This document shows positions 1-64,000 of a stretch of DNA of 64,000 nt, piece by piece. The notes beneath the pieces were generated by a model that was not told the DNA's origin, made no database searches, and saw only the letters and a list, made by a program, of their open reading frames with translations. The translations under genes were made by a program, and so were the position numbers. How positions within the stretch are numbered: position 1 is the stretch's first letter; the number at the start of each line of letters is the position of its first letter. Source of the DNA: Cellulophaga fucicola (GTDB lineage Bacteria > Bacteroidota > Bacteroidia > Flavobacteriales > Flavobacteriaceae); NCBI RefSeq assembly GCF_900119145.1, contig NZ_FPIY01000005.1, forward strand, positions 62,001 through 126,000, written 5' to 3'.

Positions 1-828
1 TAGTTTTTTAGGGTCTTTTTCTAAGCGTAACCATAAGTTAAAACGATCTCTGTGGTGTTGTTCAAAAACAGAATCGAACACAAACCTTACTGAAAAGGAA
101 ATTGAAACGGAAACAACAAAAAACAAAATAATAGGAAGAGGTGATATTTTGACTCTTTCTCTTTTTGTTAAGTAAAATAGCGCAATTAAAATACTTACGC
201 CAATAATAACCCAAATGGTACCGAATTTAAGTGTAGCTACAAATATTAATAATACAACAAGTCCTATAGCCATATAATAAAGAGGCAAACCTTCTCTAAA
301 TAGCACAAAAGTTAAGGCAAAGAATACTACGCCACTACCGGGATCTGGTTGTAAAACAATAAGTATTGCAGGTATAACTAATATTCCAAAAGCATATAAT
401 TTATCTTTTTGTCGTCTTAGATCTGTTTGTATATCACTTAAATACTTTGCCATTGCAAGTGTTGTTGCTACTTTGGCAATTTCAGATGGCTGTAGGTTAA
501 AAAAGCCAAGGTTGTACCAAGAAGTGGCGCCAGCTATGGTTTTTCCAAAAGGGAATAAGCCTAATAAGAGTACTATTCCAATAGTATATATAATTCCGGA
601 AAAGCGCTCAAATAAGTTAGCTTCTGTAGCAAAGACAAAAACAATAGCAATTACGCTAACACAAATAAAGAAAAACTGTTTTCCGTAAAATGTACTAAAA
701 TCAAAAAGAGACGGGTTACTTTCTGTAAAAGTACTAGAATAGATACTTAGCCAGCCAATAGCTGTTAGAGCAAAATATATAAAAACAGAAAGCCAATCTA
801 TTCTTTTTAAAAAATTTTTTCCAGCCAT
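1..828 (-). CDS. rodA: RodA/FtsW-family SEDS glycosyltransferase, partial
   Basis: Polytopic membrane protein that polymerises lipid II into glycan strands during side-wall growth, working with PBP2. The reading frame is open from an ATG at 828 to the left window edge (276 codons, C-terminus missing). It begins MAGKNFLKRIDWLSVFIYFA and contains successive hydrophobic segments. The conserved SEDS stretch around FNLQPSEIAKV is visible, as is a later LQPDPGSG motif. The start lies 42 nt downstream of the mrdA stop on the same strand, so it is the last visible gene of the mreBCD-mrdA-rodA operon. It does not appear as a closed ORF only because its stop codon lies outside the window. The identification as RodA rather than FtsW rests on the mre/mrdA neighbourhood. 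Confidence 0.93.
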   Translation of the reverse strand, partial: MAGKNFLKRIDWLSVFIYFALTAIGWLSIYSSTFTESNPSLFDFSTFYGKQFFFICVSVIAIVFVFATEANLFERFSGIIYTIGIVLLLGLFPFGKTIAGATSWYNLGFFNLQPSEIAKVATTLAMAKYLSDIQTDLRRQKDKLYAFGILVIPAILIVLQPDPGSGVVFFALTFVLFREGLPLYYMAIGLVVLLIFVATLKFGTIWVIIGVSILIALFYLTKRERVKISPLPIILFFVVSVSISFSVRFVFDSVFEQHHRDRFNLWLRLEKDPKKL

Positions 829-870
829 AAAGGAGTTTTCTTCTTGTGTTTAATGCTTAATTACAAAAGC

Positions 871-2751
871 TTACCAGCTTCTTTCGTTTATAATAAACGG
901 TTCGCCGCTATAAGGTTTTGCATATTCTTTTTCTAAAGTTTTTTCAAGCATTTTCTTCTCTAAATCTTTTCTGGTAATTTCTCCTTTTAAATATTTTTCT
1001 ATCATTAAAGAGGCAATATGTCCTGCGTATCTACCTCCAAAATAACCATGTTCTATAAAAATGGCTATTGCAATTTTAGGATTTTGTACAGGGGCAAAAG
1101 CAACAAATATAGAGTGATCTGTTAATTGTGTTCTTACTCCGTTTATTCTAGTGTAGTTTTCTACAGTGCCTGTTTTGCCTGCAATGTCTATACCTGGTAC
1201 TTGTAACCAGTGTGCAGTACCGCCTGGTGTTTTGTACACAGCTTCCATACCTTTAATAACAGGGTCAAAATTTTCTTTATCTATTGTTGTATACTTTCTT
1301 TGTGTATACATAGGATCTGTAATTGGTTCACCTTCTATTTTTTTAAGAATATGAGGTGTATAATAATACCCTTTGTTACCTATAGCGGCAGTCATATTTG
1401 CAAGCTGTATAGGTGTTACGGCAACTTCTCCTTGTCCAAAAGAAAGAGAAACTATATAAGACCAAGACCACCTGTTATCTCCATAAACTTTATCGTAATA
1501 TTCTTTTCCAGGAATTCTACCTCGACTTCCAGTAGGTAAATCTGTTCCAAGATATTCGCCTAAACCAAAGCTTTTAACGTGTTTTTGCCAAACATCCATT
1601 GCTTCGTCAGTGGTGTCAAAATTGTCGAAAATTTGTTTAAAAGTACCAGCGAAATAGGCGTTACATGATTTGTATATACCGCTATTCATATCTCTTAAGC
1701 CACCACCACAATGACATCCTCTTTTAGTTCTATTTTTGCCAACATAAAAACCGTTATAGCAACGTATTTTGTCATCTGGTGTCATAACGTTTTCTTGCAA
1801 GGCAATAAGTGCATTAATTACTTTAAAGGGAGAGCCAGGAGATTCTTGAGCTAGTAAGCTTCTGTCCCAAGTAGGCTTTGCAATACTATCATAATACAGT
1901 TTACTGTAGTTAGCAGAACGCTTTCGACCAACTAATAGAGAGGGGTCGTAAGTAGGACCAGAGATTAGAGATAAAATTTCTCCTGAACTAGGATCTAGGG
2001 CTACAATACCACCGTGCTTACCAACCATTAACCTTTCTCCGTATTCTTGTAAGTCCTTGTCTATGGTTAGTTGTATTTCTTTGCCAGGTTCCGGTAAGGT
2101 ATCCAAAGCTCCATTTTTATATGGACCAATATCCCTGTTAAATCTATCTTTTTGAATGTATTTAACACCTTTTCGACCACGTAAAATATCTTCATATTGT
2201 TTTTCTATACCAGTTTTTCCTCTAAGTTCTCCTTGCGTATAGTATGGGTGTGCTTTTAAATCTGCAGGTGTAACCTGGCTAATGTATCCTAAGGCGTTTG
2301 CGGCACTTTTAGTATCGTAATAACGTAGAGAGCGTTTTTGAATATAAAAGCCTTCATACTTACGCATTTTTTCTTGTAGCCTAGCATAATCTTCTTTAGA
2401 TAATTGCGATACCATTACATAAGGCAACCTTGGTGAGCGTATTTTAGCAGTTTTAATATTTTTAATGAAAGTACTTTTGTCAATCCCAACTAAATTGCAG
2501 AATTCTATTGTATCTAGAGGTTTAACTTCTCTAGGTATAACCATTACATCATAAGCCGCTTGGTTTGCTACAAGTAACTTGCCATTTCGATCGTAGATAT
2601 AACCACGTTCAGGATAATCATAAATAGCCTTTATAGCTGCATCTTCTAAAATTTGATTAGGAGAAAAACTAAAAATTTGCAAATAAGATAATCGTCCTAA
2701 AAAGGTTAACCCTATTAAGATAATGATGGATGATAATAGTACTTTTTTCAT
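871..2751 (-). CDS. mrdA: Penicillin-binding protein 2 (elongasome transpeptidase)
   Basis: Class B PBP that cross-links peptidoglycan in the elongasome, anchored in the inner membrane with a periplasmic catalytic domain. The 626-residue protein has an N-terminal signal anchor (residues 3-20), then a dimerisation domain. The transpeptidase motifs are all present: SPFK (S307, K310), SCN (S362-N364) and KTG (K526-G528). An insert around residues 331-350 holds Cys331, Cys346 and Cys348 (GCHCGGG), which is not in the E. coli enzyme but looks ordinary for Bacteroidota PBP2. The ATG overlaps the mreD stop by 4 nt (ATGA), so the two are translationally coupled. Family and position between mreD and rodA agree. 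Confidence 0.96.
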   Translation of the reverse strand: MKKVLLSSIIILIGLTFLGRLSYLQIFSFSPNQILEDAAIKAIYDYPERGYIYDRNGKLLVANQAAYDVMVIPREVKPLDTIEFCNLVGIDKSTFIKNIKTAKIRSPRLPYVMVSQLSKEDYARLQEKMRKYEGFYIQKRSLRYYDTKSAANALGYISQVTPADLKAHPYYTQGELRGKTGIEKQYEDILRGRKGVKYIQKDRFNRDIGPYKNGALDTLPEPGKEIQLTIDKDLQEYGERLMVGKHGGIVALDPSSGEILSLISGPTYDPSLLVGRKRSANYSKLYYDSIAKPTWDRSLLAQESPGSPFKVINALIALQENVMTPDDKIRCYNGFYVGKNRTKRGCHCGGGLRDMNSGIYKSCNAYFAGTFKQIFDNFDTTDEAMDVWQKHVKSFGLGEYLGTDLPTGSRGRIPGKEYYDKVYGDNRWSWSYIVSLSFGQGEVAVTPIQLANMTAAIGNKGYYYTPHILKKIEGEPITDPMYTQRKYTTIDKENFDPVIKGMEAVYKTPGGTAHWLQVPGIDIAGKTGTVENYTRINGVRTQLTDHSIFVAFAPVQNPKIAIAIFIEHGYFGGRYAGHIASLMIEKYLKGEITRKDLEKKMLEKTLEKEYAKPYSGEPFIINERSW

Positions 2752-3257
2752 TTTTTCTGGGTACTAAACAATGACTTAATTAGCAAGCAAAGAAGTAAAG
2801 TTGCGCTGCCAACAATTAAAACTTTCTTTAAAATTAGTAACAAATTACTGAAACTGAAAATTTCTAGCGAAAAGAAAATTAAATGATGAAATAAAATTAG
2901 TAGGGCTAAGAAAGTTACTTGCTGCAATGTGGTTGTAGAAGACATTTTAAAATTTTGAAAATCGTAGTTAACTCCAAAACAAAAACGCATAATTCCGGAT
3001 CTTAAATATGCTATTGTTACGCAGGCAGCTGTATGTATTGCCATTGTATCAGAGAACATATCTATGGTTAGTCCTAGAAAAAAACTAGCAATAAGTAAAA
3101 TAGCTTTGTTTTCTTTTACTGGGTACCAATAAAAAAATAAGATATAAACCATTGGGTTTATATATCCTAAAAAATTTAGGTTGTTAAAAACTAGTACTTG
3201 TGCTAAGACAAGAAAAAAGAACCTAATGATATGTAGTACTAATTTATTATTTACCAT
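2748..3257 (-). CDS. mreD: Rod shape-determining protein MreD
   Basis: Small integral inner-membrane protein of the elongasome, linking MreC to the RodA/PBP2 pair. The 169 residues are almost entirely hydrophobic, with about five predicted membrane segments, matching MreD in size and topology. Primary sequence conservation in this family is low, so the call rests mainly on the fixed gene order mreB-mreC-mreD-mrdA. It overlaps mreC by 1 nt and mrdA by 4 nt, implying coupled translation. Confidence 0.9.
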   Translation of the reverse strand: MVNNKLVLHIIRFFFLVLAQVLVFNNLNFLGYINPMVYILFFYWYPVKENKAILLIASFFLGLTIDMFSDTMAIHTAACVTIAYLRSGIMRFCFGVNYDFQNFKMSSTTTLQQVTFLALLILFHHLIFFSLEIFSFSNLLLILKKVLIVGSATLLLCLLIKSLFSTQKK

Positions 3258-4069
3258 TATTCTACTTTCTTTTCTAATTCTTTAATCTCAACTATATTTT
3301 TATTTTTTATAATGTATACATTTTTAACATTAGACATATCTTGAAATAGACTTATATTAATGTGATACGAGTTTTCTGTCTTGTTTAGACTATAATCTTT
3401 AATAATACCTATAGGAATGTTTTCTGGGAAAATACTAGACATTGCACCGGTAACAACTGTATCCCCTATTTTTATATTTACCAATCTAGGGATGTCTGTT
3501 AATTGTACAGTGTTAAAGTCTTTGGTATCCCAAACAAGAGATCCAAAATAATTAGAATTCTTTAGCTTAGCATTTATGGTAGATTTTGTATTTAAAATAC
3601 TTTGTACTATAGCAAATTTAGAAGAAGTGTGGTCTATAATTCCTAATATGCCATTAGATGTTATAACACCCATATCTTCTTTAATACCCTGATTTTCTCC
3701 TGCGTTTATGGTTGGGTAGTTTTTATTTAAAGAATAGCTGTTTTTTATAATGTTAGCTGTAATTACATCATAAGGCGATGTGGTGTCAATAGCAACACTA
3801 TCTGGACGAGCAATACCCTTGTTAAAAAGTAAATTACGTAACCTTTTATTTTCTTCTAATAATACATTGTTTTCATCTTGAAGAGAAAAATATGTAGACA
3901 CATTGGTAGATGTTTGGTAAATATTACCAGTAAGCCAATTGGAAGAATTTAAGAATTTAGATTGATGGTATGAGTTTGATTGTACTGTAAAACCTAATGC
4001 AATTAGTAATAAAAAAACATATAAAAGTCCGTTTTTGTTTCTTATTAAAAAGTTGATAATTTGCTGCAT
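3257..4069 (-). CDS. mreC: Rod shape-determining protein MreC
   Basis: Bitopic elongasome scaffold with a periplasmic beta-rich domain that activates PBP2. The 270-residue product has one N-terminal membrane segment (about residues 14-28), a short coiled coil (about 62-80, rich in Glu/Leu/Asn) and a C-terminal double beta-barrel region with the family-typical Gly-rich turns (NAGENQGIKEDMGVI, ITSNGILGIID). It lies 55 nt downstream of mreB and touches mreD. Confidence 0.94.
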   Translation of the reverse strand: MQQIINFLIRNKNGLLYVFLLLIALGFTVQSNSYHQSKFLNSSNWLTGNIYQTSTNVSTYFSLQDENNVLLEENKRLRNLLFNKGIARPDSVAIDTTSPYDVITANIIKNSYSLNKNYPTINAGENQGIKEDMGVITSNGILGIIDHTSSKFAIVQSILNTKSTINAKLKNSNYFGSLVWDTKDFNTVQLTDIPRLVNIKIGDTVVTGAMSSIFPENIPIGIIKDYSLNKTENSYHINISLFQDMSNVKNVYIIKNKNIVEIKELEKKVE

Positions 4070-4124
4070 TCATTTTACATATTTGGCGGTATAAACTCAA
4101 TCTAAAAGTTATAAAATATCCTAA

Positions 4125-5153
4125 TTATTTAATTAGGATATTTTTATAACGTTCTAAGTTTTTAAGAGCAATACCTGTTCCTCTAACAACTGCGCGTAGA
4201 GGATCTTCTGCTATATATACGGGTAAATCTGTCTTTTGGGATAACCTACGGTCTAATCCTCTTAGCATAGAACCGCCACCTGCCAGGTAAATACCTGTGT
4301 TGTAGATATCTGCAGCTAATTCTGGCGGAGTCTGTGATAACGTTTCCATTACCGCATCTTCTATTCTTAAGATAGATTTGTCTAATGCCTTTGCAATTTC
4401 TCTATAAGAAATAGATACTTGCTTAGGTTTACCAGTTAATAAATCTCTACCCTGTACAGACATTTCTTCTGGCGGCTCTTGCAAGTCTTCTGTGGCAGAC
4501 CCTATTGTTATTTTTATGTTTTCTGCTGTACTTTCACCTACATATAGGTTGTGTTGTGTACGCATATAATAAATAATATCGTTTGTAAATACATCACCTG
4601 CAATTTTTACAGATTTATCACAAACAATACCACCCAAAGCAATAACAGCAATTTCTGTTGTACCACCACCTATATCCACAATCATGTTACCTTTAGGCTG
4701 CATAATGTCTAAACCAATACCGATAGCAGCTGCCATTGGTTCATGAATTAGATAAACCTCTTTACCGTTTACACGTTCACAAGATTCTTTTACTGCTCGC
4801 ATTTCTACTTCTGTAATACCAGAAGGGATACAAACAACCATACGTAATGCAGGTGGAAACCATTTCTTTTTTAATGCAGGTATGTTTTTAATAAACATAT
4901 TTATCATCTTTTCAGAGGCATCAAAATCTGCAATTACACCATCTTTAAGTGGTCTAATTGTTTTTATATTTTCATGGGTTTTACCTTGCATCATATTGGC
5001 ATCTTTACCAACTGCAATTATTTTTCCGCTAATTCTATCTCTAGCAACAATAGAAGGGCTATCTACAACAACTTTGTCTAAATGTATTATTAGCGTATTG
5101 GCTGTTCCAAGATCTATAGCTATCTCTTCCGTAAAAAAATCAAAAAATCCCAT
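4125..5153 (-). CDS. mreB: Actin-like cell shape protein MreB
   Basis: Bacterial actin that polymerises beneath the inner membrane and positions the elongasome. The 342 residues match the usual family length. Nucleotide-binding motifs are visible: phosphate-1 DLGTANTLI near residue 14, phosphate-2 DIGGGTTEIAV near residue 160, and a C-terminal adenosine motif IYLAGGGSMLRGLD. The gene follows purH by 56 nt with no terminator between them, so it is probably cotranscribed with purH and the downstream mreC, mreD, mrdA and rodA. Confidence 0.97.
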   Translation of the reverse strand: MGFFDFFTEEIAIDLGTANTLIIHLDKVVVDSPSIVARDRISGKIIAVGKDANMMQGKTHENIKTIRPLKDGVIADFDASEKMINMFIKNIPALKKKWFPPALRMVVCIPSGITEVEMRAVKESCERVNGKEVYLIHEPMAAAIGIGLDIMQPKGNMIVDIGGGTTEIAVIALGGIVCDKSVKIAGDVFTNDIIYYMRTQHNLYVGESTAENIKITIGSATEDLQEPPEEMSVQGRDLLTGKPKQVSISYREIAKALDKSILRIEDAVMETLSQTPPELAADIYNTGIYLAGGGSMLRGLDRRLSQKTDLPVYIAEDPLRAVVRGTGIALKNLERYKNILIK

Positions 5154-5209
5154 GTATTATAAATTGGTTTCTGGACTAAATGTAAGTTTAATCGATGAAT
5201 GTAACAAAA

Positions 5210-6742
5210 TTAATGTTTAAAATGACGTGTGCCAGTCATTACCATAGAAATTTTGTTTTCATTGCAATAATCTACGCTTAATTGGTCTTTTATAGACCCT
5301 CCTGGCTGTATTACACTTGTAATACCATTATTACCTGCAATTTCTACACAATCTGGAAATGGGAAAAAAGCATCACTTGCTAATACGGCACCATTTAAAT
5401 CAAAATTAAAAGATTTAGCTTTATGTATTGCTTGGTTTAAAGCATCTACTCTAGAGGTTTGTCCTGTTCCGCTAGCGCATAATTGTTTTCCTTTTGCAAG
5501 AACAATTGTGTTAGATTTTGTGTGCTTACATAATTTAGAAGCAAATATTAAATCTTCAATTTCTTCTGCAGTAGGTTTTGTTTCTGTTGCATTTGTTAGG
5601 TCTGCAACTGTATCTGTTTTATGATCTTTATCTTGTACAAGAATACCATTTAAACAAGTTCTTACAGATGTTTCTGGTAATGCAACATCATTCTGTACTA
5701 AAATAATTCTATTTTTCTTTCCTTTTAATACTTCTAAGGCGTCTGTAGCATAACTAGGAGCTATTACTACCTCGCAAAATAATTTATGTATTTCTTCTGC
5801 AGTAGCTAAGTCTATTTCTTTATTGCTAATTAAAACACCTCCAAAAGCAGAAACAGGATCACCAGCTAAAGCATCTACGTAAGCTTGGTGTAATGTTGCT
5901 CTAGAAGATAGACCACAAGCATTGTTGTGTTTTAAAATGGCAAACGTTGGCTCATCATTCTTAAACTCGTTCATTAAATTAACAGCAGCATCTACATCTA
6001 GTAAGTTGTTGTAACTTAGTTCTTTACCGTGTAGTTTGTTAAACATTGCTTCAAAATCGCCAAAAAAGAATCCTTTTTGGTGTGGATTTTCTCCATAACG
6101 TAAAGCCTTACCATTAGTTTCGCTAATTTTAAAAACAGTTTCTTGCTGCTCTTTATTAAAGTAGTTAAAAATAGCTGTGTCGTAATGAGAAGATACATTA
6201 AAAGATTTAGCAGCAAAACGCTTGCGATCTTCTAATGTAGTTGTACCGTTACCAGTAGTAATAATATCTAAAACTTCGTTGTAATCTTCCATAGAAGAAA
6301 CACAAAGAACATCTTTAAAGTTTTTAGCAGCAGCTCTAATTAAAGAAATTCCACCTATGTCAATTTTTTCAATAATATCTTGTTCAAGTGCACCACTTGC
6401 AACTGTTTTTTCAAAAGGATATAAATCTACAATTACAATATCTAACTGAGGAATTTCAAACTCAGCTAACTGTGCTTGGTCATTCTCGTTATCTTGTCTG
6501 TTTAATATACCACCAAAAACCTTTGGGTGAAGTGTTTTAACACGACCACCTAAAATAGAAGGGTAGCTAGTTACATCCTCTACAGGTATAACGTTAATTC
6601 CTAATTCTTTGATAAATTTTTCTGTGCCTCCAGTAGAATAAATTGTTATTCCTAGTTCGTTAAACTTTTTTACTAAAGGTTCTAGACCGTCTTTGTGAAA
6701 AACAGAAATTAATGCCGATGTAGCTTTTTTTGTGGTACTCAT
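5210..6742 (-). CDS. purH: Bifunctional AICAR formyltransferase / IMP cyclohydrolase
   Basis: Catalyses the last two steps of de novo purine synthesis: formylation of AICAR, then ring closure to IMP. The 510 residues comprise an N-terminal MGS-like cyclohydrolase domain (about 1-190, with STGGTEKFI and GGRVKTLHPK) and a C-terminal transformylase domain containing the catalytic Lys-His pair (K271-H272 in ILKHNNACG) and RYGENPHQ. A TAnnTTTG promoter box lies about 37 nt upstream. The gene heads the same-strand run into mreB, a housekeeping link between purine synthesis and cell-shape genes. Confidence 0.97.
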   Translation of the reverse strand: MSTTKKATSALISVFHKDGLEPLVKKFNELGITIYSTGGTEKFIKELGINVIPVEDVTSYPSILGGRVKTLHPKVFGGILNRQDNENDQAQLAEFEIPQLDIVIVDLYPFEKTVASGALEQDIIEKIDIGGISLIRAAAKNFKDVLCVSSMEDYNEVLDIITTGNGTTTLEDRKRFAAKSFNVSSHYDTAIFNYFNKEQQETVFKISETNGKALRYGENPHQKGFFFGDFEAMFNKLHGKELSYNNLLDVDAAVNLMNEFKNDEPTFAILKHNNACGLSSRATLHQAYVDALAGDPVSAFGGVLISNKEIDLATAEEIHKLFCEVVIAPSYATDALEVLKGKKNRIILVQNDVALPETSVRTCLNGILVQDKDHKTDTVADLTNATETKPTAEEIEDLIFASKLCKHTKSNTIVLAKGKQLCASGTGQTSRVDALNQAIHKAKSFNFDLNGAVLASDAFFPFPDCVEIAGNNGITSVIQPGGSIKDQLSVDYCNENKISMVMTGTRHFKH

Positions 6743-6778
6743 TTTATGTGCTTATTGTTAAAAGATTGAATAAGGACA

Positions 6779-6786
6779 CAAAAGTA
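6779..6786 (-). promoter_or_regulatory. Putative -7 promoter box for purH-mre operon
   Basis: Read on the minus strand this is TACTTTTG, an exact match to the Bacteroidota -7 consensus TAnnTTTG. It lies 37 nt upstream of the purH ATG. A TTG triplet on the minus strand at 6811-6809 could serve as the -33 element, with a spacer of 22 nt. Confidence 0.5.
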
Positions 6787-6837
6787 ATTTTTTTGATTTT
6801 AAGAACGGCAATGGTTTATCAACAAAAACACAAAGTT

Positions 6838-7290
6838 TTAAAGAATTTTAGCTACTTCTGCACATATAAACTCTAAAAAATCTTCATCTTCTTTAGAAAA
6901 TGGATCTGGAGTGCCAGAATCTATGTCTATTTGGCCAACATTTTCTCCGTTTACAAAAATAGGAATTACTATTTCTGCTTTAACAGATATACTACAAGCA
7001 ATATAATTATCCTGTGCTTGTACATCTGGCACAACAAAGTTTTTATTAGATACAGCAACTTGCCCACAAATACCTTTTCCAAAAGGAATAATTACGTGGT
7101 CTGTAGGTTCACCAACGTAAGGTCCTAGTTTCAATTCGTTTTTATCTCCGTTTTTAAAATAAAAGCCAACCCAATTATAATAGGGTACGTTTTCTTCTAA
7201 TAACTCGCAAATAGCTAGAAGACACTTGTCTTTATCTGTGCTATTTTTTTCTATGATGTTTAAAACTAATGGTCTAAGATCTTGTAACAT
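6838..7290 (-). CDS. GAF-domain free methionine-(R)-sulfoxide reductase
   Basis: Cytosolic enzyme predicted to reduce free Met-R-sulfoxide to methionine with thioredoxin. The 150 residues form a single GAF domain, the family's normal size. The motif GKGICG carries Cys75 and IACS carries Cys99, spaced 24 residues apart exactly as Cys94 and Cys118 in the E. coli enzyme. The residue equivalent to E. coli Cys84 is His65, so one of the three redox cysteines is absent. The gene stands alone, followed by the purH promoter. A plain GAF signalling protein is less likely because the two cysteines and PIFVNGENVGQIDIDS are typical of this reductase. Confidence 0.82.
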   Translation of the reverse strand: MLQDLRPLVLNIIEKNSTDKDKCLLAICELLEENVPYYNWVGFYFKNGDKNELKLGPYVGEPTDHVIIPFGKGICGQVAVSNKNFVVPDVQAQDNYIACSISVKAEIVIPIFVNGENVGQIDIDSGTPDPFSKEDEDFLEFICAEVAKIL

Positions 7291-7312
7291 AGTTGTAATT
7301 GAAAATTTTACG

Positions 7313-7320
7313 CAAAAATA
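7313..7320 (-). promoter_or_regulatory. Putative -7 box for the GAF/fRMsr gene
   Basis: Minus-strand TATTTTTG matches TAnnTTTG, 23 nt upstream of the start at 7290. No convincing -33 TTG was seen at the expected distance. Confidence 0.4.
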
Positions 7321-7449
7321 AATCTAATTTTTAGATTTACATTGTAATTGTTTTATAAAGTCGGGTTAAAATGGCAAAGCTAACTTGTACTATTTTTTTT
7401 AGAATGATGTTTAAATTTAGAACACAATTAAAAATAATTTTATTTTACA

Positions 7450-7457
7450 TACTTTTG
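7450..7457 (+). promoter_or_regulatory. Putative -7 box just ahead of the GTG start at 7463
   Basis: TACTTTTG is an exact TAnnTTTG match whose last base is 5 nt before the GTG codon. If used, transcription would start at or within a few bases of the start codon, giving an essentially leaderless mRNA. No clear -33 element was found. Confidence 0.35.
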
Positions 7458-7462
7458 ATAAA

Positions 7463-7873
7463 GTGATAAAACAAATACTATATAGAATAACGGCCATAGC
7501 ACTTGTTTTTTTAGTGCTAATTTCTACGGTTTCTTTTGCTGTAGAAAAACACTTTTGTTGTGGTGAGTTGGTAGCTATGTCTGTTTATCCTAAAGACTAC
7601 AATTGTGAGGCTAATGATGTTTTGGCAGTCACAAATATTGCGCAAGATAGTTGCTGTACGGGAATTTTAGAAGCTGTAAAAGGTCAAGATAAAATAACAA
7701 CATCTACTGTAAAGTACGCTAAAGTTGTTACACAGTATTTTGTTGTTTCTAATATTTATGTTGTTTCTGGTAGTTTATATTTAAAACAATATAAAAATAC
7801 AATAACTAAAAAATATGTACCGCCTCTCTTAGTGCAAGATGCTCAAATACAGCATCAGGTTTATATAATTTGA
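7463..7873 (+). CDS. Cys-rich exported protein of the HYC_CC_PP type
   Basis: Function unknown. The 136-residue product has an N-terminal hydrophobic signal/anchor (about residues 8-26). Cysteines follow at 32, 33, 48, 64 and 65, with His30 before the first pair and a Pro-Pro pair at 120-121. This His/Cys, CysCys, ProPro layout is that of the HYC_CC_PP family, which sits next to TonB-dependent receptors in many Bacteroidota. The start is GTG: the frame has an in-frame stop at 7418 and no upstream ATG, and the next ATG would delete the signal sequence. It is followed by a TonB-dependent receptor and a heavy-metal-binding protein, so a role in periplasmic metal handling is inferred, not shown. 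Confidence 0.7.
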   Translation: MIKQILYRITAIALVFLVLISTVSFAVEKHFCCGELVAMSVYPKDYNCEANDVLAVTNIAQDSCCTGILEAVKGQDKITTSTVKYAKVVTQYFVVSNIYVVSGSLYLKQYKNTITKKYVPPLLVQDAQIQHQVYII

Positions 7874-7987
7874 TTTTTTTTAAGTAACACATATAGTGCT
7901 TCGCCTTCATTTAAGGTGTTGCTCAGTTGTCTGTATGTTTCAGATATAAAAAAGGTATTCAAGAAAAAAAAATCAAACTAAAAAATA

Positions 7988-10237
7988 ATGCAAAAAATAG
8001 GTTTAATTCTTTTTATGTTTCCGTTGCTTTTAATTGCTCAAGGTAGAGTAGAGGGAAAAATAATAGAAGAGGTAGCTAATGGTAAAACGGTTCCTTTGGC
8101 TGGCGCTAATGTTTATTGGTTAAATACAAGCGTAGGTGTAATTACAGATAATAATGGAGTCTTTACTATTCCTTATAAAAGCGAGTATTCTAAATTAGTA
8201 ATTAGTTATGTTGGTTATAAAACAGATACGTTAACCATAACTGGACCAAGAAAAATCACACATAAATTAGAGTCTACAAGCACTTTGGACGAGGTTACAA
8301 TAACAGCAAATAAACAAGCTACAACAAAATTGTACTTAAAGGCAGAAAATACAATGGTGGTTAGTAGTGATGAGCTGTTAAAGGCAGCTTGCTGTAACTT
8401 ATCCGAAAGCTTTGAGACAAACCCGTCTATAGATGTAAATTTTGCAGATGCTGTTTCTGGAACTAGACAAATTAAAATGTTAGGCTTAACAAGTCCATAT
8501 ATTTTAATTGCTACAGAAAACATACCTTCTGTACGGGGAGCGTCACAAGCTTACGGTTTAAGTTTTATACCTGGTACTTGGGTAGAGAGCATACAGATTA
8601 CCAAAGGTATGGGGAGTGTTGTTAATGGATACGAGAGTATTGCGGGGCAAATAAATGCAGAACTTAAAAAACCAATTACGGATGATGCCCTATTTGTTAA
8701 TTTATATGGAGCAAGTAGCGAGCGTTTAGAGGTGAACACCCATTTTAATACTAAGGTAAGTGATAGGTGGAGCACAGGTTTGTATGTGCATGGTAACAGG
8801 CATAATAAAAAACACGATGTTAATAATGATGGTTTTATGGATATGCCACTGTATAATCAAATTAATATTATGAACAGGTGGCAATATCTAGATATGGAAA
8901 AAGGCTTTGCTACTTTTTTTAATTTTAGATATTTAAATGATAAAAAACAGACGGGTGAGTTAAATTTTGATCCAGATACAGACAAGTTAACAAGAAATGC
9001 TTGGGGTAGTGAAATTAATACAGAGCGTTTTGATTTTTCTGCAAAATTTGGATATGTTAACCCAGAGTTACCTTGGCAAAATCTAGGGGCACAATTTGCT
9101 GTTAGTAACCATAAGCAAGATTCTTATTTTGGGTTAAATATTTACGATATTGAACACAGTAGTGTATACTCTAATGTAAATTACAGTTCTATAATAGGCG
9201 ATTCTAGAAACAAGGTAAAAACTGGAGTTAACTTTACATATGATAAGTATGATGAACTTGTATTAGCAAATTCTTATGCGCGTATAGATAATTCTGTTGG
9301 TGCTTTTTTTGAATATGCTTATGATAACTTAGAAAAACTAAATTTAACAGCTGGTGTACGTGTAGATAACCACAATAGATTAGGCTTTTTTGTAACTCCA
9401 AGATTTCATATAAGATATTCTCCTTGGGAAAAATCTGCATTAAGAGGTTCTTTTGGTCGCGGAAAACGTAGTGCTAATATTTTTGCAGAAAACCAGGGAA
9501 TGTTTGCAACTGCTAGAACCATTAAAATTAATGATGATGGTGGTAATGTTTATGGTTTAGACCCAGAAATTGCTTGGAATTATGGTGTTTCGTTTTTACA
9601 AGGGTTTAATTTATTGGGTAAAAAAGGAGATGTAGCGGTAGATTTTTATAAGACCGATTTTAAAAATCAGATTGTAGTAGACTGGGAGAATCCGCAAGAA
9701 ATAAGTTTTTATAATTTAGAAGGAGATAGTTACGCTAATAGTTTTCAGGCAGAACTAAGTTATAATGTGTTTACTAATTTCGATTTGCGTTTGGCGTATA
9801 AATTATACGATATTAAAACACAGTATAAATCTAGTAAGTTAGAACGTCCTTTAACTCCTAAACATCGATTTTTTGCAAATGCTTTTTATCAAACTAAAGG
9901 ACACGGATTTATTAAAAAGTGGAAATTTGATGCTACATTTAATTGGTTGGGAACTCAACGTTTCTCGTCTACCGCAGCTAGTCCGGAGCAGTATAGGTTA
10001 TCTGAGTATACACCAGAAGTTGCAACTTTAAATGCGCAAGTAACTAAAGTGTTCTCTTCTAAGTTCGAGGTTTATTTTGGAGGTGAAAATATAACTAATG
10101 TGAGGCAAAATATGCCTATAATTGGTGCAGATAACCCTTTTGGTTCTAATTTTGATACTACTTTTGTGTACGGCCCAATTTTTGGAAGTATGTATTATGC
10201 AGGATTGCGATTTAAAATAAATAAGTTTAAAAATTAA
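7988..10237 (+). CDS. TonB-dependent outer-membrane receptor, probably for a metal
   Basis: Outer-membrane beta-barrel importer of 749 residues. After a signal peptide (about 1-17) comes a carboxypeptidase-regulatory-like domain (about 20-95, ending in the beta-strand pattern KLVISYVGYKTD). A plug domain (about 115-230, with LKAACCNLSES and ITKGMGSVVNGYESIAGQI) and a long barrel follow, ending in the aromatic-rich strand MYYAGLRFKINKFKN. The two adjacent cysteines in the plug are notable. It lies between a Cys-rich exported protein and an HMA-domain protein; by that context the substrate is more likely a metal ion or metal chelate (copper, zinc) than a sugar. No SusD partner is present. Confidence 0.88.
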   Translation: MQKIGLILFMFPLLLIAQGRVEGKIIEEVANGKTVPLAGANVYWLNTSVGVITDNNGVFTIPYKSEYSKLVISYVGYKTDTLTITGPRKITHKLESTSTLDEVTITANKQATTKLYLKAENTMVVSSDELLKAACCNLSESFETNPSIDVNFADAVSGTRQIKMLGLTSPYILIATENIPSVRGASQAYGLSFIPGTWVESIQITKGMGSVVNGYESIAGQINAELKKPITDDALFVNLYGASSERLEVNTHFNTKVSDRWSTGLYVHGNRHNKKHDVNNDGFMDMPLYNQINIMNRWQYLDMEKGFATFFNFRYLNDKKQTGELNFDPDTDKLTRNAWGSEINTERFDFSAKFGYVNPELPWQNLGAQFAVSNHKQDSYFGLNIYDIEHSSVYSNVNYSSIIGDSRNKVKTGVNFTYDKYDELVLANSYARIDNSVGAFFEYAYDNLEKLNLTAGVRVDNHNRLGFFVTPRFHIRYSPWEKSALRGSFGRGKRSANIFAENQGMFATARTIKINDDGGNVYGLDPEIAWNYGVSFLQGFNLLGKKGDVAVDFYKTDFKNQIVVDWENPQEISFYNLEGDSYANSFQAELSYNVFTNFDLRLAYKLYDIKTQYKSSKLERPLTPKHRFFANAFYQTKGHGFIKKWKFDATFNWLGTQRFSSTAASPEQYRLSEYTPEVATLNAQVTKVFSSKFEVYFGGENITNVRQNMPIIGADNPFGSNFDTTFVYGPIFGSMYYAGLRFKINKFKN

Positions 10238-10248
10238 AATATAAAACG

Positions 10249-10602
10249 ATGAAAAAATTAGTAGTTATTATTGTGATGTTGTTTGCTTATGTGTCTTTTG
10301 GGCAAAATAAAAATGCAAAAGCATCTATAGAGGTAGATGGAGTTTGCTTAATGTGTAAAGAACGAATTGAAAAAGCGTGTATAAAAACAAAAGGTGTTAA
10401 GAGTGCTATTTGGAATGTAAAAACACACGAGCTTAAAGTTATTTATGACGAGCGTAAAACTAATTTAGATAGCATTCAGAATAGTGTGGTTGCGGTAGGT
10501 CATGATACTAAAACTTTAAAGGCTAAAGATGAAGCTTATAATAGCTTGCATACTTGTTGTTTGTACAGAGATACAGAAGTACAAGAAGATCATAAAGAGT
10601 AG
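10249..10602 (+). CDS. Secreted heavy-metal-associated (HMA) domain protein
   Basis: A 117-residue protein with a signal peptide (about 1-19, ending SFGQ) and one ferredoxin-like HMA domain. The metal site GVCLMCKERIEKAC gives C33 and C36 in the CxxC arrangement, plus C44. A second Cys pair (C103, C104 in HTCCLYR) lies near the C-terminus and may contribute a second site. It begins 11 nt after the TonB-dependent receptor gene and is surely cotranscribed. It is predicted to bind the metal in the periplasm. Cu(I) is the usual cargo of such CxxC sites, but the metal cannot be read from sequence. Confidence 0.87.
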   Translation: MKKLVVIIVMLFAYVSFGQNKNAKASIEVDGVCLMCKERIEKACIKTKGVKSAIWNVKTHELKVIYDERKTNLDSIQNSVVAVGHDTKTLKAKDEAYNSLHTCCLYRDTEVQEDHKE

Positions 10603-10622
10603 TTGTAAAAACTATTAAAAAC

Positions 10623-10658
10623 AAAAGCGCTTCAGAAAATATTTTCTGAAGCGCTTTT
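10623..10658. terminator. Bidirectional terminator between the HMA gene and groEL
   Basis: A perfect palindrome with arm AAAAGCGCTTCAGAAAAT, centred between 10640 and 10641, with A/T runs at both ends. It lies between convergent genes and works on paper in both directions. Confidence 0.85.
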
Positions 10659-10680
10659 TTAGTATTCTTAAGTTTAAAGA

Positions 10681-12378
<1,698 letters not shown>

Positions 12379-12418
12379 TTAGATCTAAAAGTCAAAGGAC
12401 TAATAGCAAATAACTTTT

Positions 12419-12697
12419 TTAGATAATTGCTAAAATGTCACTCTCTCTCATCATTAAATAGTCAGAACCTTCTAACTTTAACTCGGTACCTGCGTACTTT
12501 CCGTAAAGTACAGTATCACCAATAGAAACAGTTATTTTTTCGTCCTTAGTTCCTGGGCCAACAGCAACTACTTTACCTTGTTGAGGTTTTTCTTTAGCAG
12601 TGTCTGGAATTATTAATCCAGAAGCTGTTTTAGTTTCTGCTGCCATCGGTTCAATTAGCACTCTGTCTGCCAATGGTTTAATGTTAACTTTAGCCAT
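12419..12697 (-). CDS. groES: Co-chaperonin GroES
   Basis: A 92-residue lid of the GroEL chamber. It contains the mobile-loop stretch [18 protein letters not shown] and the conserved [19 protein letters not shown] at the C-terminus. It is first in a two-gene unit with groEL. The usual family length is about 95 residues. Confidence 0.98.
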
Positions 12698-12781
12698 ATT
12701 TTATTATTTTTTAATATTAATTTTCTGGTGTTATATAGGCAGAAATTGTGCCACAGCACAAAACTGACAATTTGTAAAACA

Positions 12782-12814
12782 AAAAATGCCAGCTTGTCAT
12801 AAGCTGGCATTTTT
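12782..12814. terminator. Terminator downstream of secG
   Basis: Hairpin with arms AAAATGCCAGCTT and AAGCTGGCATTTT around the 5-nt loop GTCAT, with flanking A and T runs. It lies 26 nt past the secG stop (minus strand) and ahead of groES, closing the miaB-to-secG operon. Confidence 0.8.
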
Positions 12815-12839
12815 AATCTGTATGTTGTGTGTGTTTCTA

Positions 12840-13187
12840 CTACTTAATGCTATCCATTAAGTTAGTGTCTGCAGCAGGAGCTTCTGTGTTTGTTGTAACA
12901 GGAGCTTCAGTATTTGTTTCTTGTAATAATTTAGAGTCTCCGTTTCCAGATTTTCCTGGTAAAGCTATGTTAGACATTAAAATTAGTATTACTAATAAGG
13001 CTGCTAACGTCCAAGTACTCTTGTCTAGGAAATCTCCAGTCTTTTTAACACCACCAACTACTTGGCTACCACCGCCACCAAAAGAAGAAGATAATCCACC
13101 ACCTTTAGGGTTCTGTACCATAATTACTAACATTAGTAAAAGTGATACTATAATAATAAGAACTAAAAATATTGTAAACGTACTCAT
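12840..13187 (-). CDS. secG: Preprotein translocase subunit SecG
   Basis: Small inner-membrane subunit of the SecYEG channel. The 115 residues contain two membrane segments (about 4-24 and 58-76) around the family loop VQNPKGGGLSSSFGGGGS. A Thr/Ala/Asn-rich tail of about 35 residues follows, longer than in E. coli but common in Bacteroidota. It starts 3 nt after the TPR gene, so it is the last gene of the operon. Confidence 0.95.
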   Translation of the reverse strand: MSTFTIFLVLIIIVSLLLMLVIMVQNPKGGGLSSSFGGGGSQVVGGVKKTGDFLDKSTWTLAALLVILILMSNIALPGKSGNGDSKLLQETNTEAPVTTNTEAPAADTNLMDSIK

Positions 13188-13190
13188 CTG

Positions 13191-14135
13191 TTATATGTTT
13201 TCTTTTTGAATTTTTTGTACCGATTTTATTCGGTCTGCAAAGAAACTACTTTTTTCTGGATATTTCAAACTTAAAATCCTATAAGCTTGTATTGCTTTTT
13301 TATATTTTTTTTGTTCTAAATAAACCTTAGCAAGCGTTTCGGTCATTAGTTCGTCTTTGTTTAGCTTTACAGAGTTAGAAATGTCTACTTTCTTTTCTAT
13401 ATTTTTAGCTGGCGAAATCTTAGGATTGTTTTTTATAAACTTATCTATAAGGTCGAACTTTGTATTTTTTTTAGGCTTTTTTTCTTCGATTTTTTTAGGC
13501 TCTTCTTTTTTAAATTCTTCAGGTTCTTCCTCTGGTTTAGGGGTTGCAAGCTCTAGCCATTGCGCAAAAGAGTGTTTTTCTTTTTTTGTAAAATGTAAAG
13601 GTTCACCAATATTTAGTTTCTCGCTTTCAGTTTTATCTTCAGCCGGTTTTTCTTCTTCATCTTCTTCCTCAATTTCATCTTCGTTATCTTCTGCCTTTTC
13701 TAAAATAACAGGTTCTTTTGTTTCAAAGAGGTCATCATTTAAAATCTTTTCAGCGTCATCTAAATTTTGCGGTAAAGGTTTGTCTATACTTTCTTCTAAC
13801 ATATTTGGCGGAGATGCTACTTCTTCAGACGTTACATTCATCTCTTTAAGCTTAGCAAGTTCTGTTATTGCAGTAACTTTATTAGAGTTGTCTAGAAATT
13901 CTGGAGAGGTTATAAAATCAAATAAAACATCTCTGTTTGCAGTATGTGCAGCAGTAACTTTTAAAGCATTATTGTATTTAAAGCTATTTGTGTTTTTTAA
14001 ACCTTTTAAGTGAACGGCGTGTGCAGCCTGAAAATATGGGTAGTCTGTAATAATCTCTTCTAACTGATTTATTTGTGCTACAGAGCTAATGCTTTCTGGT
14101 TTTTGTAATAAATATGTAAAATCTGTTACTTTCAT
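13191..14135 (-). CDS. Acidic TPR-like protein, function unknown
   Basis: A 314-residue protein with three parts. A conserved N-terminal helical region (about 1-100, with a TDYPYFQAAHAVHLKGL stretch) is followed by a very acidic, Lys/Glu-rich low-complexity middle (about 110-225). The C-terminal tetratricopeptide-like unit (about 260-310) contains LAKVYLEQKKYKKAIQAYRI. No signal peptide is seen. It sits 4 nt from lptE and 3 nt from secG, an arrangement I believe is common in flavobacteria. A role linked to the envelope or secretion is guessed only from position. Confidence 0.8.
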   Translation of the reverse strand: MKVTDFTYLLQKPESISSVAQINQLEEIITDYPYFQAAHAVHLKGLKNTNSFKYNNALKVTAAHTANRDVLFDFITSPEFLDNSNKVTAITELAKLKEMNVTSEEVASPPNMLEESIDKPLPQNLDDAEKILNDDLFETKEPVILEKAEDNEDEIEEEDEEEKPAEDKTESEKLNIGEPLHFTKKEKHSFAQWLELATPKPEEEPEEFKKEEPKKIEEKKPKKNTKFDLIDKFIKNNPKISPAKNIEKKVDISNSVKLNKDELMTETLAKVYLEQKKYKKAIQAYRILSLKYPEKSSFFADRIKSVQKIQKENI

Positions 14136-14139
14136 AAAT

Positions 14140-14670
14140 CTACCAGTCTGCTAAAGATTTGCTAAAAATATCTTGTGTAATACGCTCAAAAAGCTCTGCG
14201 TGAGCTTCAGATTTTACAGAAGCCAATAAAGAGTTTGCTGGGTAATCATAAAAAAATGAAAAACGCTGTTCAAAATCCGAGTCCTCTTTTGTTTTGTTAT
14301 AAAATCTAACATTAACAGCCATAGTTAATCTGTTCTGTGCAGCAGTCTGTGCGGCAGTTGCTGTCATAGGGGAAATTCTGTATTCTACAATTTCGCCTTC
14401 GTATACTAAATCGCCGTTAGATGTTGTTAAACTAAGGCTAGTCTGGCTACCAAGTAAGTCTTGCAGTGCATTTGTAAAATCTCTGTCTAAACCTGGCTCT
14501 ACTGTAGAACCTGCACTTTGCGAGGCATAGTTCTGAAAAAAGTTTACCTGAAAAGATTTTGCATCTCCTGTGCTACCGCCTGTAAAGTTGTATCCAACAC
14601 TTTTTAATCCGCACGCTTGCACAGATAAAATAGTAATAAATAGTACCGTTATCCTTTTAATATTATTCAT
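14140..14670 (-). CDS. lptE: LptE-family lipoprotein (LPS assembly)
   Basis: Outer-membrane lipoprotein predicted to plug the LptD barrel during LPS insertion. The 176 residues begin with a lipoprotein signal peptide (lipobox SVQAC, Cys20). The mature N-terminus GLKSVGYNFTGGS fits the Bacteroidota LptE-like family, and the Gly/Tyr/Phe pattern resembles E. coli LptE/RlpB. The gene is tightly packed with the sigma-54 activator upstream (3 nt) and the TPR gene downstream (4 nt). Confidence 0.85.
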   Translation of the reverse strand: MNNIKRITVLFITILSVQACGLKSVGYNFTGGSTGDAKSFQVNFFQNYASQSAGSTVEPGLDRDFTNALQDLLGSQTSLSLTTSNGDLVYEGEIVEYRISPMTATAAQTAAQNRLTMAVNVRFYNKTKEDSDFEQRFSFFYDYPANSLLASVKSEAHAELFERITQDIFSKSLADW

Positions 14671-14673
14671 CTG

Positions 14674-15954
14674 CTATAAGTCAAACTGTTTTATTTTTCT
14701 ATATAAAGTACGTTCAGAAATTCCTAATTCTGCAGCTGCAGCCTTTCTTTTTCCTCTGTTTCTTTCTAGAGATTTTTTTATAAGTTCTATTTCCTTGTCT
14801 TGTAAAGATAGGGTTTCTTCCTCTTCTATTTCTTCTGCAAAATGATATTTATCATCTAGTGGCGCAGTTGTAGAAATAATTTCTTCTCGTTCTCTGTTAG
14901 GGTTTGGTAAATGCAGAATTTCTGAAGCAGCACTTTCTGCTTCTTCAAAATCTTCGTCGTCATCGTCTCCATATATTTTTTGAATTAGATGCTCATTTTC
15001 TTCCTGGACCTTTTCACTATCATTATTTTTCATTAATTCTAGTGTCAACTTTTTAAGGTCGTTAAGGTCTCCTTTCATATCAAAAAGAACTTTGTATAAA
15101 ATTTCTCTTTCGTTACTAAAATCGCCCTCTTTCTTTTCTTTATTTACAACAGCTGGTAAGTTTTTGTTACCGCCATTTGGTAAGTAGGAGTGTAGTGTTG
15201 TTGCAGATATATTGCGTTCAGATTCTAGTACAGATATTTGTTCTGCTACGTTACGCAATTGTCTTATATTACCTGCCCAACGATATTTTTGTAGTAATTG
15301 CACAGCTTCTTCAGACAAGCGTATAGTTGGCATTTTATATTTTTGACTAAAGTCTGATGCAAATTTTCTGAATAATAAATGAATATCATCTAAGCGTTCG
15401 CGTAAAGGCGGAAGATTTATTTCTACAGTACTTAATCTGTAATACAAATCCTCTCTAAATCTGTTTTTTTGAATAGCCTCAAACATATGTACGTTAGTTG
15501 CAGCAACTATACGTACATTGGTTTTTTGTGGTTGTGAAGATCCTACTTTTAAAAATTCTCCATTTTCTAATACGCGTAATAAGCGTACTTGTGTTGTAAG
15601 TGGCAGTTCGCCAACTTCATCTAAAAAAATAGTACCACCATCTGCAACTTCAAAATAACCTTTTCTTGTAGTTGTGGCTCCTGTAAAGGCTCCTTTTTCG
15701 TGGCCAAAAAGCTCACTGTCTATTGTGCCTTCTGGTATTGCCCCACAGTTAACAGCAATGTATTTTGCGTGCTTTCGGTGAGATAAAGAGTGTATAATTT
15801 TAGGTATAGCTTCTTTACCAACACCACTTTCACCAGTTACCAACACAGATATGTCTGTAGGGGCAACTTGTATTGCTTTTTCTATGGCTCTATTAAGTTG
15901 TGTATCGTTACCGATAATCTCAAATCGTTGCTTAATTGCTTGTATAGATTCCAT
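14674..15954 (-). CDS. Sigma-54 interaction-domain transcriptional activator
   Basis: AAA+ enhancer-binding protein of 426 residues that remodels sigma-54 RNA polymerase. It has almost no regulatory domain: the AAA+ core begins near residue 14. Walker A is GESGVGKE (41-48), the sigma-54 contact loop GAFTGA is intact (88-93), and Walker B lies at [10 protein letters not shown] (about 108-117). An acidic linker of roughly 120 residues follows, then a Fis-type HTH at the C-terminus ([20 protein letters not shown]). With no receiver, GAF or PAS domain, its signal is unknown. It is cotranscribed with miaB, lptE and secG. Confidence 0.93.
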
Positions 15955-15959
15955 TTTGT

Positions 15960-17399
15960 TTAATTTTTTACAATACTACCTAAAAGGGTTCCTGTGGTAC
16001 AGTCTTCAACTTTTACTTGTACAAATTGGCCTATTTGGCTGTCTTCTTTTGGAAAAACAATTACGGCATTTTGCGAATTTCTACCTCTCCAGTGTTCTGC
16101 AGATCTTTTAGATTCTCCTTCAATTAAAACTTCATCAATTTTACCTAAACGTTGTTGTAATCTATAGCCAGAATGTTCTCTTTGAGCAGCTATTATTTCT
16201 GCAAGTCTTCTTTTTTTGTCGGCTTCAGGTACATCGTCTTCTAATTTACGAGCAGCCATTGTTCCTGGTCTTTCGGAGTAAGAATACATATAACCAAAAT
16301 CGTATTTTACGTATTCTAATAAAGATAAGGTGTCTTTGTGGTCTTCTTCGGTCTCTGTTGGAAAACCAGCAATCATATCCTGAGAAATTGCACAATCTGG
16401 AATAATTTTTCTAATATTATCTATTAATGTAAAGTATTCTTCTCTAGTGTGTAAGCGGTTCATCGCTTTTAAAATTCTATTGCTTCCACTTTGTACGGGT
16501 AAATGTATATGGTTGCAAATATTATTGTACTTGGCCATAGTTTTAACTACGTCTAAAGTTAAATCTTGTGGATTAGAAGTAGAAAAACGAATTCTCATTT
16601 TAGGCTGTGCAATAGCTGTCATTTCTAATAGAGCAGCAAAGTTAACAGCAGTTGCTTTTTGCATTTCGGTAGCATCAACAAAATCCTTTTTTAAGCCGCC
16701 ACCATACCATAAATAACTATCTACATTTTGTCCTAAAAGGGTAATTTCTTTGTAACCTCTGTTCCAAAGATCGTTAACCTCTTCCAATATAGATTGTGGT
16801 TCTCTACTACGTTCTCTACCACGAGTAAATGGTACTACACAAAATGTACACATATTATCGCAACCACGAGTAATAGATACGTATGCAGATATACCATTTG
16901 TGTTTAAACGTACAGGAGAAACATCTCCGTAAGTTTCTTCTTTAGATAAGATAACGTTTATAGCGTTACGGCCTTCATCTATTTCTTTTATAAGGTTTGG
17001 CAAATCTTTGTAGGCATCTGGACCTACAACCATATCTACAATTTTTTCTTCTTCTAAAAACTGACTTTTTAAACGTTCTGCCATACAGCCTAGAACACCA
17101 ACTTTTAAGTGTGGTCTAGTTCTTTTTACTGCATTAAATTTTTCTAAACGTTTACGAATAGTAAGTTCTGCTTTTTCTCTAATAGAGCAAGTGTTAACCA
17201 ATACAAGGTCTGCGTCTTCTAGCACTTGTGTGGTGTTAAAACCTTCTTTAGCTAAAATAGAAGCTACAATTTCACTATCAGAAAAATTCATAGCACACCC
17301 ATAACTTTCTATATAAAGCTTACGTGTGTTATCTTTCTTGTTCTCTAGTGCTAAAGAATTTCCTTGTACTGCTTCGTCTATAACTTTCTCTTCTGCCAT
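15960..17399 (-). CDS. miaB: tRNA-2-methylthio-N6-dimethylallyladenosine synthase MiaB
   Basis: Radical-SAM methylthiotransferase that modifies A37 of tRNAs reading UNN codons. In the 479 residues the auxiliary-cluster cysteines are C35, C71 and C105 and the radical-SAM cysteines are C180, C184 and C187 ([11 protein letters not shown]). A TRAM domain ends the protein. The N-terminal extension of about 25 residues is slightly longer than in E. coli. It is first in an operon with the sigma-54 activator (5 nt gap), driven by a good -33/-7 promoter. Confidence 0.97.
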
Positions 17400-17428
17400 A
17401 TCTAAATCTACTGCTAACTAATAAAGGG

Positions 17429-17460
17429 CAAAGATAGTACTAAATATAAAGAAGTGACAA
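17429..17460 (-). promoter_or_regulatory. Promoter of the miaB operon (-33 TTG and -7 TATCTTTG)
   Basis: On the minus strand TTG (17460-17458) is followed after 21 nt by TATCTTTG (17436-17429), matching the Bacteroidota -33/-7 pattern in both boxes and spacing. The miaB ATG lies 30 nt downstream. Confidence 0.65.
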
Positions 17461-17510
17461 TATGACAGTTAATTTTAATAGTTTTTTAGTAATATAATCA
17501 AGCTTAAGTT

Positions 17511-17518
17511 TATTTTTG
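17511..17518 (+). promoter_or_regulatory. Putative -7 box for the membrane protein gene at 17538
   Basis: TATTTTTG matches TAnnTTTG, 19 nt ahead of the ATG. It is divergent from the miaB promoter. Confidence 0.45.
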
Positions 17519-17537
17519 TGCTTCAAAATAAACAGAA

Positions 17538-18302
17538 ATGGATTTTCACGGCGTAGAAGAGAAAATAAAATTAAGAGCACCTTTAGATTTCGGGAATCTT
17601 TTTAGTAAAACAATAGAGTTGTTTAAGCTAGTTTGGATGCAAGGCTTTATAACATTGTTATTTAATGCGTTATCAGCGTTAGTGCTTTTGGTTATTTTGT
17701 ATATCCCTCTAATAGCGCTTGGTTTAATAGATCCTGTAGCATTTGAGAGTCAGGACCCGCCTACTATGTATCCTTTGTTTGTGATGTTGTTAATGCCTAT
17801 AATATTTTTGTGTATTAGCGCTGTTTCTTTATTGCTTATGGCTGGTTTTTATAGAGTATGTAAAATTAAAGATGAGAAGTTAACAGCAGCAGAAGGACAT
17901 TTTTTTTATTTTAAAAAAGAATACATACGTAAGGCTTTTATATTGTCATTAATAACAATTGGGTTAGTCATTGCAGGTATGTTAACTTGTGGTTTTGGTT
18001 TAATTTATTTAGGAGTTCCTCTAGCGTTATTCCCCGTGTTTTTGGCTTTTGATGAAGAATTATCTGCGATAGAAATAGTAAAGGCAAGTTTTGCTTTAGG
18101 AAACAAAAATTGGTTGGTATTATTTGGTTTGTTGCTTGTTTTGGGTTTTATAGCACAACTAGGAGTGCTGCTTTGTTTTGTAGGGATCTTTTTTACAGCA
18201 ATGCTTTCTAGAGTTTCAATTTATTATGCTTATAAAGATGGAGTTGGCTTTACGGATAAAACAGAAGATAGGCTAAAATCTCTTATGTCTGATTTTGAAT
18301 AA
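17538..18302 (+). CDS. Polytopic membrane protein of unknown function
   Basis: A 254-residue protein with about six hydrophobic segments (near residues 36-60, 84-110, 135-155, 160-175, 195-225). A soluble N-terminus begins MDFHGVEEKIKLRAPLDFGN. No catalytic motif is recognised. The layout resembles uncharacterised Bacteroidota membrane proteins related in appearance to glycerophosphodiester phosphodiesterase membrane domains, but I cannot assign a function. It is transcribed away from miaB and followed 59 nt later by a lipoprotein gene on the same strand. Confidence 0.75.
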   Translation: MDFHGVEEKIKLRAPLDFGNLFSKTIELFKLVWMQGFITLLFNALSALVLLVILYIPLIALGLIDPVAFESQDPPTMYPLFVMLLMPIIFLCISAVSLLLMAGFYRVCKIKDEKLTAAEGHFFYFKKEYIRKAFILSLITIGLVIAGMLTCGFGLIYLGVPLALFPVFLAFDEELSAIEIVKASFALGNKNWLVLFGLLLVLGFIAQLGVLLCFVGIFFTAMLSRVSIYYAYKDGVGFTDKTEDRLKSLMSDFE

Positions 18303-18361
18303 CCTACGCAACCTTTGTTTTTATTGTGTATCTAGTTTATAACAACTAAACTATAATAAGA

Positions 18362-19594
18362 ATGAAAAAGCAATTTCTTTTAATATTTGCATTTGTGGCA
18401 ACACTTGTTGGCTGTACAGATGATGTGGATGATAGTAAGTATGCAGATTATTTAGTGGCAAAACCACTTAAAATTAGTTTGTCTGAGTTTGAGAGTGGAG
18501 GCGAAGTTATTGCGCCAAAACCTATTGAAGAATCAGGTAAGATATATGCATATAATAACTATGTTTTTATAAACGATAAATATAAAGGGATACACGTAAT
18601 TGATAATAAAAACCCAGAAAACCCAGTAAAAATAGCTTTTATTAAAATTGCCGGAAATGTAGATATTTCTGTTAAAGATAATTACCTGTATGCAGATAGT
18701 TTAAAAGACCTATTGGTTTTTAATATTGCTAATAAGGATAATATTAAACTTGTAAATAGGCTAAAAAATGTATTGCAAGATAATATTGTTTGGCCAATGG
18801 CCGATATTTATGAATGGGAAAACGCAACTACACAAGACGAGGTTTTAGTAGGTTGGGAGGTAGTTACCGAGCGTAGATTAAAAGAAGAAACAAACATTTG
18901 GCTAGAAAATGTGGCTTTAAATAATACTGCAGATGGTGGTAATGTTGGTCAAGGAGGATCTTTAGCTCGTTTTAAAATTGTAGAAGATTACTTATACGCG
19001 GTAGATAACCACTCAATTAATGTATTTAATATAGAAGATTTAGAAAATCCTAAAGATTTAGAAGATGTATATGCTGGGTTTGATATAGAGACTATTTTTA
19101 ATAAAGACAATTATTTATTTTTAGGAAGTAAAAGCGGAATGTATATTTATGACATTTCTACACCACAAACACCAACATTTGTTTCAGAATTTCAGCACGG
19201 TACAGCTTGTGATCCTGTTGTTGTAGATGGCGACTATGCTTACGTAACTTTACGAGGAGGTAATACTTGTGGGGCAACAGAAAGTGGATTGTTTATTATA
19301 GATATTAGTACAATTACGAATCCTATTTTAGTAAAACAATACGCTTTAGATGGTCCTTATGGGCTTGGAATAAAGGATAATACGCTTTTTGTATGCGATG
19401 GTAATTCTGGTTTAAAAGTCTACGATAAAACAGATGTAAATAATTTAAAAGAAATTAATCATTTTAAAGATATAGTAACTTTTGATGTAATACCACTAGA
19501 AGAAAATTTACTAATGGTTGGCGATAATGTATTGTATCAATATAAATATTTAGAAAATAATATAAGCTTGTTAAGTAGCTTAAATCTAGATTAA
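18362..19594 (+). CDS. LVIVD-repeat lipoprotein (beta-propeller type)
   Basis: A 410-residue cell-surface or periplasmic lipoprotein. The signal peptide ends in the lipobox LVGC (Cys18). Asp-rich residues follow directly (CTDDVDD), which resembles the surface-export signal of Bacteroidota lipoproteins. The body carries repeated strand units of the form hxhxDhS/N (GIHVIDNKNPENPVKIAF, GMYIYDISTPQTPTFVSE, GLFIIDISTITNPILVKQ, GLKVYDKTDVNNLKE), the LVIVD repeat, likely folding as a propeller. No enzyme motif was seen. A terminator follows. Confidence 0.82.
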   Translation: MKKQFLLIFAFVATLVGCTDDVDDSKYADYLVAKPLKISLSEFESGGEVIAPKPIEESGKIYAYNNYVFINDKYKGIHVIDNKNPENPVKIAFIKIAGNVDISVKDNYLYADSLKDLLVFNIANKDNIKLVNRLKNVLQDNIVWPMADIYEWENATTQDEVLVGWEVVTERRLKEETNIWLENVALNNTADGGNVGQGGSLARFKIVEDYLYAVDNHSINVFNIEDLENPKDLEDVYAGFDIETIFNKDNYLFLGSKSGMYIYDISTPQTPTFVSEFQHGTACDPVVVDGDYAYVTLRGGNTCGATESGLFIIDISTITNPILVKQYALDGPYGLGIKDNTLFVCDGNSGLKVYDKTDVNNLKEINHFKDIVTFDVIPLEENLLMVGDNVLYQYKYLENNISLLSSLNLD

Positions 19595-19613
19595 TTTGTT
19601 GCCAAAATGTACT

Positions 19614-19643
19614 AAAGATCGCTCTAAAAAGCGGTCTTTTTTT
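19614..19643 (+). terminator. Terminator after the LVIVD lipoprotein gene
   Basis: Arms AAAGATCGCT and AGCGGTCTTT (one G-U pair) enclose the loop CTAAAA. A T run follows to 19643. Confidence 0.75.
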
Positions 19644-19685
19644 GTTGGTTTCTACCTTATAACGTATTAAATAAAAAAATTGCTA

Positions 19686-19693
19686 TACTTTTG
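19686..19693 (+). promoter_or_regulatory. Putative -7 box for topA
   Basis: TACTTTTG matches TAnnTTTG, 20 nt ahead of the chosen ATG (19713). The in-frame TTG at 19680 lies upstream of and partly within this box, so it cannot be the real start if the box is used. Confidence 0.5.
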
Positions 19694-19712
19694 TACAACC
19701 AAAAACCATAAA

Positions 19713-22235
19713 ATGGCGAAGAATTTAGTAATTGTAGAGTCACCTGCAAAAGCAAAAACAATAGAGAAGTTTTTAGGAAAAGATTACAAGGTAGAATCGA
19801 GCTTTGGACACATAGCAGATTTGCCATCTAAAGAATTAGGGGTAGATGTAGAAAACAACTTTACACCTAAATATATAGTAGATAGCGAAAAGAAAAAACT
19901 TGTAAAAAAACTTAAAGATTTAGCAGATAAAGCAGAGATTATATGGCTTGCAAGTGATGAGGATCGCGAGGGTGAGGCTATTTCTTGGCATTTGGCTGAA
20001 GAATTAAAATTAGATAAATCTAAAACAAGAAGAATTGTTTTTAACTCTATTACAAAATCTGCTATACAAAAGGCAATAGAGAATCCAAGAGAAATTAATT
20101 ACAACTTAGTAAATGCACAGCAGGCACGTAGAGTTTTAGATAGGTTGGTTGGTTACGAGTTATCGCCAGTTCTTTGGAAAAAGATAAAGCCAGGCTTATC
20201 TGCAGGTCGTGTACAATCTGTAGCGGTAAGGTTAATTGTAGAGAGAGAAAGATCTATAGAAGCTTTTACGCCAGAAGCATCATTTAGAGTAGTTGCAGAA
20301 TTTAAAACTGCCTCAGGTAGTAGTTTTTCAGCAAAAATTAATAAAACATTTTCTAGCAAAAAAACAGCAGAAGATTTTTTAAACAAAAATATAGGAGCTA
20401 ATTTTTCTATTGCTAACTTAGATAAAAAGCCAGCAAAGAAATCTCCAGCAGCACCTTTTACAACATCTACCTTACAACAAGAAGCAGCACGTAAATTGTA
20501 CTTTTCTGTTGGTAGAACAATGCAAGTTGCACAACGTTTGTACGAGGCAGGTTTAATTACCTATATGAGAACAGATAGTGTAAACTTGTCTAAAGAAGCA
20601 TTAGATGCAGCAAAAGAAGCTATTGTAGAAAATTACGGAAAAGAATATAGTGAGGTTCGTAGTTTTGTGGGAAAAACAAAAGGAGCTCAAGAAGCTCACG
20701 AAGCAATTAGACCTACAGAGATGAAAAAGCAGTCTCCTTCTTTAGAGAGAGACCAAGCTAGGTTATACGAGCTTATTTGGAAACGTACATTGGCATCGCA
20801 AATGAGTGATGCGCAATTAGAACGTACCAATGTAAAAATACAAGCAGATAAACATAAAGAAGAGTTTACTGCAAATGGTGAGGTTATTAAGTTTGATGGT
20901 TTTTTAAAGGTTTATTTAGAAGGGCATGATGATGAAGATACAGAGGAGCAAGAAGGTATGTTGCCTGCAATGAAAGTTGGAGAAACATTAAACAACAACT
21001 TTATTACAGCAACAGAGCGTTTTTCTAGAGCACCTTACAGATTTACTGAAGCATCTTTAGTTAAGAAATTAGAAGAATTAGGAATAGGAAGACCGTCTAC
21101 CTATGCGCCAACAATTTCTACAATACAAAATAGAGGGTATGTAGAAAAAGGAACTATAGAAGGAGTAGAAAGAAAATACACTCAATTAGTTTTAGAAGCT
21201 GGTAGCGTACAAGAAAAAGGATTAACAGAAACAGTTGGTTCAGATAAAGGTAAAATGGTACCTACAGATATTGGGATGATTGTGACAGATTTTTTAGTAA
21301 GTCATTTTGAAACCATATTAGATTATAATTTTACTGCTAAAGTAGAAGAAGACTTTGATGAAATTGCTGCTGGTGATGAGGATTGGAGTAAAGTAATGAA
21401 AGATTTCTACAAAGATTTTCACCCAAAGGTAGAAGACGTAGAGCAAAATGCAGACAGAGCAAGTGGAGAACGTATATTAGGAACAGATCCAAAATCTGGA
21501 AGACAAGTTTCTGTGCGTTTAGGTAGGTTTGGACCAATGGTACAAATAGGAACAGCAGAAGAGGAAGAAAAACCAGAATTTGCAAGTTTATTACCAGAAC
21601 ATTCTTTAGGTACTATAACTTTTGAAGAGGCAATGGAACTCTTTAAATTGCCAAGAGATTTAGGAGAATACGAAGGAGAAGAAGTATCTGCAAACGTAGG
21701 TAGATTTGGACCTTATGTAAAGTTTGGTAAAAAGTTTATTTCTATGGAAAAGGGCGAAAGCGCTTTAGATATAACCAAAGAAAGAGCAATAGAGTTAATA
21801 AAAGAAAAGCAAATAGCAGATGCGCCAGTAGCTTCTTATGAAGATTTAGAAGTAACTAAAGGTGTTGGGCGTTTTGGACCATTTATTAAATGGAACGGAA
21901 TGTTTATAAACGTAAATAAAAAGTACGACTTTGATACGCTTTCTTTTGAAGATATTGTAGAACTAATAGAAGCTAAAAAGCAAAAAGAAATAGATAAGCT
22001 TATACAAGAGTGGCCAGAAGAAGGTATACGTATAGAAAAAGCTAGATGGGGAAGGCACAATGTCTTAAAAGGAAAAATAAAAGTAGAATTAGCTAAAACA
22101 GTAGATGCTACTAAAATTACTCTAGAAGAAGCACAAGCTATGATAGAGAAGAAAACCCCAAAGAAAAAAGCAAAGGCAAAAGCCAAACCTAAGGCAAAAG
22201 CGAAAACGAAAGCAAAACCAAAGACAAAGAAGTAA
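19713..22235 (+). CDS. topA: DNA topoisomerase I
   Basis: Type IA topoisomerase that relaxes negative supercoils through a 5'-phosphotyrosine. The ATG at 19713 gives 840 residues. The N-terminus is MAKNLVIVESPAKAKTIEKF, with the Toprim motif DEDREGEAI, the active-site Tyr in GLITYMRTDS and GIGRPSTYAPTI. The C-terminus carries three repeats of the form GRFGPxV/IK/Q (near residues 600, 665 and 715) in place of cysteine zinc ribbons; no cysteine was seen in the protein. It ends in a Lys/Ala/Pro tail of roughly 30 residues, likely for DNA binding. It is followed 6 nt later by an arginase-fold gene. Confidence 0.96.
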   Translation: MAKNLVIVESPAKAKTIEKFLGKDYKVESSFGHIADLPSKELGVDVENNFTPKYIVDSEKKKLVKKLKDLADKAEIIWLASDEDREGEAISWHLAEELKLDKSKTRRIVFNSITKSAIQKAIENPREINYNLVNAQQARRVLDRLVGYELSPVLWKKIKPGLSAGRVQSVAVRLIVERERSIEAFTPEASFRVVAEFKTASGSSFSAKINKTFSSKKTAEDFLNKNIGANFSIANLDKKPAKKSPAAPFTTSTLQQEAARKLYFSVGRTMQVAQRLYEAGLITYMRTDSVNLSKEALDAAKEAIVENYGKEYSEVRSFVGKTKGAQEAHEAIRPTEMKKQSPSLERDQARLYELIWKRTLASQMSDAQLERTNVKIQADKHKEEFTANGEVIKFDGFLKVYLEGHDDEDTEEQEGMLPAMKVGETLNNNFITATERFSRAPYRFTEASLVKKLEELGIGRPSTYAPTISTIQNRGYVEKGTIEGVERKYTQLVLEAGSVQEKGLTETVGSDKGKMVPTDIGMIVTDFLVSHFETILDYNFTAKVEEDFDEIAAGDEDWSKVMKDFYKDFHPKVEDVEQNADRASGERILGTDPKSGRQVSVRLGRFGPMVQIGTAEEEEKPEFASLLPEHSLGTITFEEAMELFKLPRDLGEYEGEEVSANVGRFGPYVKFGKKFISMEKGESALDITKERAIELIKEKQIADAPVASYEDLEVTKGVGRFGPFIKWNGMFINVNKKYDFDTLSFEDIVELIEAKKQKEIDKLIQEWPEEGIRIEKARWGRHNVLKGKIKVELAKTVDATKITLEEAQAMIEKKTPKKKAKAKAKPKAKAKTKAKPKTKK

Positions 22236-22241
22236 ATAAAT

Positions 22242-23399
22242 ATGGCGTTCGATTTTTTGGTTCCAGTGGCAGATAAAGTAATAGCTCATTGTGAGCTTCT
22301 ACCGTCGCAATCATTAGGAAAAAAAATACACAAGCATACAAAAAAAGATGGTTTACCGGTATTAGCTATGGCTTCCATAGCTATTATCGGTGTTAACGAA
22401 GCGAGAAATGCTTACGAGAAAAAAGCAGAAGCTTTAGATATCTCTGGAGTTAGACTAGAGCTTTATAAGTTAATGGTAGGTAATTGGAACTCTACCATTT
22501 TAGATTTAGGAGATGTAGAGCCAGGAGAAAGCGTTAGTGATACTTATTTTGTAGTAAAAGAAGTTGTTGCTTCACTTATAGAAGAAGATATACTACCTAT
22601 AGTAATTGGTCCAACACAAGATTTAACTTATCCTTGTTATAGAGCCTTTGACGGACTCAGAAATATGATTAATCTAGTAAACATAGATAATCGTTTTGAT
22701 TTTGGAGACCAAGAAGAGCTTATATCATCTAACTCTTATATGAGTAAGATTATAACAGACCAACCAAATAACTTATTTAATTTTTCAAACATTGGGTATC
22801 AAAGCTATTTTAACTCTCAAGAAGAAATAGACTTAATGCAGCGTCTTTTTTTTGATGCATACAGGTTAGGGGAAGTAACATCAGACATTACATTAGTAGA
22901 GCCACTTCTACGAAATGCACATATTGTTAGTTTAGATGCACGTGCCATACGAGCTAGTGAAATGGGGATGTTAAATAATTTTTCGCCAAACGGATTTACT
23001 GGAAGAGAAATTTGTGCTATTGCCAGGTATGCTGGGATAAGTGAGAAATTAGCTGTTTTTGGTGTGTTCGAAAGTGAGAACTCTAACCAGTCTTTTCAGC
23101 TGCTAGCCCAGATAATATGGTACTTTATAGAAGGCTACAACTTTAGAGTACAAGAATTACCTTATTTAAATAAAGAAGCATTTACAAAGTATATAGTTCC
23201 TTCAGACTTAGAAGAACTAGTTTTTTATAAAAGTAATTTAACTGAAAGATGGTGGGTAGAAGTACCATCTATTTTAAATTCATATAATAAAAACGAAATG
23301 CCTGCGTTATTACCCTGCACCAAGGCGGATTATGTAGAGGCTACAAACCAAAACATACCAGAAAGGTGGTTTAAAGCTTTTAAAAAAGGACTTAATTAA
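22242..23399 (+). CDS. Arginase/formimidoylglutamase-fold protein, probable pseudoenzyme
   Basis: The 385 residues follow the ureohydrolase fold, and annotation pipelines usually call such proteins formimidoylglutamase. The dinuclear manganese site looks broken. The expected GGGH is GPTQD (123-127, His replaced by Gln126). The expected DAHFD is DNRFD (149-153, His replaced by Arg151). The expected DxD is DAR (232-234, second Asp replaced by Arg234). Only part of the ligand set remains, so hydrolase activity is unlikely. The gene starts 6 nt after topA and lies 115 nt ahead of gldK. By context it may serve the type IX secretion/gliding system; that is inference. Confidence 0.8.
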   Translation: MAFDFLVPVADKVIAHCELLPSQSLGKKIHKHTKKDGLPVLAMASIAIIGVNEARNAYEKKAEALDISGVRLELYKLMVGNWNSTILDLGDVEPGESVSDTYFVVKEVVASLIEEDILPIVIGPTQDLTYPCYRAFDGLRNMINLVNIDNRFDFGDQEELISSNSYMSKIITDQPNNLFNFSNIGYQSYFNSQEEIDLMQRLFFDAYRLGEVTSDITLVEPLLRNAHIVSLDARAIRASEMGMLNNFSPNGFTGREICAIARYAGISEKLAVFGVFESENSNQSFQLLAQIIWYFIEGYNFRVQELPYLNKEAFTKYIVPSDLEELVFYKSNLTERWWVEVPSILNSYNKNEMPALLPCTKADYVEATNQNIPERWFKAFKKGLN

Positions 23400-23514
23400 A
23401 AAATTACTGTAAATAACGTGTCTTAATACAATATTTCATTTAAAACGCAGTTTTAATGAATGAATATATGTGATTAAGAACTAAATATCTTAAATCGAAA
23501 TTTAACCTATAATT

Positions 23515-24873
23515 ATGAAGAAACTATTGTTAATGTCCATGGGATTTGTTCTTTTACTTGGCAGTTGCGGTAAGTCAGGAACAAAAGGAGAATTGGTAGG
23601 AGCCCAAGGAAAAAAATGGTATCCGGAAAAACCTTACGGAATGGAATTGATCCCTAGAGGGTCTTTTATCATGGGTAAGTCAGAAGAAGACCAAGCGCAG
23701 GTTTTAAACGCGCCTACTAAAACAGTTACAGTAACTTCTTTTTATATGGATGATACTGAAATAACAAATAGTGAGTATCGTCAGTTTGTAGAATGGGTTA
23801 AAGATTCTATTACAAGAACCAAATTGGCAATATTAGCAGATGAGTTAGGTTTAAGCCCTGAAGATGGTGGTATTGGTGAGTATGCATTTAAAGATGCAGA
23901 TACAACTAAAATGTCTGAGTACGATAAATATATGATGGATAACTACGGAGGTGGTGGGCCATTAGGATACGAAGGTAGAGCTCTAAATAAAGATGAAGAT
24001 CTTATTTGGGACACTTCTGAATATCCAGATGAGTACTATGTAGAAGTTATGGATAAATTATATATTCCTGAAGAGGAAGCATACAATGGACAACGTACTA
24101 TAGATGTTACGCAACTTAAATATAAGTACAGCTGGATGGATATAGACGCAGCTGCTAGATCTAAGACAGGAAGTAGAAAAGACTTTATTAAGCAAACAGA
24201 ATTGCCTATATATCCAGATACTACTGTTTGGATTAAAGATTTTGAATACTCTTACAACGAGCCAATGCACAACGATTATTTTTGGCATGATGCTTATAGC
24301 GAGTACCCTGTAGTAGGTGTAACTTGGGACCAAGCAACAGCTTTCTGTAACTGGAGAACAAAATTAAAGAACGATGACCAAAAGAGTAGAGGAAAACAAC
24401 CAGTAAACAAATTTAGATTACCAACAGAAGCAGAATGGGAGTATGCTGCAAGAGGTGGTATCGAAAGTGGTATGTATCCTTGGGGTGGTCCTTATGTAAT
24501 TAGTGATACAGGTTGCTATATGGCAAACTTTAAACCACAAAGAGGAGATTACGCTGCAGATGCAGCATTATATACAGTAGAGGCTAAATCTTATGAGCCT
24601 AACGACTTTAACTTGTATAATATGGCTGGTAACGTGTCTGAATGGACAAGCTCTAGCTACGATCCAAGTACTTACGATTTTGTTTCTACAATGAATCCTA
24701 ACGGAGGAGATAGTGGTAATGCAAGAAGAGTAATACGTGGTGGTTCTTGGAAAGATGTTGCTTACTTCTTACAAGTATCTACAAGAGATTATGAATACAG
24801 AGATTCAGCTCGTAGTTATATTGGCTTTAGAACTGTACAAGATTATATGGGAGAAGAAGATTCTACCGATTAA
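23515..24873 (+). CDS. gldK: Type IX secretion/gliding lipoprotein GldK
   Basis: Outer-membrane lipoprotein of 452 residues that forms the periplasmic ring of the type IX secretion system with GldN. The signal peptide ends in the lipobox LLLGSC (Cys18). The body has the formylglycine-generating-enzyme (SUMF1-like) fold, with MELIPRGSFIMGKSEED, FRLPTEAEWEYAARGG and MAGNVSEWTSSSYDP. The fold is structural here; sulfatase maturation is not implied, because GldKLMN follow in order. The start is the only ATG that keeps the signal peptide. Confidence 0.96.
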   Translation: MKKLLLMSMGFVLLLGSCGKSGTKGELVGAQGKKWYPEKPYGMELIPRGSFIMGKSEEDQAQVLNAPTKTVTVTSFYMDDTEITNSEYRQFVEWVKDSITRTKLAILADELGLSPEDGGIGEYAFKDADTTKMSEYDKYMMDNYGGGGPLGYEGRALNKDEDLIWDTSEYPDEYYVEVMDKLYIPEEEAYNGQRTIDVTQLKYKYSWMDIDAAARSKTGSRKDFIKQTELPIYPDTTVWIKDFEYSYNEPMHNDYFWHDAYSEYPVVGVTWDQATAFCNWRTKLKNDDQKSRGKQPVNKFRLPTEAEWEYAARGGIESGMYPWGGPYVISDTGCYMANFKPQRGDYAADAALYTVEAKSYEPNDFNLYNMAGNVSEWTSSSYDPSTYDFVSTMNPNGGDSGNARRVIRGGSWKDVAYFLQVSTRDYEYRDSARSYIGFRTVQDYMGEEDSTD

Positions 24874-24935
24874 TTAACCGAATAAATTTAACCCTAAATA
24901 CTTATAATTAATAAACCCAAATTAAAATTTAAATT

Positions 24936-25589
24936 ATGGCACAATCAAAATCAACAAAGAAATTATTTAATATGGCCTATGGCCTAGGAGCGTCAATCGT
25001 TATTATTGGAGCGTTATTCAAAATTCTTCACTGGGAACTTGGACCTTTAAACGGTGGTGTTTTACTTGCAATTGGTCTTATTACAGAGGCACTTATTTTT
25101 GCAATTAGCGCATTTGAGCCTTTAGATGACGAATTAGACTGGTCTCTAGTATATCCAGAATTAGCAGGTGGTGAAACATCAGTTAAAAAGAAAAATGATA
25201 GTTTAGAAGTAAAAGAAGCAGAAGCATCTTTATCTAAGAAATTAGATTCTATGTTAAAAGAAGCTGGTGTAGATGCAGAATTAATGGGAAGCTTAGGTAG
25301 TAGCATTAAGAACTTTGAAGGAGCTGCAAAAGGAATTGCACCAACAGTTGATGCAATGGAATCTACAAGAAAGTATTCTGATGAAATGGTACAAGCTGCT
25401 TCACAAATGGAATCTTTAAATAGCTTATACAAAGTACAATTAGAAAGTGCTAGTAGACAGGCATCTATTAATGAAGAAGTAGTACAAAACTCTTCAGCAT
25501 TAAAAGATCAAATGGAATCTTTAGCGACAAATTTATCTTCGTTAAACGGAGTTTACGGAGGTATGTTATCTGCAATGAGCAAAAACTAA
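24936..25589 (+). CDS. gldL: Type IX secretion motor protein GldL
   Basis: Inner-membrane stator-like subunit that, with GldM, converts proton motive force into motion and secretion. The 217 residues have two membrane helices (about 14-30 and 38-58). Glu51 in the second helix (AIGLITEALIF) matches the essential buried glutamate reported near position 49 in Flavobacterium johnsoniae GldL. A coiled-coil-rich cytoplasmic tail follows (about 90-217). It lies 62 nt after gldK and 55 nt before gldM. Confidence 0.96.
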   Translation: MAQSKSTKKLFNMAYGLGASIVIIGALFKILHWELGPLNGGVLLAIGLITEALIFAISAFEPLDDELDWSLVYPELAGGETSVKKKNDSLEVKEAEASLSKKLDSMLKEAGVDAELMGSLGSSIKNFEGAAKGIAPTVDAMESTRKYSDEMVQAASQMESLNSLYKVQLESASRQASINEEVVQNSSALKDQMESLATNLSSLNGVYGGMLSAMSKN

Positions 25590-25644
25590 TTAGTTAATAC
25601 TAATAACCCCAAATCTAATTATTAACTAAAATTTAGTAGAAAAC

Positions 25645-27204
25645 ATGGCAGGAGGAAAACAGTCACCACGTCAGAAAATGGTAAACTTAATGTACTTAGT
25701 GTTCATTTGTATGCTGGCGTTAAATATGAGTAAAGAAGTTCTAGCTGCATTCGGCTTAATGAATGTAAAGATGGAAGCTTCTAACAAAAAATCAACAGAA
25801 AACAATGTAGCTTTCTTAGAAGGTCTTGGAACAAAGGCAGAAGAGAATGCAGCAAAGTATGCTGAAGATTACAAAAAAGCACAACAGGTACAAAAAATAT
25901 CTCAAGAGTATTATGACTATTTAGAAGGTCTTAAAGCAGAGATGACTAAAGGAGTTGAAGATCCTACAGACTACCAGGTAATGGATAAGTCAGATTATTT
26001 AGATCAAAAATTCTTTAGTGGTGAAAACTTAGCAGAAGGTGGTAAAGAATTCATGAAAAGAATTAATGATTACCGTTCTCAGATATCTAAATTAGTACCA
26101 GAAAGATTAAAAGGAGCAGTTGTTGCTAGGTTTGAAACTGGTGATGCTAATGGTAAAGTAGAGAAAAAAGATAAAACTAAGCAAGATTGGATTAACTACC
26201 ATTATGAAGGTTTTCCTTTAATAGCTTCTTTAACTAAAATTACTGCTTTACAGTCTGATATTAAGTCTACTGAAGAAGATGCTTTAAAAGCAATGTTAGA
26301 AGGTAATTTAACAGATCAAGTTTCTTTAAAGAAATTTAAAACATCACTTTTTGGATCTAAATCAGCATTCTATGCAGGTGAAAAGTACGATGGTAAAATT
26401 ATTATCAGCAAAACTGATGATTCTTCTACTCCAGAAAGAGCAGAATTAACATTAGATGGTAGAAAATTAAAAGAAGGTACAGATTATGAGCTTGAAGCTG
26501 GAGGTGTAAAAATGTTAATTGGTGCTGGTAATCCAGGAGATCATGAAATAGCAGGTACACTTTTCTTTAAGCAAGATGGTGAAGAAGTTCCTGTAGAGGT
26601 TAAAAATTCTTTTGCAACTATATCTAAGCCAAGTGCAGCTTTAATTGCAGCAGATAAGATGAACGTTGTTTATCGTGGTGTTGCAAACCCAATGACAATA
26701 TCTATACCAGGTATACCAAACAATAAAGTAAGAGCTTCTGCTCCAGGTTTAAAGTCGGTAAGTGGTAGTAAGTATGTTATGACGCCAGGTTCTGGTAGAA
26801 CAGTTAAGATTACAGCTTCTGGTACATTGCCTGATGGTAAGCCAGTTAGTTCTTCTTCTGACTTCAGAATTAAAGATATTCCAAGTCCAACAGGTTCTAT
26901 TAGAGGAGAAACTGGTAGCGTTAAAATGCCACGTGCAAACTTAGAAGTGTCTACAATAGGTGCAATATTAGATGATTTCGATTTCGATTTAAACATTGGA
27001 GTTAGCGGATTCAGCTTTAAAGTTCCTGGGCAACCAACAATAAGAGTTAATGGTAGAAAATTAGACGCAAGAGCTAAATCTGCATTAAAAAGAGCAAAAA
27101 GAGGTGATATGGTTCAGATATTTAATATCCAAGCTTATATTACAAATAACAAGAGTTACAGATTAAAGAAAGTTTCTAGTGTACTTGTAGAAATTACAAA
27201 CTAG
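25645..27204 (+). CDS. gldM: Type IX secretion motor protein GldM
   Basis: Inner-membrane protein of 519 residues whose periplasmic domains reach the GldK/GldN ring. It has a short cytoplasmic N-terminus (MAGGKQSPRQKMVN), a single membrane helix (about 14-36), a helical domain (to about 220) and beta-rich repeat domains toward the C-terminus (for example KVRASAPGLKSVSGSKYVM). Length and domain order match GldM/PorM. Confidence 0.96.
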   Translation: MAGGKQSPRQKMVNLMYLVFICMLALNMSKEVLAAFGLMNVKMEASNKKSTENNVAFLEGLGTKAEENAAKYAEDYKKAQQVQKISQEYYDYLEGLKAEMTKGVEDPTDYQVMDKSDYLDQKFFSGENLAEGGKEFMKRINDYRSQISKLVPERLKGAVVARFETGDANGKVEKKDKTKQDWINYHYEGFPLIASLTKITALQSDIKSTEEDALKAMLEGNLTDQVSLKKFKTSLFGSKSAFYAGEKYDGKIIISKTDDSSTPERAELTLDGRKLKEGTDYELEAGGVKMLIGAGNPGDHEIAGTLFFKQDGEEVPVEVKNSFATISKPSAALIAADKMNVVYRGVANPMTISIPGIPNNKVRASAPGLKSVSGSKYVMTPGSGRTVKITASGTLPDGKPVSSSSDFRIKDIPSPTGSIRGETGSVKMPRANLEVSTIGAILDDFDFDLNIGVSGFSFKVPGQPTIRVNGRKLDARAKSALKRAKRGDMVQIFNIQAYITNNKSYRLKKVSSVLVEITN

Positions 27205-27221
27205 GATAAATGAAACTAAAC

Positions 27222-27253
27222 AGTAAGTTGCTGTTGCAAAATGGCAACTTACT
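27222..27253 (+). other. Intercistronic hairpin between gldM and gldN
   Basis: Perfect 10-bp arms AGTAAGTTGC and GCAACTTACT enclose a 12-nt loop in the 75-nt gldM-gldN gap. No T run follows, so this is not a standard terminator. It may be an mRNA processing or stability element, or a weak attenuator setting the ratio of GldN to GldM. Confidence 0.6.
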
Positions 27254-27279
27254 TATAGCTTCAAAATAAAATTATTTAA

Positions 27280-28182
27280 ATGATGAATTGGAAAAACATT
27301 TTAGTAGTAGGATTTATGGCAGTGTCTTCATTATCTGCTATGGCACAATCAAATGTATTGAATGCTAAAAACCCTGATGAAATCGGAGTAAAAACCGAAG
27401 CACAAATTAAAAAAGACAATGACGGACCATTAAGATATGGTTATGTAGACGACAGAGATGTTTTATGGTCTACTACTATATGGGAAGTTATAGATTTAGA
27501 TGAACGTGTAAACTTTCCTTTATATTACCCAATAGATACTATAGACATAGGTAAAGACAGAAGATCTTTATACCATGTTTTAATGAAAGCTATTAAGAGT
27601 GGTGATTTAGAAGTTTATGCAGATTCTTATTTCACAGAAAAAAGAAAGTTAAGTGATCTTAAAGCGTCTATGCAAAAAATAGATACTACAGATTACGGTT
27701 ACGATCAATACAACGCTGGTGAAACAGTATCAGAAGAGTATATTAACAAAAGAGATTTAGTAGCTGCGGATTTAGAAGAATACCTAATTAAAGGAATGTG
27801 GTATTTTGATAAAAGACAAGGTGAATTAAAATACCGTTTGTTAGGTATTGCTCCAGTAGCACCAGATGTTAACTTTATAGATGATGATTCTGTAGAGATG
27901 GATGGTAACAAAATTCCTCTTTTCTGGGTATGGTATCCAGATGCTAGAGAAATTTTACACACAGCAAAAGTTTTTAACCAAAGAAATTCTGCAAGTCCAA
28001 TTTCTTTTGATATGTTGTTGAATTCTAGAAGATTTCAGGCAACAATTTATAAAGAAGAAAATGTACACGGAGATCGTAAAATTAAAGATTACATCTCGGA
28101 TAATGCATTGTTTCAGTTACTAGAATCTAAAAGAATTAAAGAGGTTATTAGAGACAGAGAACAAGATATGTGGAGCTATTAA
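27280..28182 (+). CDS. gldN: Type IX secretion protein GldN
   Basis: Periplasmic component of 300 residues that associates with GldK in the outer-membrane-linked ring. It has a signal peptide (about 1-22, ending SAMAQ) and a body typical of GldN/PorN (DRDVLWSTTIWEVIDLDERVN, WVWYPDAREILH). It is the last gene of gldKLMN and is followed by a strong terminator. Confidence 0.95.
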   Translation: MMNWKNILVVGFMAVSSLSAMAQSNVLNAKNPDEIGVKTEAQIKKDNDGPLRYGYVDDRDVLWSTTIWEVIDLDERVNFPLYYPIDTIDIGKDRRSLYHVLMKAIKSGDLEVYADSYFTEKRKLSDLKASMQKIDTTDYGYDQYNAGETVSEEYINKRDLVAADLEEYLIKGMWYFDKRQGELKYRLLGIAPVAPDVNFIDDDSVEMDGNKIPLFWVWYPDAREILHTAKVFNQRNSASPISFDMLLNSRRFQATIYKEENVHGDRKIKDYISDNALFQLLESKRIKEVIRDREQDMWSY

Positions 28183-28218
28183 ATATGCTTTAGAATTCCA
28201 ATTCAATAATATAAGCAG

Positions 28219-28252
28219 ACTCCCTAGGATTTTTATCCTAGGGAGTTTTTTT
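28219..28252 (+). terminator. Terminator of the gldKLMN operon
   Basis: Perfect 12-bp arms ACTCCCTAGGAT and ATCCTAGGGAGT enclose the loop TTTT, followed by a T run. Confidence 0.9.
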
Positions 28253-28277
28253 ATGTCATAAATTAAGCTACTTTATC

Positions 28278-28285
28278 TACTTTTG
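28278..28285 (+). promoter_or_regulatory. Putative -7 box directly ahead of the FAD oxidoreductase start
   Basis: TACTTTTG matches TAnnTTTG and ends 4 nt before the ATG at 28290. Transcription would begin near the start codon, giving a leaderless or nearly leaderless mRNA. Confidence 0.5.
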
Positions 28286-28289
28286 CCAT

Positions 28290-29351
28290 ATGGTAAATTA
28301 TTTAGTTATAGGTCTTGGTTTGGCTGGTATTTCTTTTTGTGAAACTCTAGAGCAGAACAGTAAGAGTTTTAAGGTGGTTGCAGATAACTCACAGACATCT
28401 TCTGTAGTTGCTGGCGGATTATATAACCCTGTTATTTTAAAACGATTTACACTAGCTTGGAACGCTAAAGAGCAATTAGACCTAGCTTTGCCATTCTACA
28501 AAAGGTTAGAAGAAAAACTGCAAGTACAATTAGATTATAAAATACCTGTAGTGCGCAGGTTTGCATCTGTAGAAGAACAAAATATGTGGTTTGAAGCTTT
28601 AGATAAACCTAATCTTCATTATTTTTTGTCTCAAAAAATTCTTCAAAATAATAACGCTAACATAGATGCACCTTTTGGATACGGAGAAGTTTTAGATACA
28701 GGTAGAATAGATACAAAGGAGCTTTTATTAGCCTATAAAAATTACCTAATTAATAAAGAAGCTATACTACAAGAAACGTTTGATTTTGATGCTCTGCAAA
28801 TTGAAAAAAATGGAGTAACATACAAAGGCATTAAAGCGGAAAAAATAGTTTTTGCTACTGGTTTTGGTTTAAAAAGTAATCCGTTTTTTAATTATTTGCC
28901 ATTAAATGGTACTAAGGGTGAGCTTTTAACTATAAAAGCACCAGATTTAAAAGAGAACAGTGTTGTAAAATCATCAGTCTTTATAATACCAATGGGTAAC
29001 CATTTATATAGGGTAGGAGCTACTTATAACCGGGACGACAAAACAAACAACGTATCTGAAACAGCTAAAGAAGAGTTGTTGACCAAATTAAATACTTTTT
29101 TAAAGTGTAGTTATGAAGTTGTAGATCATAAGGCTGGTGTTAGGCCAACAGTTGCAGATCGTAAACCATTGGTAGGTGAACATCCTAAACATAAAAACTT
29201 GTATGTTTTAAATGGTTTTGGATCTAGAGGGGTTATGGCTGGGCCATATGCAGCCCAACAATTGTATAATTTTATAGAAAATAAGGAACCGCTGAGGTCA
29301 GAAATAGATTGTAAACGTTTTATAAAAAGGTATCTTAAATCTGTTTCTTAA
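28290..29351 (+). CDS. FAD-dependent amine/amino-acid oxidoreductase (DAO family)
   Basis: A 353-residue cytosolic flavoprotein. The N-terminal dinucleotide fold is MVNYLVIGLGLAGISFCE (GxGxxG). A DAO-type C-terminal motif with KAGVRPTVADRKPLVGEH and VLNGFGSRGVMAGPYAA follows. It resembles glycine/D-amino-acid oxidases and the oxidase half of MnmC, but the substrate cannot be read from sequence. Its 3' end overlaps the convergent DUF983 gene by 17 nt, with no terminator between the two. Confidence 0.85.
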   Translation: MVNYLVIGLGLAGISFCETLEQNSKSFKVVADNSQTSSVVAGGLYNPVILKRFTLAWNAKEQLDLALPFYKRLEEKLQVQLDYKIPVVRRFASVEEQNMWFEALDKPNLHYFLSQKILQNNNANIDAPFGYGEVLDTGRIDTKELLLAYKNYLINKEAILQETFDFDALQIEKNGVTYKGIKAEKIVFATGFGLKSNPFFNYLPLNGTKGELLTIKAPDLKENSVVKSSVFIIPMGNHLYRVGATYNRDDKTNNVSETAKEELLTKLNTFLKCSYEVVDHKAGVRPTVADRKPLVGEHPKHKNLYVLNGFGSRGVMAGPYAAQQLYNFIENKEPLRSEIDCKRFIKRYLKSVS

Positions 29352-29739
29352 ATTTTGTAGCAGCATCTTTATCATAATGCATAAACATATTAATCCATAT
29401 ATTACGAGATAGCCTCATTATTACAGGCATAAAGCCAATTAAAGTAACAACAATGCAAATAAAGGTAACTAAAAGGCTAGTTTCTATAAAAATAAAGGAA
29501 ATAAAAAAAGCAGCTACGGCAAATGCTATTCCAACGCCATAACTAACGTACATTGCGCCATAAAAAAAGGAAGGTTCCATTTTATATTTAGTGTTGCAAT
29601 GAGAACAACGCTCGTGCATATCAAAGATATTCGCCATTCTGTATGGGTTTTTATCCTTATACATGCTTTCTAAGTGGCATTTTGGACAACTTCCTGTTAA
29701 AATACTGTAGAGTTTGTTTCCTTTTTTTAACATTTGCAA
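29335..29739 (-). CDS. DUF983 family membrane protein
   Basis: A 134-residue protein of unknown function. An N-terminal zinc-ribbon-like segment has CPKC and CSHC pairs (around residues 18-21 and 45-48). PSFFYGAMYVSYGVG and two membrane helices (about 60-80 and 88-108) follow. This is the DUF983 layout found in Bacteroidota and alphaproteobacteria. It is convergent with the FAD oxidoreductase gene and divergent from the ABC-F gene. Confidence 0.88.
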   Translation of the reverse strand: MQMLKKGNKLYSILTGSCPKCHLESMYKDKNPYRMANIFDMHERCSHCNTKYKMEPSFFYGAMYVSYGVGIAFAVAAFFISFIFIETSLLVTFICIVVTLIGFMPVIMRLSRNIWINMFMHYDKDAATKFKKQI

Positions 29740-29798
29740 AAACTTTTTGTAAAGTTATCATTTTGATACATCTTATAAGCTAACAATTGTCATAAAAT

Positions 29799-31709
29799 AT
29801 GCTAAATATTCATAATCTATCTGTCTCTTTTGGAGGTGAATTTTTGTTCGAAGAAATTTCTTTTAGACTTAATCCAGGAAATCGTGTTGGACTGATAGGA
29901 AAAAATGGTGCAGGAAAATCTACACTATTAAAATTACTATCTAAAGAAATGCCAATAGATAGCGGCACAATTGCAGCAGATAAAGATGTAAAGATTGGTT
30001 TTTTAAAACAAGATATAGACTTTGTAGAAGGTAGGTCTGTTTTAGAAGAGTCTTACCAAGCGTTTGAAGAAATTAAAGCGTTGGAGCAAAAGTTAGACGA
30101 AATAAATCATCAATTAGCAGAACGTACAGATTACGAAAGTGAAAGTTACAGTCAGCTTATTATAGATTTAAATGATATAACACATCATTACGAAATTTTA
30201 GGAGGTTACAATTACCAAGGTGAAACAGAAAAGGTTTTACAAGGTTTAGGTTTTAGCAGAGAAGATTTTGATAAAAAGACAGAGACTTTCTCTGGAGGAT
30301 GGCGTATGCGTATAGAACTAGCTAAGCTTCTATTGCAAACTAACGATGTATTATTGTTAGATGAGCCTACTAACCACTTAGATATAGAATCTATTATATG
30401 GTTAGAGCAATTTTTAAAAGGTTATACCGGAGCTGTTGTTATAGTATCGCATGATAAAATGTTTTTAGATAATGTAACCAATAGAACAATAGAAATTTCT
30501 TTAGGTCGAATCTATGATTACAACAAACCGTACTCAGAATACTTGGTGCAGCGTAACGAGTTAAAAACACAGCAGTTAAGCGCACAGAAGAACCAAGAAA
30601 AACAAATACAACAAACAGAGAAGTTAATAGAAAAGTTTAGAGCAAAAGCATCTAAAGCAACTATGGCGCAATCTCTAATTAAAAAACTAGATAAAATAGA
30701 CAGGATAGAAGTAGATGAAGATGACAATAGTGTTATGAATCTACGTTTTCCTATCTCTATAACACCAGGTAAAATAATTGCTGAGATTGAAGGCTTATCT
30801 AAAAATTACGGCGATAAAAAAGTCTTAAATAATATAGATTTATTAATTGAGCGCGATAGTAAAACAGCTTTTGTTGGTCAAAACGGTCAAGGTAAATCTA
30901 CCTTAGCCAAAATAATGGTGGGTGATATAGAATATACAGGTCACCTTAAATTAGGGCATAATGTACAAATAGGATATTTTGCGCAAAACCAAGCAGAGTA
31001 TTTAGATGGTACAAAAACCATTTTAGATACTATGATAGATGCTGCTAATGAAACAAACAGAAGTAAGGTTAGAGATATATTAGGCTCTTTTTTGTTTAGA
31101 GGAGACGATGTAGATAAATACGTAAGAGTATTATCTGGTGGTGAGCGTAACCGTTTGGCGTTAGCTAAAATGTTATTACAGCCTTTAAATGTGTTGGTAA
31201 TGGATGAGCCAACCAACCACTTAGATATAAAATCTAAAAATGTTTTAAAGCAAGCATTGCAAAATTTTGAAGGTACATTAATTCTTGTATCTCATGATAG
31301 AGACTTTTTACAAGGTTTAACCAATAAGGTATATGAGTTTAAAGATCAAAAAATTAGAGAGTATTTAGGTGATATAGATTATTACTTAAACCAACGTAAG
31401 GCAGAAAACTTTAGAGCAATAGAGAAAAAAACAAAAGTTAAAAAAGAAGTTAAGAAAGAAGAAGATAAGAAGGTTGATTATAAAGATCAGAAAAAAATAA
31501 AATCTTTAAAAAATAAACTTAGTAATGTAGAGAGTGAAATTTCTTCATTAGAAAGTGAAATTAAAAAAATAGATCAAGGCCTTTTATTAGAGTATGAAGC
31601 AACCATTGCTCAGCCAGATTTCTTTAGCAAATACGAAGCTAAAAAGAAGAAATTAAAAGAACTAATGGCTTCTTGGGAAGACTTAACTTTAAACTTAGAA
31701 GATTTGTAA
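29799..31709 (+). CDS. ABC-F family ATPase (ribosome-associated)
   Basis: A cytosolic protein of 636 residues with two ABC domains and no membrane segment. The first Walker A is GKNGAGKST (about 35-43) with signature SGGWRMRIELAKLL. The second Walker A is GQNGQGKST with signature SGGERNRLALAKML. Both have a Walker B ending in DEPTNHLD. The interdomain linker (about 240-310) and the charged C-terminal coiled coil (about 540-636) resemble Uup/YheS-type proteins. These act on the ribosome or on DNA recombination intermediates. The exact subfamily is uncertain. Confidence 0.93.
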   Translation: MLNIHNLSVSFGGEFLFEEISFRLNPGNRVGLIGKNGAGKSTLLKLLSKEMPIDSGTIAADKDVKIGFLKQDIDFVEGRSVLEESYQAFEEIKALEQKLDEINHQLAERTDYESESYSQLIIDLNDITHHYEILGGYNYQGETEKVLQGLGFSREDFDKKTETFSGGWRMRIELAKLLLQTNDVLLLDEPTNHLDIESIIWLEQFLKGYTGAVVIVSHDKMFLDNVTNRTIEISLGRIYDYNKPYSEYLVQRNELKTQQLSAQKNQEKQIQQTEKLIEKFRAKASKATMAQSLIKKLDKIDRIEVDEDDNSVMNLRFPISITPGKIIAEIEGLSKNYGDKKVLNNIDLLIERDSKTAFVGQNGQGKSTLAKIMVGDIEYTGHLKLGHNVQIGYFAQNQAEYLDGTKTILDTMIDAANETNRSKVRDILGSFLFRGDDVDKYVRVLSGGERNRLALAKMLLQPLNVLVMDEPTNHLDIKSKNVLKQALQNFEGTLILVSHDRDFLQGLTNKVYEFKDQKIREYLGDIDYYLNQRKAENFRAIEKKTKVKKEVKKEEDKKVDYKDQKKIKSLKNKLSNVESEISSLESEIKKIDQGLLLEYEATIAQPDFFSKYEAKKKKLKELMASWEDLTLNLEDL

Positions 31710-31799
31710 GACAAATTAATGTATGTAAGTGAATTAGCTAAACCACAAGAAAAGCGACTTTCACAACAAAAACCGGTTAACTGTCTGTAGTTCATCTAA

Positions 31800-31807
31800 T
31801 AATTTTG
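31800..31807 (+). promoter_or_regulatory. Putative -7 box for the LRR protein gene
   Basis: TAATTTTG matches TAnnTTTG in the 155-nt gap after the ABC-F gene, 57 nt ahead of the ATG at 31865. The rest of that gap shows nothing recognisable. Confidence 0.4.
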
Positions 31808-31864
31808 CCAATGGTCTATAATTAGCTTCTCTTTGTGTCATAATATAAGCTAACCAGTATAGAC

Positions 31865-32749
31865 ATGAAAAGGAATTTTACTTACACATTTGTAGCATTT
31901 ATAGCCATTGCGGTCCAGACAGTATCCGGACAAGTGGCACCTAAGGAAAAAGAAGTATTAGTAGATTTGTATAACGCTACTAATGGTAATGAGTGGACAA
32001 TTAAATGGGATCTAGATAAACCAGTTTCTACATGGAAAGGTGTAAAAGTTGAAGATAACCACATTGTGGGTATTAACTTATTTAGAAATAATTTAGAAGG
32101 AAGCTTACCTAAAACTATAAATAAACTTAAAAGTTTACAAGATTTAAATTTAGCTTTTAACAAAATAAACGGAGAAATACCTTCTACAATTACAAAGCTA
32201 AAGCAGTTAAAGAACTTGCATTTAGAAATGAATAGGTTAACGGGTAAATTGCCAGAGAAATTAGGTGATTTAGAAAACTTAGAAACCTTGGTTCTTTTTA
32301 ATAACCTTATAGATGGCGAAATTCCTAAAAGTGTAGGTAAGTTAAGTAAGCTAAAAGCGCTTAATGTGTCTAGCAATAAATTAACAGGTATAATTCCAGA
32401 TGAATTAGGAAGTTTATCTAAGTTAGAAAGTCTGGGGCTTTTTGAAAATACATTAGTAGGTTTTGTACCTAAAGAATTAGGCAACCTAGTAGAATTAAAA
32501 GAACTTGTTATTGCTAATAACCAATTAATGGGAGATATTCCTCAGGAATTTGGACAGTTGGTAAACTTACAAGTATTACAATTACAAAATAATAAATTTA
32601 ATAGTTTTAATAGCTTAGAGTTTATGCAATCTAAAGAAATCTTAGTTTTTGATTTTGATGGCAAAAAACCTAGCTTAAAGTTTAGAGATATAAATACTAC
32701 TAAAACTGGTGTTGCAGAAACAGAGTTTGAAGAAGATAAAGAAAATTAG
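31865..32749 (+). CDS. Secreted leucine-rich-repeat protein
   Basis: A 294-residue exported protein. The signal peptide (about 1-22, ending SGQ) is followed by a plant-LRRNT-like cap (about 25-75, YNATNGNEWTIKWDLDKP and WKGVKV). About seven 24-residue LRR units follow with the pattern LxxLxxLxLxxNxLxGxIP (for example LSKLKALNVSSNKLTGIIP). There is no C-terminal type IX sorting domain and no anchor, so it may be periplasmic or released. The partner is unknown; such repeats bind proteins or glycans. It ends 5 nt before the first copy of the 60-bp repeat. Confidence 0.85.
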   Translation: MKRNFTYTFVAFIAIAVQTVSGQVAPKEKEVLVDLYNATNGNEWTIKWDLDKPVSTWKGVKVEDNHIVGINLFRNNLEGSLPKTINKLKSLQDLNLAFNKINGEIPSTITKLKQLKNLHLEMNRLTGKLPEKLGDLENLETLVLFNNLIDGEIPKSVGKLSKLKALNVSSNKLTGIIPDELGSLSKLESLGLFENTLVGFVPKELGNLVELKELVIANNQLMGDIPQEFGQLVNLQVLQLQNNKFNSFNSLEFMQSKEILVFDFDGKKPSLKFRDINTTKTGVAETEFEEDKEN

Positions 32750-32754
32750 TTAAT

Positions 32755-32814
32755 TTTAAGTATCTAGTTGGTTAGTAAAAAAGAGTGCTGTAAGGCACTC
32801 TTTTTTTTGTTTAA
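32755..32814. repeat. Copy 1 of a 59/60-bp direct repeat containing a terminator
   Basis: It begins TTTAAGTATCTAGTTGG and ends with GTTTAA. It is identical to 45766-45824 except for one extra T in the T run. Inside, arms AAAAAAGAGTGC (32777-32788) and GCACTCTTTTTT (32795-32806) form a terminator usable in both directions, closing the convergent LRR and nagZ-like genes. The two copies are in the same orientation 13,011 bp apart and bracket the peptidoglycan-utilisation block. Confidence 0.92.
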
Positions 32815-32817
32815 TAC

Positions 32818-35757
32818 TTATTGCATAGCGTCATAAATAACTTGCTGTATATTGGTTCTTGTATTTAATGTATATAACTTTCTATTATCTCTAGTTGGTG
32901 TTACCCTATTTGATAAGAAAATAAAAAGAACATCATTAATTGGATCCATCCAGACCATTGTACCAGTAAACCCTGTATGCCCAAAACTTTCTTTACTTGC
33001 ATCTTTAGCAGTATTGCTGTTTTCTCCTTTATAAGTCAAATAAGGCTTGTCAAAACCAATTCCTCTATGGTTATTGTTTTCAGGGAACTGAACGCTAGTA
33101 TATTGTTTTAATGTTTTTGAAGAAATGTATTCTTCATTACCATATGTGCCCATATTTAAATACATCTGCATTAACTTGGCTAAGTCATTAGCATTAGAAA
33201 ATAGGCCTGCATTTGCAGATATGCCGCCCATCATAGCAGCGCCTTCGTCATGTACTGTTCCATGTATAGGGTTGTGTCTAAATAAATAGTCGTTCTCTGT
33301 AGGTATAATAGAACTGTTATTAAACTTTTTGGACGGTGTGTAGGTTAGCGTTGTAGCTCCTAGTTTATTATAAAAATTAGCATTTACATAATCTACAAAA
33401 TTTGTATTGGTTATTTTTTCAACCATAGTAGGAAGTAGGTAAAATAGCAATCCAGAATATTTGTATTTTTTTACATCACTAACAGGTGATTTTTTTATCG
33501 CTTTAAAGATTTTCTTTTTGTAGTTATGGTGCAACCACATATTGTAGGTAATTTTTAAAGGAAAACGTGCAGAGGAATCTTTTTTTATAGTATTCCATTT
33601 GTAGCTTCCGTTTTTACGCAAAGTCTTTTGCCAATATGGTATCCAAGGAGAAAAACCAGCTTGGTGTGTTAGTATCTGTTTTAGAGAAATATCCGCTTTG
33701 TTAGAACCTTTAAAATAAGGTAAGTAGTCATCAATAGTATTTTCTACATCAAATTTATTTAGATCTTGTAATTGCATAAGAGCTGGCAATGCAGAAGAGA
33801 TCTTAGTTACTGAAGCTATATCATAAATATTAGAAAGGTTTACTTTTGTAGTGTCACTATATATGTGAGTTCCGTAGGCCTTGTGTAAAACAACTTTACC
33901 GTTTTTTGCAACAAGTACTTGTGCGCCTGGAATTGCTTTGTTAGCGATAGCCTGTTGTACTAAAGAGTCTATTCTAGAGTTTAATATTTTAGAATTTAGA
34001 CCTGCATCTTCTGGTAATGTGTATTTAAATCTTATTTTTTTAGAAGTAGTTATGCCGTCTCCAGATTTAAATTTAGAGCCAATACTAATTGGTAATTTTC
34101 CATTTGCAGAAACTCCACCAAATATTAACTGTGCTGCAATATCTTGTGTAATGTTATTGTCTTGATACGTTAGAACAATGCCTTTAACCTCTTCAATGTT
34201 TTTAATTTTAGAAATTGAATATGGATTTTTAAAATATGATACTATTGTTTTTCTAGAAGGTAAATTTTCTACAAACTCAGTTAATGCTTTAGAAAATTCT
34301 ATTTTATTTTTTGGAAAAGCACTAGAGTCGTGTATGCCTACTATTAATAAATTATGCTTTTCAATTTCTTTTTTTAGCGTGCTAATTATTGCGGCATCAG
34401 CATTATTACCTAAGTTAAAATGGTTTATTTTAGTATACAGGCTTAAACTTTTTTGAAAAACAGTTTTTGTTGTATCACCTATAGAGATAGACATAATATT
34501 TAAGGTGTCTAATTTTTTTAGAGGGATAATAGTATCATCATTTTTAATGACTGTTAAAGAAGCTTCTACAAGCTGCCTTTTTAGTAGGTTTGCTTTTGGA
34601 CTATTTAAATCTTTAATTAATTCTTTGCTAGGAGTAGAGCTGTAGTGGTTAAGTTTTGCCCATTGTTTAGCTGCTAATATTTTTCGAACCCTATTATCTA
34701 TATCTACCTGAGAAATTACTTTCTTTTTTACGGCATTTTCAATTTCTAATATAGCTTTAGCAACATCCTGTGTTAACTCTAAAACATCGTTACCCGCTAA
34801 CACAGCTTCCTTGTCTACAATACCAGGCTTATTGTTGTTGGTAACCCCTTTCATACGCATTGCGTCGGTAATAATTAAGCCCTTAAAGCCAAGTCTGTCT
34901 TGTAGTAAATCTGTAACAATAGCTTTAGATAATGTAGAGGGTTTTCCAGAAGCATCCAAAGCAGGAATATTTAAATGTGCAACCATAATACCATTTATAC
35001 CTGCGTTTATAAGTTCCTTAAACGGGTATAATTCTAAGTTATTTAATCGTTCTAAAGAATGATTTATTTGAGGTAAATTATAGTGAGAATCTGTGTTAGT
35101 ATCCCCGTGACCAGGAAAATGCTTTGCTGTTGTTAATAGACCAGCGTCTTGCATACCTTGCATATAAGCAACACTTTTTTGAGCAACTTTGTATTTGTTT
35201 TCTCCAAAAGAACGATAGTTAATAACAGGATTTTCAGGATTGTTATTTACATCTGCAACAGGAGCAAAGTTTAAGTGTAGACCAGTACTCTTTATTTGCC
35301 TAGCAACCTCAACACCTAGATTGTAAATTAGCGTATTATCTTCTATGGCACCTAATGCCATTTGGTAGGGATAGCTAATAGTACTATCTAAACGCATACC
35401 TAAACCCCATTCTGCATCTATAGCTCCAAGAAGAGGTGTTTTTGCTTGCTTCTGGTACATATTCATTTGTCTTACTTGAGTAACAGGGTCTCCCTGAAAA
35501 AACACTAAGCCACCTATGTTCCATTTTTTTATTAAGTCTAAAATTTCTATCTCATGTTCTTTTCCTTTATTAGAATAAGCAGCTACAAACATAAGCTGTC
35601 CAATTTTTTCTTTAGGAGTTAAACTTTTCATTACAGAGTCTACCCATTTACTATTGGTGTATTTTAAAAACTCTGGAGATGTAGTTTTTTCTTGAGCTCT
35701 TACCAGTGTGCTTAGACCTAGTAAAAGCAATACTGTTGTTATAATTTTTATTTTCAT
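32818..35757 (-). CDS. Secreted GH3 N-acetylglucosaminidase (NagZ-like) fused to beta-lactamase-fold hydrolase
   Basis: A 979-residue exported protein with a signal peptide (about 1-21). The GH3 domain (about 40-370) has the NagZ signature KHFPGHG (212-218) with the acid/base dyad D223-S224-H225 and the nucleophile D298 in IITDAM. NagZ-type enzymes release GlcNAc from GlcNAc-anhydroMurNAc or muropeptides. A linker domain follows. The C-terminal serine-hydrolase domain of the class C beta-lactamase/PBP fold (about 590-979) has SVTK (Ser near 648) and HTGFTGT. The usual YxN is YSG, so the second-motif Asn is lost. This domain may be a peptidase or esterase rather than a beta-lactamase. Its start overlaps the symporter gene by 4 nt. 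Confidence 0.9.
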   Translation of the reverse strand: MKIKIITTVLLLLGLSTLVRAQEKTTSPEFLKYTNSKWVDSVMKSLTPKEKIGQLMFVAAYSNKGKEHEIEILDLIKKWNIGGLVFFQGDPVTQVRQMNMYQKQAKTPLLGAIDAEWGLGMRLDSTISYPYQMALGAIEDNTLIYNLGVEVARQIKSTGLHLNFAPVADVNNNPENPVINYRSFGENKYKVAQKSVAYMQGMQDAGLLTTAKHFPGHGDTNTDSHYNLPQINHSLERLNNLELYPFKELINAGINGIMVAHLNIPALDASGKPSTLSKAIVTDLLQDRLGFKGLIITDAMRMKGVTNNNKPGIVDKEAVLAGNDVLELTQDVAKAILEIENAVKKKVISQVDIDNRVRKILAAKQWAKLNHYSSTPSKELIKDLNSPKANLLKRQLVEASLTVIKNDDTIIPLKKLDTLNIMSISIGDTTKTVFQKSLSLYTKINHFNLGNNADAAIISTLKKEIEKHNLLIVGIHDSSAFPKNKIEFSKALTEFVENLPSRKTIVSYFKNPYSISKIKNIEEVKGIVLTYQDNNITQDIAAQLIFGGVSANGKLPISIGSKFKSGDGITTSKKIRFKYTLPEDAGLNSKILNSRIDSLVQQAIANKAIPGAQVLVAKNGKVVLHKAYGTHIYSDTTKVNLSNIYDIASVTKISSALPALMQLQDLNKFDVENTIDDYLPYFKGSNKADISLKQILTHQAGFSPWIPYWQKTLRKNGSYKWNTIKKDSSARFPLKITYNMWLHHNYKKKIFKAIKKSPVSDVKKYKYSGLLFYLLPTMVEKITNTNFVDYVNANFYNKLGATTLTYTPSKKFNNSSIIPTENDYLFRHNPIHGTVHDEGAAMMGGISANAGLFSNANDLAKLMQMYLNMGTYGNEEYISSKTLKQYTSVQFPENNNHRGIGFDKPYLTYKGENSNTAKDASKESFGHTGFTGTMVWMDPINDVLFIFLSNRVTPTRDNRKLYTLNTRTNIQQVIYDAMQ

Positions 35758-37220
35758 TTTTTGTGTATTATATGTAAAGGCAGAATAGTTTTTTTGGAAA
35801 TAATGAATAAGCCTAGCATAGTTAAGAATGCATTTACGAGTAAAATTTCAAAACCAAACTTAAAACCGTTAAACCATTTTTCTGAATTATAGTTTAATAT
35901 TATAGATAGTATTGGGGCAATAATACATACTAAAGGTACAAGTTTGTCTTTTACTTTTTTCTTTGTTATTAAGCCAAAAGCATATAGGCCTAAAATAGGA
36001 CCATAAGTAAAGCCAGCAACTTTAAAAACAGCGCTAACAACACTAGTGTCATTAAACGCATTAAAAATAATAATAACTAAAAACATTAGTAATGTAAAAC
36101 CAATGTGTACATATAGTCTTGTTCTCTTTTTTACAGTTTTGGTTTTTTTAGGACTTAATATATCTATGCAAAAAGAAGTTGTTAGTGCGGTAAGGGCAGA
36201 ATCTGCACTAGAGAAAGCAGCAGCTATAATACCTAGTAGAAAAACAATGCCTGCTAATAAGCCAAAATAATTTAAAGCAAGTAATGGGTAAAGATCATCT
36301 GTGCGTTCTGGAATTGCTATATTATTTGCTGTAGCATATTGATACAATAAAACACCTAAAATTAAGAACAAAATAGTAGAAAGTAAAAATGTAACAGAAA
36401 ACCAAAGTATGTTCTTTTGTGCGTCTTTTATACTTTTACAAGTAAGGTTTTTTTGCATTACATTTTGGTCTAAGCCGTTCATAGCAATGGTGATAAAAAC
36501 ACCAGCAGTAAAGGTTTTAAAGAAATTTCTGTCAGATAGCCAATTCCATTCAAATAAATTAGATTTAGGACTAGAACTAACTAGTTTAAATGTATCGTTA
36601 ATACTTAAGTCTAGTTGACTAAGGATAACAAAAATGCTAATGGTTACTGCTAGTAATAAAAAAGTAGTTTGTATAGTGTCTGTCCATACAATTGTTTTAA
36701 TACCTCCTCTAAATGTATATAACCATATTAGAGAAATTGTTACAAGGACCGTTACCCAAAAAGGAATTCCGAAAGAGTTAAAAAAAGCAATTTGTAAAAC
36801 AATAGCTGCTAAAAATAACCTAAACGAAGCACCTATTGTTTGTGATATTAAAAAAAATGAAGCTCCTGTTCTGTATGACTTTAAACCAAAACGATCTTTT
36901 AAATATTCATAGATTGAAATAAGATTTAACCTGTAAAATAAAGGGATTAGTACAAAAGCAATTACAACATAGCCAACAATATTACCTAGTACAAACTGAA
37001 GATATGTCCACCCAAGATTAGAAACCTCTCCCGGAACAGAAATAAATGTTACACCAGATAAAGATGCGCCAACCATACCATAGGCAACTAAGTACCAGGG
37101 TGACTGTCTATTTCCTGTAAAAAATGTATCGTTATCAGATTTCCTAGAAGTTAAATAACTAATAAGCATTAACAATCCAAAATACCCTGTAATTACGCTA
37201 AAAACTATTAAAGGAGTCAT
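35754..37220 (-). CDS. Sodium:solute symporter (SSS family)
   Basis: An inner-membrane transporter of 488 residues with about 13 hydrophobic helices and SSS-family features (GASLSGVTFISVPGEV near residue 52, FSSADSALTALTTSFCID near 340). The neighbouring glycosidase genes suggest it imports MurNAc, GlcNAc or small muropeptide sugars with sodium; substrate is inferred from context only. It lies 9 nt after the GHL10 gene and overlaps the GH3 gene, so the three are one transcription unit. Confidence 0.88.
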   Translation of the reverse strand: MTPLIVFSVITGYFGLLMLISYLTSRKSDNDTFFTGNRQSPWYLVAYGMVGASLSGVTFISVPGEVSNLGWTYLQFVLGNIVGYVVIAFVLIPLFYRLNLISIYEYLKDRFGLKSYRTGASFFLISQTIGASFRLFLAAIVLQIAFFNSFGIPFWVTVLVTISLIWLYTFRGGIKTIVWTDTIQTTFLLLAVTISIFVILSQLDLSINDTFKLVSSSPKSNLFEWNWLSDRNFFKTFTAGVFITIAMNGLDQNVMQKNLTCKSIKDAQKNILWFSVTFLLSTILFLILGVLLYQYATANNIAIPERTDDLYPLLALNYFGLLAGIVFLLGIIAAAFSSADSALTALTTSFCIDILSPKKTKTVKKRTRLYVHIGFTLLMFLVIIIFNAFNDTSVVSAVFKVAGFTYGPILGLYAFGLITKKKVKDKLVPLVCIIAPILSIILNYNSEKWFNGFKFGFEILLVNAFLTMLGLFIISKKTILPLHIIHKK

Positions 37221-37229
37221 ATCTTTTTT

Positions 37230-38780
37230 TTAATCAATATTAATTTCAAAAAATTCACTTTGATTTCCGGTTCTATCTACAGCGGTTAATCCAATTTTTG
37301 AAATAGGATTTTCAGTGTCTTTTAAAAACAAAGGCAATTTGTAATTTGTAGCTCTTCTATTTAAGATAGTATGCTCCCATTTTTTGCCACTTCTTTTATA
37401 GTATAGCACCCATCTAAATACGTCTGTATTGCTATTGTGTGTCCAGCTAATATTTAATGAGTTTTGCTGTTTTTTAGTTGTAACTATGGGTTGTAAGGGA
37501 GGTGTGTTGTCTAGCCAAGGAGATGCAGGAACAAGTGTTTTGTTTTTGTAAGGATTGGCCAAGAGACCTTTAGATAATGTGTCATATTTAATAAGTGGTC
37601 CAATGCTCCAGTGTACTGTGCCTTTGCTTTTTGGTAGCATACCCCTAGTAATCATAATCTGATTAAAAACTTCGTCTAAATTTTCTTTAGTGCCACCCAA
37701 ATCAACTTTTATGCCAGGCCATAAATGTAATTGTTTGGTATTCTCTGTTTGCCACCAACCTAACAACTCAGGAAAACTTTGTCCTATTTTATTGGTTGTC
37801 CAGTATAGTTGAGGTGTAAAGTAATCTACCCATCCTTCATTAATCCAAAGTTTAGCATCTGCATACAGTTTTTCATATTGATCATAACCAACGACAGACT
37901 CTGGGTATCCAGGTCTCCAAATACCAAACGGACTTAAACCAAATTTTACGTGCGGCTTACTTTTTTTAATTCCCGTATATACATTTTTAATAAAGGTATT
38001 TACGCTTTGCCTTCTCCAATCAGACTTAGATAGTTTTCCGCCATTTTTGGTGTATATGTTCCAGCTTTTAGAATCAGGAAAATCTTTGCCATTATTATAA
38101 GAATCGTACGGATAAAAATAATCATCAAAATGTATTCCATCTACTTCATACCTATTTACAATATCCATGACAACAGCTAAAGATCTGTCTTGAGTTTCTT
38201 TTAGTGATGGATCCATCCAATACATACCATTCTCTAATTCCACAACTAAATTAGGATCTGTTTTAACTACAGATGTTTTTGTAATATCTCCGCCTTGTGT
38301 ATGGTGTGCTCTGTATGGGTTTAGCCAAGCGTGCAACTCTAAGCCTCTTTCGTGAGCTGCGTAAATCCAAAATTGCAGAGGATCGTAAAAAGGCTCTGGT
38401 GCTTTGCCTTGTTCTCCTGTAAGGTAATAAGACCAAGGTTCTATATTACTTTTGTAAAGAGCGTCTGCTTGTGGTCTTACCTGGAAAACTACAGCATTAA
38501 AATTATGATCTTTTAGGTAATCTAAAAGAGCTAAAGCTTCTTTTTGTTGTTCGTAAATTGATAAACCTGGTTTGCTTGGCCAGTTAATATTAGCTACAGT
38601 AGCAACCCAAGCAGCTCTAAACTCTTCAATATTATAAGGTGTTTTTGCATCCCATTTAACAGCTTTATTGTTTTTGCCTAATGGTGTTTTATTGTAAATG
38701 GCTAAATTTTGGTTTGATTTACAACTTATAAAAAATGATGTAATTGATAAGATAAAAAAGCAACGTAAAAGATGATGCAT
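37230..38780 (-). CDS. GHL10-family glycoside hydrolase lipoprotein (DigH/YngK-like)
   Basis: Predicted envelope glycosidase. With the ATG at 38780 the product has 516 residues and a lipoprotein signal ending FFISC. An alternative ATG at 38816 would add 12 residues before the signal, so the shorter start is preferred. The body is the GH10-like (GHL10) barrel: FRAAWVATVANINWPSKPG, VVFQVRPQADALYKS and GIHFDDYFYPYDS. A fibronectin-like C-terminus follows (about 430-516). E. coli DigH (YddW), in this family, cleaves denuded peptidoglycan glycan strands, which fits the NagZ-like and MurQ genes here. The same substrate is inferred. Confidence 0.86.
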   Translation of the reverse strand: MHHLLRCFFILSITSFFISCKSNQNLAIYNKTPLGKNNKAVKWDAKTPYNIEEFRAAWVATVANINWPSKPGLSIYEQQKEALALLDYLKDHNFNAVVFQVRPQADALYKSNIEPWSYYLTGEQGKAPEPFYDPLQFWIYAAHERGLELHAWLNPYRAHHTQGGDITKTSVVKTDPNLVVELENGMYWMDPSLKETQDRSLAVVMDIVNRYEVDGIHFDDYFYPYDSYNNGKDFPDSKSWNIYTKNGGKLSKSDWRRQSVNTFIKNVYTGIKKSKPHVKFGLSPFGIWRPGYPESVVGYDQYEKLYADAKLWINEGWVDYFTPQLYWTTNKIGQSFPELLGWWQTENTKQLHLWPGIKVDLGGTKENLDEVFNQIMITRGMLPKSKGTVHWSIGPLIKYDTLSKGLLANPYKNKTLVPASPWLDNTPPLQPIVTTKKQQNSLNISWTHNSNTDVFRWVLYYKRSGKKWEHTILNRRATNYKLPLFLKDTENPISKIGLTAVDRTGNQSEFFEINID

Positions 38781-38828
38781 AATTTTTGAAGGTTTATTGG
38801 TTTGTTTGTAAAACATATATTGGGTATT

Positions 38829-38867
38829 AAAAAAGTCCTCCAGAAGTAAACCTGAAGAACTTTTTTT
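38829..38867 (-). terminator. Terminator after susD
   Basis: Read on the minus strand, AAAAAGTTCTTCAG pairs with CTGGAGGACTTTTT through two G-U pairs, with an 8-nt loop and a T run. On the plus strand the same positions are mismatches, so the element is oriented for the susC-susD transcript and separates it from the glycosidase operon. Confidence 0.75.
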
Positions 38868-38896
38868 GAAAAACTAAAAACACTATAATTATTTAT

Positions 38897-40609
38897 TTAC
38901 CAACCTGGGTTTTGCTCTAATTCTACTCCTTGATCTTGGTATAAAGTTATTTGATCTAAAGGAAGTGGACTAAGATAAACTTTAGGGTCGTCAAAAACAC
39001 GTAAAGATGCAGCAGCAGAAGCAGGTACAATGTATCCTTCATCTCCGTTTGTTAGTGTAATTTCAGCTAGATCTGCACCTGGGTAATCTGCTTTTACTAT
39101 GTAGGCACCTTGATTAATTTCAGGATTGTTAACCATATCTACATATTCTAATTTTTTCCATCTTTTTAGATCATCTAATCTAAAACCTTCCATCATTAAT
39201 TCCGTTCTTCTTTCTCTTCTAATTTCCCAAAGTAAAGAAGGTACGCTAGAATCTCTGTTTGGATCATCGTAAGTAACACCAGCAACCGCAGGAGAATCTC
39301 CATTTACTTCTAAATGTGGAATAGCAATTCCTGGACGATCTCTTAATACGTTAATAGACTTGTCTAAATCTGCTTGTGATAATGCAGCCCCACCAAGAGT
39401 ACCAATTTCTGCAGCAGCTTCTGCGTAGTTTACTAAAACTTCTCCATAGCGAATAATAGGTGCATCTGTTGGGTTTAAGTTAGAGCTCCCAATAGGATCA
39501 TCTTTAATAGCTTCGTTTAAAAATTTATGTGTAGCAAAACCAGAAGAAGAATGGTTAGATGCAATACCGTTTATACGTAGTTCAGAAGACACAAAAGTTT
39601 CATAAATTCTTGGATCTCTGTTTGCCATAATCTTATCAATTCCTTGGTCGCCTTCATAAACAGTAGAGATACCTATTGGTAATCCGTCATTAGCTAAGTA
39701 AGTATTAATAGCATTTCTAGAAACACCTGTTTGTGGTTCTTTATTATTATAGCTGTTTAGTGCGTGTGTAATTAAGCCTTCTTGGTATTCTTTATAAAGA
39801 ATAACCTCTGGATTGCCAGATAAACTTAAAGAGTTAAAAACTTCTCTATAATTACCTAAACTATATGCGCCAGAGCTTATTACTTCATTAGCAGCCCATT
39901 TTGAAGCTGTTAAATATTCTAAAGCTTTAGCATCATTGTTTTCGTGGTATTTTTGCCAAGTACCTTCATACAACATAATACGCGACATAAAAGCCAAAAC
40001 AACATTCTTATTCACTTCTAAGCCATTATCGTCTACAGAAGATCTAACGTTATCTGCAGCATATTGTAAGTCTTCAAGAACTTTATCCATTACAAATGTA
40101 CGCTCGTCTCTTTTCTTGTAAAGTTGTTCGTTATCATTTTCAGATACTTCTTTATCGTAGTATTGTACATCTCCAAAACGACTAGTTAAGTCGTGGTATT
40201 CTAGTGCTCTAAAAAAGCGACCAATACCTGTCCAGTGATTTATAGCTTCTTGTTCCATAGGCACTGTTTGCACTCTGTCTATAAAAATATTTGCCTTACG
40301 TACCCATCCAAATCCCCAGCCGCCACCAGAAGTTGGTACTTGTTGTGTAAAACGAGCAGGGTTTGTAGAAGCAAAATCATCATTTAAAGATTGTCCAGAA
40401 AAATAGTCACCCCAAGTATAGCTAGAGCCATACCCTTTAAAGTATCCATTGTAAAATCCAAAAGCAAAAGCTTTTACATTTCCTTCACTAGTCCAATATG
40501 TTTCATCTACAAGTAAATCTTGTGGCGGAACATCTAGAAAATCATCTTCACACCCTACAAACGCAATAATGCAAAGAAAAAGCAGTATTAATTTATTTGT
40601 TACTTTCAT
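38897..40609 (-). CDS. susD: SusD/RagB-family surface glycan-binding lipoprotein
   Basis: A 570-residue surface lipoprotein that caps the SusC transporter and binds the substrate. The signal peptide has lipobox FVGC (Cys20), followed by EDDFLDVPPQD, an acidic surface-export signal. SusD features include the TPR-like helical core and the C-terminal RRERRTELMMEGFRLDDLKRW stretch (near residues 455-475). It begins 17 nt after susC. In this block the ligand is predicted to be peptidoglycan-derived glycan or muropeptide. Confidence 0.94.
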   Translation of the reverse strand: MKVTNKLILLFLCIIAFVGCEDDFLDVPPQDLLVDETYWTSEGNVKAFAFGFYNGYFKGYGSSYTWGDYFSGQSLNDDFASTNPARFTQQVPTSGGGWGFGWVRKANIFIDRVQTVPMEQEAINHWTGIGRFFRALEYHDLTSRFGDVQYYDKEVSENDNEQLYKKRDERTFVMDKVLEDLQYAADNVRSSVDDNGLEVNKNVVLAFMSRIMLYEGTWQKYHENNDAKALEYLTASKWAANEVISSGAYSLGNYREVFNSLSLSGNPEVILYKEYQEGLITHALNSYNNKEPQTGVSRNAINTYLANDGLPIGISTVYEGDQGIDKIMANRDPRIYETFVSSELRINGIASNHSSSGFATHKFLNEAIKDDPIGSSNLNPTDAPIIRYGEVLVNYAEAAAEIGTLGGAALSQADLDKSINVLRDRPGIAIPHLEVNGDSPAVAGVTYDDPNRDSSVPSLLWEIRRERRTELMMEGFRLDDLKRWKKLEYVDMVNNPEINQGAYIVKADYPGADLAEITLTNGDEGYIVPASAAASLRVFDDPKVYLSPLPLDQITLYQDQGVELEQNPGW

Positions 40610-40626
40610 TTTTTTAGTTTTAAAAT

Positions 40627-43600
40627 TTATAGAGATATTTGAAGTCCAAGTGAATAGCTTCTTCTAAAAGGATATACTCTACCAAAAGTAGATGTATCAT
40701 TAGTTCCTGCATTAGTATAATCTACCTCAGGATCTACAGGAATTTGTACTCCGCTAATTTCAAATAAGTTTTCTCCACTTACATATAATCTTAGCCTGTT
40801 TAATCTCATCTTTTTTATAACAGATTCAGGAAAAGAGTATCCAAGTGTTATGTTCTTCATACGTAAATAAGACATATTTAATAAGTACTTGGTTTGTGGT
40901 AAAAAGTTCATTTGCGAGTTACTCTGTTGTTGGTCATTTGGTCTAGGGTAATATGCATTTGTGTTTTCTGGTGTCCAGTAATCTAACTGATGATCATACC
41001 AAGCTTCTGCATACCTATATCCAGGAATAAACACAGGTCCGTTTGCCCAAAAATCTCTTTTACCAACACCTTGCATAAACATATTTAAATCAAACCCTTT
41101 CCAGTCTGCTCCTAATTGTATGCTGTATTGATACCTTGGAGTGGTGTTACCAATCACCTTCATATCTCCCGAATCTCCTACAGTATTAGAACCATAGTCA
41201 ATAACACCATCACCATTAGTATCTTTATATTTAATATCTCCAGGACCGTATTTAAACCATCCGTTTGTTTCGTAAATGTCTTGATTAGGTACGCCAGCAA
41301 CATAAGATCCATCAGCATTAAAGTCATCTTCAGTAAAGAATCTATCCGTTTCGTACCCCCAAATTTCACCTAAAACTTTTCCTTCGTAGTTAGAGTAAAT
41401 GCTTTTAGTTGTGTTAGAGTATTTTGTTATTTTCTCTGTAAAGTCTGATAAGGTTGCTGTTGCGTTTATACGTAAGTCATTATCAAATTGATGGTTGTAA
41501 TCTAATGCTAGTTCCCAACCGTTAGTTTGCATTTCTCCAAAATTTCTTCTTGGTGAAGATGTACCAAAAGTACTTGGTAATGTTACACCAGAGCTATGCA
41601 TATCGCTAACCGTTCTCTTGTACCAGTCAAAAGTTAATCCTAATTTATTGTTGAAGAATTTTGCGTCTAAACCAAAATCTAAGGTTGTAATAGTTTCCCA
41701 TGTTAATGAAGATGGTAAAGCACCGGGAGTACCTACTGTAAGCTGATTTTGCCCGTCTATTAACCAGCTAGAAGATGTAGAAGACATAATTCTGTAAATA
41801 CTAGATAAATATGTGTTTTGGTTACCAACAGAACCATAAGAACCTCTAAACTTTAAGAATGATAAAGTTGGATCTAATTTCTGCATAAAATCTTCTTCAG
41901 TTAAAACATAACCAGCAGAAACAGAAGGGAAGTAGCCCCATTTTTTATCTGATGATAATCTAGAAGAGCCATCATAACGAGCATTAACTTCTAAGAGTAG
42001 TTTATCTTTATAAGAGTAGTTAACACGTCCAAAGAAACCTAAAGTAGTCCATTTGTCTCTATCTCCACCAACAAATTGGTCTCCTGTAGCTAAAGCTAAT
42101 TCACCTTGGTCCGGGTTAAGTAATTCTCTTCTTTGCGAGTAATGAAACCAATATTCATAATCTTCCATATCACCACCAAAAGTGAATTTAAACTTATGGT
42201 CGTTAAATTCTTTATCATAATTTAGGTATGCTTTAGCAGTGTTTCTTCTGCTCCAATCAGAGTTATATTGTACACGGTCATAAGCAGAGCTACTGTATGG
42301 TACATAAGAAAAATCTGCTCCTTGTCCCCAAAAGTTATATGCGTAAAGTGTACCGCCAACTTGTTTTTCGTGTTCTTCAACTCTATCGTGTGTAAAATCA
42401 AAATTAATAGCTAAATCTTTAATAGGCTTTAAAGTTGTACCTAAGTTAATTCTAGATAAAGAATAGTTAGTTTCGTTCATATTAGCTTGTTCTACCTCAG
42501 AAATATGATTTCTAAAAGGTTTGCCGTCTACTGTGCCATAAGGGTAAAAAGCAGGCCATCTACTTGTGTAAAACCAAGCATCATATGTAGCAGAACCATA
42601 TTTAAAAGGTTCAGTTGTTGTAGAGTTACTATGTAATACTTTAGCTCTAACATCTACCCAGTCATTAATTGTAGAGTTTACACTAAGGTTTAGGTTGTAA
42701 CGTTGGTATTTATCTGGGTTTGTTTTGTAAACACCGCCTTGATCTAAATATCCTAGCCCTAAGTAATAGTTTGTTTTTTCGCTACCACCAGTTAAAGAAA
42801 AATCGTGTTTTTGTTGTGGTGCCCATTTTTCAACAAACTGCTCTCTTGGGTCCCAAGATCTGTAAAAGAACAAACTACCATCTCTTACTTCATAATCGCG
42901 ACCTTCTACCATTTCGTTTCCAAGATTTTGGCCTCCGTAAAGTTGTTCCCATTCTCTCATTTTTTCAATAGCAAGTTGGTCTATACGCATACCAACAACA
43001 CCATAAGATTGTAAAGAAGGTATTCTTCTGTTTACAGCAGCAAATGCCATTTCTGCACCATCTGCAGCACCAGCAACTTCAGGAGTGTTGGTAGGTGTAG
43101 CCCAAGAAAAGTTATTAGAATAACTTATGGACGGAGCCTTGTTTCTTTTTCCTTTTTTAGTTGTAATTAATATTACACCCCAAGCACCTCTAGCTCCATA
43201 TATAGATGTAGAAGCAGCATCTTTTAAAACAGATATCTCATCTATATCTTCTGGGTTTATAGATTGTAAACTGGGAATTTCTACGTTGTCTACAAGAATT
43301 AGAGGTTGTGCACCACCACCAGTGCCTAAAGTGCCAACATTACCTCTTAACTTAATAATTGGGTTAGTACCTATTTGTCCGCTAGGGGTTGTAATAGTTA
43401 AACCAGGTGTAACACCTTGTAAACCTCTAGCAACATCTGTAATTGGTCTAGATGCCAATACATCTGTATTAATAGATGCAACAGAACCAGTTACGGTTCT
43501 TTTCTTTTGATTACCATAACCAACAAGAACAACCTCATCCAGACCTTGAATATCTGCTTGTAATGTAATTTTAATAAAGTTTTTGTTAGCTAAAGATATT

Positions 43601-43851
43601 TCTTGTTTTGCATATCCTAAATAAGAGAAAACAAGAATTGCATTTTCATTTTCTGGAGTTTGAATGGAAAATTTTCCATCAAAATCAGATTCAGTTCCGT
43701 TACTGGTGTTTTTAACAAAAATACTTACACCAGGAAGAGGTACTCCATCAGGGTCAACTACTTCACCCGTAACTGTTTTTGTCTGTCCAAACATTTGTAT
43801 GGAACATAAAAACAGAAAAAATAAGATTGATTTTTTGAATCCTTTTTTCAT
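40627..43851 (-). CDS. susC: SusC/RagA-family TonB-dependent transporter
   Basis: An outer-membrane importer of 1074 residues. After the signal peptide (about 1-22) come a carboxypeptidase-regulatory-like domain (24-100, DPDGVPLPGVSIFVK), a TonB box (LDEVVLVGYG), a plug containing LRGNVGTLG and the SusC signature DAASTSIYGARGAWGVILITTK, then a large barrel ending SYSLGLQISL. There is no N-terminal sigma/anti-sigma signalling extension, so control probably comes from the divergent DeoR-type regulator. A predicted promoter lies about 145 nt upstream, giving a long leader. Confidence 0.95.
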   Translation of the reverse strand: MKKGFKKSILFFLFLCSIQMFGQTKTVTGEVVDPDGVPLPGVSIFVKNTSNGTESDFDGKFSIQTPENENAILVFSYLGYAKQEISLANKNFIKITLQADIQGLDEVVLVGYGNQKKRTVTGSVASINTDVLASRPITDVARGLQGVTPGLTITTPSGQIGTNPIIKLRGNVGTLGTGGGAQPLILVDNVEIPSLQSINPEDIDEISVLKDAASTSIYGARGAWGVILITTKKGKRNKAPSISYSNNFSWATPTNTPEVAGAADGAEMAFAAVNRRIPSLQSYGVVGMRIDQLAIEKMREWEQLYGGQNLGNEMVEGRDYEVRDGSLFFYRSWDPREQFVEKWAPQQKHDFSLTGGSEKTNYYLGLGYLDQGGVYKTNPDKYQRYNLNLSVNSTINDWVDVRAKVLHSNSTTTEPFKYGSATYDAWFYTSRWPAFYPYGTVDGKPFRNHISEVEQANMNETNYSLSRINLGTTLKPIKDLAINFDFTHDRVEEHEKQVGGTLYAYNFWGQGADFSYVPYSSSAYDRVQYNSDWSRRNTAKAYLNYDKEFNDHKFKFTFGGDMEDYEYWFHYSQRRELLNPDQGELALATGDQFVGGDRDKWTTLGFFGRVNYSYKDKLLLEVNARYDGSSRLSSDKKWGYFPSVSAGYVLTEEDFMQKLDPTLSFLKFRGSYGSVGNQNTYLSSIYRIMSSTSSSWLIDGQNQLTVGTPGALPSSLTWETITTLDFGLDAKFFNNKLGLTFDWYKRTVSDMHSSGVTLPSTFGTSSPRRNFGEMQTNGWELALDYNHQFDNDLRINATATLSDFTEKITKYSNTTKSIYSNYEGKVLGEIWGYETDRFFTEDDFNADGSYVAGVPNQDIYETNGWFKYGPGDIKYKDTNGDGVIDYGSNTVGDSGDMKVIGNTTPRYQYSIQLGADWKGFDLNMFMQGVGKRDFWANGPVFIPGYRYAEAWYDHQLDYWTPENTNAYYPRPNDQQQSNSQMNFLPQTKYLLNMSYLRMKNITLGYSFPESVIKKMRLNRLRLYVSGENLFEISGVQIPVDPEVDYTNAGTNDTSTFGRVYPFRRSYSLGLQISL

Positions 43852-43995
43852 AATTAGAGTTTGTTTTAAATTGTTTTTGGTTTTAGTTAGTAGGTTGCAT
43901 TCTGGGTTATGTAATCTGTTTTAACTCTTTTAAAAGCCATATAAAATCTTTGTTTAATACGCTTGTCAATTAAGTTAACTCATTGTTAATCTTTT

Positions 43996-44003
43996 CAAAC
44001 TTA
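43996..44003 (-). promoter_or_regulatory. Putative -7 box for susC
   Basis: Minus-strand TAAGTTTG matches TAnnTTTG. It would give a 5' leader of roughly 140 nt before the susC ATG at 43851. The leader itself (43852-43990) shows no clear structure by eye. Confidence 0.4.
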
Positions 44004-44004
44004 T

Positions 44005-44101
44005 GCAAAAAAATGCAAATAATTGCGTTATGTGCAATATTTTTTGCAATTTTATGCTGTTTTGTGAGTTATATTGTTTTTATATTGCAGTTTTAAGCAA
44101 T
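44005..44101. promoter_or_regulatory. Cluster of GCAA(T)/ATTGC half-sites between susC and the DeoR-type gene
   Basis: GCAA occurs at 44005, 44015, 44034 and 44046 and its complement at 44023. Two inverted repeats stand out: ATTGC(44022-44026)-N7-GCAAT(44034-44038) and ATTGC(44084-44088)-N8-GCAAT(44097-44101). The cluster lies between the divergent susC and regulator promoters. It is the best candidate operator for the adjacent DeoR-type protein. Confidence 0.5.
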
Positions 44102-44114
44102 GTTTTTAATTGTA

Positions 44115-44122
44115 TATATTTG
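44115..44122 (+). promoter_or_regulatory. Putative -7 box of the DeoR-type regulator gene
   Basis: TATATTTG matches TAnnTTTG and ends 6 nt before the ATG at 44129, again predicting a nearly leaderless transcript. An ATTGC/GCAAT inverted repeat lies 13 nt upstream, so autoregulation is plausible. Confidence 0.5.
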
Positions 44123-44128
44123 CTGCAT

Positions 44129-44878
44129 ATGTTAAAAGAAGAAAGACAACAGTTTATTTTAAACGAAGTAAGGGTGCACAATAGGGTGCTCTTAACAGAT
44201 ATGGCAGATCTTTTAAAAGTATCTATGGATACTATTAGAAGAGATATAAAGGAATTACACAAAGAAAAAAAGCTTAAAAAGGTTCACGGAGGTGCAATCT
44301 CTTTAGGTTTTAATAACTATAGTTTTCAGTTTAATGAGGTATATTCTCTAGAAAAGAAATCTAAAATAGCAGTTAAATGCATAAGTCTTTTACGCAACGG
44401 ACAAGTATTATTGTTAACAGGTGGTACAACTAATATGGAGTTGGCGAGAATGTTACCTACCAATTTGACTTTAACTTGTTTTACGCCAAGTTTGCCTGTA
44501 GCTAACCAATTAATGTCTAAACCTAATGTAGAGGTTATTTTTGTTGGAGGAAAAATAGCTAAGGATGCCCAAATAGCAATGGGAGCAGCGGCTGTTAATA
44601 TATTAAATAGTATAAAGGTTGATATCTGTTTTTTAGGAACACATTCTATTGATTTAGATGAAGGCTTAACGGAGTTTGATTGGGAGATTGTTCAAATGAA
44701 AAAAGCGATGATGCAAGCTTCAAGAAAAGTAATTGCACCTGTTATTTCTGAAAAATTGAATACCAAACAGCGTTATAGGATATGTGATATTCAGCATATA
44801 GATATGCTTATTACAGAATTAGACGCTAATGATGATAAACTAATAGAGTTTAGAAGTAAAAATATTGAAGTGTTGTAG
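44129..44878 (+). CDS. DeoR/GlpR-family transcriptional regulator
   Basis: A sugar-phosphate-responsive repressor of 249 residues from the ATG at 44129. An upstream in-frame start at 44003 would add 42 residues of Cys/Phe-rich sequence encoded across the promoter, so it is rejected. The N-terminal DeoR winged HTH is clear (LLTDMADLLKVSMDTIRRDI, LKKVHGGAI). The C-terminal sensor domain contains the phosphosugar-binding LLTGGTTNMELARML pattern. Divergent from susC and 76 nt ahead of murQ, it probably controls the whole block. MurNAc-6-phosphate or GlcNAc-6-phosphate is the likely effector (inference). Confidence 0.9.
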   Translation: MLKEERQQFILNEVRVHNRVLLTDMADLLKVSMDTIRRDIKELHKEKKLKKVHGGAISLGFNNYSFQFNEVYSLEKKSKIAVKCISLLRNGQVLLLTGGTTNMELARMLPTNLTLTCFTPSLPVANQLMSKPNVEVIFVGGKIAKDAQIAMGAAAVNILNSIKVDICFLGTHSIDLDEGLTEFDWEIVQMKKAMMQASRKVIAPVISEKLNTKQRYRICDIQHIDMLITELDANDDKLIEFRSKNIEVL

Positions 44879-44954
44879 TTTTTAATGTGTTTTTTGTAAT
44901 GCAATAAATGTAATTCTACAGCTTTATTAACACATAATTAATTAAGAGGTATTT

Positions 44955-45770
44955 ATGTTAAATTACATTAAAATTACAGAGCAACCATCTAATTACAACG
45001 GATTAGAAAAAATGAATACCAACGATCTTTTAGTTGGTATAAATAATGAAGATCAAAAAATAGCAGATGCTGTAAAAGCTATTATTCCGTCTATAACAGA
45101 ACTTGTAGATAAAATAACAGATCGTTACAAAAAAGGAGGAAGATTATTTTATATAGGAGCAGGTACAAGTGGTAGGTTGGGTATTTTAGATGCCTCGGAA
45201 ATTCCACCAACTTTTGGCATTCAAGACAGGGTAATAGGTATTATTGCAGGCGGAGATAAAGCCATAAGAAATGCAGTAGAAAATGCAGAAGATAATTTAG
45301 ATCAAGCTTGGAAAGACTTGGAAGAATTTAATATTACAACCAACGATGTTGTTGTCGGAATTGCAGCATCTGGTACAACCCCTTATGTCATTGGAGGTGT
45401 TACTATGGCTAAAGAAAAAGGGTTGTTAACAACTTGTGTAACCAACAATCCAGGTTCTCCATTAACCAAAGTGGTTTCTATACCTTTAGAAATAAATGTT
45501 GGACCAGAGTTTGTTACTGGTAGTACAAGGATGAAAAGTGGGACTTCGCAAAAAATTGTATTAAATATGATTTCTACAGCATTAATGATAAAAGTTGGCA
45601 GAGTAGAAGACAATAAAATGGTTAATATGCAATTAAGTAACGTAAAACTTGTAGATAGAGGTACGCGTTATTTAGTGCAAGAGTTGCATATTAATTATGA
45701 TGATGCTAAACAGATGCTAGAAAAATATGGATCTGTAAAAAAAGCAATAGAGGTGTTTAAGAAGGTTTAA
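44955..45770 (+). CDS. murQ: N-acetylmuramic acid 6-phosphate etherase
   Basis: A cytosolic lyase that splits the lactyl ether of MurNAc-6-phosphate to give GlcNAc-6-phosphate and D-lactate, a committed step of cell-wall sugar recycling. The 271 residues have the SIS fold with the family signature GTSGRLGILDASEIPPTFG (near residue 69), a second motif with NAVENAEDN, and FVTGSTRMKSGTSQK. It is slightly shorter than E. coli MurQ (298). A Shine-Dalgarno-like AAGAGG lies 5 nt upstream, unusual in this phylum. It is cotranscribed with the DeoR-type gene. Confidence 0.96.
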   Translation: MLNYIKITEQPSNYNGLEKMNTNDLLVGINNEDQKIADAVKAIIPSITELVDKITDRYKKGGRLFYIGAGTSGRLGILDASEIPPTFGIQDRVIGIIAGGDKAIRNAVENAEDNLDQAWKDLEEFNITTNDVVVGIAASGTTPYVIGGVTMAKEKGLLTTCVTNNPGSPLTKVVSIPLEINVGPEFVTGSTRMKSGTSQKIVLNMISTALMIKVGRVEDNKMVNMQLSNVKLVDRGTRYLVQELHINYDDAKQMLEKYGSVKKAIEVFKKV

Positions 45771-45824
45771 GTATCTAGTTGGTTAGTAAAAAAGAGTGCT
45801 GTAAGGCACTCTTTTTTTGTTTAA
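45766..45824. repeat. Copy 2 of the 59/60-bp direct repeat containing a terminator
   Basis: Matches 32755-32814 at every position except for one T fewer in the T run. It overlaps the murQ stop codon (TAA at 45768-45770). The hairpin arms lie at 45788-45799 and 45806-45817, between convergent murQ and the DUF7009-like gene. Confidence 0.92.
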
Positions 45825-45834
45825 AATATTTTGT

Positions 45835-46197
45835 TTAAGCATTAGGATTTGGGTAATTGTCAGACTGGTCTTCTACGGTTTCATCCATGCAAACAAAGTC
45901 TTTTTCAACTAAAATAAATATTTCTTTACCTTCCTTGGTTAAAAAGTTATTGTTAAAACCAACAATCGTATTTGTAGCCCAATCTTTTATGTAGCTCTGA
46001 GGAACAAAAATAATTATTTTATTATTGTCATAATCGGTCTCTAGGTTGGTAATGCCTTTTTTTGTTTGTATTTCATAAGAAAACAGGGTGGAACTAAATT
46101 CGGTTTTTTCTGCAAAAGAACCCGTTTTACAAAATGATATTACTTCGCTTTTGGTAAGTCTGTATCTAATAGAATTTCCTCTAATTCTTATTTTCAT
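45835..46197 (-). CDS. Small DUF7009-like protein at the end of the nirBD operon
   Basis: A 120-residue soluble protein of unknown function that begins MKIRIRGNSIRYRLTKSEVI and has an acidic C-terminus. The sequence fits what I recall of the DUF7009 family; this is recognition from memory, not a search. It lies 16 nt after the NarX-like kinase gene and is the last gene of nirB-nirD-DUF4202-kinase. A nitrogen-related role is inferred only from the operon. Confidence 0.68.
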   Translation of the reverse strand: MKIRIRGNSIRYRLTKSEVISFCKTGSFAEKTEFSSTLFSYEIQTKKGITNLETDYDNNKIIIFVPQSYIKDWATNTIVGFNNNFLTKEGKEIFILVEKDFVCMDETVEDQSDNYPNPNA

Positions 46198-46213
46198 AAC
46201 AATAGTTTTATGG

Positions 46214-48040
46214 TTATTTAGCAGTGTTTTCTGGTTTGTAATTTATGGTAACTCTAGTTCCTTTATCCTTTGTAGAGTTTATAAATAAGCGTCCGTTAAT
46301 GTAATTTATGCGTTCTTTCATATAAAAAAGACCCATACCACCTTCGCTATTGTTTTTAGGTGTTTTGTGTAAAATAGTATCATCAAACCCTTTGCCATCA
46401 TCATCTATTAAAACACTTAGTATACCTTGGTTATAGTTTATGCTAAGTAAAATGTAATTAGAATTGGCATATTTTATTGCGTTATTTATTGCTTCTTGAG
46501 CAACTCTATAAATATTGGTTTCGGCTAGAGAATTAAAACGAATGTTTTTATCTATCTTATTCTCAAAAAGAATATTTTTCCCTGTTAGTTTAGATAATTC
46601 TACGGTCATTTTTTGCAAAGCAGAAAAAAGACCATGATCTTTAAGTTCAGGAGGTGTAAGGTTAAATGTAGCTGTGCGCACTCCTTTTATAAGGTCTGAG
46701 CAAAGCGTTTTTAAGTATGCTATTTTTTCTTCTGTTTTATCTTTATTATCTAGATTTATAGACTCTATGTTAAACTTAAGAGCAGTAAGCATTTGTCCTA
46801 TTCCGTCGTGTATATCTTTAGCAATACGCTTGCGTTCTTCTTCTTGTCCTTCTACAATCTGACTCGCTTGTAATTTTCTTTGAAGTATTTTGTCTTCAAA
46901 ATTTTGCTTGGTTAATTGTTCTAATTTTTGCTGATTTTCTATGCGTTCTGTAATATCAGAACATAAAATCAAAATACTTTGTTTTGTAGAAGATTGATGA
47001 AGCGGAATTATAGACATATCTAACCAAATATCTTGCCCCTTTTTAGTTCTAATTTTTATTTCTTCAGTTCTAATATTTTTTCTGCTATTCCTTAATACTT
47101 CTTTTAAATACTGTTGCTGTCCATCGTTAATGGTAAGTATTTCAGATAACGGTTTAGACAAGTCTTGAGTACTACACCCTAAAAGGTCTTGAAATTTTTT
47201 ACTAATAAAAACAACACTTTCATTATTCTTAATGCTAGCAAACAATGCTGCATTATCTATAACAAAATTTAGCTCTTGTAGTTCTTGTAGCGAGTGTTCT
47301 TTTTCTTGATATAGTTGCTCTATTTTAGAGATGTTTTCTTCAGACTCAATCTTGCTTTTTAAAAGCTTAGCTATAGTGTTTCGTATCTGTATAGATAATG
47401 GTCTAAAAATAAATAGAATTTCTAACAGAAGAATTAACAAAGAAAAAGCAACTAATAAATACTCTTTTTGCTTTAGTTTTTGAAGTTGTGTTTTACTAAT
47501 ACTATCATATTTGTTTACAATAGTATCCATCATATTTAAAAATATAGGTTCATTTTTTAATAGAACATCAATATTCTCTTCTTGGTTAGCAGTATCTTCT
47601 GATTTAAGTTGAATTGTATTGTTAGCAGCATTTACCATTGCTGTGTGATGCGGTGTAATTTTTTTTAAAAGCGTTAAAATATCCTTATTATCCTCTTTGG
47701 GTATGCCCATAGAGTCATTACCAAACTGAAGCGCTTTATGTGATAAGCTCCAGACGTCTAGCGTTTTTTTAGTATGAAGTAAAATTTGTTCTTTATCTTC
47801 TTTAGAGCTAATTCTATTTAATAGTAAAATATCTTTTACTAATTTCTGACTGTAAGCACGTTGCCTCCCCGCAACATTAATGACTCTAGAATCATTTAAC
47901 TGAGAGTTTAAATGAACCTGAATTAAAATTTGAGAAAATACAATTGAAAAAGCAATAGCTAATAAAGCTAATAAGTACCACTTTCTAACTCTTAAAAAAG
48001 TAGTGTTGTCTAAAGATTTTTCAAATTTATTATTATTCAT
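46214..48040 (-). CDS. NarX-like sensor histidine kinase
   Basis: A 608-residue membrane kinase. Domains: first membrane helix (about 22-42), periplasmic PilJ/NarX-type sensor (45-190), second helix (195-213), a PAS domain (about 255-368), HisKA_3 with phospho-acceptor His411 (AKDIHDGIGQ) and an HATPase domain (IDDDGKGFDD, EGGMGLFYMKERI). Residues 52-66 (RVINVAGRQRAYSQK) match the P-box that binds nitrate/nitrite in NarX/NarQ. No response regulator gene is adjacent; the likely partner is the NarL-type regulator encoded at 55662-56333. It is cotranscribed with nirB and nirD, suggesting feedback of the operon on its own sensing. Confidence 0.92.
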   Translation of the reverse strand: MNNNKFEKSLDNTTFLRVRKWYLLALLAIAFSIVFSQILIQVHLNSQLNDSRVINVAGRQRAYSQKLVKDILLLNRISSKEDKEQILLHTKKTLDVWSLSHKALQFGNDSMGIPKEDNKDILTLLKKITPHHTAMVNAANNTIQLKSEDTANQEENIDVLLKNEPIFLNMMDTIVNKYDSISKTQLQKLKQKEYLLVAFSLLILLLEILFIFRPLSIQIRNTIAKLLKSKIESEENISKIEQLYQEKEHSLQELQELNFVIDNAALFASIKNNESVVFISKKFQDLLGCSTQDLSKPLSEILTINDGQQQYLKEVLRNSRKNIRTEEIKIRTKKGQDIWLDMSIIPLHQSSTKQSILILCSDITERIENQQKLEQLTKQNFEDKILQRKLQASQIVEGQEEERKRIAKDIHDGIGQMLTALKFNIESINLDNKDKTEEKIAYLKTLCSDLIKGVRTATFNLTPPELKDHGLFSALQKMTVELSKLTGKNILFENKIDKNIRFNSLAETNIYRVAQEAINNAIKYANSNYILLSINYNQGILSVLIDDDGKGFDDTILHKTPKNNSEGGMGLFYMKERINYINGRLFINSTKDKGTRVTINYKPENTAK

Positions 48041-48073
48041 AAGTAGTGCATCTTTCTATAGAAGCAAATAAAA

Positions 48074-48661
48074 TTAAGATAATGCTTTGCTAACAAGCTC
48101 TAAAGACGTTTTAGATAAAGGTAGTTTTAAAGCGGCTTCTTGACCTTCTTTAGACATCTTACGCCATGTTTTTTGTAAAATATCAATCAGTTTCTCTTCT
48201 GAATATTTCTGGGCAAAAGGTTCAAAGTAATATTCAAGAAACACCAAGCAGATTACATCTTCCAAAGTTTGGGTTTCTTCATTCTTTTTAAGTTGCTTTT
48301 TTTCTAATAGAAAAGCAACATTATGAATGGTTTCCTGATCATAACCAATGCTTTCTAGCAGTTCGCCAGCTTTTTTAGCATGAAACTTCTTTAGGTCCTG
48401 ACGCCATGTGAGGTAGCCCGTTCTGTTCATTTCATAAGAATCACGGGCAATTTCCCAACGGCAAATATGTTGGCATCGTGCCGTAAGTTGTAATACTTCT
48501 GATGCATTAGGGGCAAAAGAGTTTAATTTCTCTGTCATACGCATTGCGTAGAGCACTTCTTTAGCATATTCTTTACCTTCAAAAATTTCTTTATTTGGAT
48601 CTTGCTCATTTGCTTTATCAAAAAGTATAAAAGCTTGCTCTAATTTATTTACTATTGCCAT
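48074..48661 (-). CDS. DUF4202 family protein
   Basis: A soluble helical protein of 195 residues, unknown function. A TTG start at 48682 is possible, but the ATG at 48661 (MAIVNKLEQAFILFDKANEQ) gives the usual N-terminus. Conserved His/Arg clusters such as TARCQHICRWEIARDSYE and WRQDLKKFHAKKAGELL look like an HD-domain-type metal site. In Bacteroidota and proteobacteria this family is found next to nitrite-assimilation genes, as here (23 nt after nirD). It may be a maturation or regulatory factor for nitrite reductase; this is inference. Confidence 0.82.
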   Translation of the reverse strand: MAIVNKLEQAFILFDKANEQDPNKEIFEGKEYAKEVLYAMRMTEKLNSFAPNASEVLQLTARCQHICRWEIARDSYEMNRTGYLTWRQDLKKFHAKKAGELLESIGYDQETIHNVAFLLEKKQLKKNEETQTLEDVICLVFLEYYFEPFAQKYSEEKLIDILQKTWRKMSKEGQEAALKLPLSKTSLELVSKALS

Positions 48662-48684
48662 ATGTGGTAAGGTTAGTTCCAAAA

Positions 48685-49065
48685 CTATTTAGAAAACCCA
48701 ATATACACAAAACCATCTTCAATTTTTACAGGATATGTTGCAATAGCGTCTAATGTGCCATTTAAATTTTCACCTGTTTCTAGTGAAAAAGTATTTTTAT
48801 GCAGAGGACAAGCTACTTTTGGAGTGCCCATATCTTCACCAATCATTCCGCGAGAAAGTACCATTTCCATTTTATGCGGACATAAATTTTGGCAAGCATA
48901 CCATTTGTTTTCGCGAGTAAAATTAAAAACTGCTATTTGTTTCTCATTATACTTTACACAAGCACCGCCATTTTTCGGAAATTTTGTAACTGCAGCAGCC
49001 TTATACCAAATAGTAACTTCTTCAAGTGTTGTTACAGAGTATTCTTTTAAAATAGAATCTATCAT
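48685..49065 (-). CDS. nirD: Nitrite reductase small subunit, Rieske type
   Basis: A 126-residue Rieske [2Fe-2S] protein that partners NirB in reducing nitrite to ammonium. Both cluster-binding pairs are intact: CPHK (in CQNLCPHK, near residue 62) and CPLHKN (near residue 92). Many stand-alone NirD proteins lack these ligands, so here the cluster is probably present. The gene lies 33 nt after nirB and 23 nt before the DUF4202 gene. Confidence 0.93.
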   Translation of the reverse strand: MIDSILKEYSVTTLEEVTIWYKAAAVTKFPKNGGACVKYNEKQIAVFNFTRENKWYACQNLCPHKMEMVLSRGMIGEDMGTPKVACPLHKNTFSLETGENLNGTLDAIATYPVKIEDGFVYIGFSK

Positions 49066-49098
49066 GTTTTTTAATTTTTTAATTCAATATTTATTCTA

Positions 49099-51612
49099 CT
49101 AAGCCCAAGGTGCTGGCATTTTTTGTTCTCTTAATGACACAAATTCAATGTTTTCATCTTCTTCAGTAGAGTTTACAAAGTGTGTGTATTTTGCTCTAAT
49201 TTCAGGATTTTCAACCGCTTCTTTCCACTCACATTTATAGGTATCTGCCAAATGTTGCATTTCTGTATCTAGCTGATTTACAATACCCAGGCAATCATTA
49301 ATTACAACATCTTTTACATAATCAATACCTCCTTCTAGTTTATCTAACCAGGCGGCGGTACGCATTAAAGGTTGTGCAGTTTGTATGTAATACATTAAAA
49401 AACGATCTACATATTTTATGGCAGTTTCTTTATCTACTTTCTCTGCCAATAACAATGCGTGTTTAGGAGTTGCACCACCGTTACCACCGATATAAATATT
49501 CCAGCCTCCTTCTACAGCTATAAATCCAAAATCTTTACCACGTGCTTCCGCACATTCACGGATACAACCAGAAACACCACCTTTAAATTTATGTGGAGAA
49601 CGAATACCTTTATATCTGTTTTCTATTTCTATAGCAAAACTTACGCTTTCATCCATACCATACCTACACCAAGTAGAGCCTACGCAACTTTTTACGGTAC
49701 GTAACGATTTTCCATAGGCTTGTCCGGTTTCAAAACCTTCTGCAATAAGCTCTTCCCAAATCAATGGTAATTCATGCAGTTTGGCGCCGAACATATCTAT
49801 TCTTTGTCCGCCTGTAATTTTGGTATACAAATCATATTTTTGTGCAATTCTACCCATAGCAATCATTTGCTTTGGAGAAATCTCACCACCCGCAACACGG
49901 GGTACTACAGAGTAGGTGCCGTTTCGTTGAATGTTCGCTAAATATCTATCATTGGTATCTTGTATAGTATCTTGCTTATTTGCTGTTTCATTAAATATAC
50001 TTGCAAATAGTGAAGCTGCTAAAGGTTTGCAGGTTTCGCAACCATTTCCTTTTCCATGGGTGTCTAATAATTCATCGTAATCTTGAATATTTTTCATTTT
50101 TACGATGTCATACAATTCTTGACGTGAATAATCAAAATGCTCACAGATACGTTCTTTTACAACCTTACCTAAAGATTTTAAAGTTTCATTTACAAGATCT
50201 GTTACCATGGGTTTGCAACCACCACAACCAGTAGTTGCTTTGGTAGCTTTAGCAATAGCTTTAACGGTTTCATTACCATCATCTTTTACAGAGCAGCAAA
50301 CTTGCCCTTTAGTCACCGCTTCACAAGAACAAACAACAGCAGTATCTGGTAAGTCCATAGCGCTACCAAAAGATGCAGCACCATCACCAGCAGGGAGTAT
50401 TAATTGTGATGGATCTGAAGGAATAGGCATACTATTCAGGTAAATTTGATGTAGCATGCTGTAATCAGAAGCATCCCCAACTAAAATACCTCCTAATAAT
50501 CTTTGGCCATCAAGGCTCACATTTATTCTTTTGTATAAGTGCTGCGTTTTATTTTCAAAAATTATAGAATGCCCTTTAGCTGCGGGCATAAAAGGCTCGC
50601 CAAAACTAGCGACATCAACTCCTATTAATTTTAGTTTGGTAGACATGTCAATCTCTGCAGCCATGATATTATCAGTTTTGCCCGTAATTTGGTCTACAGC
50701 AACTGTTGCCATTTCATATCCAGGAGCTACTAAACCATATATCATTTGATTGTAAAGGGCAATTTCTCCAATGGCATATATGCTTTGGTCAGAAGTTTGC
50801 ATTTTATGATCTACCACAATGCCGCCACGAACTCCCATTTTTAAGCCACTAGATTTCCCAAGTTCATCTCTAGGACGAATACCAGCAGAAATTACGAGCA
50901 TTTCTACATCCAAGACATCATCCTCGCCAAATTCCATTCCTACAATGGCATCGTCTCCTAGTATTTGATTGGTTGCTTTACTCAAATGAATGTGTAAACC
51001 TATAGATTCTAACTTTAGTTGTAACACTTGACTACTTCTAGAATCTAACTGCCTTGGCATTAATTTAGGTGCAAATTCTACAATATGGGGCTCTAGACCC
51101 ATATCCATTACCGCTTTCCCTGCTTCTAATCCTAAAAGTCCGCCTCCTAAGACGGCAGCTTTGGCATTAGGGTTTTTTGTTTTTAAGGCTGCTGCGTAAG
51201 AGAGCATGCCTTCTAAGTCTTCAATAGTACGATATACAAAGACTCCTTTTTTCTCTACTCCTTTAATAGGAGGTACAAAAGCTGAAGAACCTGTTGCTAA
51301 AACAAGGTAATCATATGAGAAATTTTGATTATTTGCAGTTGTAATTGTTTTTTCTTCACGGTTAATATCTGTAACACGTTCGTTTATCATAAGTTTTATA
51401 CCGTTTTCTGCATACCATTCTGCGGAAGCCATTTCTAGAGCTTTAGCATCTTGATTTTCGAAAAATTCACTCAAATGAACACGGTCGTAGGCAGGTCTTG
51501 GTTCGTCACCAAAAACAATAAGTTTATAATCTTCATTTGTTTCTTTAGCTACAAATTTCTCACAAAATTTATACCCAACCATTCCATTTCCTATTACTAT
51601 TACGGTTTTCAT
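49099..51612 (-). CDS. nirB: Assimilatory NAD(P)H nitrite reductase large subunit
   Basis: A cytosolic enzyme of 837 residues catalysing six-electron reduction of nitrite to ammonium. Order of domains: FAD/NAD-binding reductase (about 1-410, VIVIGNGMVGYKF), a BFD-like [2Fe-2S] domain (CSCEAVTKGQ and TGCGGCKP), a second partial BFD repeat (GCETCKP near 515), then the ferredoxin-like and siroheme/4Fe-4S half-domains. Siroheme cluster ligands are CVGSTWC (near 640-646) and CIREC (near 681-685). Its promoter is shared back-to-back with the siroheme methyltransferase gene and is rich in TACGTA motifs. Confidence 0.96.
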   Translation of the reverse strand: MKTVIVIGNGMVGYKFCEKFVAKETNEDYKLIVFGDEPRPAYDRVHLSEFFENQDAKALEMASAEWYAENGIKLMINERVTDINREEKTITTANNQNFSYDYLVLATGSSAFVPPIKGVEKKGVFVYRTIEDLEGMLSYAAALKTKNPNAKAAVLGGGLLGLEAGKAVMDMGLEPHIVEFAPKLMPRQLDSRSSQVLQLKLESIGLHIHLSKATNQILGDDAIVGMEFGEDDVLDVEMLVISAGIRPRDELGKSSGLKMGVRGGIVVDHKMQTSDQSIYAIGEIALYNQMIYGLVAPGYEMATVAVDQITGKTDNIMAAEIDMSTKLKLIGVDVASFGEPFMPAAKGHSIIFENKTQHLYKRINVSLDGQRLLGGILVGDASDYSMLHQIYLNSMPIPSDPSQLILPAGDGAASFGSAMDLPDTAVVCSCEAVTKGQVCCSVKDDGNETVKAIAKATKATTGCGGCKPMVTDLVNETLKSLGKVVKERICEHFDYSRQELYDIVKMKNIQDYDELLDTHGKGNGCETCKPLAASLFASIFNETANKQDTIQDTNDRYLANIQRNGTYSVVPRVAGGEISPKQMIAMGRIAQKYDLYTKITGGQRIDMFGAKLHELPLIWEELIAEGFETGQAYGKSLRTVKSCVGSTWCRYGMDESVSFAIEIENRYKGIRSPHKFKGGVSGCIRECAEARGKDFGFIAVEGGWNIYIGGNGGATPKHALLLAEKVDKETAIKYVDRFLMYYIQTAQPLMRTAAWLDKLEGGIDYVKDVVINDCLGIVNQLDTEMQHLADTYKCEWKEAVENPEIRAKYTHFVNSTEEDENIEFVSLREQKMPAPWA

Positions 51613-51738
51613 ACGTACGTATTTATCAGGTTACAAGGCAAAACTAAGTATAATTACGTATATTTTATCTGTTTTTATCGAAATAAATACGTAGTTTTGT
51701 TATCGTATTAATAATTTATCACTTTAATAATTACGTAT
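51611..51738. promoter_or_regulatory. Divergent nirB / uroporphyrinogen methyltransferase control region with TACGTA motifs
   Basis: The intergenic region holds TACGTA at 51612 and 51616 (overlapping, in the palindrome ATACGTACGTAT), 51655, 51688 and 51732. The -7 boxes are TAGTTTTG on the minus strand (51646-51639, for nirB) and TAGTTTTG on the plus strand (51692-51699, for the methyltransferase gene). The central motifs at 51655 and 51688 are 33 bp apart, about three helical turns, and each lies close to one box. This is probably the control site of the local nitrate regulator. Confidence 0.62.
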
Positions 51739-51739
51739 T

Positions 51740-52513
51740 ATGATATTAATAAGTACCCCAAAAGTTAGTTTAGTTGGTGCAGGTCCTGGAAGTAGTGATC
51801 TTATAACACGTAGAGGTTTTAGAGTTTTGCAAGATGCATCTGTAATTTTGTATGATGCTTTAGTTAGTAGTGAATTATTAAATGAAATAGATAGTGAGAT
51901 ACCAAAAATATACGTAGGTAAACGTTGTGGCAAACATTCTTTAGTGCAAGAAGATATTAATAAACTTATTGTAGAAAGTGCATATAAGTATGGACACGTA
52001 GTACGTTTAAAAGGCGGAGATCCTTTTGTTTTTGGTAGAGCAAGTGAAGAAATAGAGTATGTAGAATCTTTTGGTATTCCGGTTACTGTTATTCCAGGTG
52101 TTACTAGTGCTATTGCAGTACCAGCTAGTCAAGGCATACCCGTTACTCGCAGGGGAGTTAGTAGTAGCTTTTGGGTTATGACAGCTACAAAAAAAGATGG
52201 TTCATTTTCTGAAGACCTTATGTTGGCAGCAAAATCATCAGCTACGTTAGTTTTATTAATGGGTGTTCGTAAGTTTGAAGAGATTGCGAATGAAATTGCA
52301 AAATATAGGAATAAATTAACTCCTTTTGCTGTAATTCAAAACGGAACTTTAGCTAAGGAAACCTGCGTAACTGGTACTCTTTCTAATTATAAAACGGTTC
52401 GGAAAACAATAAATACTAGTCTTCCTGGTATTATAGTTATTGGTGATGTTGTTGCAGAGCATCCTTCTTTTTTTGAGGAAGAATTGCAGCGTGTGCTTAA
52501 CTCAAGTTTGTAA
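51740..52513 (+). CDS. cobA: Uroporphyrinogen-III C-methyltransferase (SUMT)
   Basis: SAM-dependent methylation of uroporphyrinogen III to precorrin-2, the entry step to siroheme needed by NirB. The 257 residues show the family motifs VSLVGAGPGSSDLITRRG, VRLKGGDPFVFGRASEE and VIPGVTSAIAVPASQGIPVT. The dehydrogenase/ferrochelatase (CysG N-terminal or Met8-type) domain is not fused and not in the window. The start codon lies in a TACGTAT motif region divergent from nirB, so the cofactor and the enzyme appear coregulated. It is also called sumT. Confidence 0.94.
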   Translation: MILISTPKVSLVGAGPGSSDLITRRGFRVLQDASVILYDALVSSELLNEIDSEIPKIYVGKRCGKHSLVQEDINKLIVESAYKYGHVVRLKGGDPFVFGRASEEIEYVESFGIPVTVIPGVTSAIAVPASQGIPVTRRGVSSSFWVMTATKKDGSFSEDLMLAAKSSATLVLLMGVRKFEEIANEIAKYRNKLTPFAVIQNGTLAKETCVTGTLSNYKTVRKTINTSLPGIIVIGDVVAEHPSFFEEELQRVLNSSL

Positions 52514-52531
52514 GGTGGTTACCTATTTGTC

Positions 52532-52760
52532 TACGTATTGTAGAAGTGAATAGAACTTTTTTGTATCTAATTATCTTATTTTAAGCTTGTTGATTTTTGT
52601 TTGTATTCTTCAAATAATATGAAATTCTATATTTCTACTTTTCTTTTTTTTCAGTTTGATTTTTTTCAAAGCTTAATTCTATCATTTTAACAAAAATACG
52701 TATTTAAGCTTCTGTTTTTACTTTAAACTAAGTACTTATACGTATTAATACTTATTTTTG
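52532..52760 (+). promoter_or_regulatory. Control region of the nitrate transporter gene
   Basis: The 290-nt gap between the methyltransferase and transporter genes holds TACGTAT at 52532, a palindrome AAATACGTATTT at 52694-52705, and a 7-2-7 arrangement TACGTAT-TA-ATACTTA at 52739-52754. The last overlaps the start of a -7 box TATTTTTG (52753-52760). The transporter ATG lies 43 nt beyond. Nothing else is recognisable in this gap. Confidence 0.6.
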
Positions 52761-52803
52761 AAATGTTAATAGTTCATTATTTAACCTTCTAAATTGATAT
52801 GAT

Positions 52804-54201
52804 ATGAAAAGTAAAACATCTAACAAGGCTACAAAATTAAATTTACGAGATTTTAAAAGTATTCAAATGAGAACTTTTTGGATAACATCGTTAGCTTTTT
52901 TTCTGTGCTTTTTTGCTTGGTTTGGTATAGTTCCTTTTATGCCAGATGTAGTTAAAGATTTAGGCTTAACGCCTTCTCAAAAATGGAACTCTATTATATT
53001 AGCAGTTTCGGGAACAGTATTTGCCCGTTTGGCAATTGGTAAATTATGCGATAAGTATGGTCCTCGTTTGTGTTATACGTACTTATTGGTCTTGGGTGCA
53101 ATTCCTGTAATATTGTTAGGATTTGTGCAAACACCTTTGCAATTTTTAGTGTGTAGATTGTTTATAGGTTTTATAGGGGCATCATTTGTAATAACACAGT
53201 TTCATACCTCTATAATGTTTGCACCAAACATTGTGGGTACAGCTAACGCTACTTCGGCTGGTTGGGGTAATCTAGGAGGAGGTGCAAACCGTTTAGGAAT
53301 GCCTTTAATTGCAGCAGCGGTTGTCAGTTTTGGTGTTGCAGATGAAATTGCTTGGCGTTACTGTATGGTTATTGCCGGAGTTTTATGTTTTTTAATGGGT
53401 TTGGCTTATTACTTTTTTACAAAAGATACTCCAGAAGGTAACTTTTCAGAATTAAAAGAAAGAGGTGAAATGCCTGTATTTAAAAAGGATGAAGCATCTT
53501 TTGCTAGTGTATTAAAAGACTATAGAGTTTGGATTTTATTCTTTGTTTATGCAGCTTGTTTTGGAATAGAATTAACGGTTTATGGTACAATGGATGATTA
53601 CCTTCAAAATCGGTTTGGATTAGAAAGATCCTTTGCGGGGAATTTGGTATTATCATTTGCTTTAATGAATATTTTTGCTCGTACACTAGGTGGTTATTTT
53701 GGTGATAAATTTGGTAATACAAGAGGTCTTCGTGGTCGTGTAGTTTTCTTGGCTGTAATTTTGGCTGCAGAAGGTTTAATGCTGTCTTTCTTTTCTATGA
53801 CAACAAGTATAGCTGTGGGTATATTGTTTTTAATTGCTTTTAGTTTAACCGTACAAATGGCAGAAGGTGCAACGTTTTCTGTTGTTCCGTTTGTTAATAA
53901 AAAAGCAATAGGTTCTATATCTGGTATTGTAGGAGCCGGTGGTAATGTAGGTGCTTTTTTTGCTGCATTATTATTAAAATCAAAGTCTGCTGTTGCAGAA
54001 AGTGCAGCAATATCATCAACTTCTAGTTTAGGAGAAGAAGCGGTAAAAGCAGCACAAACTGTTGCTTCTGCCTCAGCAGTTTCTGCTGGTTATTTTGTGA
54101 TTGGTGGTTGTATTTTAATAGCTGCGTTACTGTCTTTAACTATAAAATTTGCATCTTCAGAAGAAACGGTATCTGCAAATCTTCAAGTAGCAGATAAATA
54201 A
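52804..54201 (+). CDS. NarK-type nitrate/nitrite MFS transporter
   Basis: An inner-membrane permease of 465 residues with about 12 helices. A nitrate-signature stretch in the fifth helix region, SAGWGNLGGGANRLGMP (about 150-166), and a second Gly-rich signature SGIVGAGGNVGAFF (near 380) mark the nitrate/nitrite porter family. It sits among nitrate and nitrite reductase genes and carries TACGTA sites in its promoter. NasA/NrtP-type naming would also be acceptable, so no symbol is given. Confidence 0.93.
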   Translation: MKSKTSNKATKLNLRDFKSIQMRTFWITSLAFFLCFFAWFGIVPFMPDVVKDLGLTPSQKWNSIILAVSGTVFARLAIGKLCDKYGPRLCYTYLLVLGAIPVILLGFVQTPLQFLVCRLFIGFIGASFVITQFHTSIMFAPNIVGTANATSAGWGNLGGGANRLGMPLIAAAVVSFGVADEIAWRYCMVIAGVLCFLMGLAYYFFTKDTPEGNFSELKERGEMPVFKKDEASFASVLKDYRVWILFFVYAACFGIELTVYGTMDDYLQNRFGLERSFAGNLVLSFALMNIFARTLGGYFGDKFGNTRGLRGRVVFLAVILAAEGLMLSFFSMTTSIAVGILFLIAFSLTVQMAEGATFSVVPFVNKKAIGSISGIVGAGGNVGAFFAALLLKSKSAVAESAAISSTSSLGEEAVKAAQTVASASAVSAGYFVIGGCILIAALLSLTIKFASSEETVSANLQVADK

Positions 54202-54249
54202 TTAGAGTTCTATTATCAAAAATAATAATCAATCAAAAAGTAAGTAAAA

Positions 54250-55530
54250 ATGAAAAAGTTACATTTTTTTATAGGATTCGTGTGTCTAATTTCTAACTAT
54301 ACTATTGCTCAGTTTACAATAGATGGCGAGTTTAGGCCAAGAACAGAGTACCGCCATGGCTACGGAAACTTAATTCCTGAAGATACAGATGCTGGTTTTG
54401 GAATATCTACAAGGGCGCGTGTAAATTTTGGGTACGCAGATGAATCATACAAAGTATATTTAAGTTTACAAGATGTAATGACTTGGGGAGAAAATAGGCA
54501 ATTATTACCAGCAGATGCTAACAATTCTTTTGCAGTTTTTGAGGTATGGGGAGAGCTAACTTTAGGAGAAGGTTTTTTAGCAAAAATTGGTAGACAAACA
54601 TTAGATTATGATGATCAAAGAATATTAGGTTCTGTAGGTTGGGCACAACAAGCACGGAACCATGATGCTGCATTATTAAAATATAAAAAAGATAATTTTT
54701 TATTAGATGTAGGTTTGGCATTTAATCAAGATAAAGCAGATTTATCTGGTTTTTCGTCTGTAGGTACAGCATATAGTACAACAGGATTCTTTTCTTACAA
54801 AACAATGCAATATGTTTATTTAAAGCAAAGTTGGGAAGCTTTTTCGGGGAGTTTGTTGGTGTTAAATAATGGTTTTCAGGAATATGAAAATGATGCTATA
54901 ACACCAGATGGCACTAGTAGTTTGTTGACGTTTGGAACTCATTTATCATATAAAAAGGGAAAATTAGAATTGGAGAGTAATCTCTTTTTACAAACAGGAC
55001 AAAGACAAGGAGAGGTAGATGTAAAGGGTGCTTACTTAGCAAGTTTAGATGCAAGCTTTAAAACGTCTAATAAAGTAACATTGGGTGCTGGAGTAGAAAT
55101 TATTAGTGGTAATGATGGTGATGCAGGAGAAACAGGAGCTTTCTTTCCATTGTACGGAACTAACCATAAGTTTAATGGGTTTATGGACTATTTTTATGTA
55201 GGGAATCATGCAAACTCAATAGGTTTATTAGATATGCATATTAGTGCAAAATTTCAATTGAATGAAACTTCTAGTTTTATGGTTAAGGCTTTAAATTTTA
55301 GAGGAGAACAAGAGCTAGTTAGTGGAAAAAAGTCTCTAGGAACAGAAATAGATCTTGTATTTGCAAAGAAATTTAAAGGATACGGACTAGCTATTGGGTA
55401 CTCTCAAATGTTTGCCAATGATGGTATGTATGAGTTAAAAGGTATTACAGAAGATGCAGCTGCAGGAAGTCAAAACTGGGCTTGGGCTATGTTAACCATT
55501 AAGCCAAAGTTTTTAAATACAAGTAAGTAG
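54250..55530 (+). CDS. Outer-membrane channel, alginate-export (AlgE) type
   Basis: A 426-residue predicted 18-strand beta-barrel. The signal peptide (about 1-20, ending TIAQ) is followed by FTIDGEFRPRTEYRHGYGN and repeated alternating strands (AKIGRQTLDYDDQRILGSVGW), features of the alginate_exp family. It starts 48 nt after the transporter gene. Placed in a nitrate cluster, it is more likely a porin for nitrate or other small anions than for alginate (inference). A terminator follows. Confidence 0.83.
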   Translation: MKKLHFFIGFVCLISNYTIAQFTIDGEFRPRTEYRHGYGNLIPEDTDAGFGISTRARVNFGYADESYKVYLSLQDVMTWGENRQLLPADANNSFAVFEVWGELTLGEGFLAKIGRQTLDYDDQRILGSVGWAQQARNHDAALLKYKKDNFLLDVGLAFNQDKADLSGFSSVGTAYSTTGFFSYKTMQYVYLKQSWEAFSGSLLVLNNGFQEYENDAITPDGTSSLLTFGTHLSYKKGKLELESNLFLQTGQRQGEVDVKGAYLASLDASFKTSNKVTLGAGVEIISGNDGDAGETGAFFPLYGTNHKFNGFMDYFYVGNHANSIGLLDMHISAKFQLNETSSFMVKALNFRGEQELVSGKKSLGTEIDLVFAKKFKGYGLAIGYSQMFANDGMYELKGITEDAAAGSQNWAWAMLTIKPKFLNTSK

Positions 55531-55553
55531 TCATCAATTAAATAACTGTTACT

Positions 55554-55586
55554 AAGCCGCCGCAATTAGATTGTGGCGGTTTTTTT
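55554..55586 (+). terminator. Terminator after the outer-membrane channel gene
   Basis: Arms CCGCCGCAAT (55557-55566) and ATTGTGGCGG (55570-55579), with one G-U pair and a 3-nt loop, followed by a seven-T run. Confidence 0.82.
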
Positions 55587-55609
55587 AGAGGTGTTTCTAA
55601 GTATGCTAT

Positions 55610-55644
55610 TACGTATGCAACTACGTATTTTTAAATTATATTTG
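55610..55644 (+). promoter_or_regulatory. Promoter of the NarL-like regulator gene with two TACGTAT motifs
   Basis: TACGTAT occurs as a direct repeat at 55610-55616 and 55622-55628 (12 bp apart), just ahead of the -7 box TATATTTG (55637-55644). The ATG follows 17 nt later. This suggests autoregulation. Confidence 0.6.
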
Positions 55645-55661
55645 TAAAAATAATTAGATTA

Positions 55662-56333
55662 ATGAGTAGCACTATAAGTATTGTATTGGCAGATGATCAT
55701 TCTTTAGTTAGAGACGGTATACGTTCTTTGCTTGAAGAAGAAAAAGATTTAGTTGTAGTAGCAGAAGCATCTAATGGCCAAGAAGCCATAGATATTGTAG
55801 AAGAGAAAAAACCAGATCTTTTAATTATAGATATTAGAATGCCTGTAATGAATGGAATTGAAGCAGTAGAGATCTTAAATACAAAAGGGACAGCTACTAA
55901 AACCATTATTTTATCTATGCACGATTCTGAAGAATACATTCTTAAATCTGTAAAGGCTGGTGCAAATGGGTATTTATTAAAAGATACGGGTAAGGTAGAG
56001 TTTATAAAAGCTATACGAACTGTGCAACAAGGAGGTACATATTTTAGCGGAGATATTTCTAATGTATTGGTAAATAGTTTGCTTAGTGGTAATAAGTCTA
56101 TTTCAGAAACAGTAAGCACAACTAAAAGTAATAACAATCCTTTTGACTTAACAAGTAAGGAACTTCAGGTATTAGAACTTGTATTAACAGGTTTAACCAA
56201 CAAGCAAATTTCAGAAAAACTAGAAAATAGTAAGCGTACTGTAGAAACGCATAGGTTTAACTTAATGCGTAAAATGGAAGTGAAAAACCTTATAGATTTA
56301 TCTAAAAAAGCACAACAGTATAATTTAGTTTAA
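55662..56333 (+). CDS. NarL/LuxR-family response regulator
   Basis: A 223-residue two-component regulator. The receiver domain (1-125) has the acidic pair D11-D12, phospho-acceptor Asp57 (LLIIDIRMP) and Lys107. The C-terminal LuxR-type HTH (about 161-220) contains LTSKELQVLELVLTGLTNKQ and KRTVETHRFNLMRKM. It forms its own transcription unit with flanking terminators. It probably pairs with the NarX-like kinase 8 kb away and binds the TACGTA motifs seen at every promoter of this cluster, including its own; neither pairing nor binding is proven by sequence. Confidence 0.92.
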   Translation: MSSTISIVLADDHSLVRDGIRSLLEEEKDLVVVAEASNGQEAIDIVEEKKPDLLIIDIRMPVMNGIEAVEILNTKGTATKTIILSMHDSEEYILKSVKAGANGYLLKDTGKVEFIKAIRTVQQGGTYFSGDISNVLVNSLLSGNKSISETVSTTKSNNNPFDLTSKELQVLELVLTGLTNKQISEKLENSKRTVETHRFNLMRKMEVKNLIDLSKKAQQYNLV

Positions 56334-56370
56334 AACTTATAGACATGCTTTGCTTCTTTTAACAATGTTT

Positions 56371-56396
56371 TAAACCCCTTTTTTTAAAGGGGTTTA
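56371..56396 (+). terminator. Terminator after the response regulator gene
   Basis: Perfect arms TAAACCCCTTT and AAAGGGGTTTA with loop TTTT. The downstream T run is short. Confidence 0.65.
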
Positions 56397-56443
56397 TTTG
56401 TAAATACAATAAAATGAAGACCCAATTATTGTGAAATCATCAC

Positions 56444-56473
56444 TACGTATTAATACGTAATTTAGTATCTTTC
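56444..56473 (+). promoter_or_regulatory. Nitrate reductase promoter with perfect 7-2-7 inverted repeat
   Basis: TACGTAT-TA-ATACGTA (56444-56459) is a perfect inverted repeat of heptamers spaced by 2 bp, the geometry of NarL sites; the heptamer fits TACYNMT at six of seven positions. A -7-like box TATCTTTC (one mismatch) follows at 56466-56473, so the operator overlaps the spacer between -33 and -7. The ATG is at 56515. Confidence 0.68.
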
Positions 56474-56514
56474 CATAGTATAAAAATGATGTTAATACAT
56501 CTAGATTTAGAACT

Positions 56515-59500
56515 ATGCAAAACAATACAAAACACAAAACTATTTGCTCTTATTGCGGAGTAGGTTGCGGAATAATAGTAGAGAAAGATGCTAAAGGTGT
56601 TTTAACAGTAGAGGGTGATGAAGATTACCCAGTAAACAAAGGTATGCTCTGTTCTAAAGGTAAAAATTTAAACTATGTAGCCCAAGATACTACAGATCGA
56701 ATTTTATACCCTGAAATGCGCTGGAGTAAAAACCATCCATTACAAAGAGTTTCTTGGGATGATGCCTTTAAAAGAGCAGCCGCTGTTTTTAAAAGTATTA
56801 TAGATAAGCACGGTCCGGATAGTGTTGGTTTTTATGTGTCTGGCCAGTGTTTAACAGAAGAATATTACTTGGCTAATAAATTAATAAAAGGATTTATAGG
56901 AAGCAATAATATAGATACCAACTCGCGCTTGTGTATGAGTTCTGCTGTTGTTGGGTATAAAAAAGCATTAGGGGAAGATTCAGTCCCTATTGCGTATGCA
57001 GATATAGAATTGGCAGATTGTTTTTTAATTGCAGGAGCAAACCCAGCTTGGTGTCACCCAATATTATTTAGGAGATTAGAAAAGCATAAAGAACAAAATC
57101 CTAATGTAAAAATAATAGTAGTAGACCCTAGAAAAACACAAACTTGTGCGTCTGCAGATTTGCATTTACAAATTTTACCAGGTACAGATGTAATTCTCTT
57201 TAACGCTATCGCGCGCATACTTATAGAGAAAAAGAAAATAGATAAAAACTTTATTAAAAAATACACAGTTAATTTTGAAGATTGCAAGACAAGTGCTTTT
57301 CAATTAACAATAAATGCTGCTGCAAAGAAATGCGGAATAAAAGCAGAGGATATTAAAAAAGCAGCACTTTATATAGGCAATGCAAAAGGCTTTATTAGTA
57401 TGTGGACAATGGGCCTTAACCAAAGTGTAATTGGTGTTTCTAAAAATGTATCATTACTAAACATATCATTACTGACAGGGCATATAGGCAAGCCAGGCTC
57501 TGGGCCATTTTCTTTAACAGGGCAACCAAATGCTATGGGTGGGCGCGAGGTTGGTGGAATGGCTAATTTATTAGCAGTGCACAAAGATTTAAATAATCCA
57601 GAGCATAGAAAAGAGGTGTCAGATTTTTGGGGAGGTAAAGAAATACAAGCCAAACCAGGTTATACGGCCACAGAAATGTTTAATGCCTTAGATGAGGGGA
57701 AGCTAAAAGCCGTTTGGGTTATTTGTACAAATCCGGCAGTAAGTATGCCTAATGTTAACAAGGTAGAACGTGCTTTAAAAAAAGCAAGCTTTGTGGTTGT
57801 TCAAGATATCTCTCATAATTCTGAAACAACAGAATTTGCAGATTTACTTTTACCTGCTGCTGGTTGGTTAGAAAAGGAAGGTACTATGACTAATTCTGAA
57901 AGGCGAATTAGTTACCTGCCAAAGGTTATAGATGCGCCAGGTGAGGCATTACCAGATGCAGAAATATTATGGCGTTTTGCACAAGAGATGGGGTATTCTG
58001 GCTTCAATTATAATAATGCAAGTGAGGTTTATGACGAGTATTGTTTGTTAACCAAAGACACTAGCATAGATATTTCTGGTTTATCGTATAATAGACTAAA
58101 GAACGAAGGAAGCTTTCAATGGCCTGTACCACATAATAATCACCCAGGAACACCACGACTGTTTAGTGACTTTGTCTTTAATACTACAGATACCAAAGCA
58201 CATTTTAATGCACCTGCGGAAATTTACAATCAATCTGAAGAAATAAATGTTGACTACCCTTTAATTCTGAATACAGGTAGGGTTAGAGATCAATGGCATA
58301 CAAGAACTAAAACAGGAAAGGTAAAACGTTTATTAACCCATATACCTGCTCCATATTTAGAAATGAATAAGATAGATGCCTTTTTAAGAAAACTAAAAGA
58401 AGGTGATATAGCAGTAATTAAAAGTAGGCGTGGAGAGGTACAGGTTAAAGTAACCATTAATTATGATATTCGTGAGCAGGTAGTTTTTTTACCAATGCAC
58501 TGGGGTAAAATATTAAATAACGATTTTGGAAGGGCAAATAATCTTACTAACGATATTGTAGATCCTGTATCTAAAGAACCCGATTTTAAATATTGTGCCG
58601 TACAGGTTCAAAAGTATGTAAAGCCAAAACAGAAAGTCGTAGTTATTGGTGCAGGTGCAGCTGCATATAGATTTATACAATCTTATAGAGAAAAAAATAG
58701 AATAGATGAACTACACGTGTTCTCTAAAGAAGAAGATCCTTTTTATAATAGAGTTTTATTACCAGAATATGTTAGTGATGAGTTGTCTTGGGAGGCATTA
58801 GAAAAACTTAAAAAGGGTGAGTTAAAGAAGTTAAATGTTAGTCTGCATGCCGGAATAGGAATTTCTAAGGTAGATGATGAAAATAAGCAAGTCATAGACA
58901 GTAATGGTGTGTCTCATAGTTTTGATCTGCTAATTATGGCAACAGGTAGTAGGGCTTTTGTACCTAGTGATGTACAAATAAATCTTCCTGGGAGATTTAC
59001 AATGAGAGAACGTGGAGATGCAGATAAATTAAAAAAATATCTAGGAGAAACAGGTTTGCCAAATGAGGAGCAACACGTTGTTATAGTTGGTGGCGGACTT
59101 TTAGGTTTAGAGCTAGCTGCTGCTTTAAAAAAGATAAATGTAAACATTAGTATTATACAACGAGCACCAAGGTTAATGGAACGTCAGTTAGATAGTGTAG
59201 CTAGTAGATTATTAGCGCAAGATGTTTTAGAAAGAGGAATTAATTTATATTTTGATAATGAAGTGAGTACCGTTTTTGAAGAAAAAACAAGTAGTCATAC
59301 CATTTTGGTGAATTTAAAAACGGGCAAAACTATTAAGTGTAATGCCATAGTTTATGCCATTGGTACAAGACCAAATATAGAATTAGCAAAACAAACAAAA
59401 CTAAAAACTAGACGAGGTGTCGTTGTAAACTCATATTTGCAAACTAGTAACCCATCTATTTTTGCTTTGGGCGAAATAGCAGAATTTAGAAACTCACTTT

Positions 59501-60045
59501 TTGGAATTACATCTGCAGCAGAACAACAAGCAGATATTGCTGCTAATTATATCTTAGGAGACTTTAGCAGTATTTACAATGGTTCTGTTTTAATGAATAT
59601 TTTAAAGTTTGAAAACTTAGATCTGTGTAGCATTGGTATGGTAAATTCTCCAGCAGATGATACTAGTTATGAGGAAATTATTTTAATGGATGTAAGCAAA
59701 CGTTTTTATAAAAAATGCATTGTTAAAGATGATACATTAAAGGGAGCTATTTTAATGGGTGATAAAAATGAGTTTGCAGAATTTAAGCGTTTAATTGAAG
59801 AGGAAATAGAGCTATCTGAAAAGCGAAATGAGTTGCTAAGAGGAGCATCTAATTCGGCTCCGCTAAAAGGCAAGTTAATCTGTTCTTGTAGTCAGGTAGG
59901 TGAGGGTAATGTTATAGAAGCGGTACAAAGTGGTTGTACAGATTTTATTAAGTTATGTTCGCAAACAGGCGCTGGTTTGGGATGTGGCAGCTGTAAACCA
60001 GAAATAAAAGAAATACTAAATAGCCAACTTCAACTAGCAAATTAA
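56515..60045 (+). CDS. Single-chain assimilatory nitrate reductase (Mo domain + FAD reductase + BFD 2Fe-2S)
   Basis: A cytosolic enzyme of 1176 residues reducing nitrate to nitrite. Residues 1-700 are the Mo-bisPGD catalytic unit, with the N-terminal 4Fe-4S ligands C11, C14, C18 and C46 and the likely Mo ligand C140 (SRLCMSS). From about 703 a NirB-like FAD/NAD-binding reductase begins (KVVVIGAGAAAYRF; second dinucleotide motif VVIVGGGLLGLELAAAL). The C-terminus is a BFD-type [2Fe-2S] domain with C1123, C1125, C1157 and C1160. In Klebsiella and Bacillus the catalytic and electron-transfer functions are on separate NasA and NasC/NasB chains, so this is a fusion. The next gene follows after 10 nt. 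Confidence 0.95.
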   Translation: MQNNTKHKTICSYCGVGCGIIVEKDAKGVLTVEGDEDYPVNKGMLCSKGKNLNYVAQDTTDRILYPEMRWSKNHPLQRVSWDDAFKRAAAVFKSIIDKHGPDSVGFYVSGQCLTEEYYLANKLIKGFIGSNNIDTNSRLCMSSAVVGYKKALGEDSVPIAYADIELADCFLIAGANPAWCHPILFRRLEKHKEQNPNVKIIVVDPRKTQTCASADLHLQILPGTDVILFNAIARILIEKKKIDKNFIKKYTVNFEDCKTSAFQLTINAAAKKCGIKAEDIKKAALYIGNAKGFISMWTMGLNQSVIGVSKNVSLLNISLLTGHIGKPGSGPFSLTGQPNAMGGREVGGMANLLAVHKDLNNPEHRKEVSDFWGGKEIQAKPGYTATEMFNALDEGKLKAVWVICTNPAVSMPNVNKVERALKKASFVVVQDISHNSETTEFADLLLPAAGWLEKEGTMTNSERRISYLPKVIDAPGEALPDAEILWRFAQEMGYSGFNYNNASEVYDEYCLLTKDTSIDISGLSYNRLKNEGSFQWPVPHNNHPGTPRLFSDFVFNTTDTKAHFNAPAEIYNQSEEINVDYPLILNTGRVRDQWHTRTKTGKVKRLLTHIPAPYLEMNKIDAFLRKLKEGDIAVIKSRRGEVQVKVTINYDIREQVVFLPMHWGKILNNDFGRANNLTNDIVDPVSKEPDFKYCAVQVQKYVKPKQKVVVIGAGAAAYRFIQSYREKNRIDELHVFSKEEDPFYNRVLLPEYVSDELSWEALEKLKKGELKKLNVSLHAGIGISKVDDENKQVIDSNGVSHSFDLLIMATGSRAFVPSDVQINLPGRFTMRERGDADKLKKYLGETGLPNEEQHVVIVGGGLLGLELAAALKKINVNISIIQRAPRLMERQLDSVASRLLAQDVLERGINLYFDNEVSTVFEEKTSSHTILVNLKTGKTIKCNAIVYAIGTRPNIELAKQTKLKTRRGVVVNSYLQTSNPSIFALGEIAEFRNSLFGITSAAEQQADIAANYILGDFSSIYNGSVLMNILKFENLDLCSIGMVNSPADDTSYEEIILMDVSKRFYKKCIVKDDTLKGAILMGDKNEFAEFKRLIEEEIELSEKRNELLRGASNSAPLKGKLICSCSQVGEGNVIEAVQSGCTDFIKLCSQTGAGLGCGSCKPEIKEILNSQLQLAN

Positions 60046-60055
60046 TAGTCTACTT

Positions 60056-61492
60056 ATGAATGATGATTTACATAGAATTTTATTAAAAGGAGGAGTAACA
60101 TCTCCTGGAGAATTAAAAGACATAATTACAATGCTAGAAACGGCAGGCCTAAAAGAAGTTTTTTTTGGATCTAGGCAAGATTTGTTGTTTCCGTTAGAGA
60201 ATGCTAAAGAAGAGCAGTTAGAGCGTATATCTGAGTATAATACAGATATTGTAGGTACTCGTTCATATCAAAATATAGTTTCTTCATATGTATGCGCAGA
60301 TATTTTTGATATGACTTTTTGGCTAAAAGGATCTACCTTTTTATACATTTTAGAACGTTTTAATTATCTGCCTAAATTAAAAATAAACATCACAGACCCT
60401 AAACAACGTTTAGTACCTATTTTTAGCGGAAATTTAAATTTTATAGCATCAGAAAATGAAGATTATTGGTACTTAAATGTAAAATTGCCACACTGGGAAA
60501 AAGGAGATTATTACCCTGTGTTAATTTATAGTTGGGATATAGATATAGTATCTAAAGCTATTGAAGATATTTATGAAGATGTAGAAAACGTAGAAGAATT
60601 ATTCTTTTTTTTAAGTAAAAAATTAGATGCTAATAATAAAACCATAGAAAAAGATTTAGAGGTGCCATACCTAACTTTTCCTTATTATGAGGGGATGAAT
60701 CGGATGGGGTTAGATCAATATTGGCTTGGTTTGTATTGGAGAAATAATAAGTACGATTTAAAATTTTTAAAAGAATTTTGCGGCTTTTGTTTAGATAACG
60801 GAATAGGTAAAATATGCATTACTCCTTGGAAATCTTTTATTGTAAAAGGGATAAAAAAGCAAAGCAGACCCGGCTTAGAGCGTTTTTTGGGTCAAAGAGG
60901 AATAAATATAAGACACTCTCAGTTAGAGATGAATTGGCATTTGCCAGTAGATGATTTAGAGGCTTTAGAATTAAAAAACTTTTTAGTTTTAAGTTTAAAT
61001 CAGAATGATATTAGTACGTATGGTTTAACTTTTGGATTAAGTAATGAGTCAGGAAAAAGAACCCATTTTGCTTCTGTAATTATAGAGAAAAATACAATCC
61101 CAACTATTGCAAAAGACTTTGTAATAAGACCAACTTATAATGTGCTACATTTTAAAAATTTTGATCCCAATACACATATATACAAAGCATATGCACTAGA
61201 CGTAGATAAAATAGAATTGCCAGGTTTACTAATGGAGCTTAGCAAAAAGTATTTTAAACAATTAGGGCGTGCAGAGGTTGTAATTAAAGAAGATAGTAAT
61301 AACACAGAGCGGTTAGCAAAAGTAGTACACCAATGTATATCTTGCTTTACAGTTTATGACAAAGAATACGGAGATGCTACAGCTAATATTAAAAAAAATA
61401 CAGCTTTTAAGGACTTACCTATAGATTACAAGTGTGCGGTTTGTGATGCTCCAAAATCTAATTACAAGAGCGTAGAATTAACAATTTTATAA
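60056..61492 (+). CDS. Rubredoxin-domain protein with sulfite/nitrite-reductase-like N-terminal region
   Basis: A 478-residue soluble protein. The C-terminus is a rubredoxin: C427 and C430 (CISC), then C460 and C463 (CAVC), with the DKEYGD and FKDLPIDYKC patterns. The first 420 residues look like duplicated ferredoxin-like half-domains of nitrite/sulfite reductases (GLKEVFFGSRQDLLF near 30), but the CX5C and CX3C ligands for siroheme are absent. It is probably a redox partner that feeds electrons to the nitrate reductase encoded 10 nt upstream. The N-terminal assignment is tentative; the rubredoxin is clear. Confidence 0.85.
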   Translation: MNDDLHRILLKGGVTSPGELKDIITMLETAGLKEVFFGSRQDLLFPLENAKEEQLERISEYNTDIVGTRSYQNIVSSYVCADIFDMTFWLKGSTFLYILERFNYLPKLKINITDPKQRLVPIFSGNLNFIASENEDYWYLNVKLPHWEKGDYYPVLIYSWDIDIVSKAIEDIYEDVENVEELFFFLSKKLDANNKTIEKDLEVPYLTFPYYEGMNRMGLDQYWLGLYWRNNKYDLKFLKEFCGFCLDNGIGKICITPWKSFIVKGIKKQSRPGLERFLGQRGINIRHSQLEMNWHLPVDDLEALELKNFLVLSLNQNDISTYGLTFGLSNESGKRTHFASVIIEKNTIPTIAKDFVIRPTYNVLHFKNFDPNTHIYKAYALDVDKIELPGLLMELSKKYFKQLGRAEVVIKEDSNNTERLAKVVHQCISCFTVYDKEYGDATANIKKNTAFKDLPIDYKCAVCDAPKSNYKSVELTIL

Positions 61493-61606
61493 GAACGCTA
61501 GTTCACTTTTAGGTATATTAATTATGATACAATGCTTATCTTTATAAGGTAAAAGAGTAATTATTTAGAATTATTTTTTTAAATATTGATAAACAGGTTA
61601 TTGTAA

Positions 61607-62008
61607 ATGAAGGAAGATAAAAAACCAGATAGTGTAGTTTTTAATACAGAAACACAAAAGTATGATGCGGCTTTAAAACCGTATGCTACATCTGTTGGTG
61701 CGCCAGTAATTACTACTACAGATAATATTGCTTGGAAAAACAGAAGCATAAATAAAGTAAACCATAAATTAGAGGCAAGGTATTCTGAACTAAAAGCAGA
61801 GTATGATAGTATGATACAGCAGTTTGAGTATAACAAACTTATATTTGAAGCTAAGTTTACTTTTGAGCCAATAATTGGTCAAACATATCACTTGTACAAA
61901 AGAGAGAATAATGAAACCTTCTTGTCTATTATAAAACCAGACGAATGTAACTTTAATTTTATGGGGAGTTTTTACTTAAATGTAGAACAAATTTGGGAGA
62001 AAGTATAA
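61607..62008 (+). CDS. DUF2452 family protein
   Basis: A 133-residue soluble protein with no signal peptide and no known function. The sequence (KPDSVVFNTETQKYDAALKP, SINKVNHKLEARYSELKAEY, FEPIIGQTYHLYKRE) matches what I recall of DUF2452, found in Bacteroidota and some eukaryotes. It stands 66 nt ahead of a photolyase gene on the same strand and could be cotranscribed. The 114-nt gap upstream shows nothing recognisable. Confidence 0.8.
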   Translation: MKEDKKPDSVVFNTETQKYDAALKPYATSVGAPVITTTDNIAWKNRSINKVNHKLEARYSELKAEYDSMIQQFEYNKLIFEAKFTFEPIIGQTYHLYKRENNETFLSIIKPDECNFNFMGSFYLNVEQIWEKV

Positions 62009-62074
62009 TAAGAAAATTATACAGAAAAGAAAATCAAATTCCATTTTAAAAGCATTTAATAAGAGCTTAATTAT

Positions 62075-63534
62075 TTGAAAAAAGATCTCATAAATATTGT
62101 TTGGCTAAAAAGAGATATACGCTCTCAGGATCACGAGCCATTGCTTAAAGCAGAGCAAGCAGGTGTTCCGTATTATATTATATATGTATTAGAGCCTAGT
62201 TTAATTACATACCCAGATACAAGCCTACGCCACTTACAATTTATTTATTATTCTATAGAAGCCTTAAATAGTGTTTTAGAGTCTTATAATAGAAAGGTTG
62301 TTGTTTTTTATGCAGAAGTTCTTAATGTTTTTAATTATTTAAATGAGTTGTTCAAGATTAAAAATATATTTAGCTATCAAGAAAGCGGAACATTAAGTAC
62401 TTGGAAACGAGATAAAGAAGTAACGCTGTTTTGTAAACAACAAAATATTATTTGGCAAGAATCTCAAAGAGATGGTATTTTAAGAGGTATAAAAAATAGA
62501 CAAGATTGGAACACCCAATGGCATAAAACAATGCATTTGCCAGTTATTAAAAACAACTATTCGTTTTCTAAAAATATAGAATTAGAGCACTCTTTTAAAT
62601 TACCTGAAGAGTTGGTTAAAAAATTAAAAGAATACCCAAGACAATACCAACCAGCTGGCGAATTTAATGCTTGGCGGTATTTAAAATCTTTTGCATCAAA
62701 AAGGGGTTTTAACTATCAAAGACACATATCTAAACCTGCAGAGAGTAGAGTTTCTTGTAGTAGATTGTCTCCTTATTTGGCTTGGGGAAATATAAGTATA
62801 AAACAAGCTTTTCAGTTTGTTGGCACTCACCCTAATGGAACAAAAAATAGCAGAGCATTTTCAGCAATGCTTACAAGGTTGCATTGGCATTGTCATTTTA
62901 TTCAAAAATTCGAAGTAGAATGCTCTTATGAAACCCAATGTATAAATAAAGGTTACGAACTTTTAGATCACCCTAAAAACGATTCTTTTATTAAAGCTTG
63001 GAAAACAGGAACTACAGGCTATCCGCTAATAGACGCCTGTATGCGAGCAGTAGAAGAAACAGGGTGGATTAATTTTAGAATGCGAGCTATGGTTGTTTCG
63101 TTTTTAACGTTAAACTTAGACCAGGATTGGCGAGAAGGTACGTATCATTTAGCGAGACAATTTTTAGATTATGAACCAGGTATACATTACCCCCAATTTC
63201 AAATGCAGGCTGGTACTACAGGTGTTAATACGGTACGCCTATACAATCCTGTAAAAAACTCTATGGAACACGATCCAGAAGGTGTTTTTATTAAAAAATG
63301 GGTTCCAGAATTAGCTAATGTTCCTGTAAGTTATATACATGAACCTTGGAAAATGACACAGATGGAGCAGACTTTTGTGGAGTTGTTATTGGTGAGCATT
63401 ATCCGTTGCCAATAGTAGATTTACAAGAAAGTGCTAAAGTAGCAAGAGATAAAATTTGGAGTCACAAAAATCATCCTGCAGTACAACAAGAAAAAAATAG
63501 AATACTGGCTACACACGTAAATAAAAGAAAGTAG
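62075..63534 (+). pseudogene. Cryptochrome/photolyase-family protein, frameshifted near the 3' end
   Basis: A flavoprotein predicted to repair UV photoproducts or sense blue light. The N-terminal antenna-binding domain begins [17 protein letters not shown]. The FAD domain has [33 protein letters not shown] and [18 protein letters not shown]. The first frame runs 62075-63415 and ends in an unrelated tail after [13 protein letters not shown]. The family's true C-terminus ([20 protein letters not shown] onward to 63534) continues in another frame. Adding one T to the T4 run at 63373-63376 restores one ORF of about 487 residues. The start is TTG: an in-frame stop lies at 62060. The lesion removes about 55 conserved residues, or it may be a sequencing error. 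Confidence 0.82.
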
Positions 63535-63563
63535 AATACTTTTACAAAAAAATAAGAATAGAT

Positions 63564-64000
63564 ATGATATACGGTATTGGATTTTTACTGTTAATAGGGT
63601 TTGTTATTTATGGTTTTATTTCTACAAGAAAGAAAGATGTTGAGGTTTTCCCTGCCAATTGGCATAATCTATTAATTAAACATGTTCATTTTTATAAAAA
63701 TTTACCTGTTGCAGAGCAAAAACGTTTTCAGAGTCGTATGATGTTGTTTTTAAGTGAAGTTCACTTAGACAGCGTAGGTTTTGAGTTAGATGATCTTGAT
63801 AAAATATTAATTGCATCTAGCGCTGTTATTCCAGTCTTTAATTTTCCTGAATGGTACTACAAAAGTTTAAGTACGGTACTAGTGTATCCAGATCATTTTA
63901 ATGAAGATTTAGGTTTTGCTCAAACCGATGAAAACAGGCAAATTGCAGGTATGGTTGGTAACGGACAATTTAAGAATCAAATGCTTTTGTCTAGAAAGGC
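63564..64000 (+). CDS. MtfA-type zinc-dependent peptidase (M90), partial
   Basis: The frame is open from an ATG at 63564 to the right edge (145 codons, C-terminus missing). It starts with one membrane helix (about 3-20: GIGFLLLIGFVIYGF). The MtfA-like body follows: FYKNLPVAEQKRFQSRM, DKILIASSAVIPVFNFPEWYY, STVLVYPDHFN. The zinc-binding HExxH motif would lie beyond the edge. E. coli MtfA is a peptidase that interacts with the Mlc repressor; Bacteroidota homologues carry the N-terminal helix. The gene lies 29 nt after the frameshifted photolyase gene. Confidence 0.82.
   Translation, partial: MIYGIGFLLLIGFVIYGFISTRKKDVEVFPANWHNLLIKHVHFYKNLPVAEQKRFQSRMMLFLSEVHLDSVGFELDDLDKILIASSAVIPVFNFPEWYYKSLSTVLVYPDHFNEDLGFAQTDENRQIAGMVGNGQFKNQMLLSRK

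Follow-up and report, generated by a model that had tools for sequence, protein, structure and literature searches.

A Candidate Peptidoglycan-Fragment Utilisation Locus With a SusC/SusD Pair in Cellulophaga fucicola

Introduction

What does a SusC/SusD pair carry across the outer membrane when the genes packed around it encode enzymes of peptidoglycan type? The question is raised by positions 32818..45770 of the window (the whole stretch of Cellulophaga fucicola DNA that was analysed, 64,000 nucleotides in length), since a cell-wall diet is not usually linked to SusCD-type uptake systems. Searches of the open literature listed no SusCD locus for peptidoglycan, and one survey, in its accessible text, mentions predicted ones in general terms. 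Tannerella scavenges pieces of peptidoglycan for growth, and the accessible portions of the reports concerned describe its use of environmental peptidoglycan as poorly understood and name no outer-membrane gate (PMC5790795, PMC5388701, PMC7670621).

Gene Content and Organisation

The seven genes that a preliminary description had placed in one block all sit where their open reading frames were first listed, each with a Pfam match above cut-off, and only the start of the regulator gene has been moved. Five lie on the minus strand in the order SusC, SusD, GHL10, sodium/solute symporter (SSF), and GH3 fusion, and because the gaps between them are 17, 80, 9, and -4 bases they look like one tight operon. 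The SusC-type TonB-linked outer-membrane transporter (1074 aa; 40627..43851) matches TIGR04056 (1.2e-263), TIGR04057, Plug, and CarboxypepD_reg, with its Pfam plug and barrel domains above cut-off. The adjacent SusD-type protein (570 aa; 38897..40609; PF07980, SusD_RagB, 1.5e-32; PF14322, 8e-9), for which orthologues exist, is a predicted lipoprotein whose lipobox cysteine is followed by E-D-D. A neighbouring SusC/SusD pair with glycan-active enzymes (here GHL10 and GH3) in the same predicted operon is the arrangement of a Sus-type polysaccharide utilisation locus (PUL).

The third gene encodes a GHL10 lipoprotein (528 aa; 37230..38816; PF02638, 6.6e-61) that is predicted to cut the glycan chains of peptidoglycan. 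Its domain scores above cut-off and is similar to a proven member, Cwp19, the sole solved relative found (4.4e-73), with the DG-HFDDYFYP stretch kept; for Cwp19, the accessible part of its report identifies the GHL10 domain as a lytic transglycosylase that acts on peptidoglycan (PMC6016235). PF02638 is also matched in an E. coli control genome. The SSF protein (488 aa; 35754..37220; PF00474, 3.2e-26) is a proposed importer of MurNAc or a small amino sugar, although another sugar could be its cargo; SSF genes adjoin MurQ or NamZ in related loci, and the accessible literature places MurT of Tannerella in the sodium symporter superfamily (PMC5790795, PMC5388701, PMC7670621). This protein reaches 157 bits against the cut-off of 184 for the NCBIfam sss model, and the GH3 protein 148 bits against 207 for the beta-N-acetylhexosaminidase model PRK05337; as both fall below the curated cut-offs, the substrates named for them are putative.

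The last gene of the set encodes a secreted protein (979 aa; 32818..35757) in which a GH3 region (PF00933, 4e-77) is fused to a serine hydrolase of beta-lactamase fold (PF00144, 4.5e-43), with the motifs KHFPG at 212, SVTK at 649, and HTG at 927. The first of these is a motif of NagZ-type GH3 enzymes, and in combination with solved relatives retrieved from the structure database (3sql, 6k5j, and YbbD/NagZ 3bmx) it marks the GH3 domain as NagZ-type. Among NCBIfam models the C-terminal domain scores best against PBP4B, with a match (1.8e-44) that stays under the cut-off of that model, and its relatives of known structure comprise esterases, peptidases, and lactamases. Since no secretion-tail domain occurs among the Pfam matches of the fusion and no acidic residues directly follow the lipobox cysteine of GHL10, both look periplasmic rather than surface-exposed.

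Divergent from these five genes, and 277 bases away, are the plus-strand genes for a DeoR-family regulator (249 aa; 44129..44878; PF00455, DeoRC, 1.9e-41; PF08220, 1.1e-13) and the MurNAc-6-phosphate etherase MurQ (271 aa; 44955..45770; PRK05441, 4.3e-107, and PRK12570, above cut-off), the latter with SIS-type domains in Pfam and with 293 bits for TIGR00274 in NCBIfam, just below the cut-off of 302. The regulator probably begins at 44129 and not at the open reading frame start of 44003, because most relatives are about 249 aa long with an MLKEER-type start. With respect to a MurNAc catabolic divergon, the etherase is present as MurQ, the regulator is of DeoR and not of MurR type (Pfam, NCBIfam), and no kinase is found by Pfam among the proteins of the locus; nor does Pfam find a chitinase or GH20 enzyme among them, and no NamZ lies inside the locus.

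The intergenic region (43852..44128) contains TTGCA repeats, several of them about 10 bases apart, a weak candidate for the DeoR operator. Seven copies of TTGCA/TGCAA occur against 3.4 expected, a number reached in 14 of 300 shuffles made with a simple shuffler that reverts to a plain base shuffle when its walk fails. A roughly twofold excess is seen both over 11 SusC promoter regions (44 against 21.9 expected) and over 18 NagB promoter regions (47 against 26.9). A spaced promoter pattern of Bacteroidetes type occurs in only two of nine regions.

Functions Encoded Elsewhere in the Genome

Several related functions are encoded outside the locus. A MurK-like kinase lies at C8, with the MurNAc kinase 8ow9 among its top PDB matches (1.9e-51); it scores only 21 bits against PF01869, below cut-off, and the kinase call therefore rests on the PDB match. 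It also matches 1zbs nearly as well (2.4e-47), a protein called NagK in the accessible text of its report (PMC10465942), and in the alignment both 1zbs and MurK have S-P-L at a site where this kinase has T-S-L; the match does not tell MurNAc from GlcNAc specificity. The genome further encodes NamZ (an exo-muramidase), a second MurQ accompanied by NagZ and AnmK, and an epimerase-type protein (55%). An AmpG-like permease is absent from it by a query that finds AmpG in both positive genomes (G160 and G108).

Occurrence in Other Genomes

A second species of the genus (G302) keeps the same seven-gene block (L088) at 83-93% protein identity, which argues against a chance assembly, and the SusD orthologue is present in two of 18 genomes of the genus. 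The comparison of gene order across Flavobacteriaceae that had been suggested as a check bears the association out and extends it beyond that family. Among the matches listed, 35 of the 51 loci with a SusD relative of at least 50% identity contain GHL10, NamZ, MurQ, or NlpC/P60 no more than about 10 kb away, compared with two of 37 loci of more distant homologues (p 7e-10, with loci treated as independent; the controls are Flavobacteriaceae only, and the 51 span several classes). Named loci of SusD relatives come from the best 80 of 581, and the 37 controls exclude the window's own SusD, five orthologues of at least 70% identity, and the fragment L095. A smaller control of 28, which lacks nine loci of the full set including L093 and L094 (near MurQ), gives 0/28, or 1/28 if the epimerase type is counted. 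Each marker family was sought by BLAST from one or two reference proteins, with Pfam as a check on part of the matches; L130 and L134, both among the 51, match by construction, as their genomes (G119 and G266) supplied the NamZ, NlpC, and epimerase references.

Loci from five classes show the association. A quick SusD tree requires 14 changes of the marker label, compared with a shuffled mean of 38.2 and with none of 500 shuffles as low; all 13 rows of the window's SusD clade have a marker, and the SusD of L094 groups with the controls. No marker is seen in 16 of the 51 close relatives, some of whose stretches are truncated by the end of a contig. The best 80 of 581 include 12 Chitinophagaceae loci, seven of them at 50% identity or more; none of the 12 has a marker, and some carry a NagA-type gene in its place. 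Related loci also encode NlpC/P60 peptidases and an enzyme of epimerase type, as in L090 (G266), where MurQ, SusC, SusD, GHL10, SSF, epimerase-type, and NlpC/P60 genes follow one another on a single strand.

In other Flavobacteriaceae the same catabolic genes are joined to unlike SusC/SusD pairs: GHL10 and SSF of L115 are 65 and 75% identical to those of the window, GHL10 of L120 is 61% identical, and in L106 (SusD-like_2), L121, L123, L126, and L127 unlike SusCD pairs occur with SSF, MurQ, GH3, and NamZ. A GlcD gene is present in L121, L123, L126, L093, L094, and L129, and not in L106 or L127. MurQ loci in general were surveyed in a non-random set of 60 (L036, the 17 closest relatives, 18 and 4 further loci, and 20 spaced over the lower part of the hit list), of which 24 have recycling genes and no SusCD, and 28 have neither by the sorting rule applied, a class that includes L118, L107, and L119, which do carry peptidoglycan or SSF genes. 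SusD is near MurQ in none of the 20 loci from lower in the list; five of these have short SusC-like matches (25-29% identity), none with SusD.

Proposed Function and Alternative Explanations

The locus is probably a peptidoglycan-fragment utilisation locus. SusC and SusD would bind soluble fragments (glycan oligomers and muropeptides) that the cell itself sheds or that lysed neighbours release, and carry them across the outer membrane. Within the periplasm, GHL10 would cut glycan chains, the GH3 domain would take GlcNAc off the non-reducing end, and the fused PBP4B/AmiE-like domain may detach the stem peptide from MurNAc, in the manner of Bacillus AmiE and NagZ; cleavage of the DigH/Cwp19 kind, the function as an amidase, and the SusD ligand are all assigned by analogy. 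MurNAc would then cross the inner membrane through the SSF symporter, be phosphorylated by the MurK-like kinase encoded elsewhere, and be converted as MurNAc-6P by MurQ to GlcNAc-6P and D-lactate, with DeoR probably regulating these genes and taking a phosphorylated amino sugar as its signal. The earlier proposal of a locus dedicated to peptidoglycan glycan strands is retained as to the tie between a TonB-type SusCD system and peptidoglycan catabolism, and is narrowed as to the substrate: given the PBP4B-like domain and the NlpC/P60 and epimerase-type genes of relatives, peptide-bearing fragments are as likely as, or likelier than, denuded strands.

A locus for chitin or GlcNAc oligosaccharides, in which SusCD would import GlcNAc oligomers, GH3 would free GlcNAc for the symporter, and MurQ would be kept for ordinary recycling, appears unlikely. 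The absence of chitinase and GH20 from the locus makes it less likely, the one solved GHL10 relative is a peptidoglycan enzyme, and GHL10, NamZ, NlpC/P60, and epimerase-type genes, which recur with this SusD, are all dispensable for chitin. In its favour are GH20 and NagP-like MFS genes beside MurQ and SusCD in L090, L115, L116, L120, and L132, a GH18 protein within L121, the marker-free Chitinophagaceae loci, and RmNag3 of Rhodothermus, which has the same domain order and, in the accessible text, cuts chitobiose and chitopentaose (PMC6987092). It is very unlikely that an SusCD-SSF-glycosidase operon for an unrelated glycan merely adjoins DeoR-MurQ. Such chance would suit the patchy distribution within the genus and the lack of SusD near MurQ loci from lower in the list, yet the association recurs in many genera and around dissimilar SusCD pairs, and chance juxtaposition was rejected on the difference in marker frequency between close and distant SusD homologues.

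That the locus serves only to recapture the cell's own turnover products, replacing the AmpG route with no feeding on others, is a sub-case of the preferred explanation with which its odds overlap, and is a tentative possibility. An AmpG-like permease is lacking in all six tested genomes with this SusCD, and the recycling locus carries such a permease in both control genomes; DeoR, MurQ, GHL10, and a GH3 are, moreover, common to the window and the recycling locus. Against this, an SusCD gate takes up what lies beyond the outer membrane and would not be needed for turnover products kept in the periplasm, and many members of the family may lack AmpG, given that neither recycling genes nor SusCD are seen in 28 of the 60 MurQ loci under the sorting rule applied.

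Taking peptidoglycan-fragment utilisation as the preferred explanation, a broader proposal seems somewhat better than evenly balanced: that the locus belongs to an unnamed, widespread class of SusCD systems for peptidoglycan, in which dissimilar SusCD pairs have apparently been combined on several occasions with one core (GHL10 or NamZ, NagZ, SSF, and MurQ), by which Bacteroidota of many habitats may live on the cell walls of other bacteria, and which may have been overlooked because such loci seldom contain the usual muramidase families. If so, these bacteria would regularly consume peptidoglycan as well as plant, algal, and host glycans, which would bear on bacterial biomass turnover and on host-sensed muropeptide levels. 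The SusCD family that accompanies peptidoglycan genes is a direct target for study of the outer-membrane uptake step.

Comparison With Known Systems

AmiE has a beta-lactamase fold, and YbbC is taken here to be NamZ. In Bacillus subtilis, where muropeptides are degraded outside the cell, the murQ-murR-murP-amiE-nagZ-ybbC cluster similarly groups MurQ, a NagZ-type GH3, the MurNAc-L-Ala amidase AmiE, YbbC, and a MurNAc importer, and E. coli has MurQ with PBP4B, according to the accessible text (PMC5061867). In the window, by contrast, GH3 and hydrolase form one protein, SSF stands in for the PTS and DeoR for MurR, an SusCD gate is added, and NamZ is encoded elsewhere in the genome. The Tannerella forsythia operon Tanf_08345-08385 (ampG, ybbC, murT, murK, murQ) likewise joins a MurNAc importer of the sodium symporter superfamily to MurQ in Bacteroidota, yet its gene list, in the accessible text, names no SusC/SusD, it includes the kinase and ybbC that lie outside the present locus, and its regulator is GppX (PMC5790795, PMC5388701, PMC7670621). 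MurT and MurK are reported to have enabled a laboratory E. coli murP mutant to grow on MurNAc. In the Flavobacteriaceae recycling locus DeoR-MurQ / NagB-GHL10-AmpG-like-NagZ-AnmK (for example L040, L113, and L114), DeoR-MurQ again points away from an operon that includes GHL10 and a NagZ-type GH3, but SusCD is absent, an MFS permease replaces SSF, the GH3 is without the lactamase-fold domain, and AnmK and NagB are included.

RmNag3 of Rhodothermus marinus shares the signal peptide and the order GH3 domain 1, domain 2, and beta-lactamase domain; the accessible account describes no adjoining glycoside hydrolase gene and a characterisation on chitooligosaccharides (PMC6987092). The Caulobacter GlcNAc cluster joins a TonB-dependent receptor, which brings a single sugar of peptidoglycan across the outer membrane, to the genes for catabolism of that sugar, but concerns GlcNAc only, uses a PTS permease, and has no MurQ route, with no SusD mentioned in the accessible text (PMC13046382). 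With Sus-type PULs the locus shares the SusC/SusD pair, glycoside hydrolases, an inner-membrane importer, and a local regulator, and it differs from them in that its enzymes are of peptidoglycan type.

Organization and Conservation of the Locus

The Cellulophaga fucicola locus probably serves the utilization of peptidoglycan fragments. Its minus-strand operon comprises, in transcription order, SusC (43851-40627), SusD (40609-38897), a GHL10 lipoprotein (38816-37230), a sodium/solute symporter (SSF; 37220-35754), and a 979-aa GH3 + beta-lactamase-fold protein (35757-32818), with intergenic gaps of 17, 80, 9, and -4 bases; DeoR, whose start is placed at 44129 by the proteins of relatives, and MurQ are divergent from it. 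Both Pfam and NCBIfam back the family of each product, bearing out the seven-gene inventory of the preliminary description. Among 18 genomes of the genus searched, a SusD orthologue occurs in two, namely the 3.92 Mb genome that supplied the window (G000, C9:62001-126000) and that of a second species (G302), in which the entire block is kept at protein identities of 83-93%. In the SusC/DeoR interval (43852-44128), TTGCA repeats, several spaced about 10 bases apart, are roughly twofold over shuffles, as is likewise the case in recycling-locus promoters. The adjoining stretch (46214-52513) encodes a DUF4202 protein and a histidine kinase whose sensor domain is PilJ-type (both from Pfam), with NirB-like and CobA-like ORFs, both named by eye, further on; this block perhaps serves nitrite assimilation.

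Distribution of Related Loci

SusD matches at 1e-60 were present in 34 of the 299 genomes of the Flavobacteriaceae, including orthologues of at least 70% identity in five (own genome included) and, additionally, one 67% fragment. Comparison of gene order across the family also places SusCD with GHL10, MurQ, or NamZ in genomes G266 (MurQ-SusC-SusD-GHL10-SSF-epimerase type-NlpC/P60), G119 (SusCD flanked by NamZ and an epimerase-type gene), and G030 and G256 (SusC-SusD-GHL10 with divergent DeoR); the epimerase-type proteins fall short of the curated thresholds for DgcA and L-Ala-D/L-Glu epimerase.

GTDB genomes gave 581 SusD loci, and the neighbor clusters of the best 80 were examined; the commonest after SusC and SusD were GHL10 (30/80) and NamZ (24/80), alongside a metallophosphoesterase-propeller protein cluster (24/80), a cluster with DUF4623 as its tested member (17/80), SSF (16/80), DeoR (14/80), and MurQ, BadF-type kinases, a second SusD type, and one further cluster (11/80 each). 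Within these 80, at least one of GHL10, NamZ, MurQ, and NlpC/P60 accompanied 35 of the 51 loci with SusD identity of at least 50% and 12 of the 29 below it; near more distant, exclusively Flavobacteriaceae SusD homologues, the same markers appeared at 2 of 37 loci (versus 35/51 from several classes, p = 7e-10 with loci treated as independent). Marker-positive loci among the best 80 of 581 were distributed as Flavobacteriia 9/9, Sphingobacteriia 13/15, Cytophagia 10/17, Bacteroidia 14/25, Balneolia 1/1, Chitinophagia 0/12, and unplaced 0/1. On a quick SusD tree of 114 rows, which carries a long-branch warning and in which near relatives group anyway, the marker label changes 14 times against a shuffled mean of 38.2 (0/500 as low). 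The recurrent metallophosphoesterase protein (~614 aa; e.g., L140:11790-13631) also carries a PQQ-type propeller. In many Bacteroidales loci a DUF4623-type protein lies close to SusD (L188:11550-13238 and 16 others), as do Amidase_3 proteins (e.g., L188:15640-18240), one with a dockerin-like tail; these are possibly surface peptidoglycan-binding and amidase parts.

The same core also occurs with other SusCD pairs. Relative to stretch L106, SusC and SusD are 33% and 24% identical in L115 and 30% and 26% in L120, and GHL10 is 65% and 61% identical, respectively, to that of the window, as is the L115 SSF at 75%. Another pair is common to L106 (identified by Pfam), L121, L123, L126, and L127, with SSF, MurQ, GH3, and NamZ; L093 reads SusC-SusD-GHL10-NamZ-MurQ-SSF-GH3 with divergent DeoR, and L116 contains MurQ, GH20, and SusCD, with no GHL10 found in that stretch.

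MurQ matches of some kind were found in 199/199 Flavobacteriaceae genomes, about a dozen being weak only, and most of the closest relatives lie in a recycling locus without SusCD, in which DeoR-MurQ is divergent from NagB, GHL10 (in some cases), an AmpG-like MFS permease, NagZ, and AnmK. A smaller version (L036), with MurQ adjoining NagZ and AnmK, is present in the own genome. By our sorting rule, a non-random set of 60 MurQ-centred loci contained recycling genes in 24, SusCD in 8, and neither in 28; SusD was near MurQ in 0/20 loci sampled from the lower part of the match list. No SusCD lies in stretch L118, where MurQ is accompanied by GHL10, NlpC/P60, an epimerase-type gene, and a GH3-lactamase fusion with 60% identity to the window protein.

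Proposed Pathway and Substrate

SusCD would bring in peptidoglycan fragments, which periplasmic GHL10 and GH3 with its hydrolase domain would break down to GlcNAc, MurNAc, and peptide; MurNAc would then enter via SSF, and a kinase and MurQ would convert it to GlcNAc-6P and D-lactate. Peptidoglycan remains the probable substrate, as suggested earlier; since the hydrolase domain and the relatives' NlpC/P60 and epimerase-type genes deal with peptides, we widen the reading from glycan strands to fragments that include muropeptides. FAD/Fe-S oxidoreductases of about 970 aa (YdiJ/GlcD type) lie near MurQ elsewhere (L094:10168-13095, L121:15021, L123:15027, L126:126, L093:3378, L129:5492), the L094 protein having YdiJ as its top NCBIfam model, under cut-off; as MurQ releases D-lactate, they may be its consumers.

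Outside the locus, the genome encodes one NamZ, AnmK, and an epimerase-type protein (55%). No AmpG-like permease was found in G000, G302, G266, G119, G030, or G256 with a query that does detect G160 and G108. The top PDB matches of the own kinase are 8oqw (6e-52) and 8ow9 (2e-51), the latter being MurK with MurNAc in excerpts of PMC10465942, which tie the small residues S133-P134-L135 to MurNAc acceptance. The own kinase has T-S-L at the aligned positions; because 1zbs (2e-47), NagK per the same excerpts, also has S-P-L, these residues do not separate MurNAc from GlcNAc kinases, which slightly lowers our confidence in peptidoglycan utilization.

Comparison With Known Systems

Titles and abstract openings in the open-access PMC literature, to which the search extended, revealed no study of a peptidoglycan-targeting SusCD system, and an earlier mention may exist in print. 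The general idea is already published, since passages of PMC6499787 report peptidoglycan families as under-represented in SusCD-type loci, yet present in several predicted ones; the passages seen of PMC11573768 and PMC4604654 hold nothing relevant to such loci. Excerpts of other studies list GH171 in the core repertoire of every Bacteroides species compared (PMC12131861), describe peptidoglycan genes as commoner in free-living than particle-attached marine bacteria (PMC10877868), and interpret Polaribacter GlcNAc-catabolism expression as a peptidoglycan-like signal (PMC9870897).

The sole solved relative found for the window GHL10, which has one strong match in its own genome (the locus itself) and one weak match on C12, is Cwp19 (4.4e-73), whose GHL10 domain has demonstrated lytic transglycosylase activity (PMC6016235); DigH, named in the preliminary description, acts specifically on denuded glycans according to PMC12288456. 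If the window GHL10 is a lytic transglycosylase like Cwp19, AnmK could handle its anhydro ends. The GH3 part, which contains a KHFPG motif, matches NagZ-type enzymes (3sql, 6k5j, and B. subtilis YbbD/NagZ 3bmx), and the fused domain, with SVTK and HTG motifs, has PBP4B as its top NCBIfam model (1.8e-44, under cut-off) and esterases and beta-lactamase-fold proteins as its nearest solved relatives, none close (best 3.6e-13). A second, 40% identical fusion (G000:C8, about 233.7k; L037:7746), perhaps a housekeeping paralogue, immediately precedes a BshA gene (TIGR03999, 4e-168). By one passage of PMC5790795, the window symporter shares a superfamily with Tannerella MurT, which another passage assigns to the major facilitator superfamily. 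In the relevant excerpt of PMC5061867, the murQ operon encodes PBP4B in E. coli and AmiE together with NagZ in B. subtilis.
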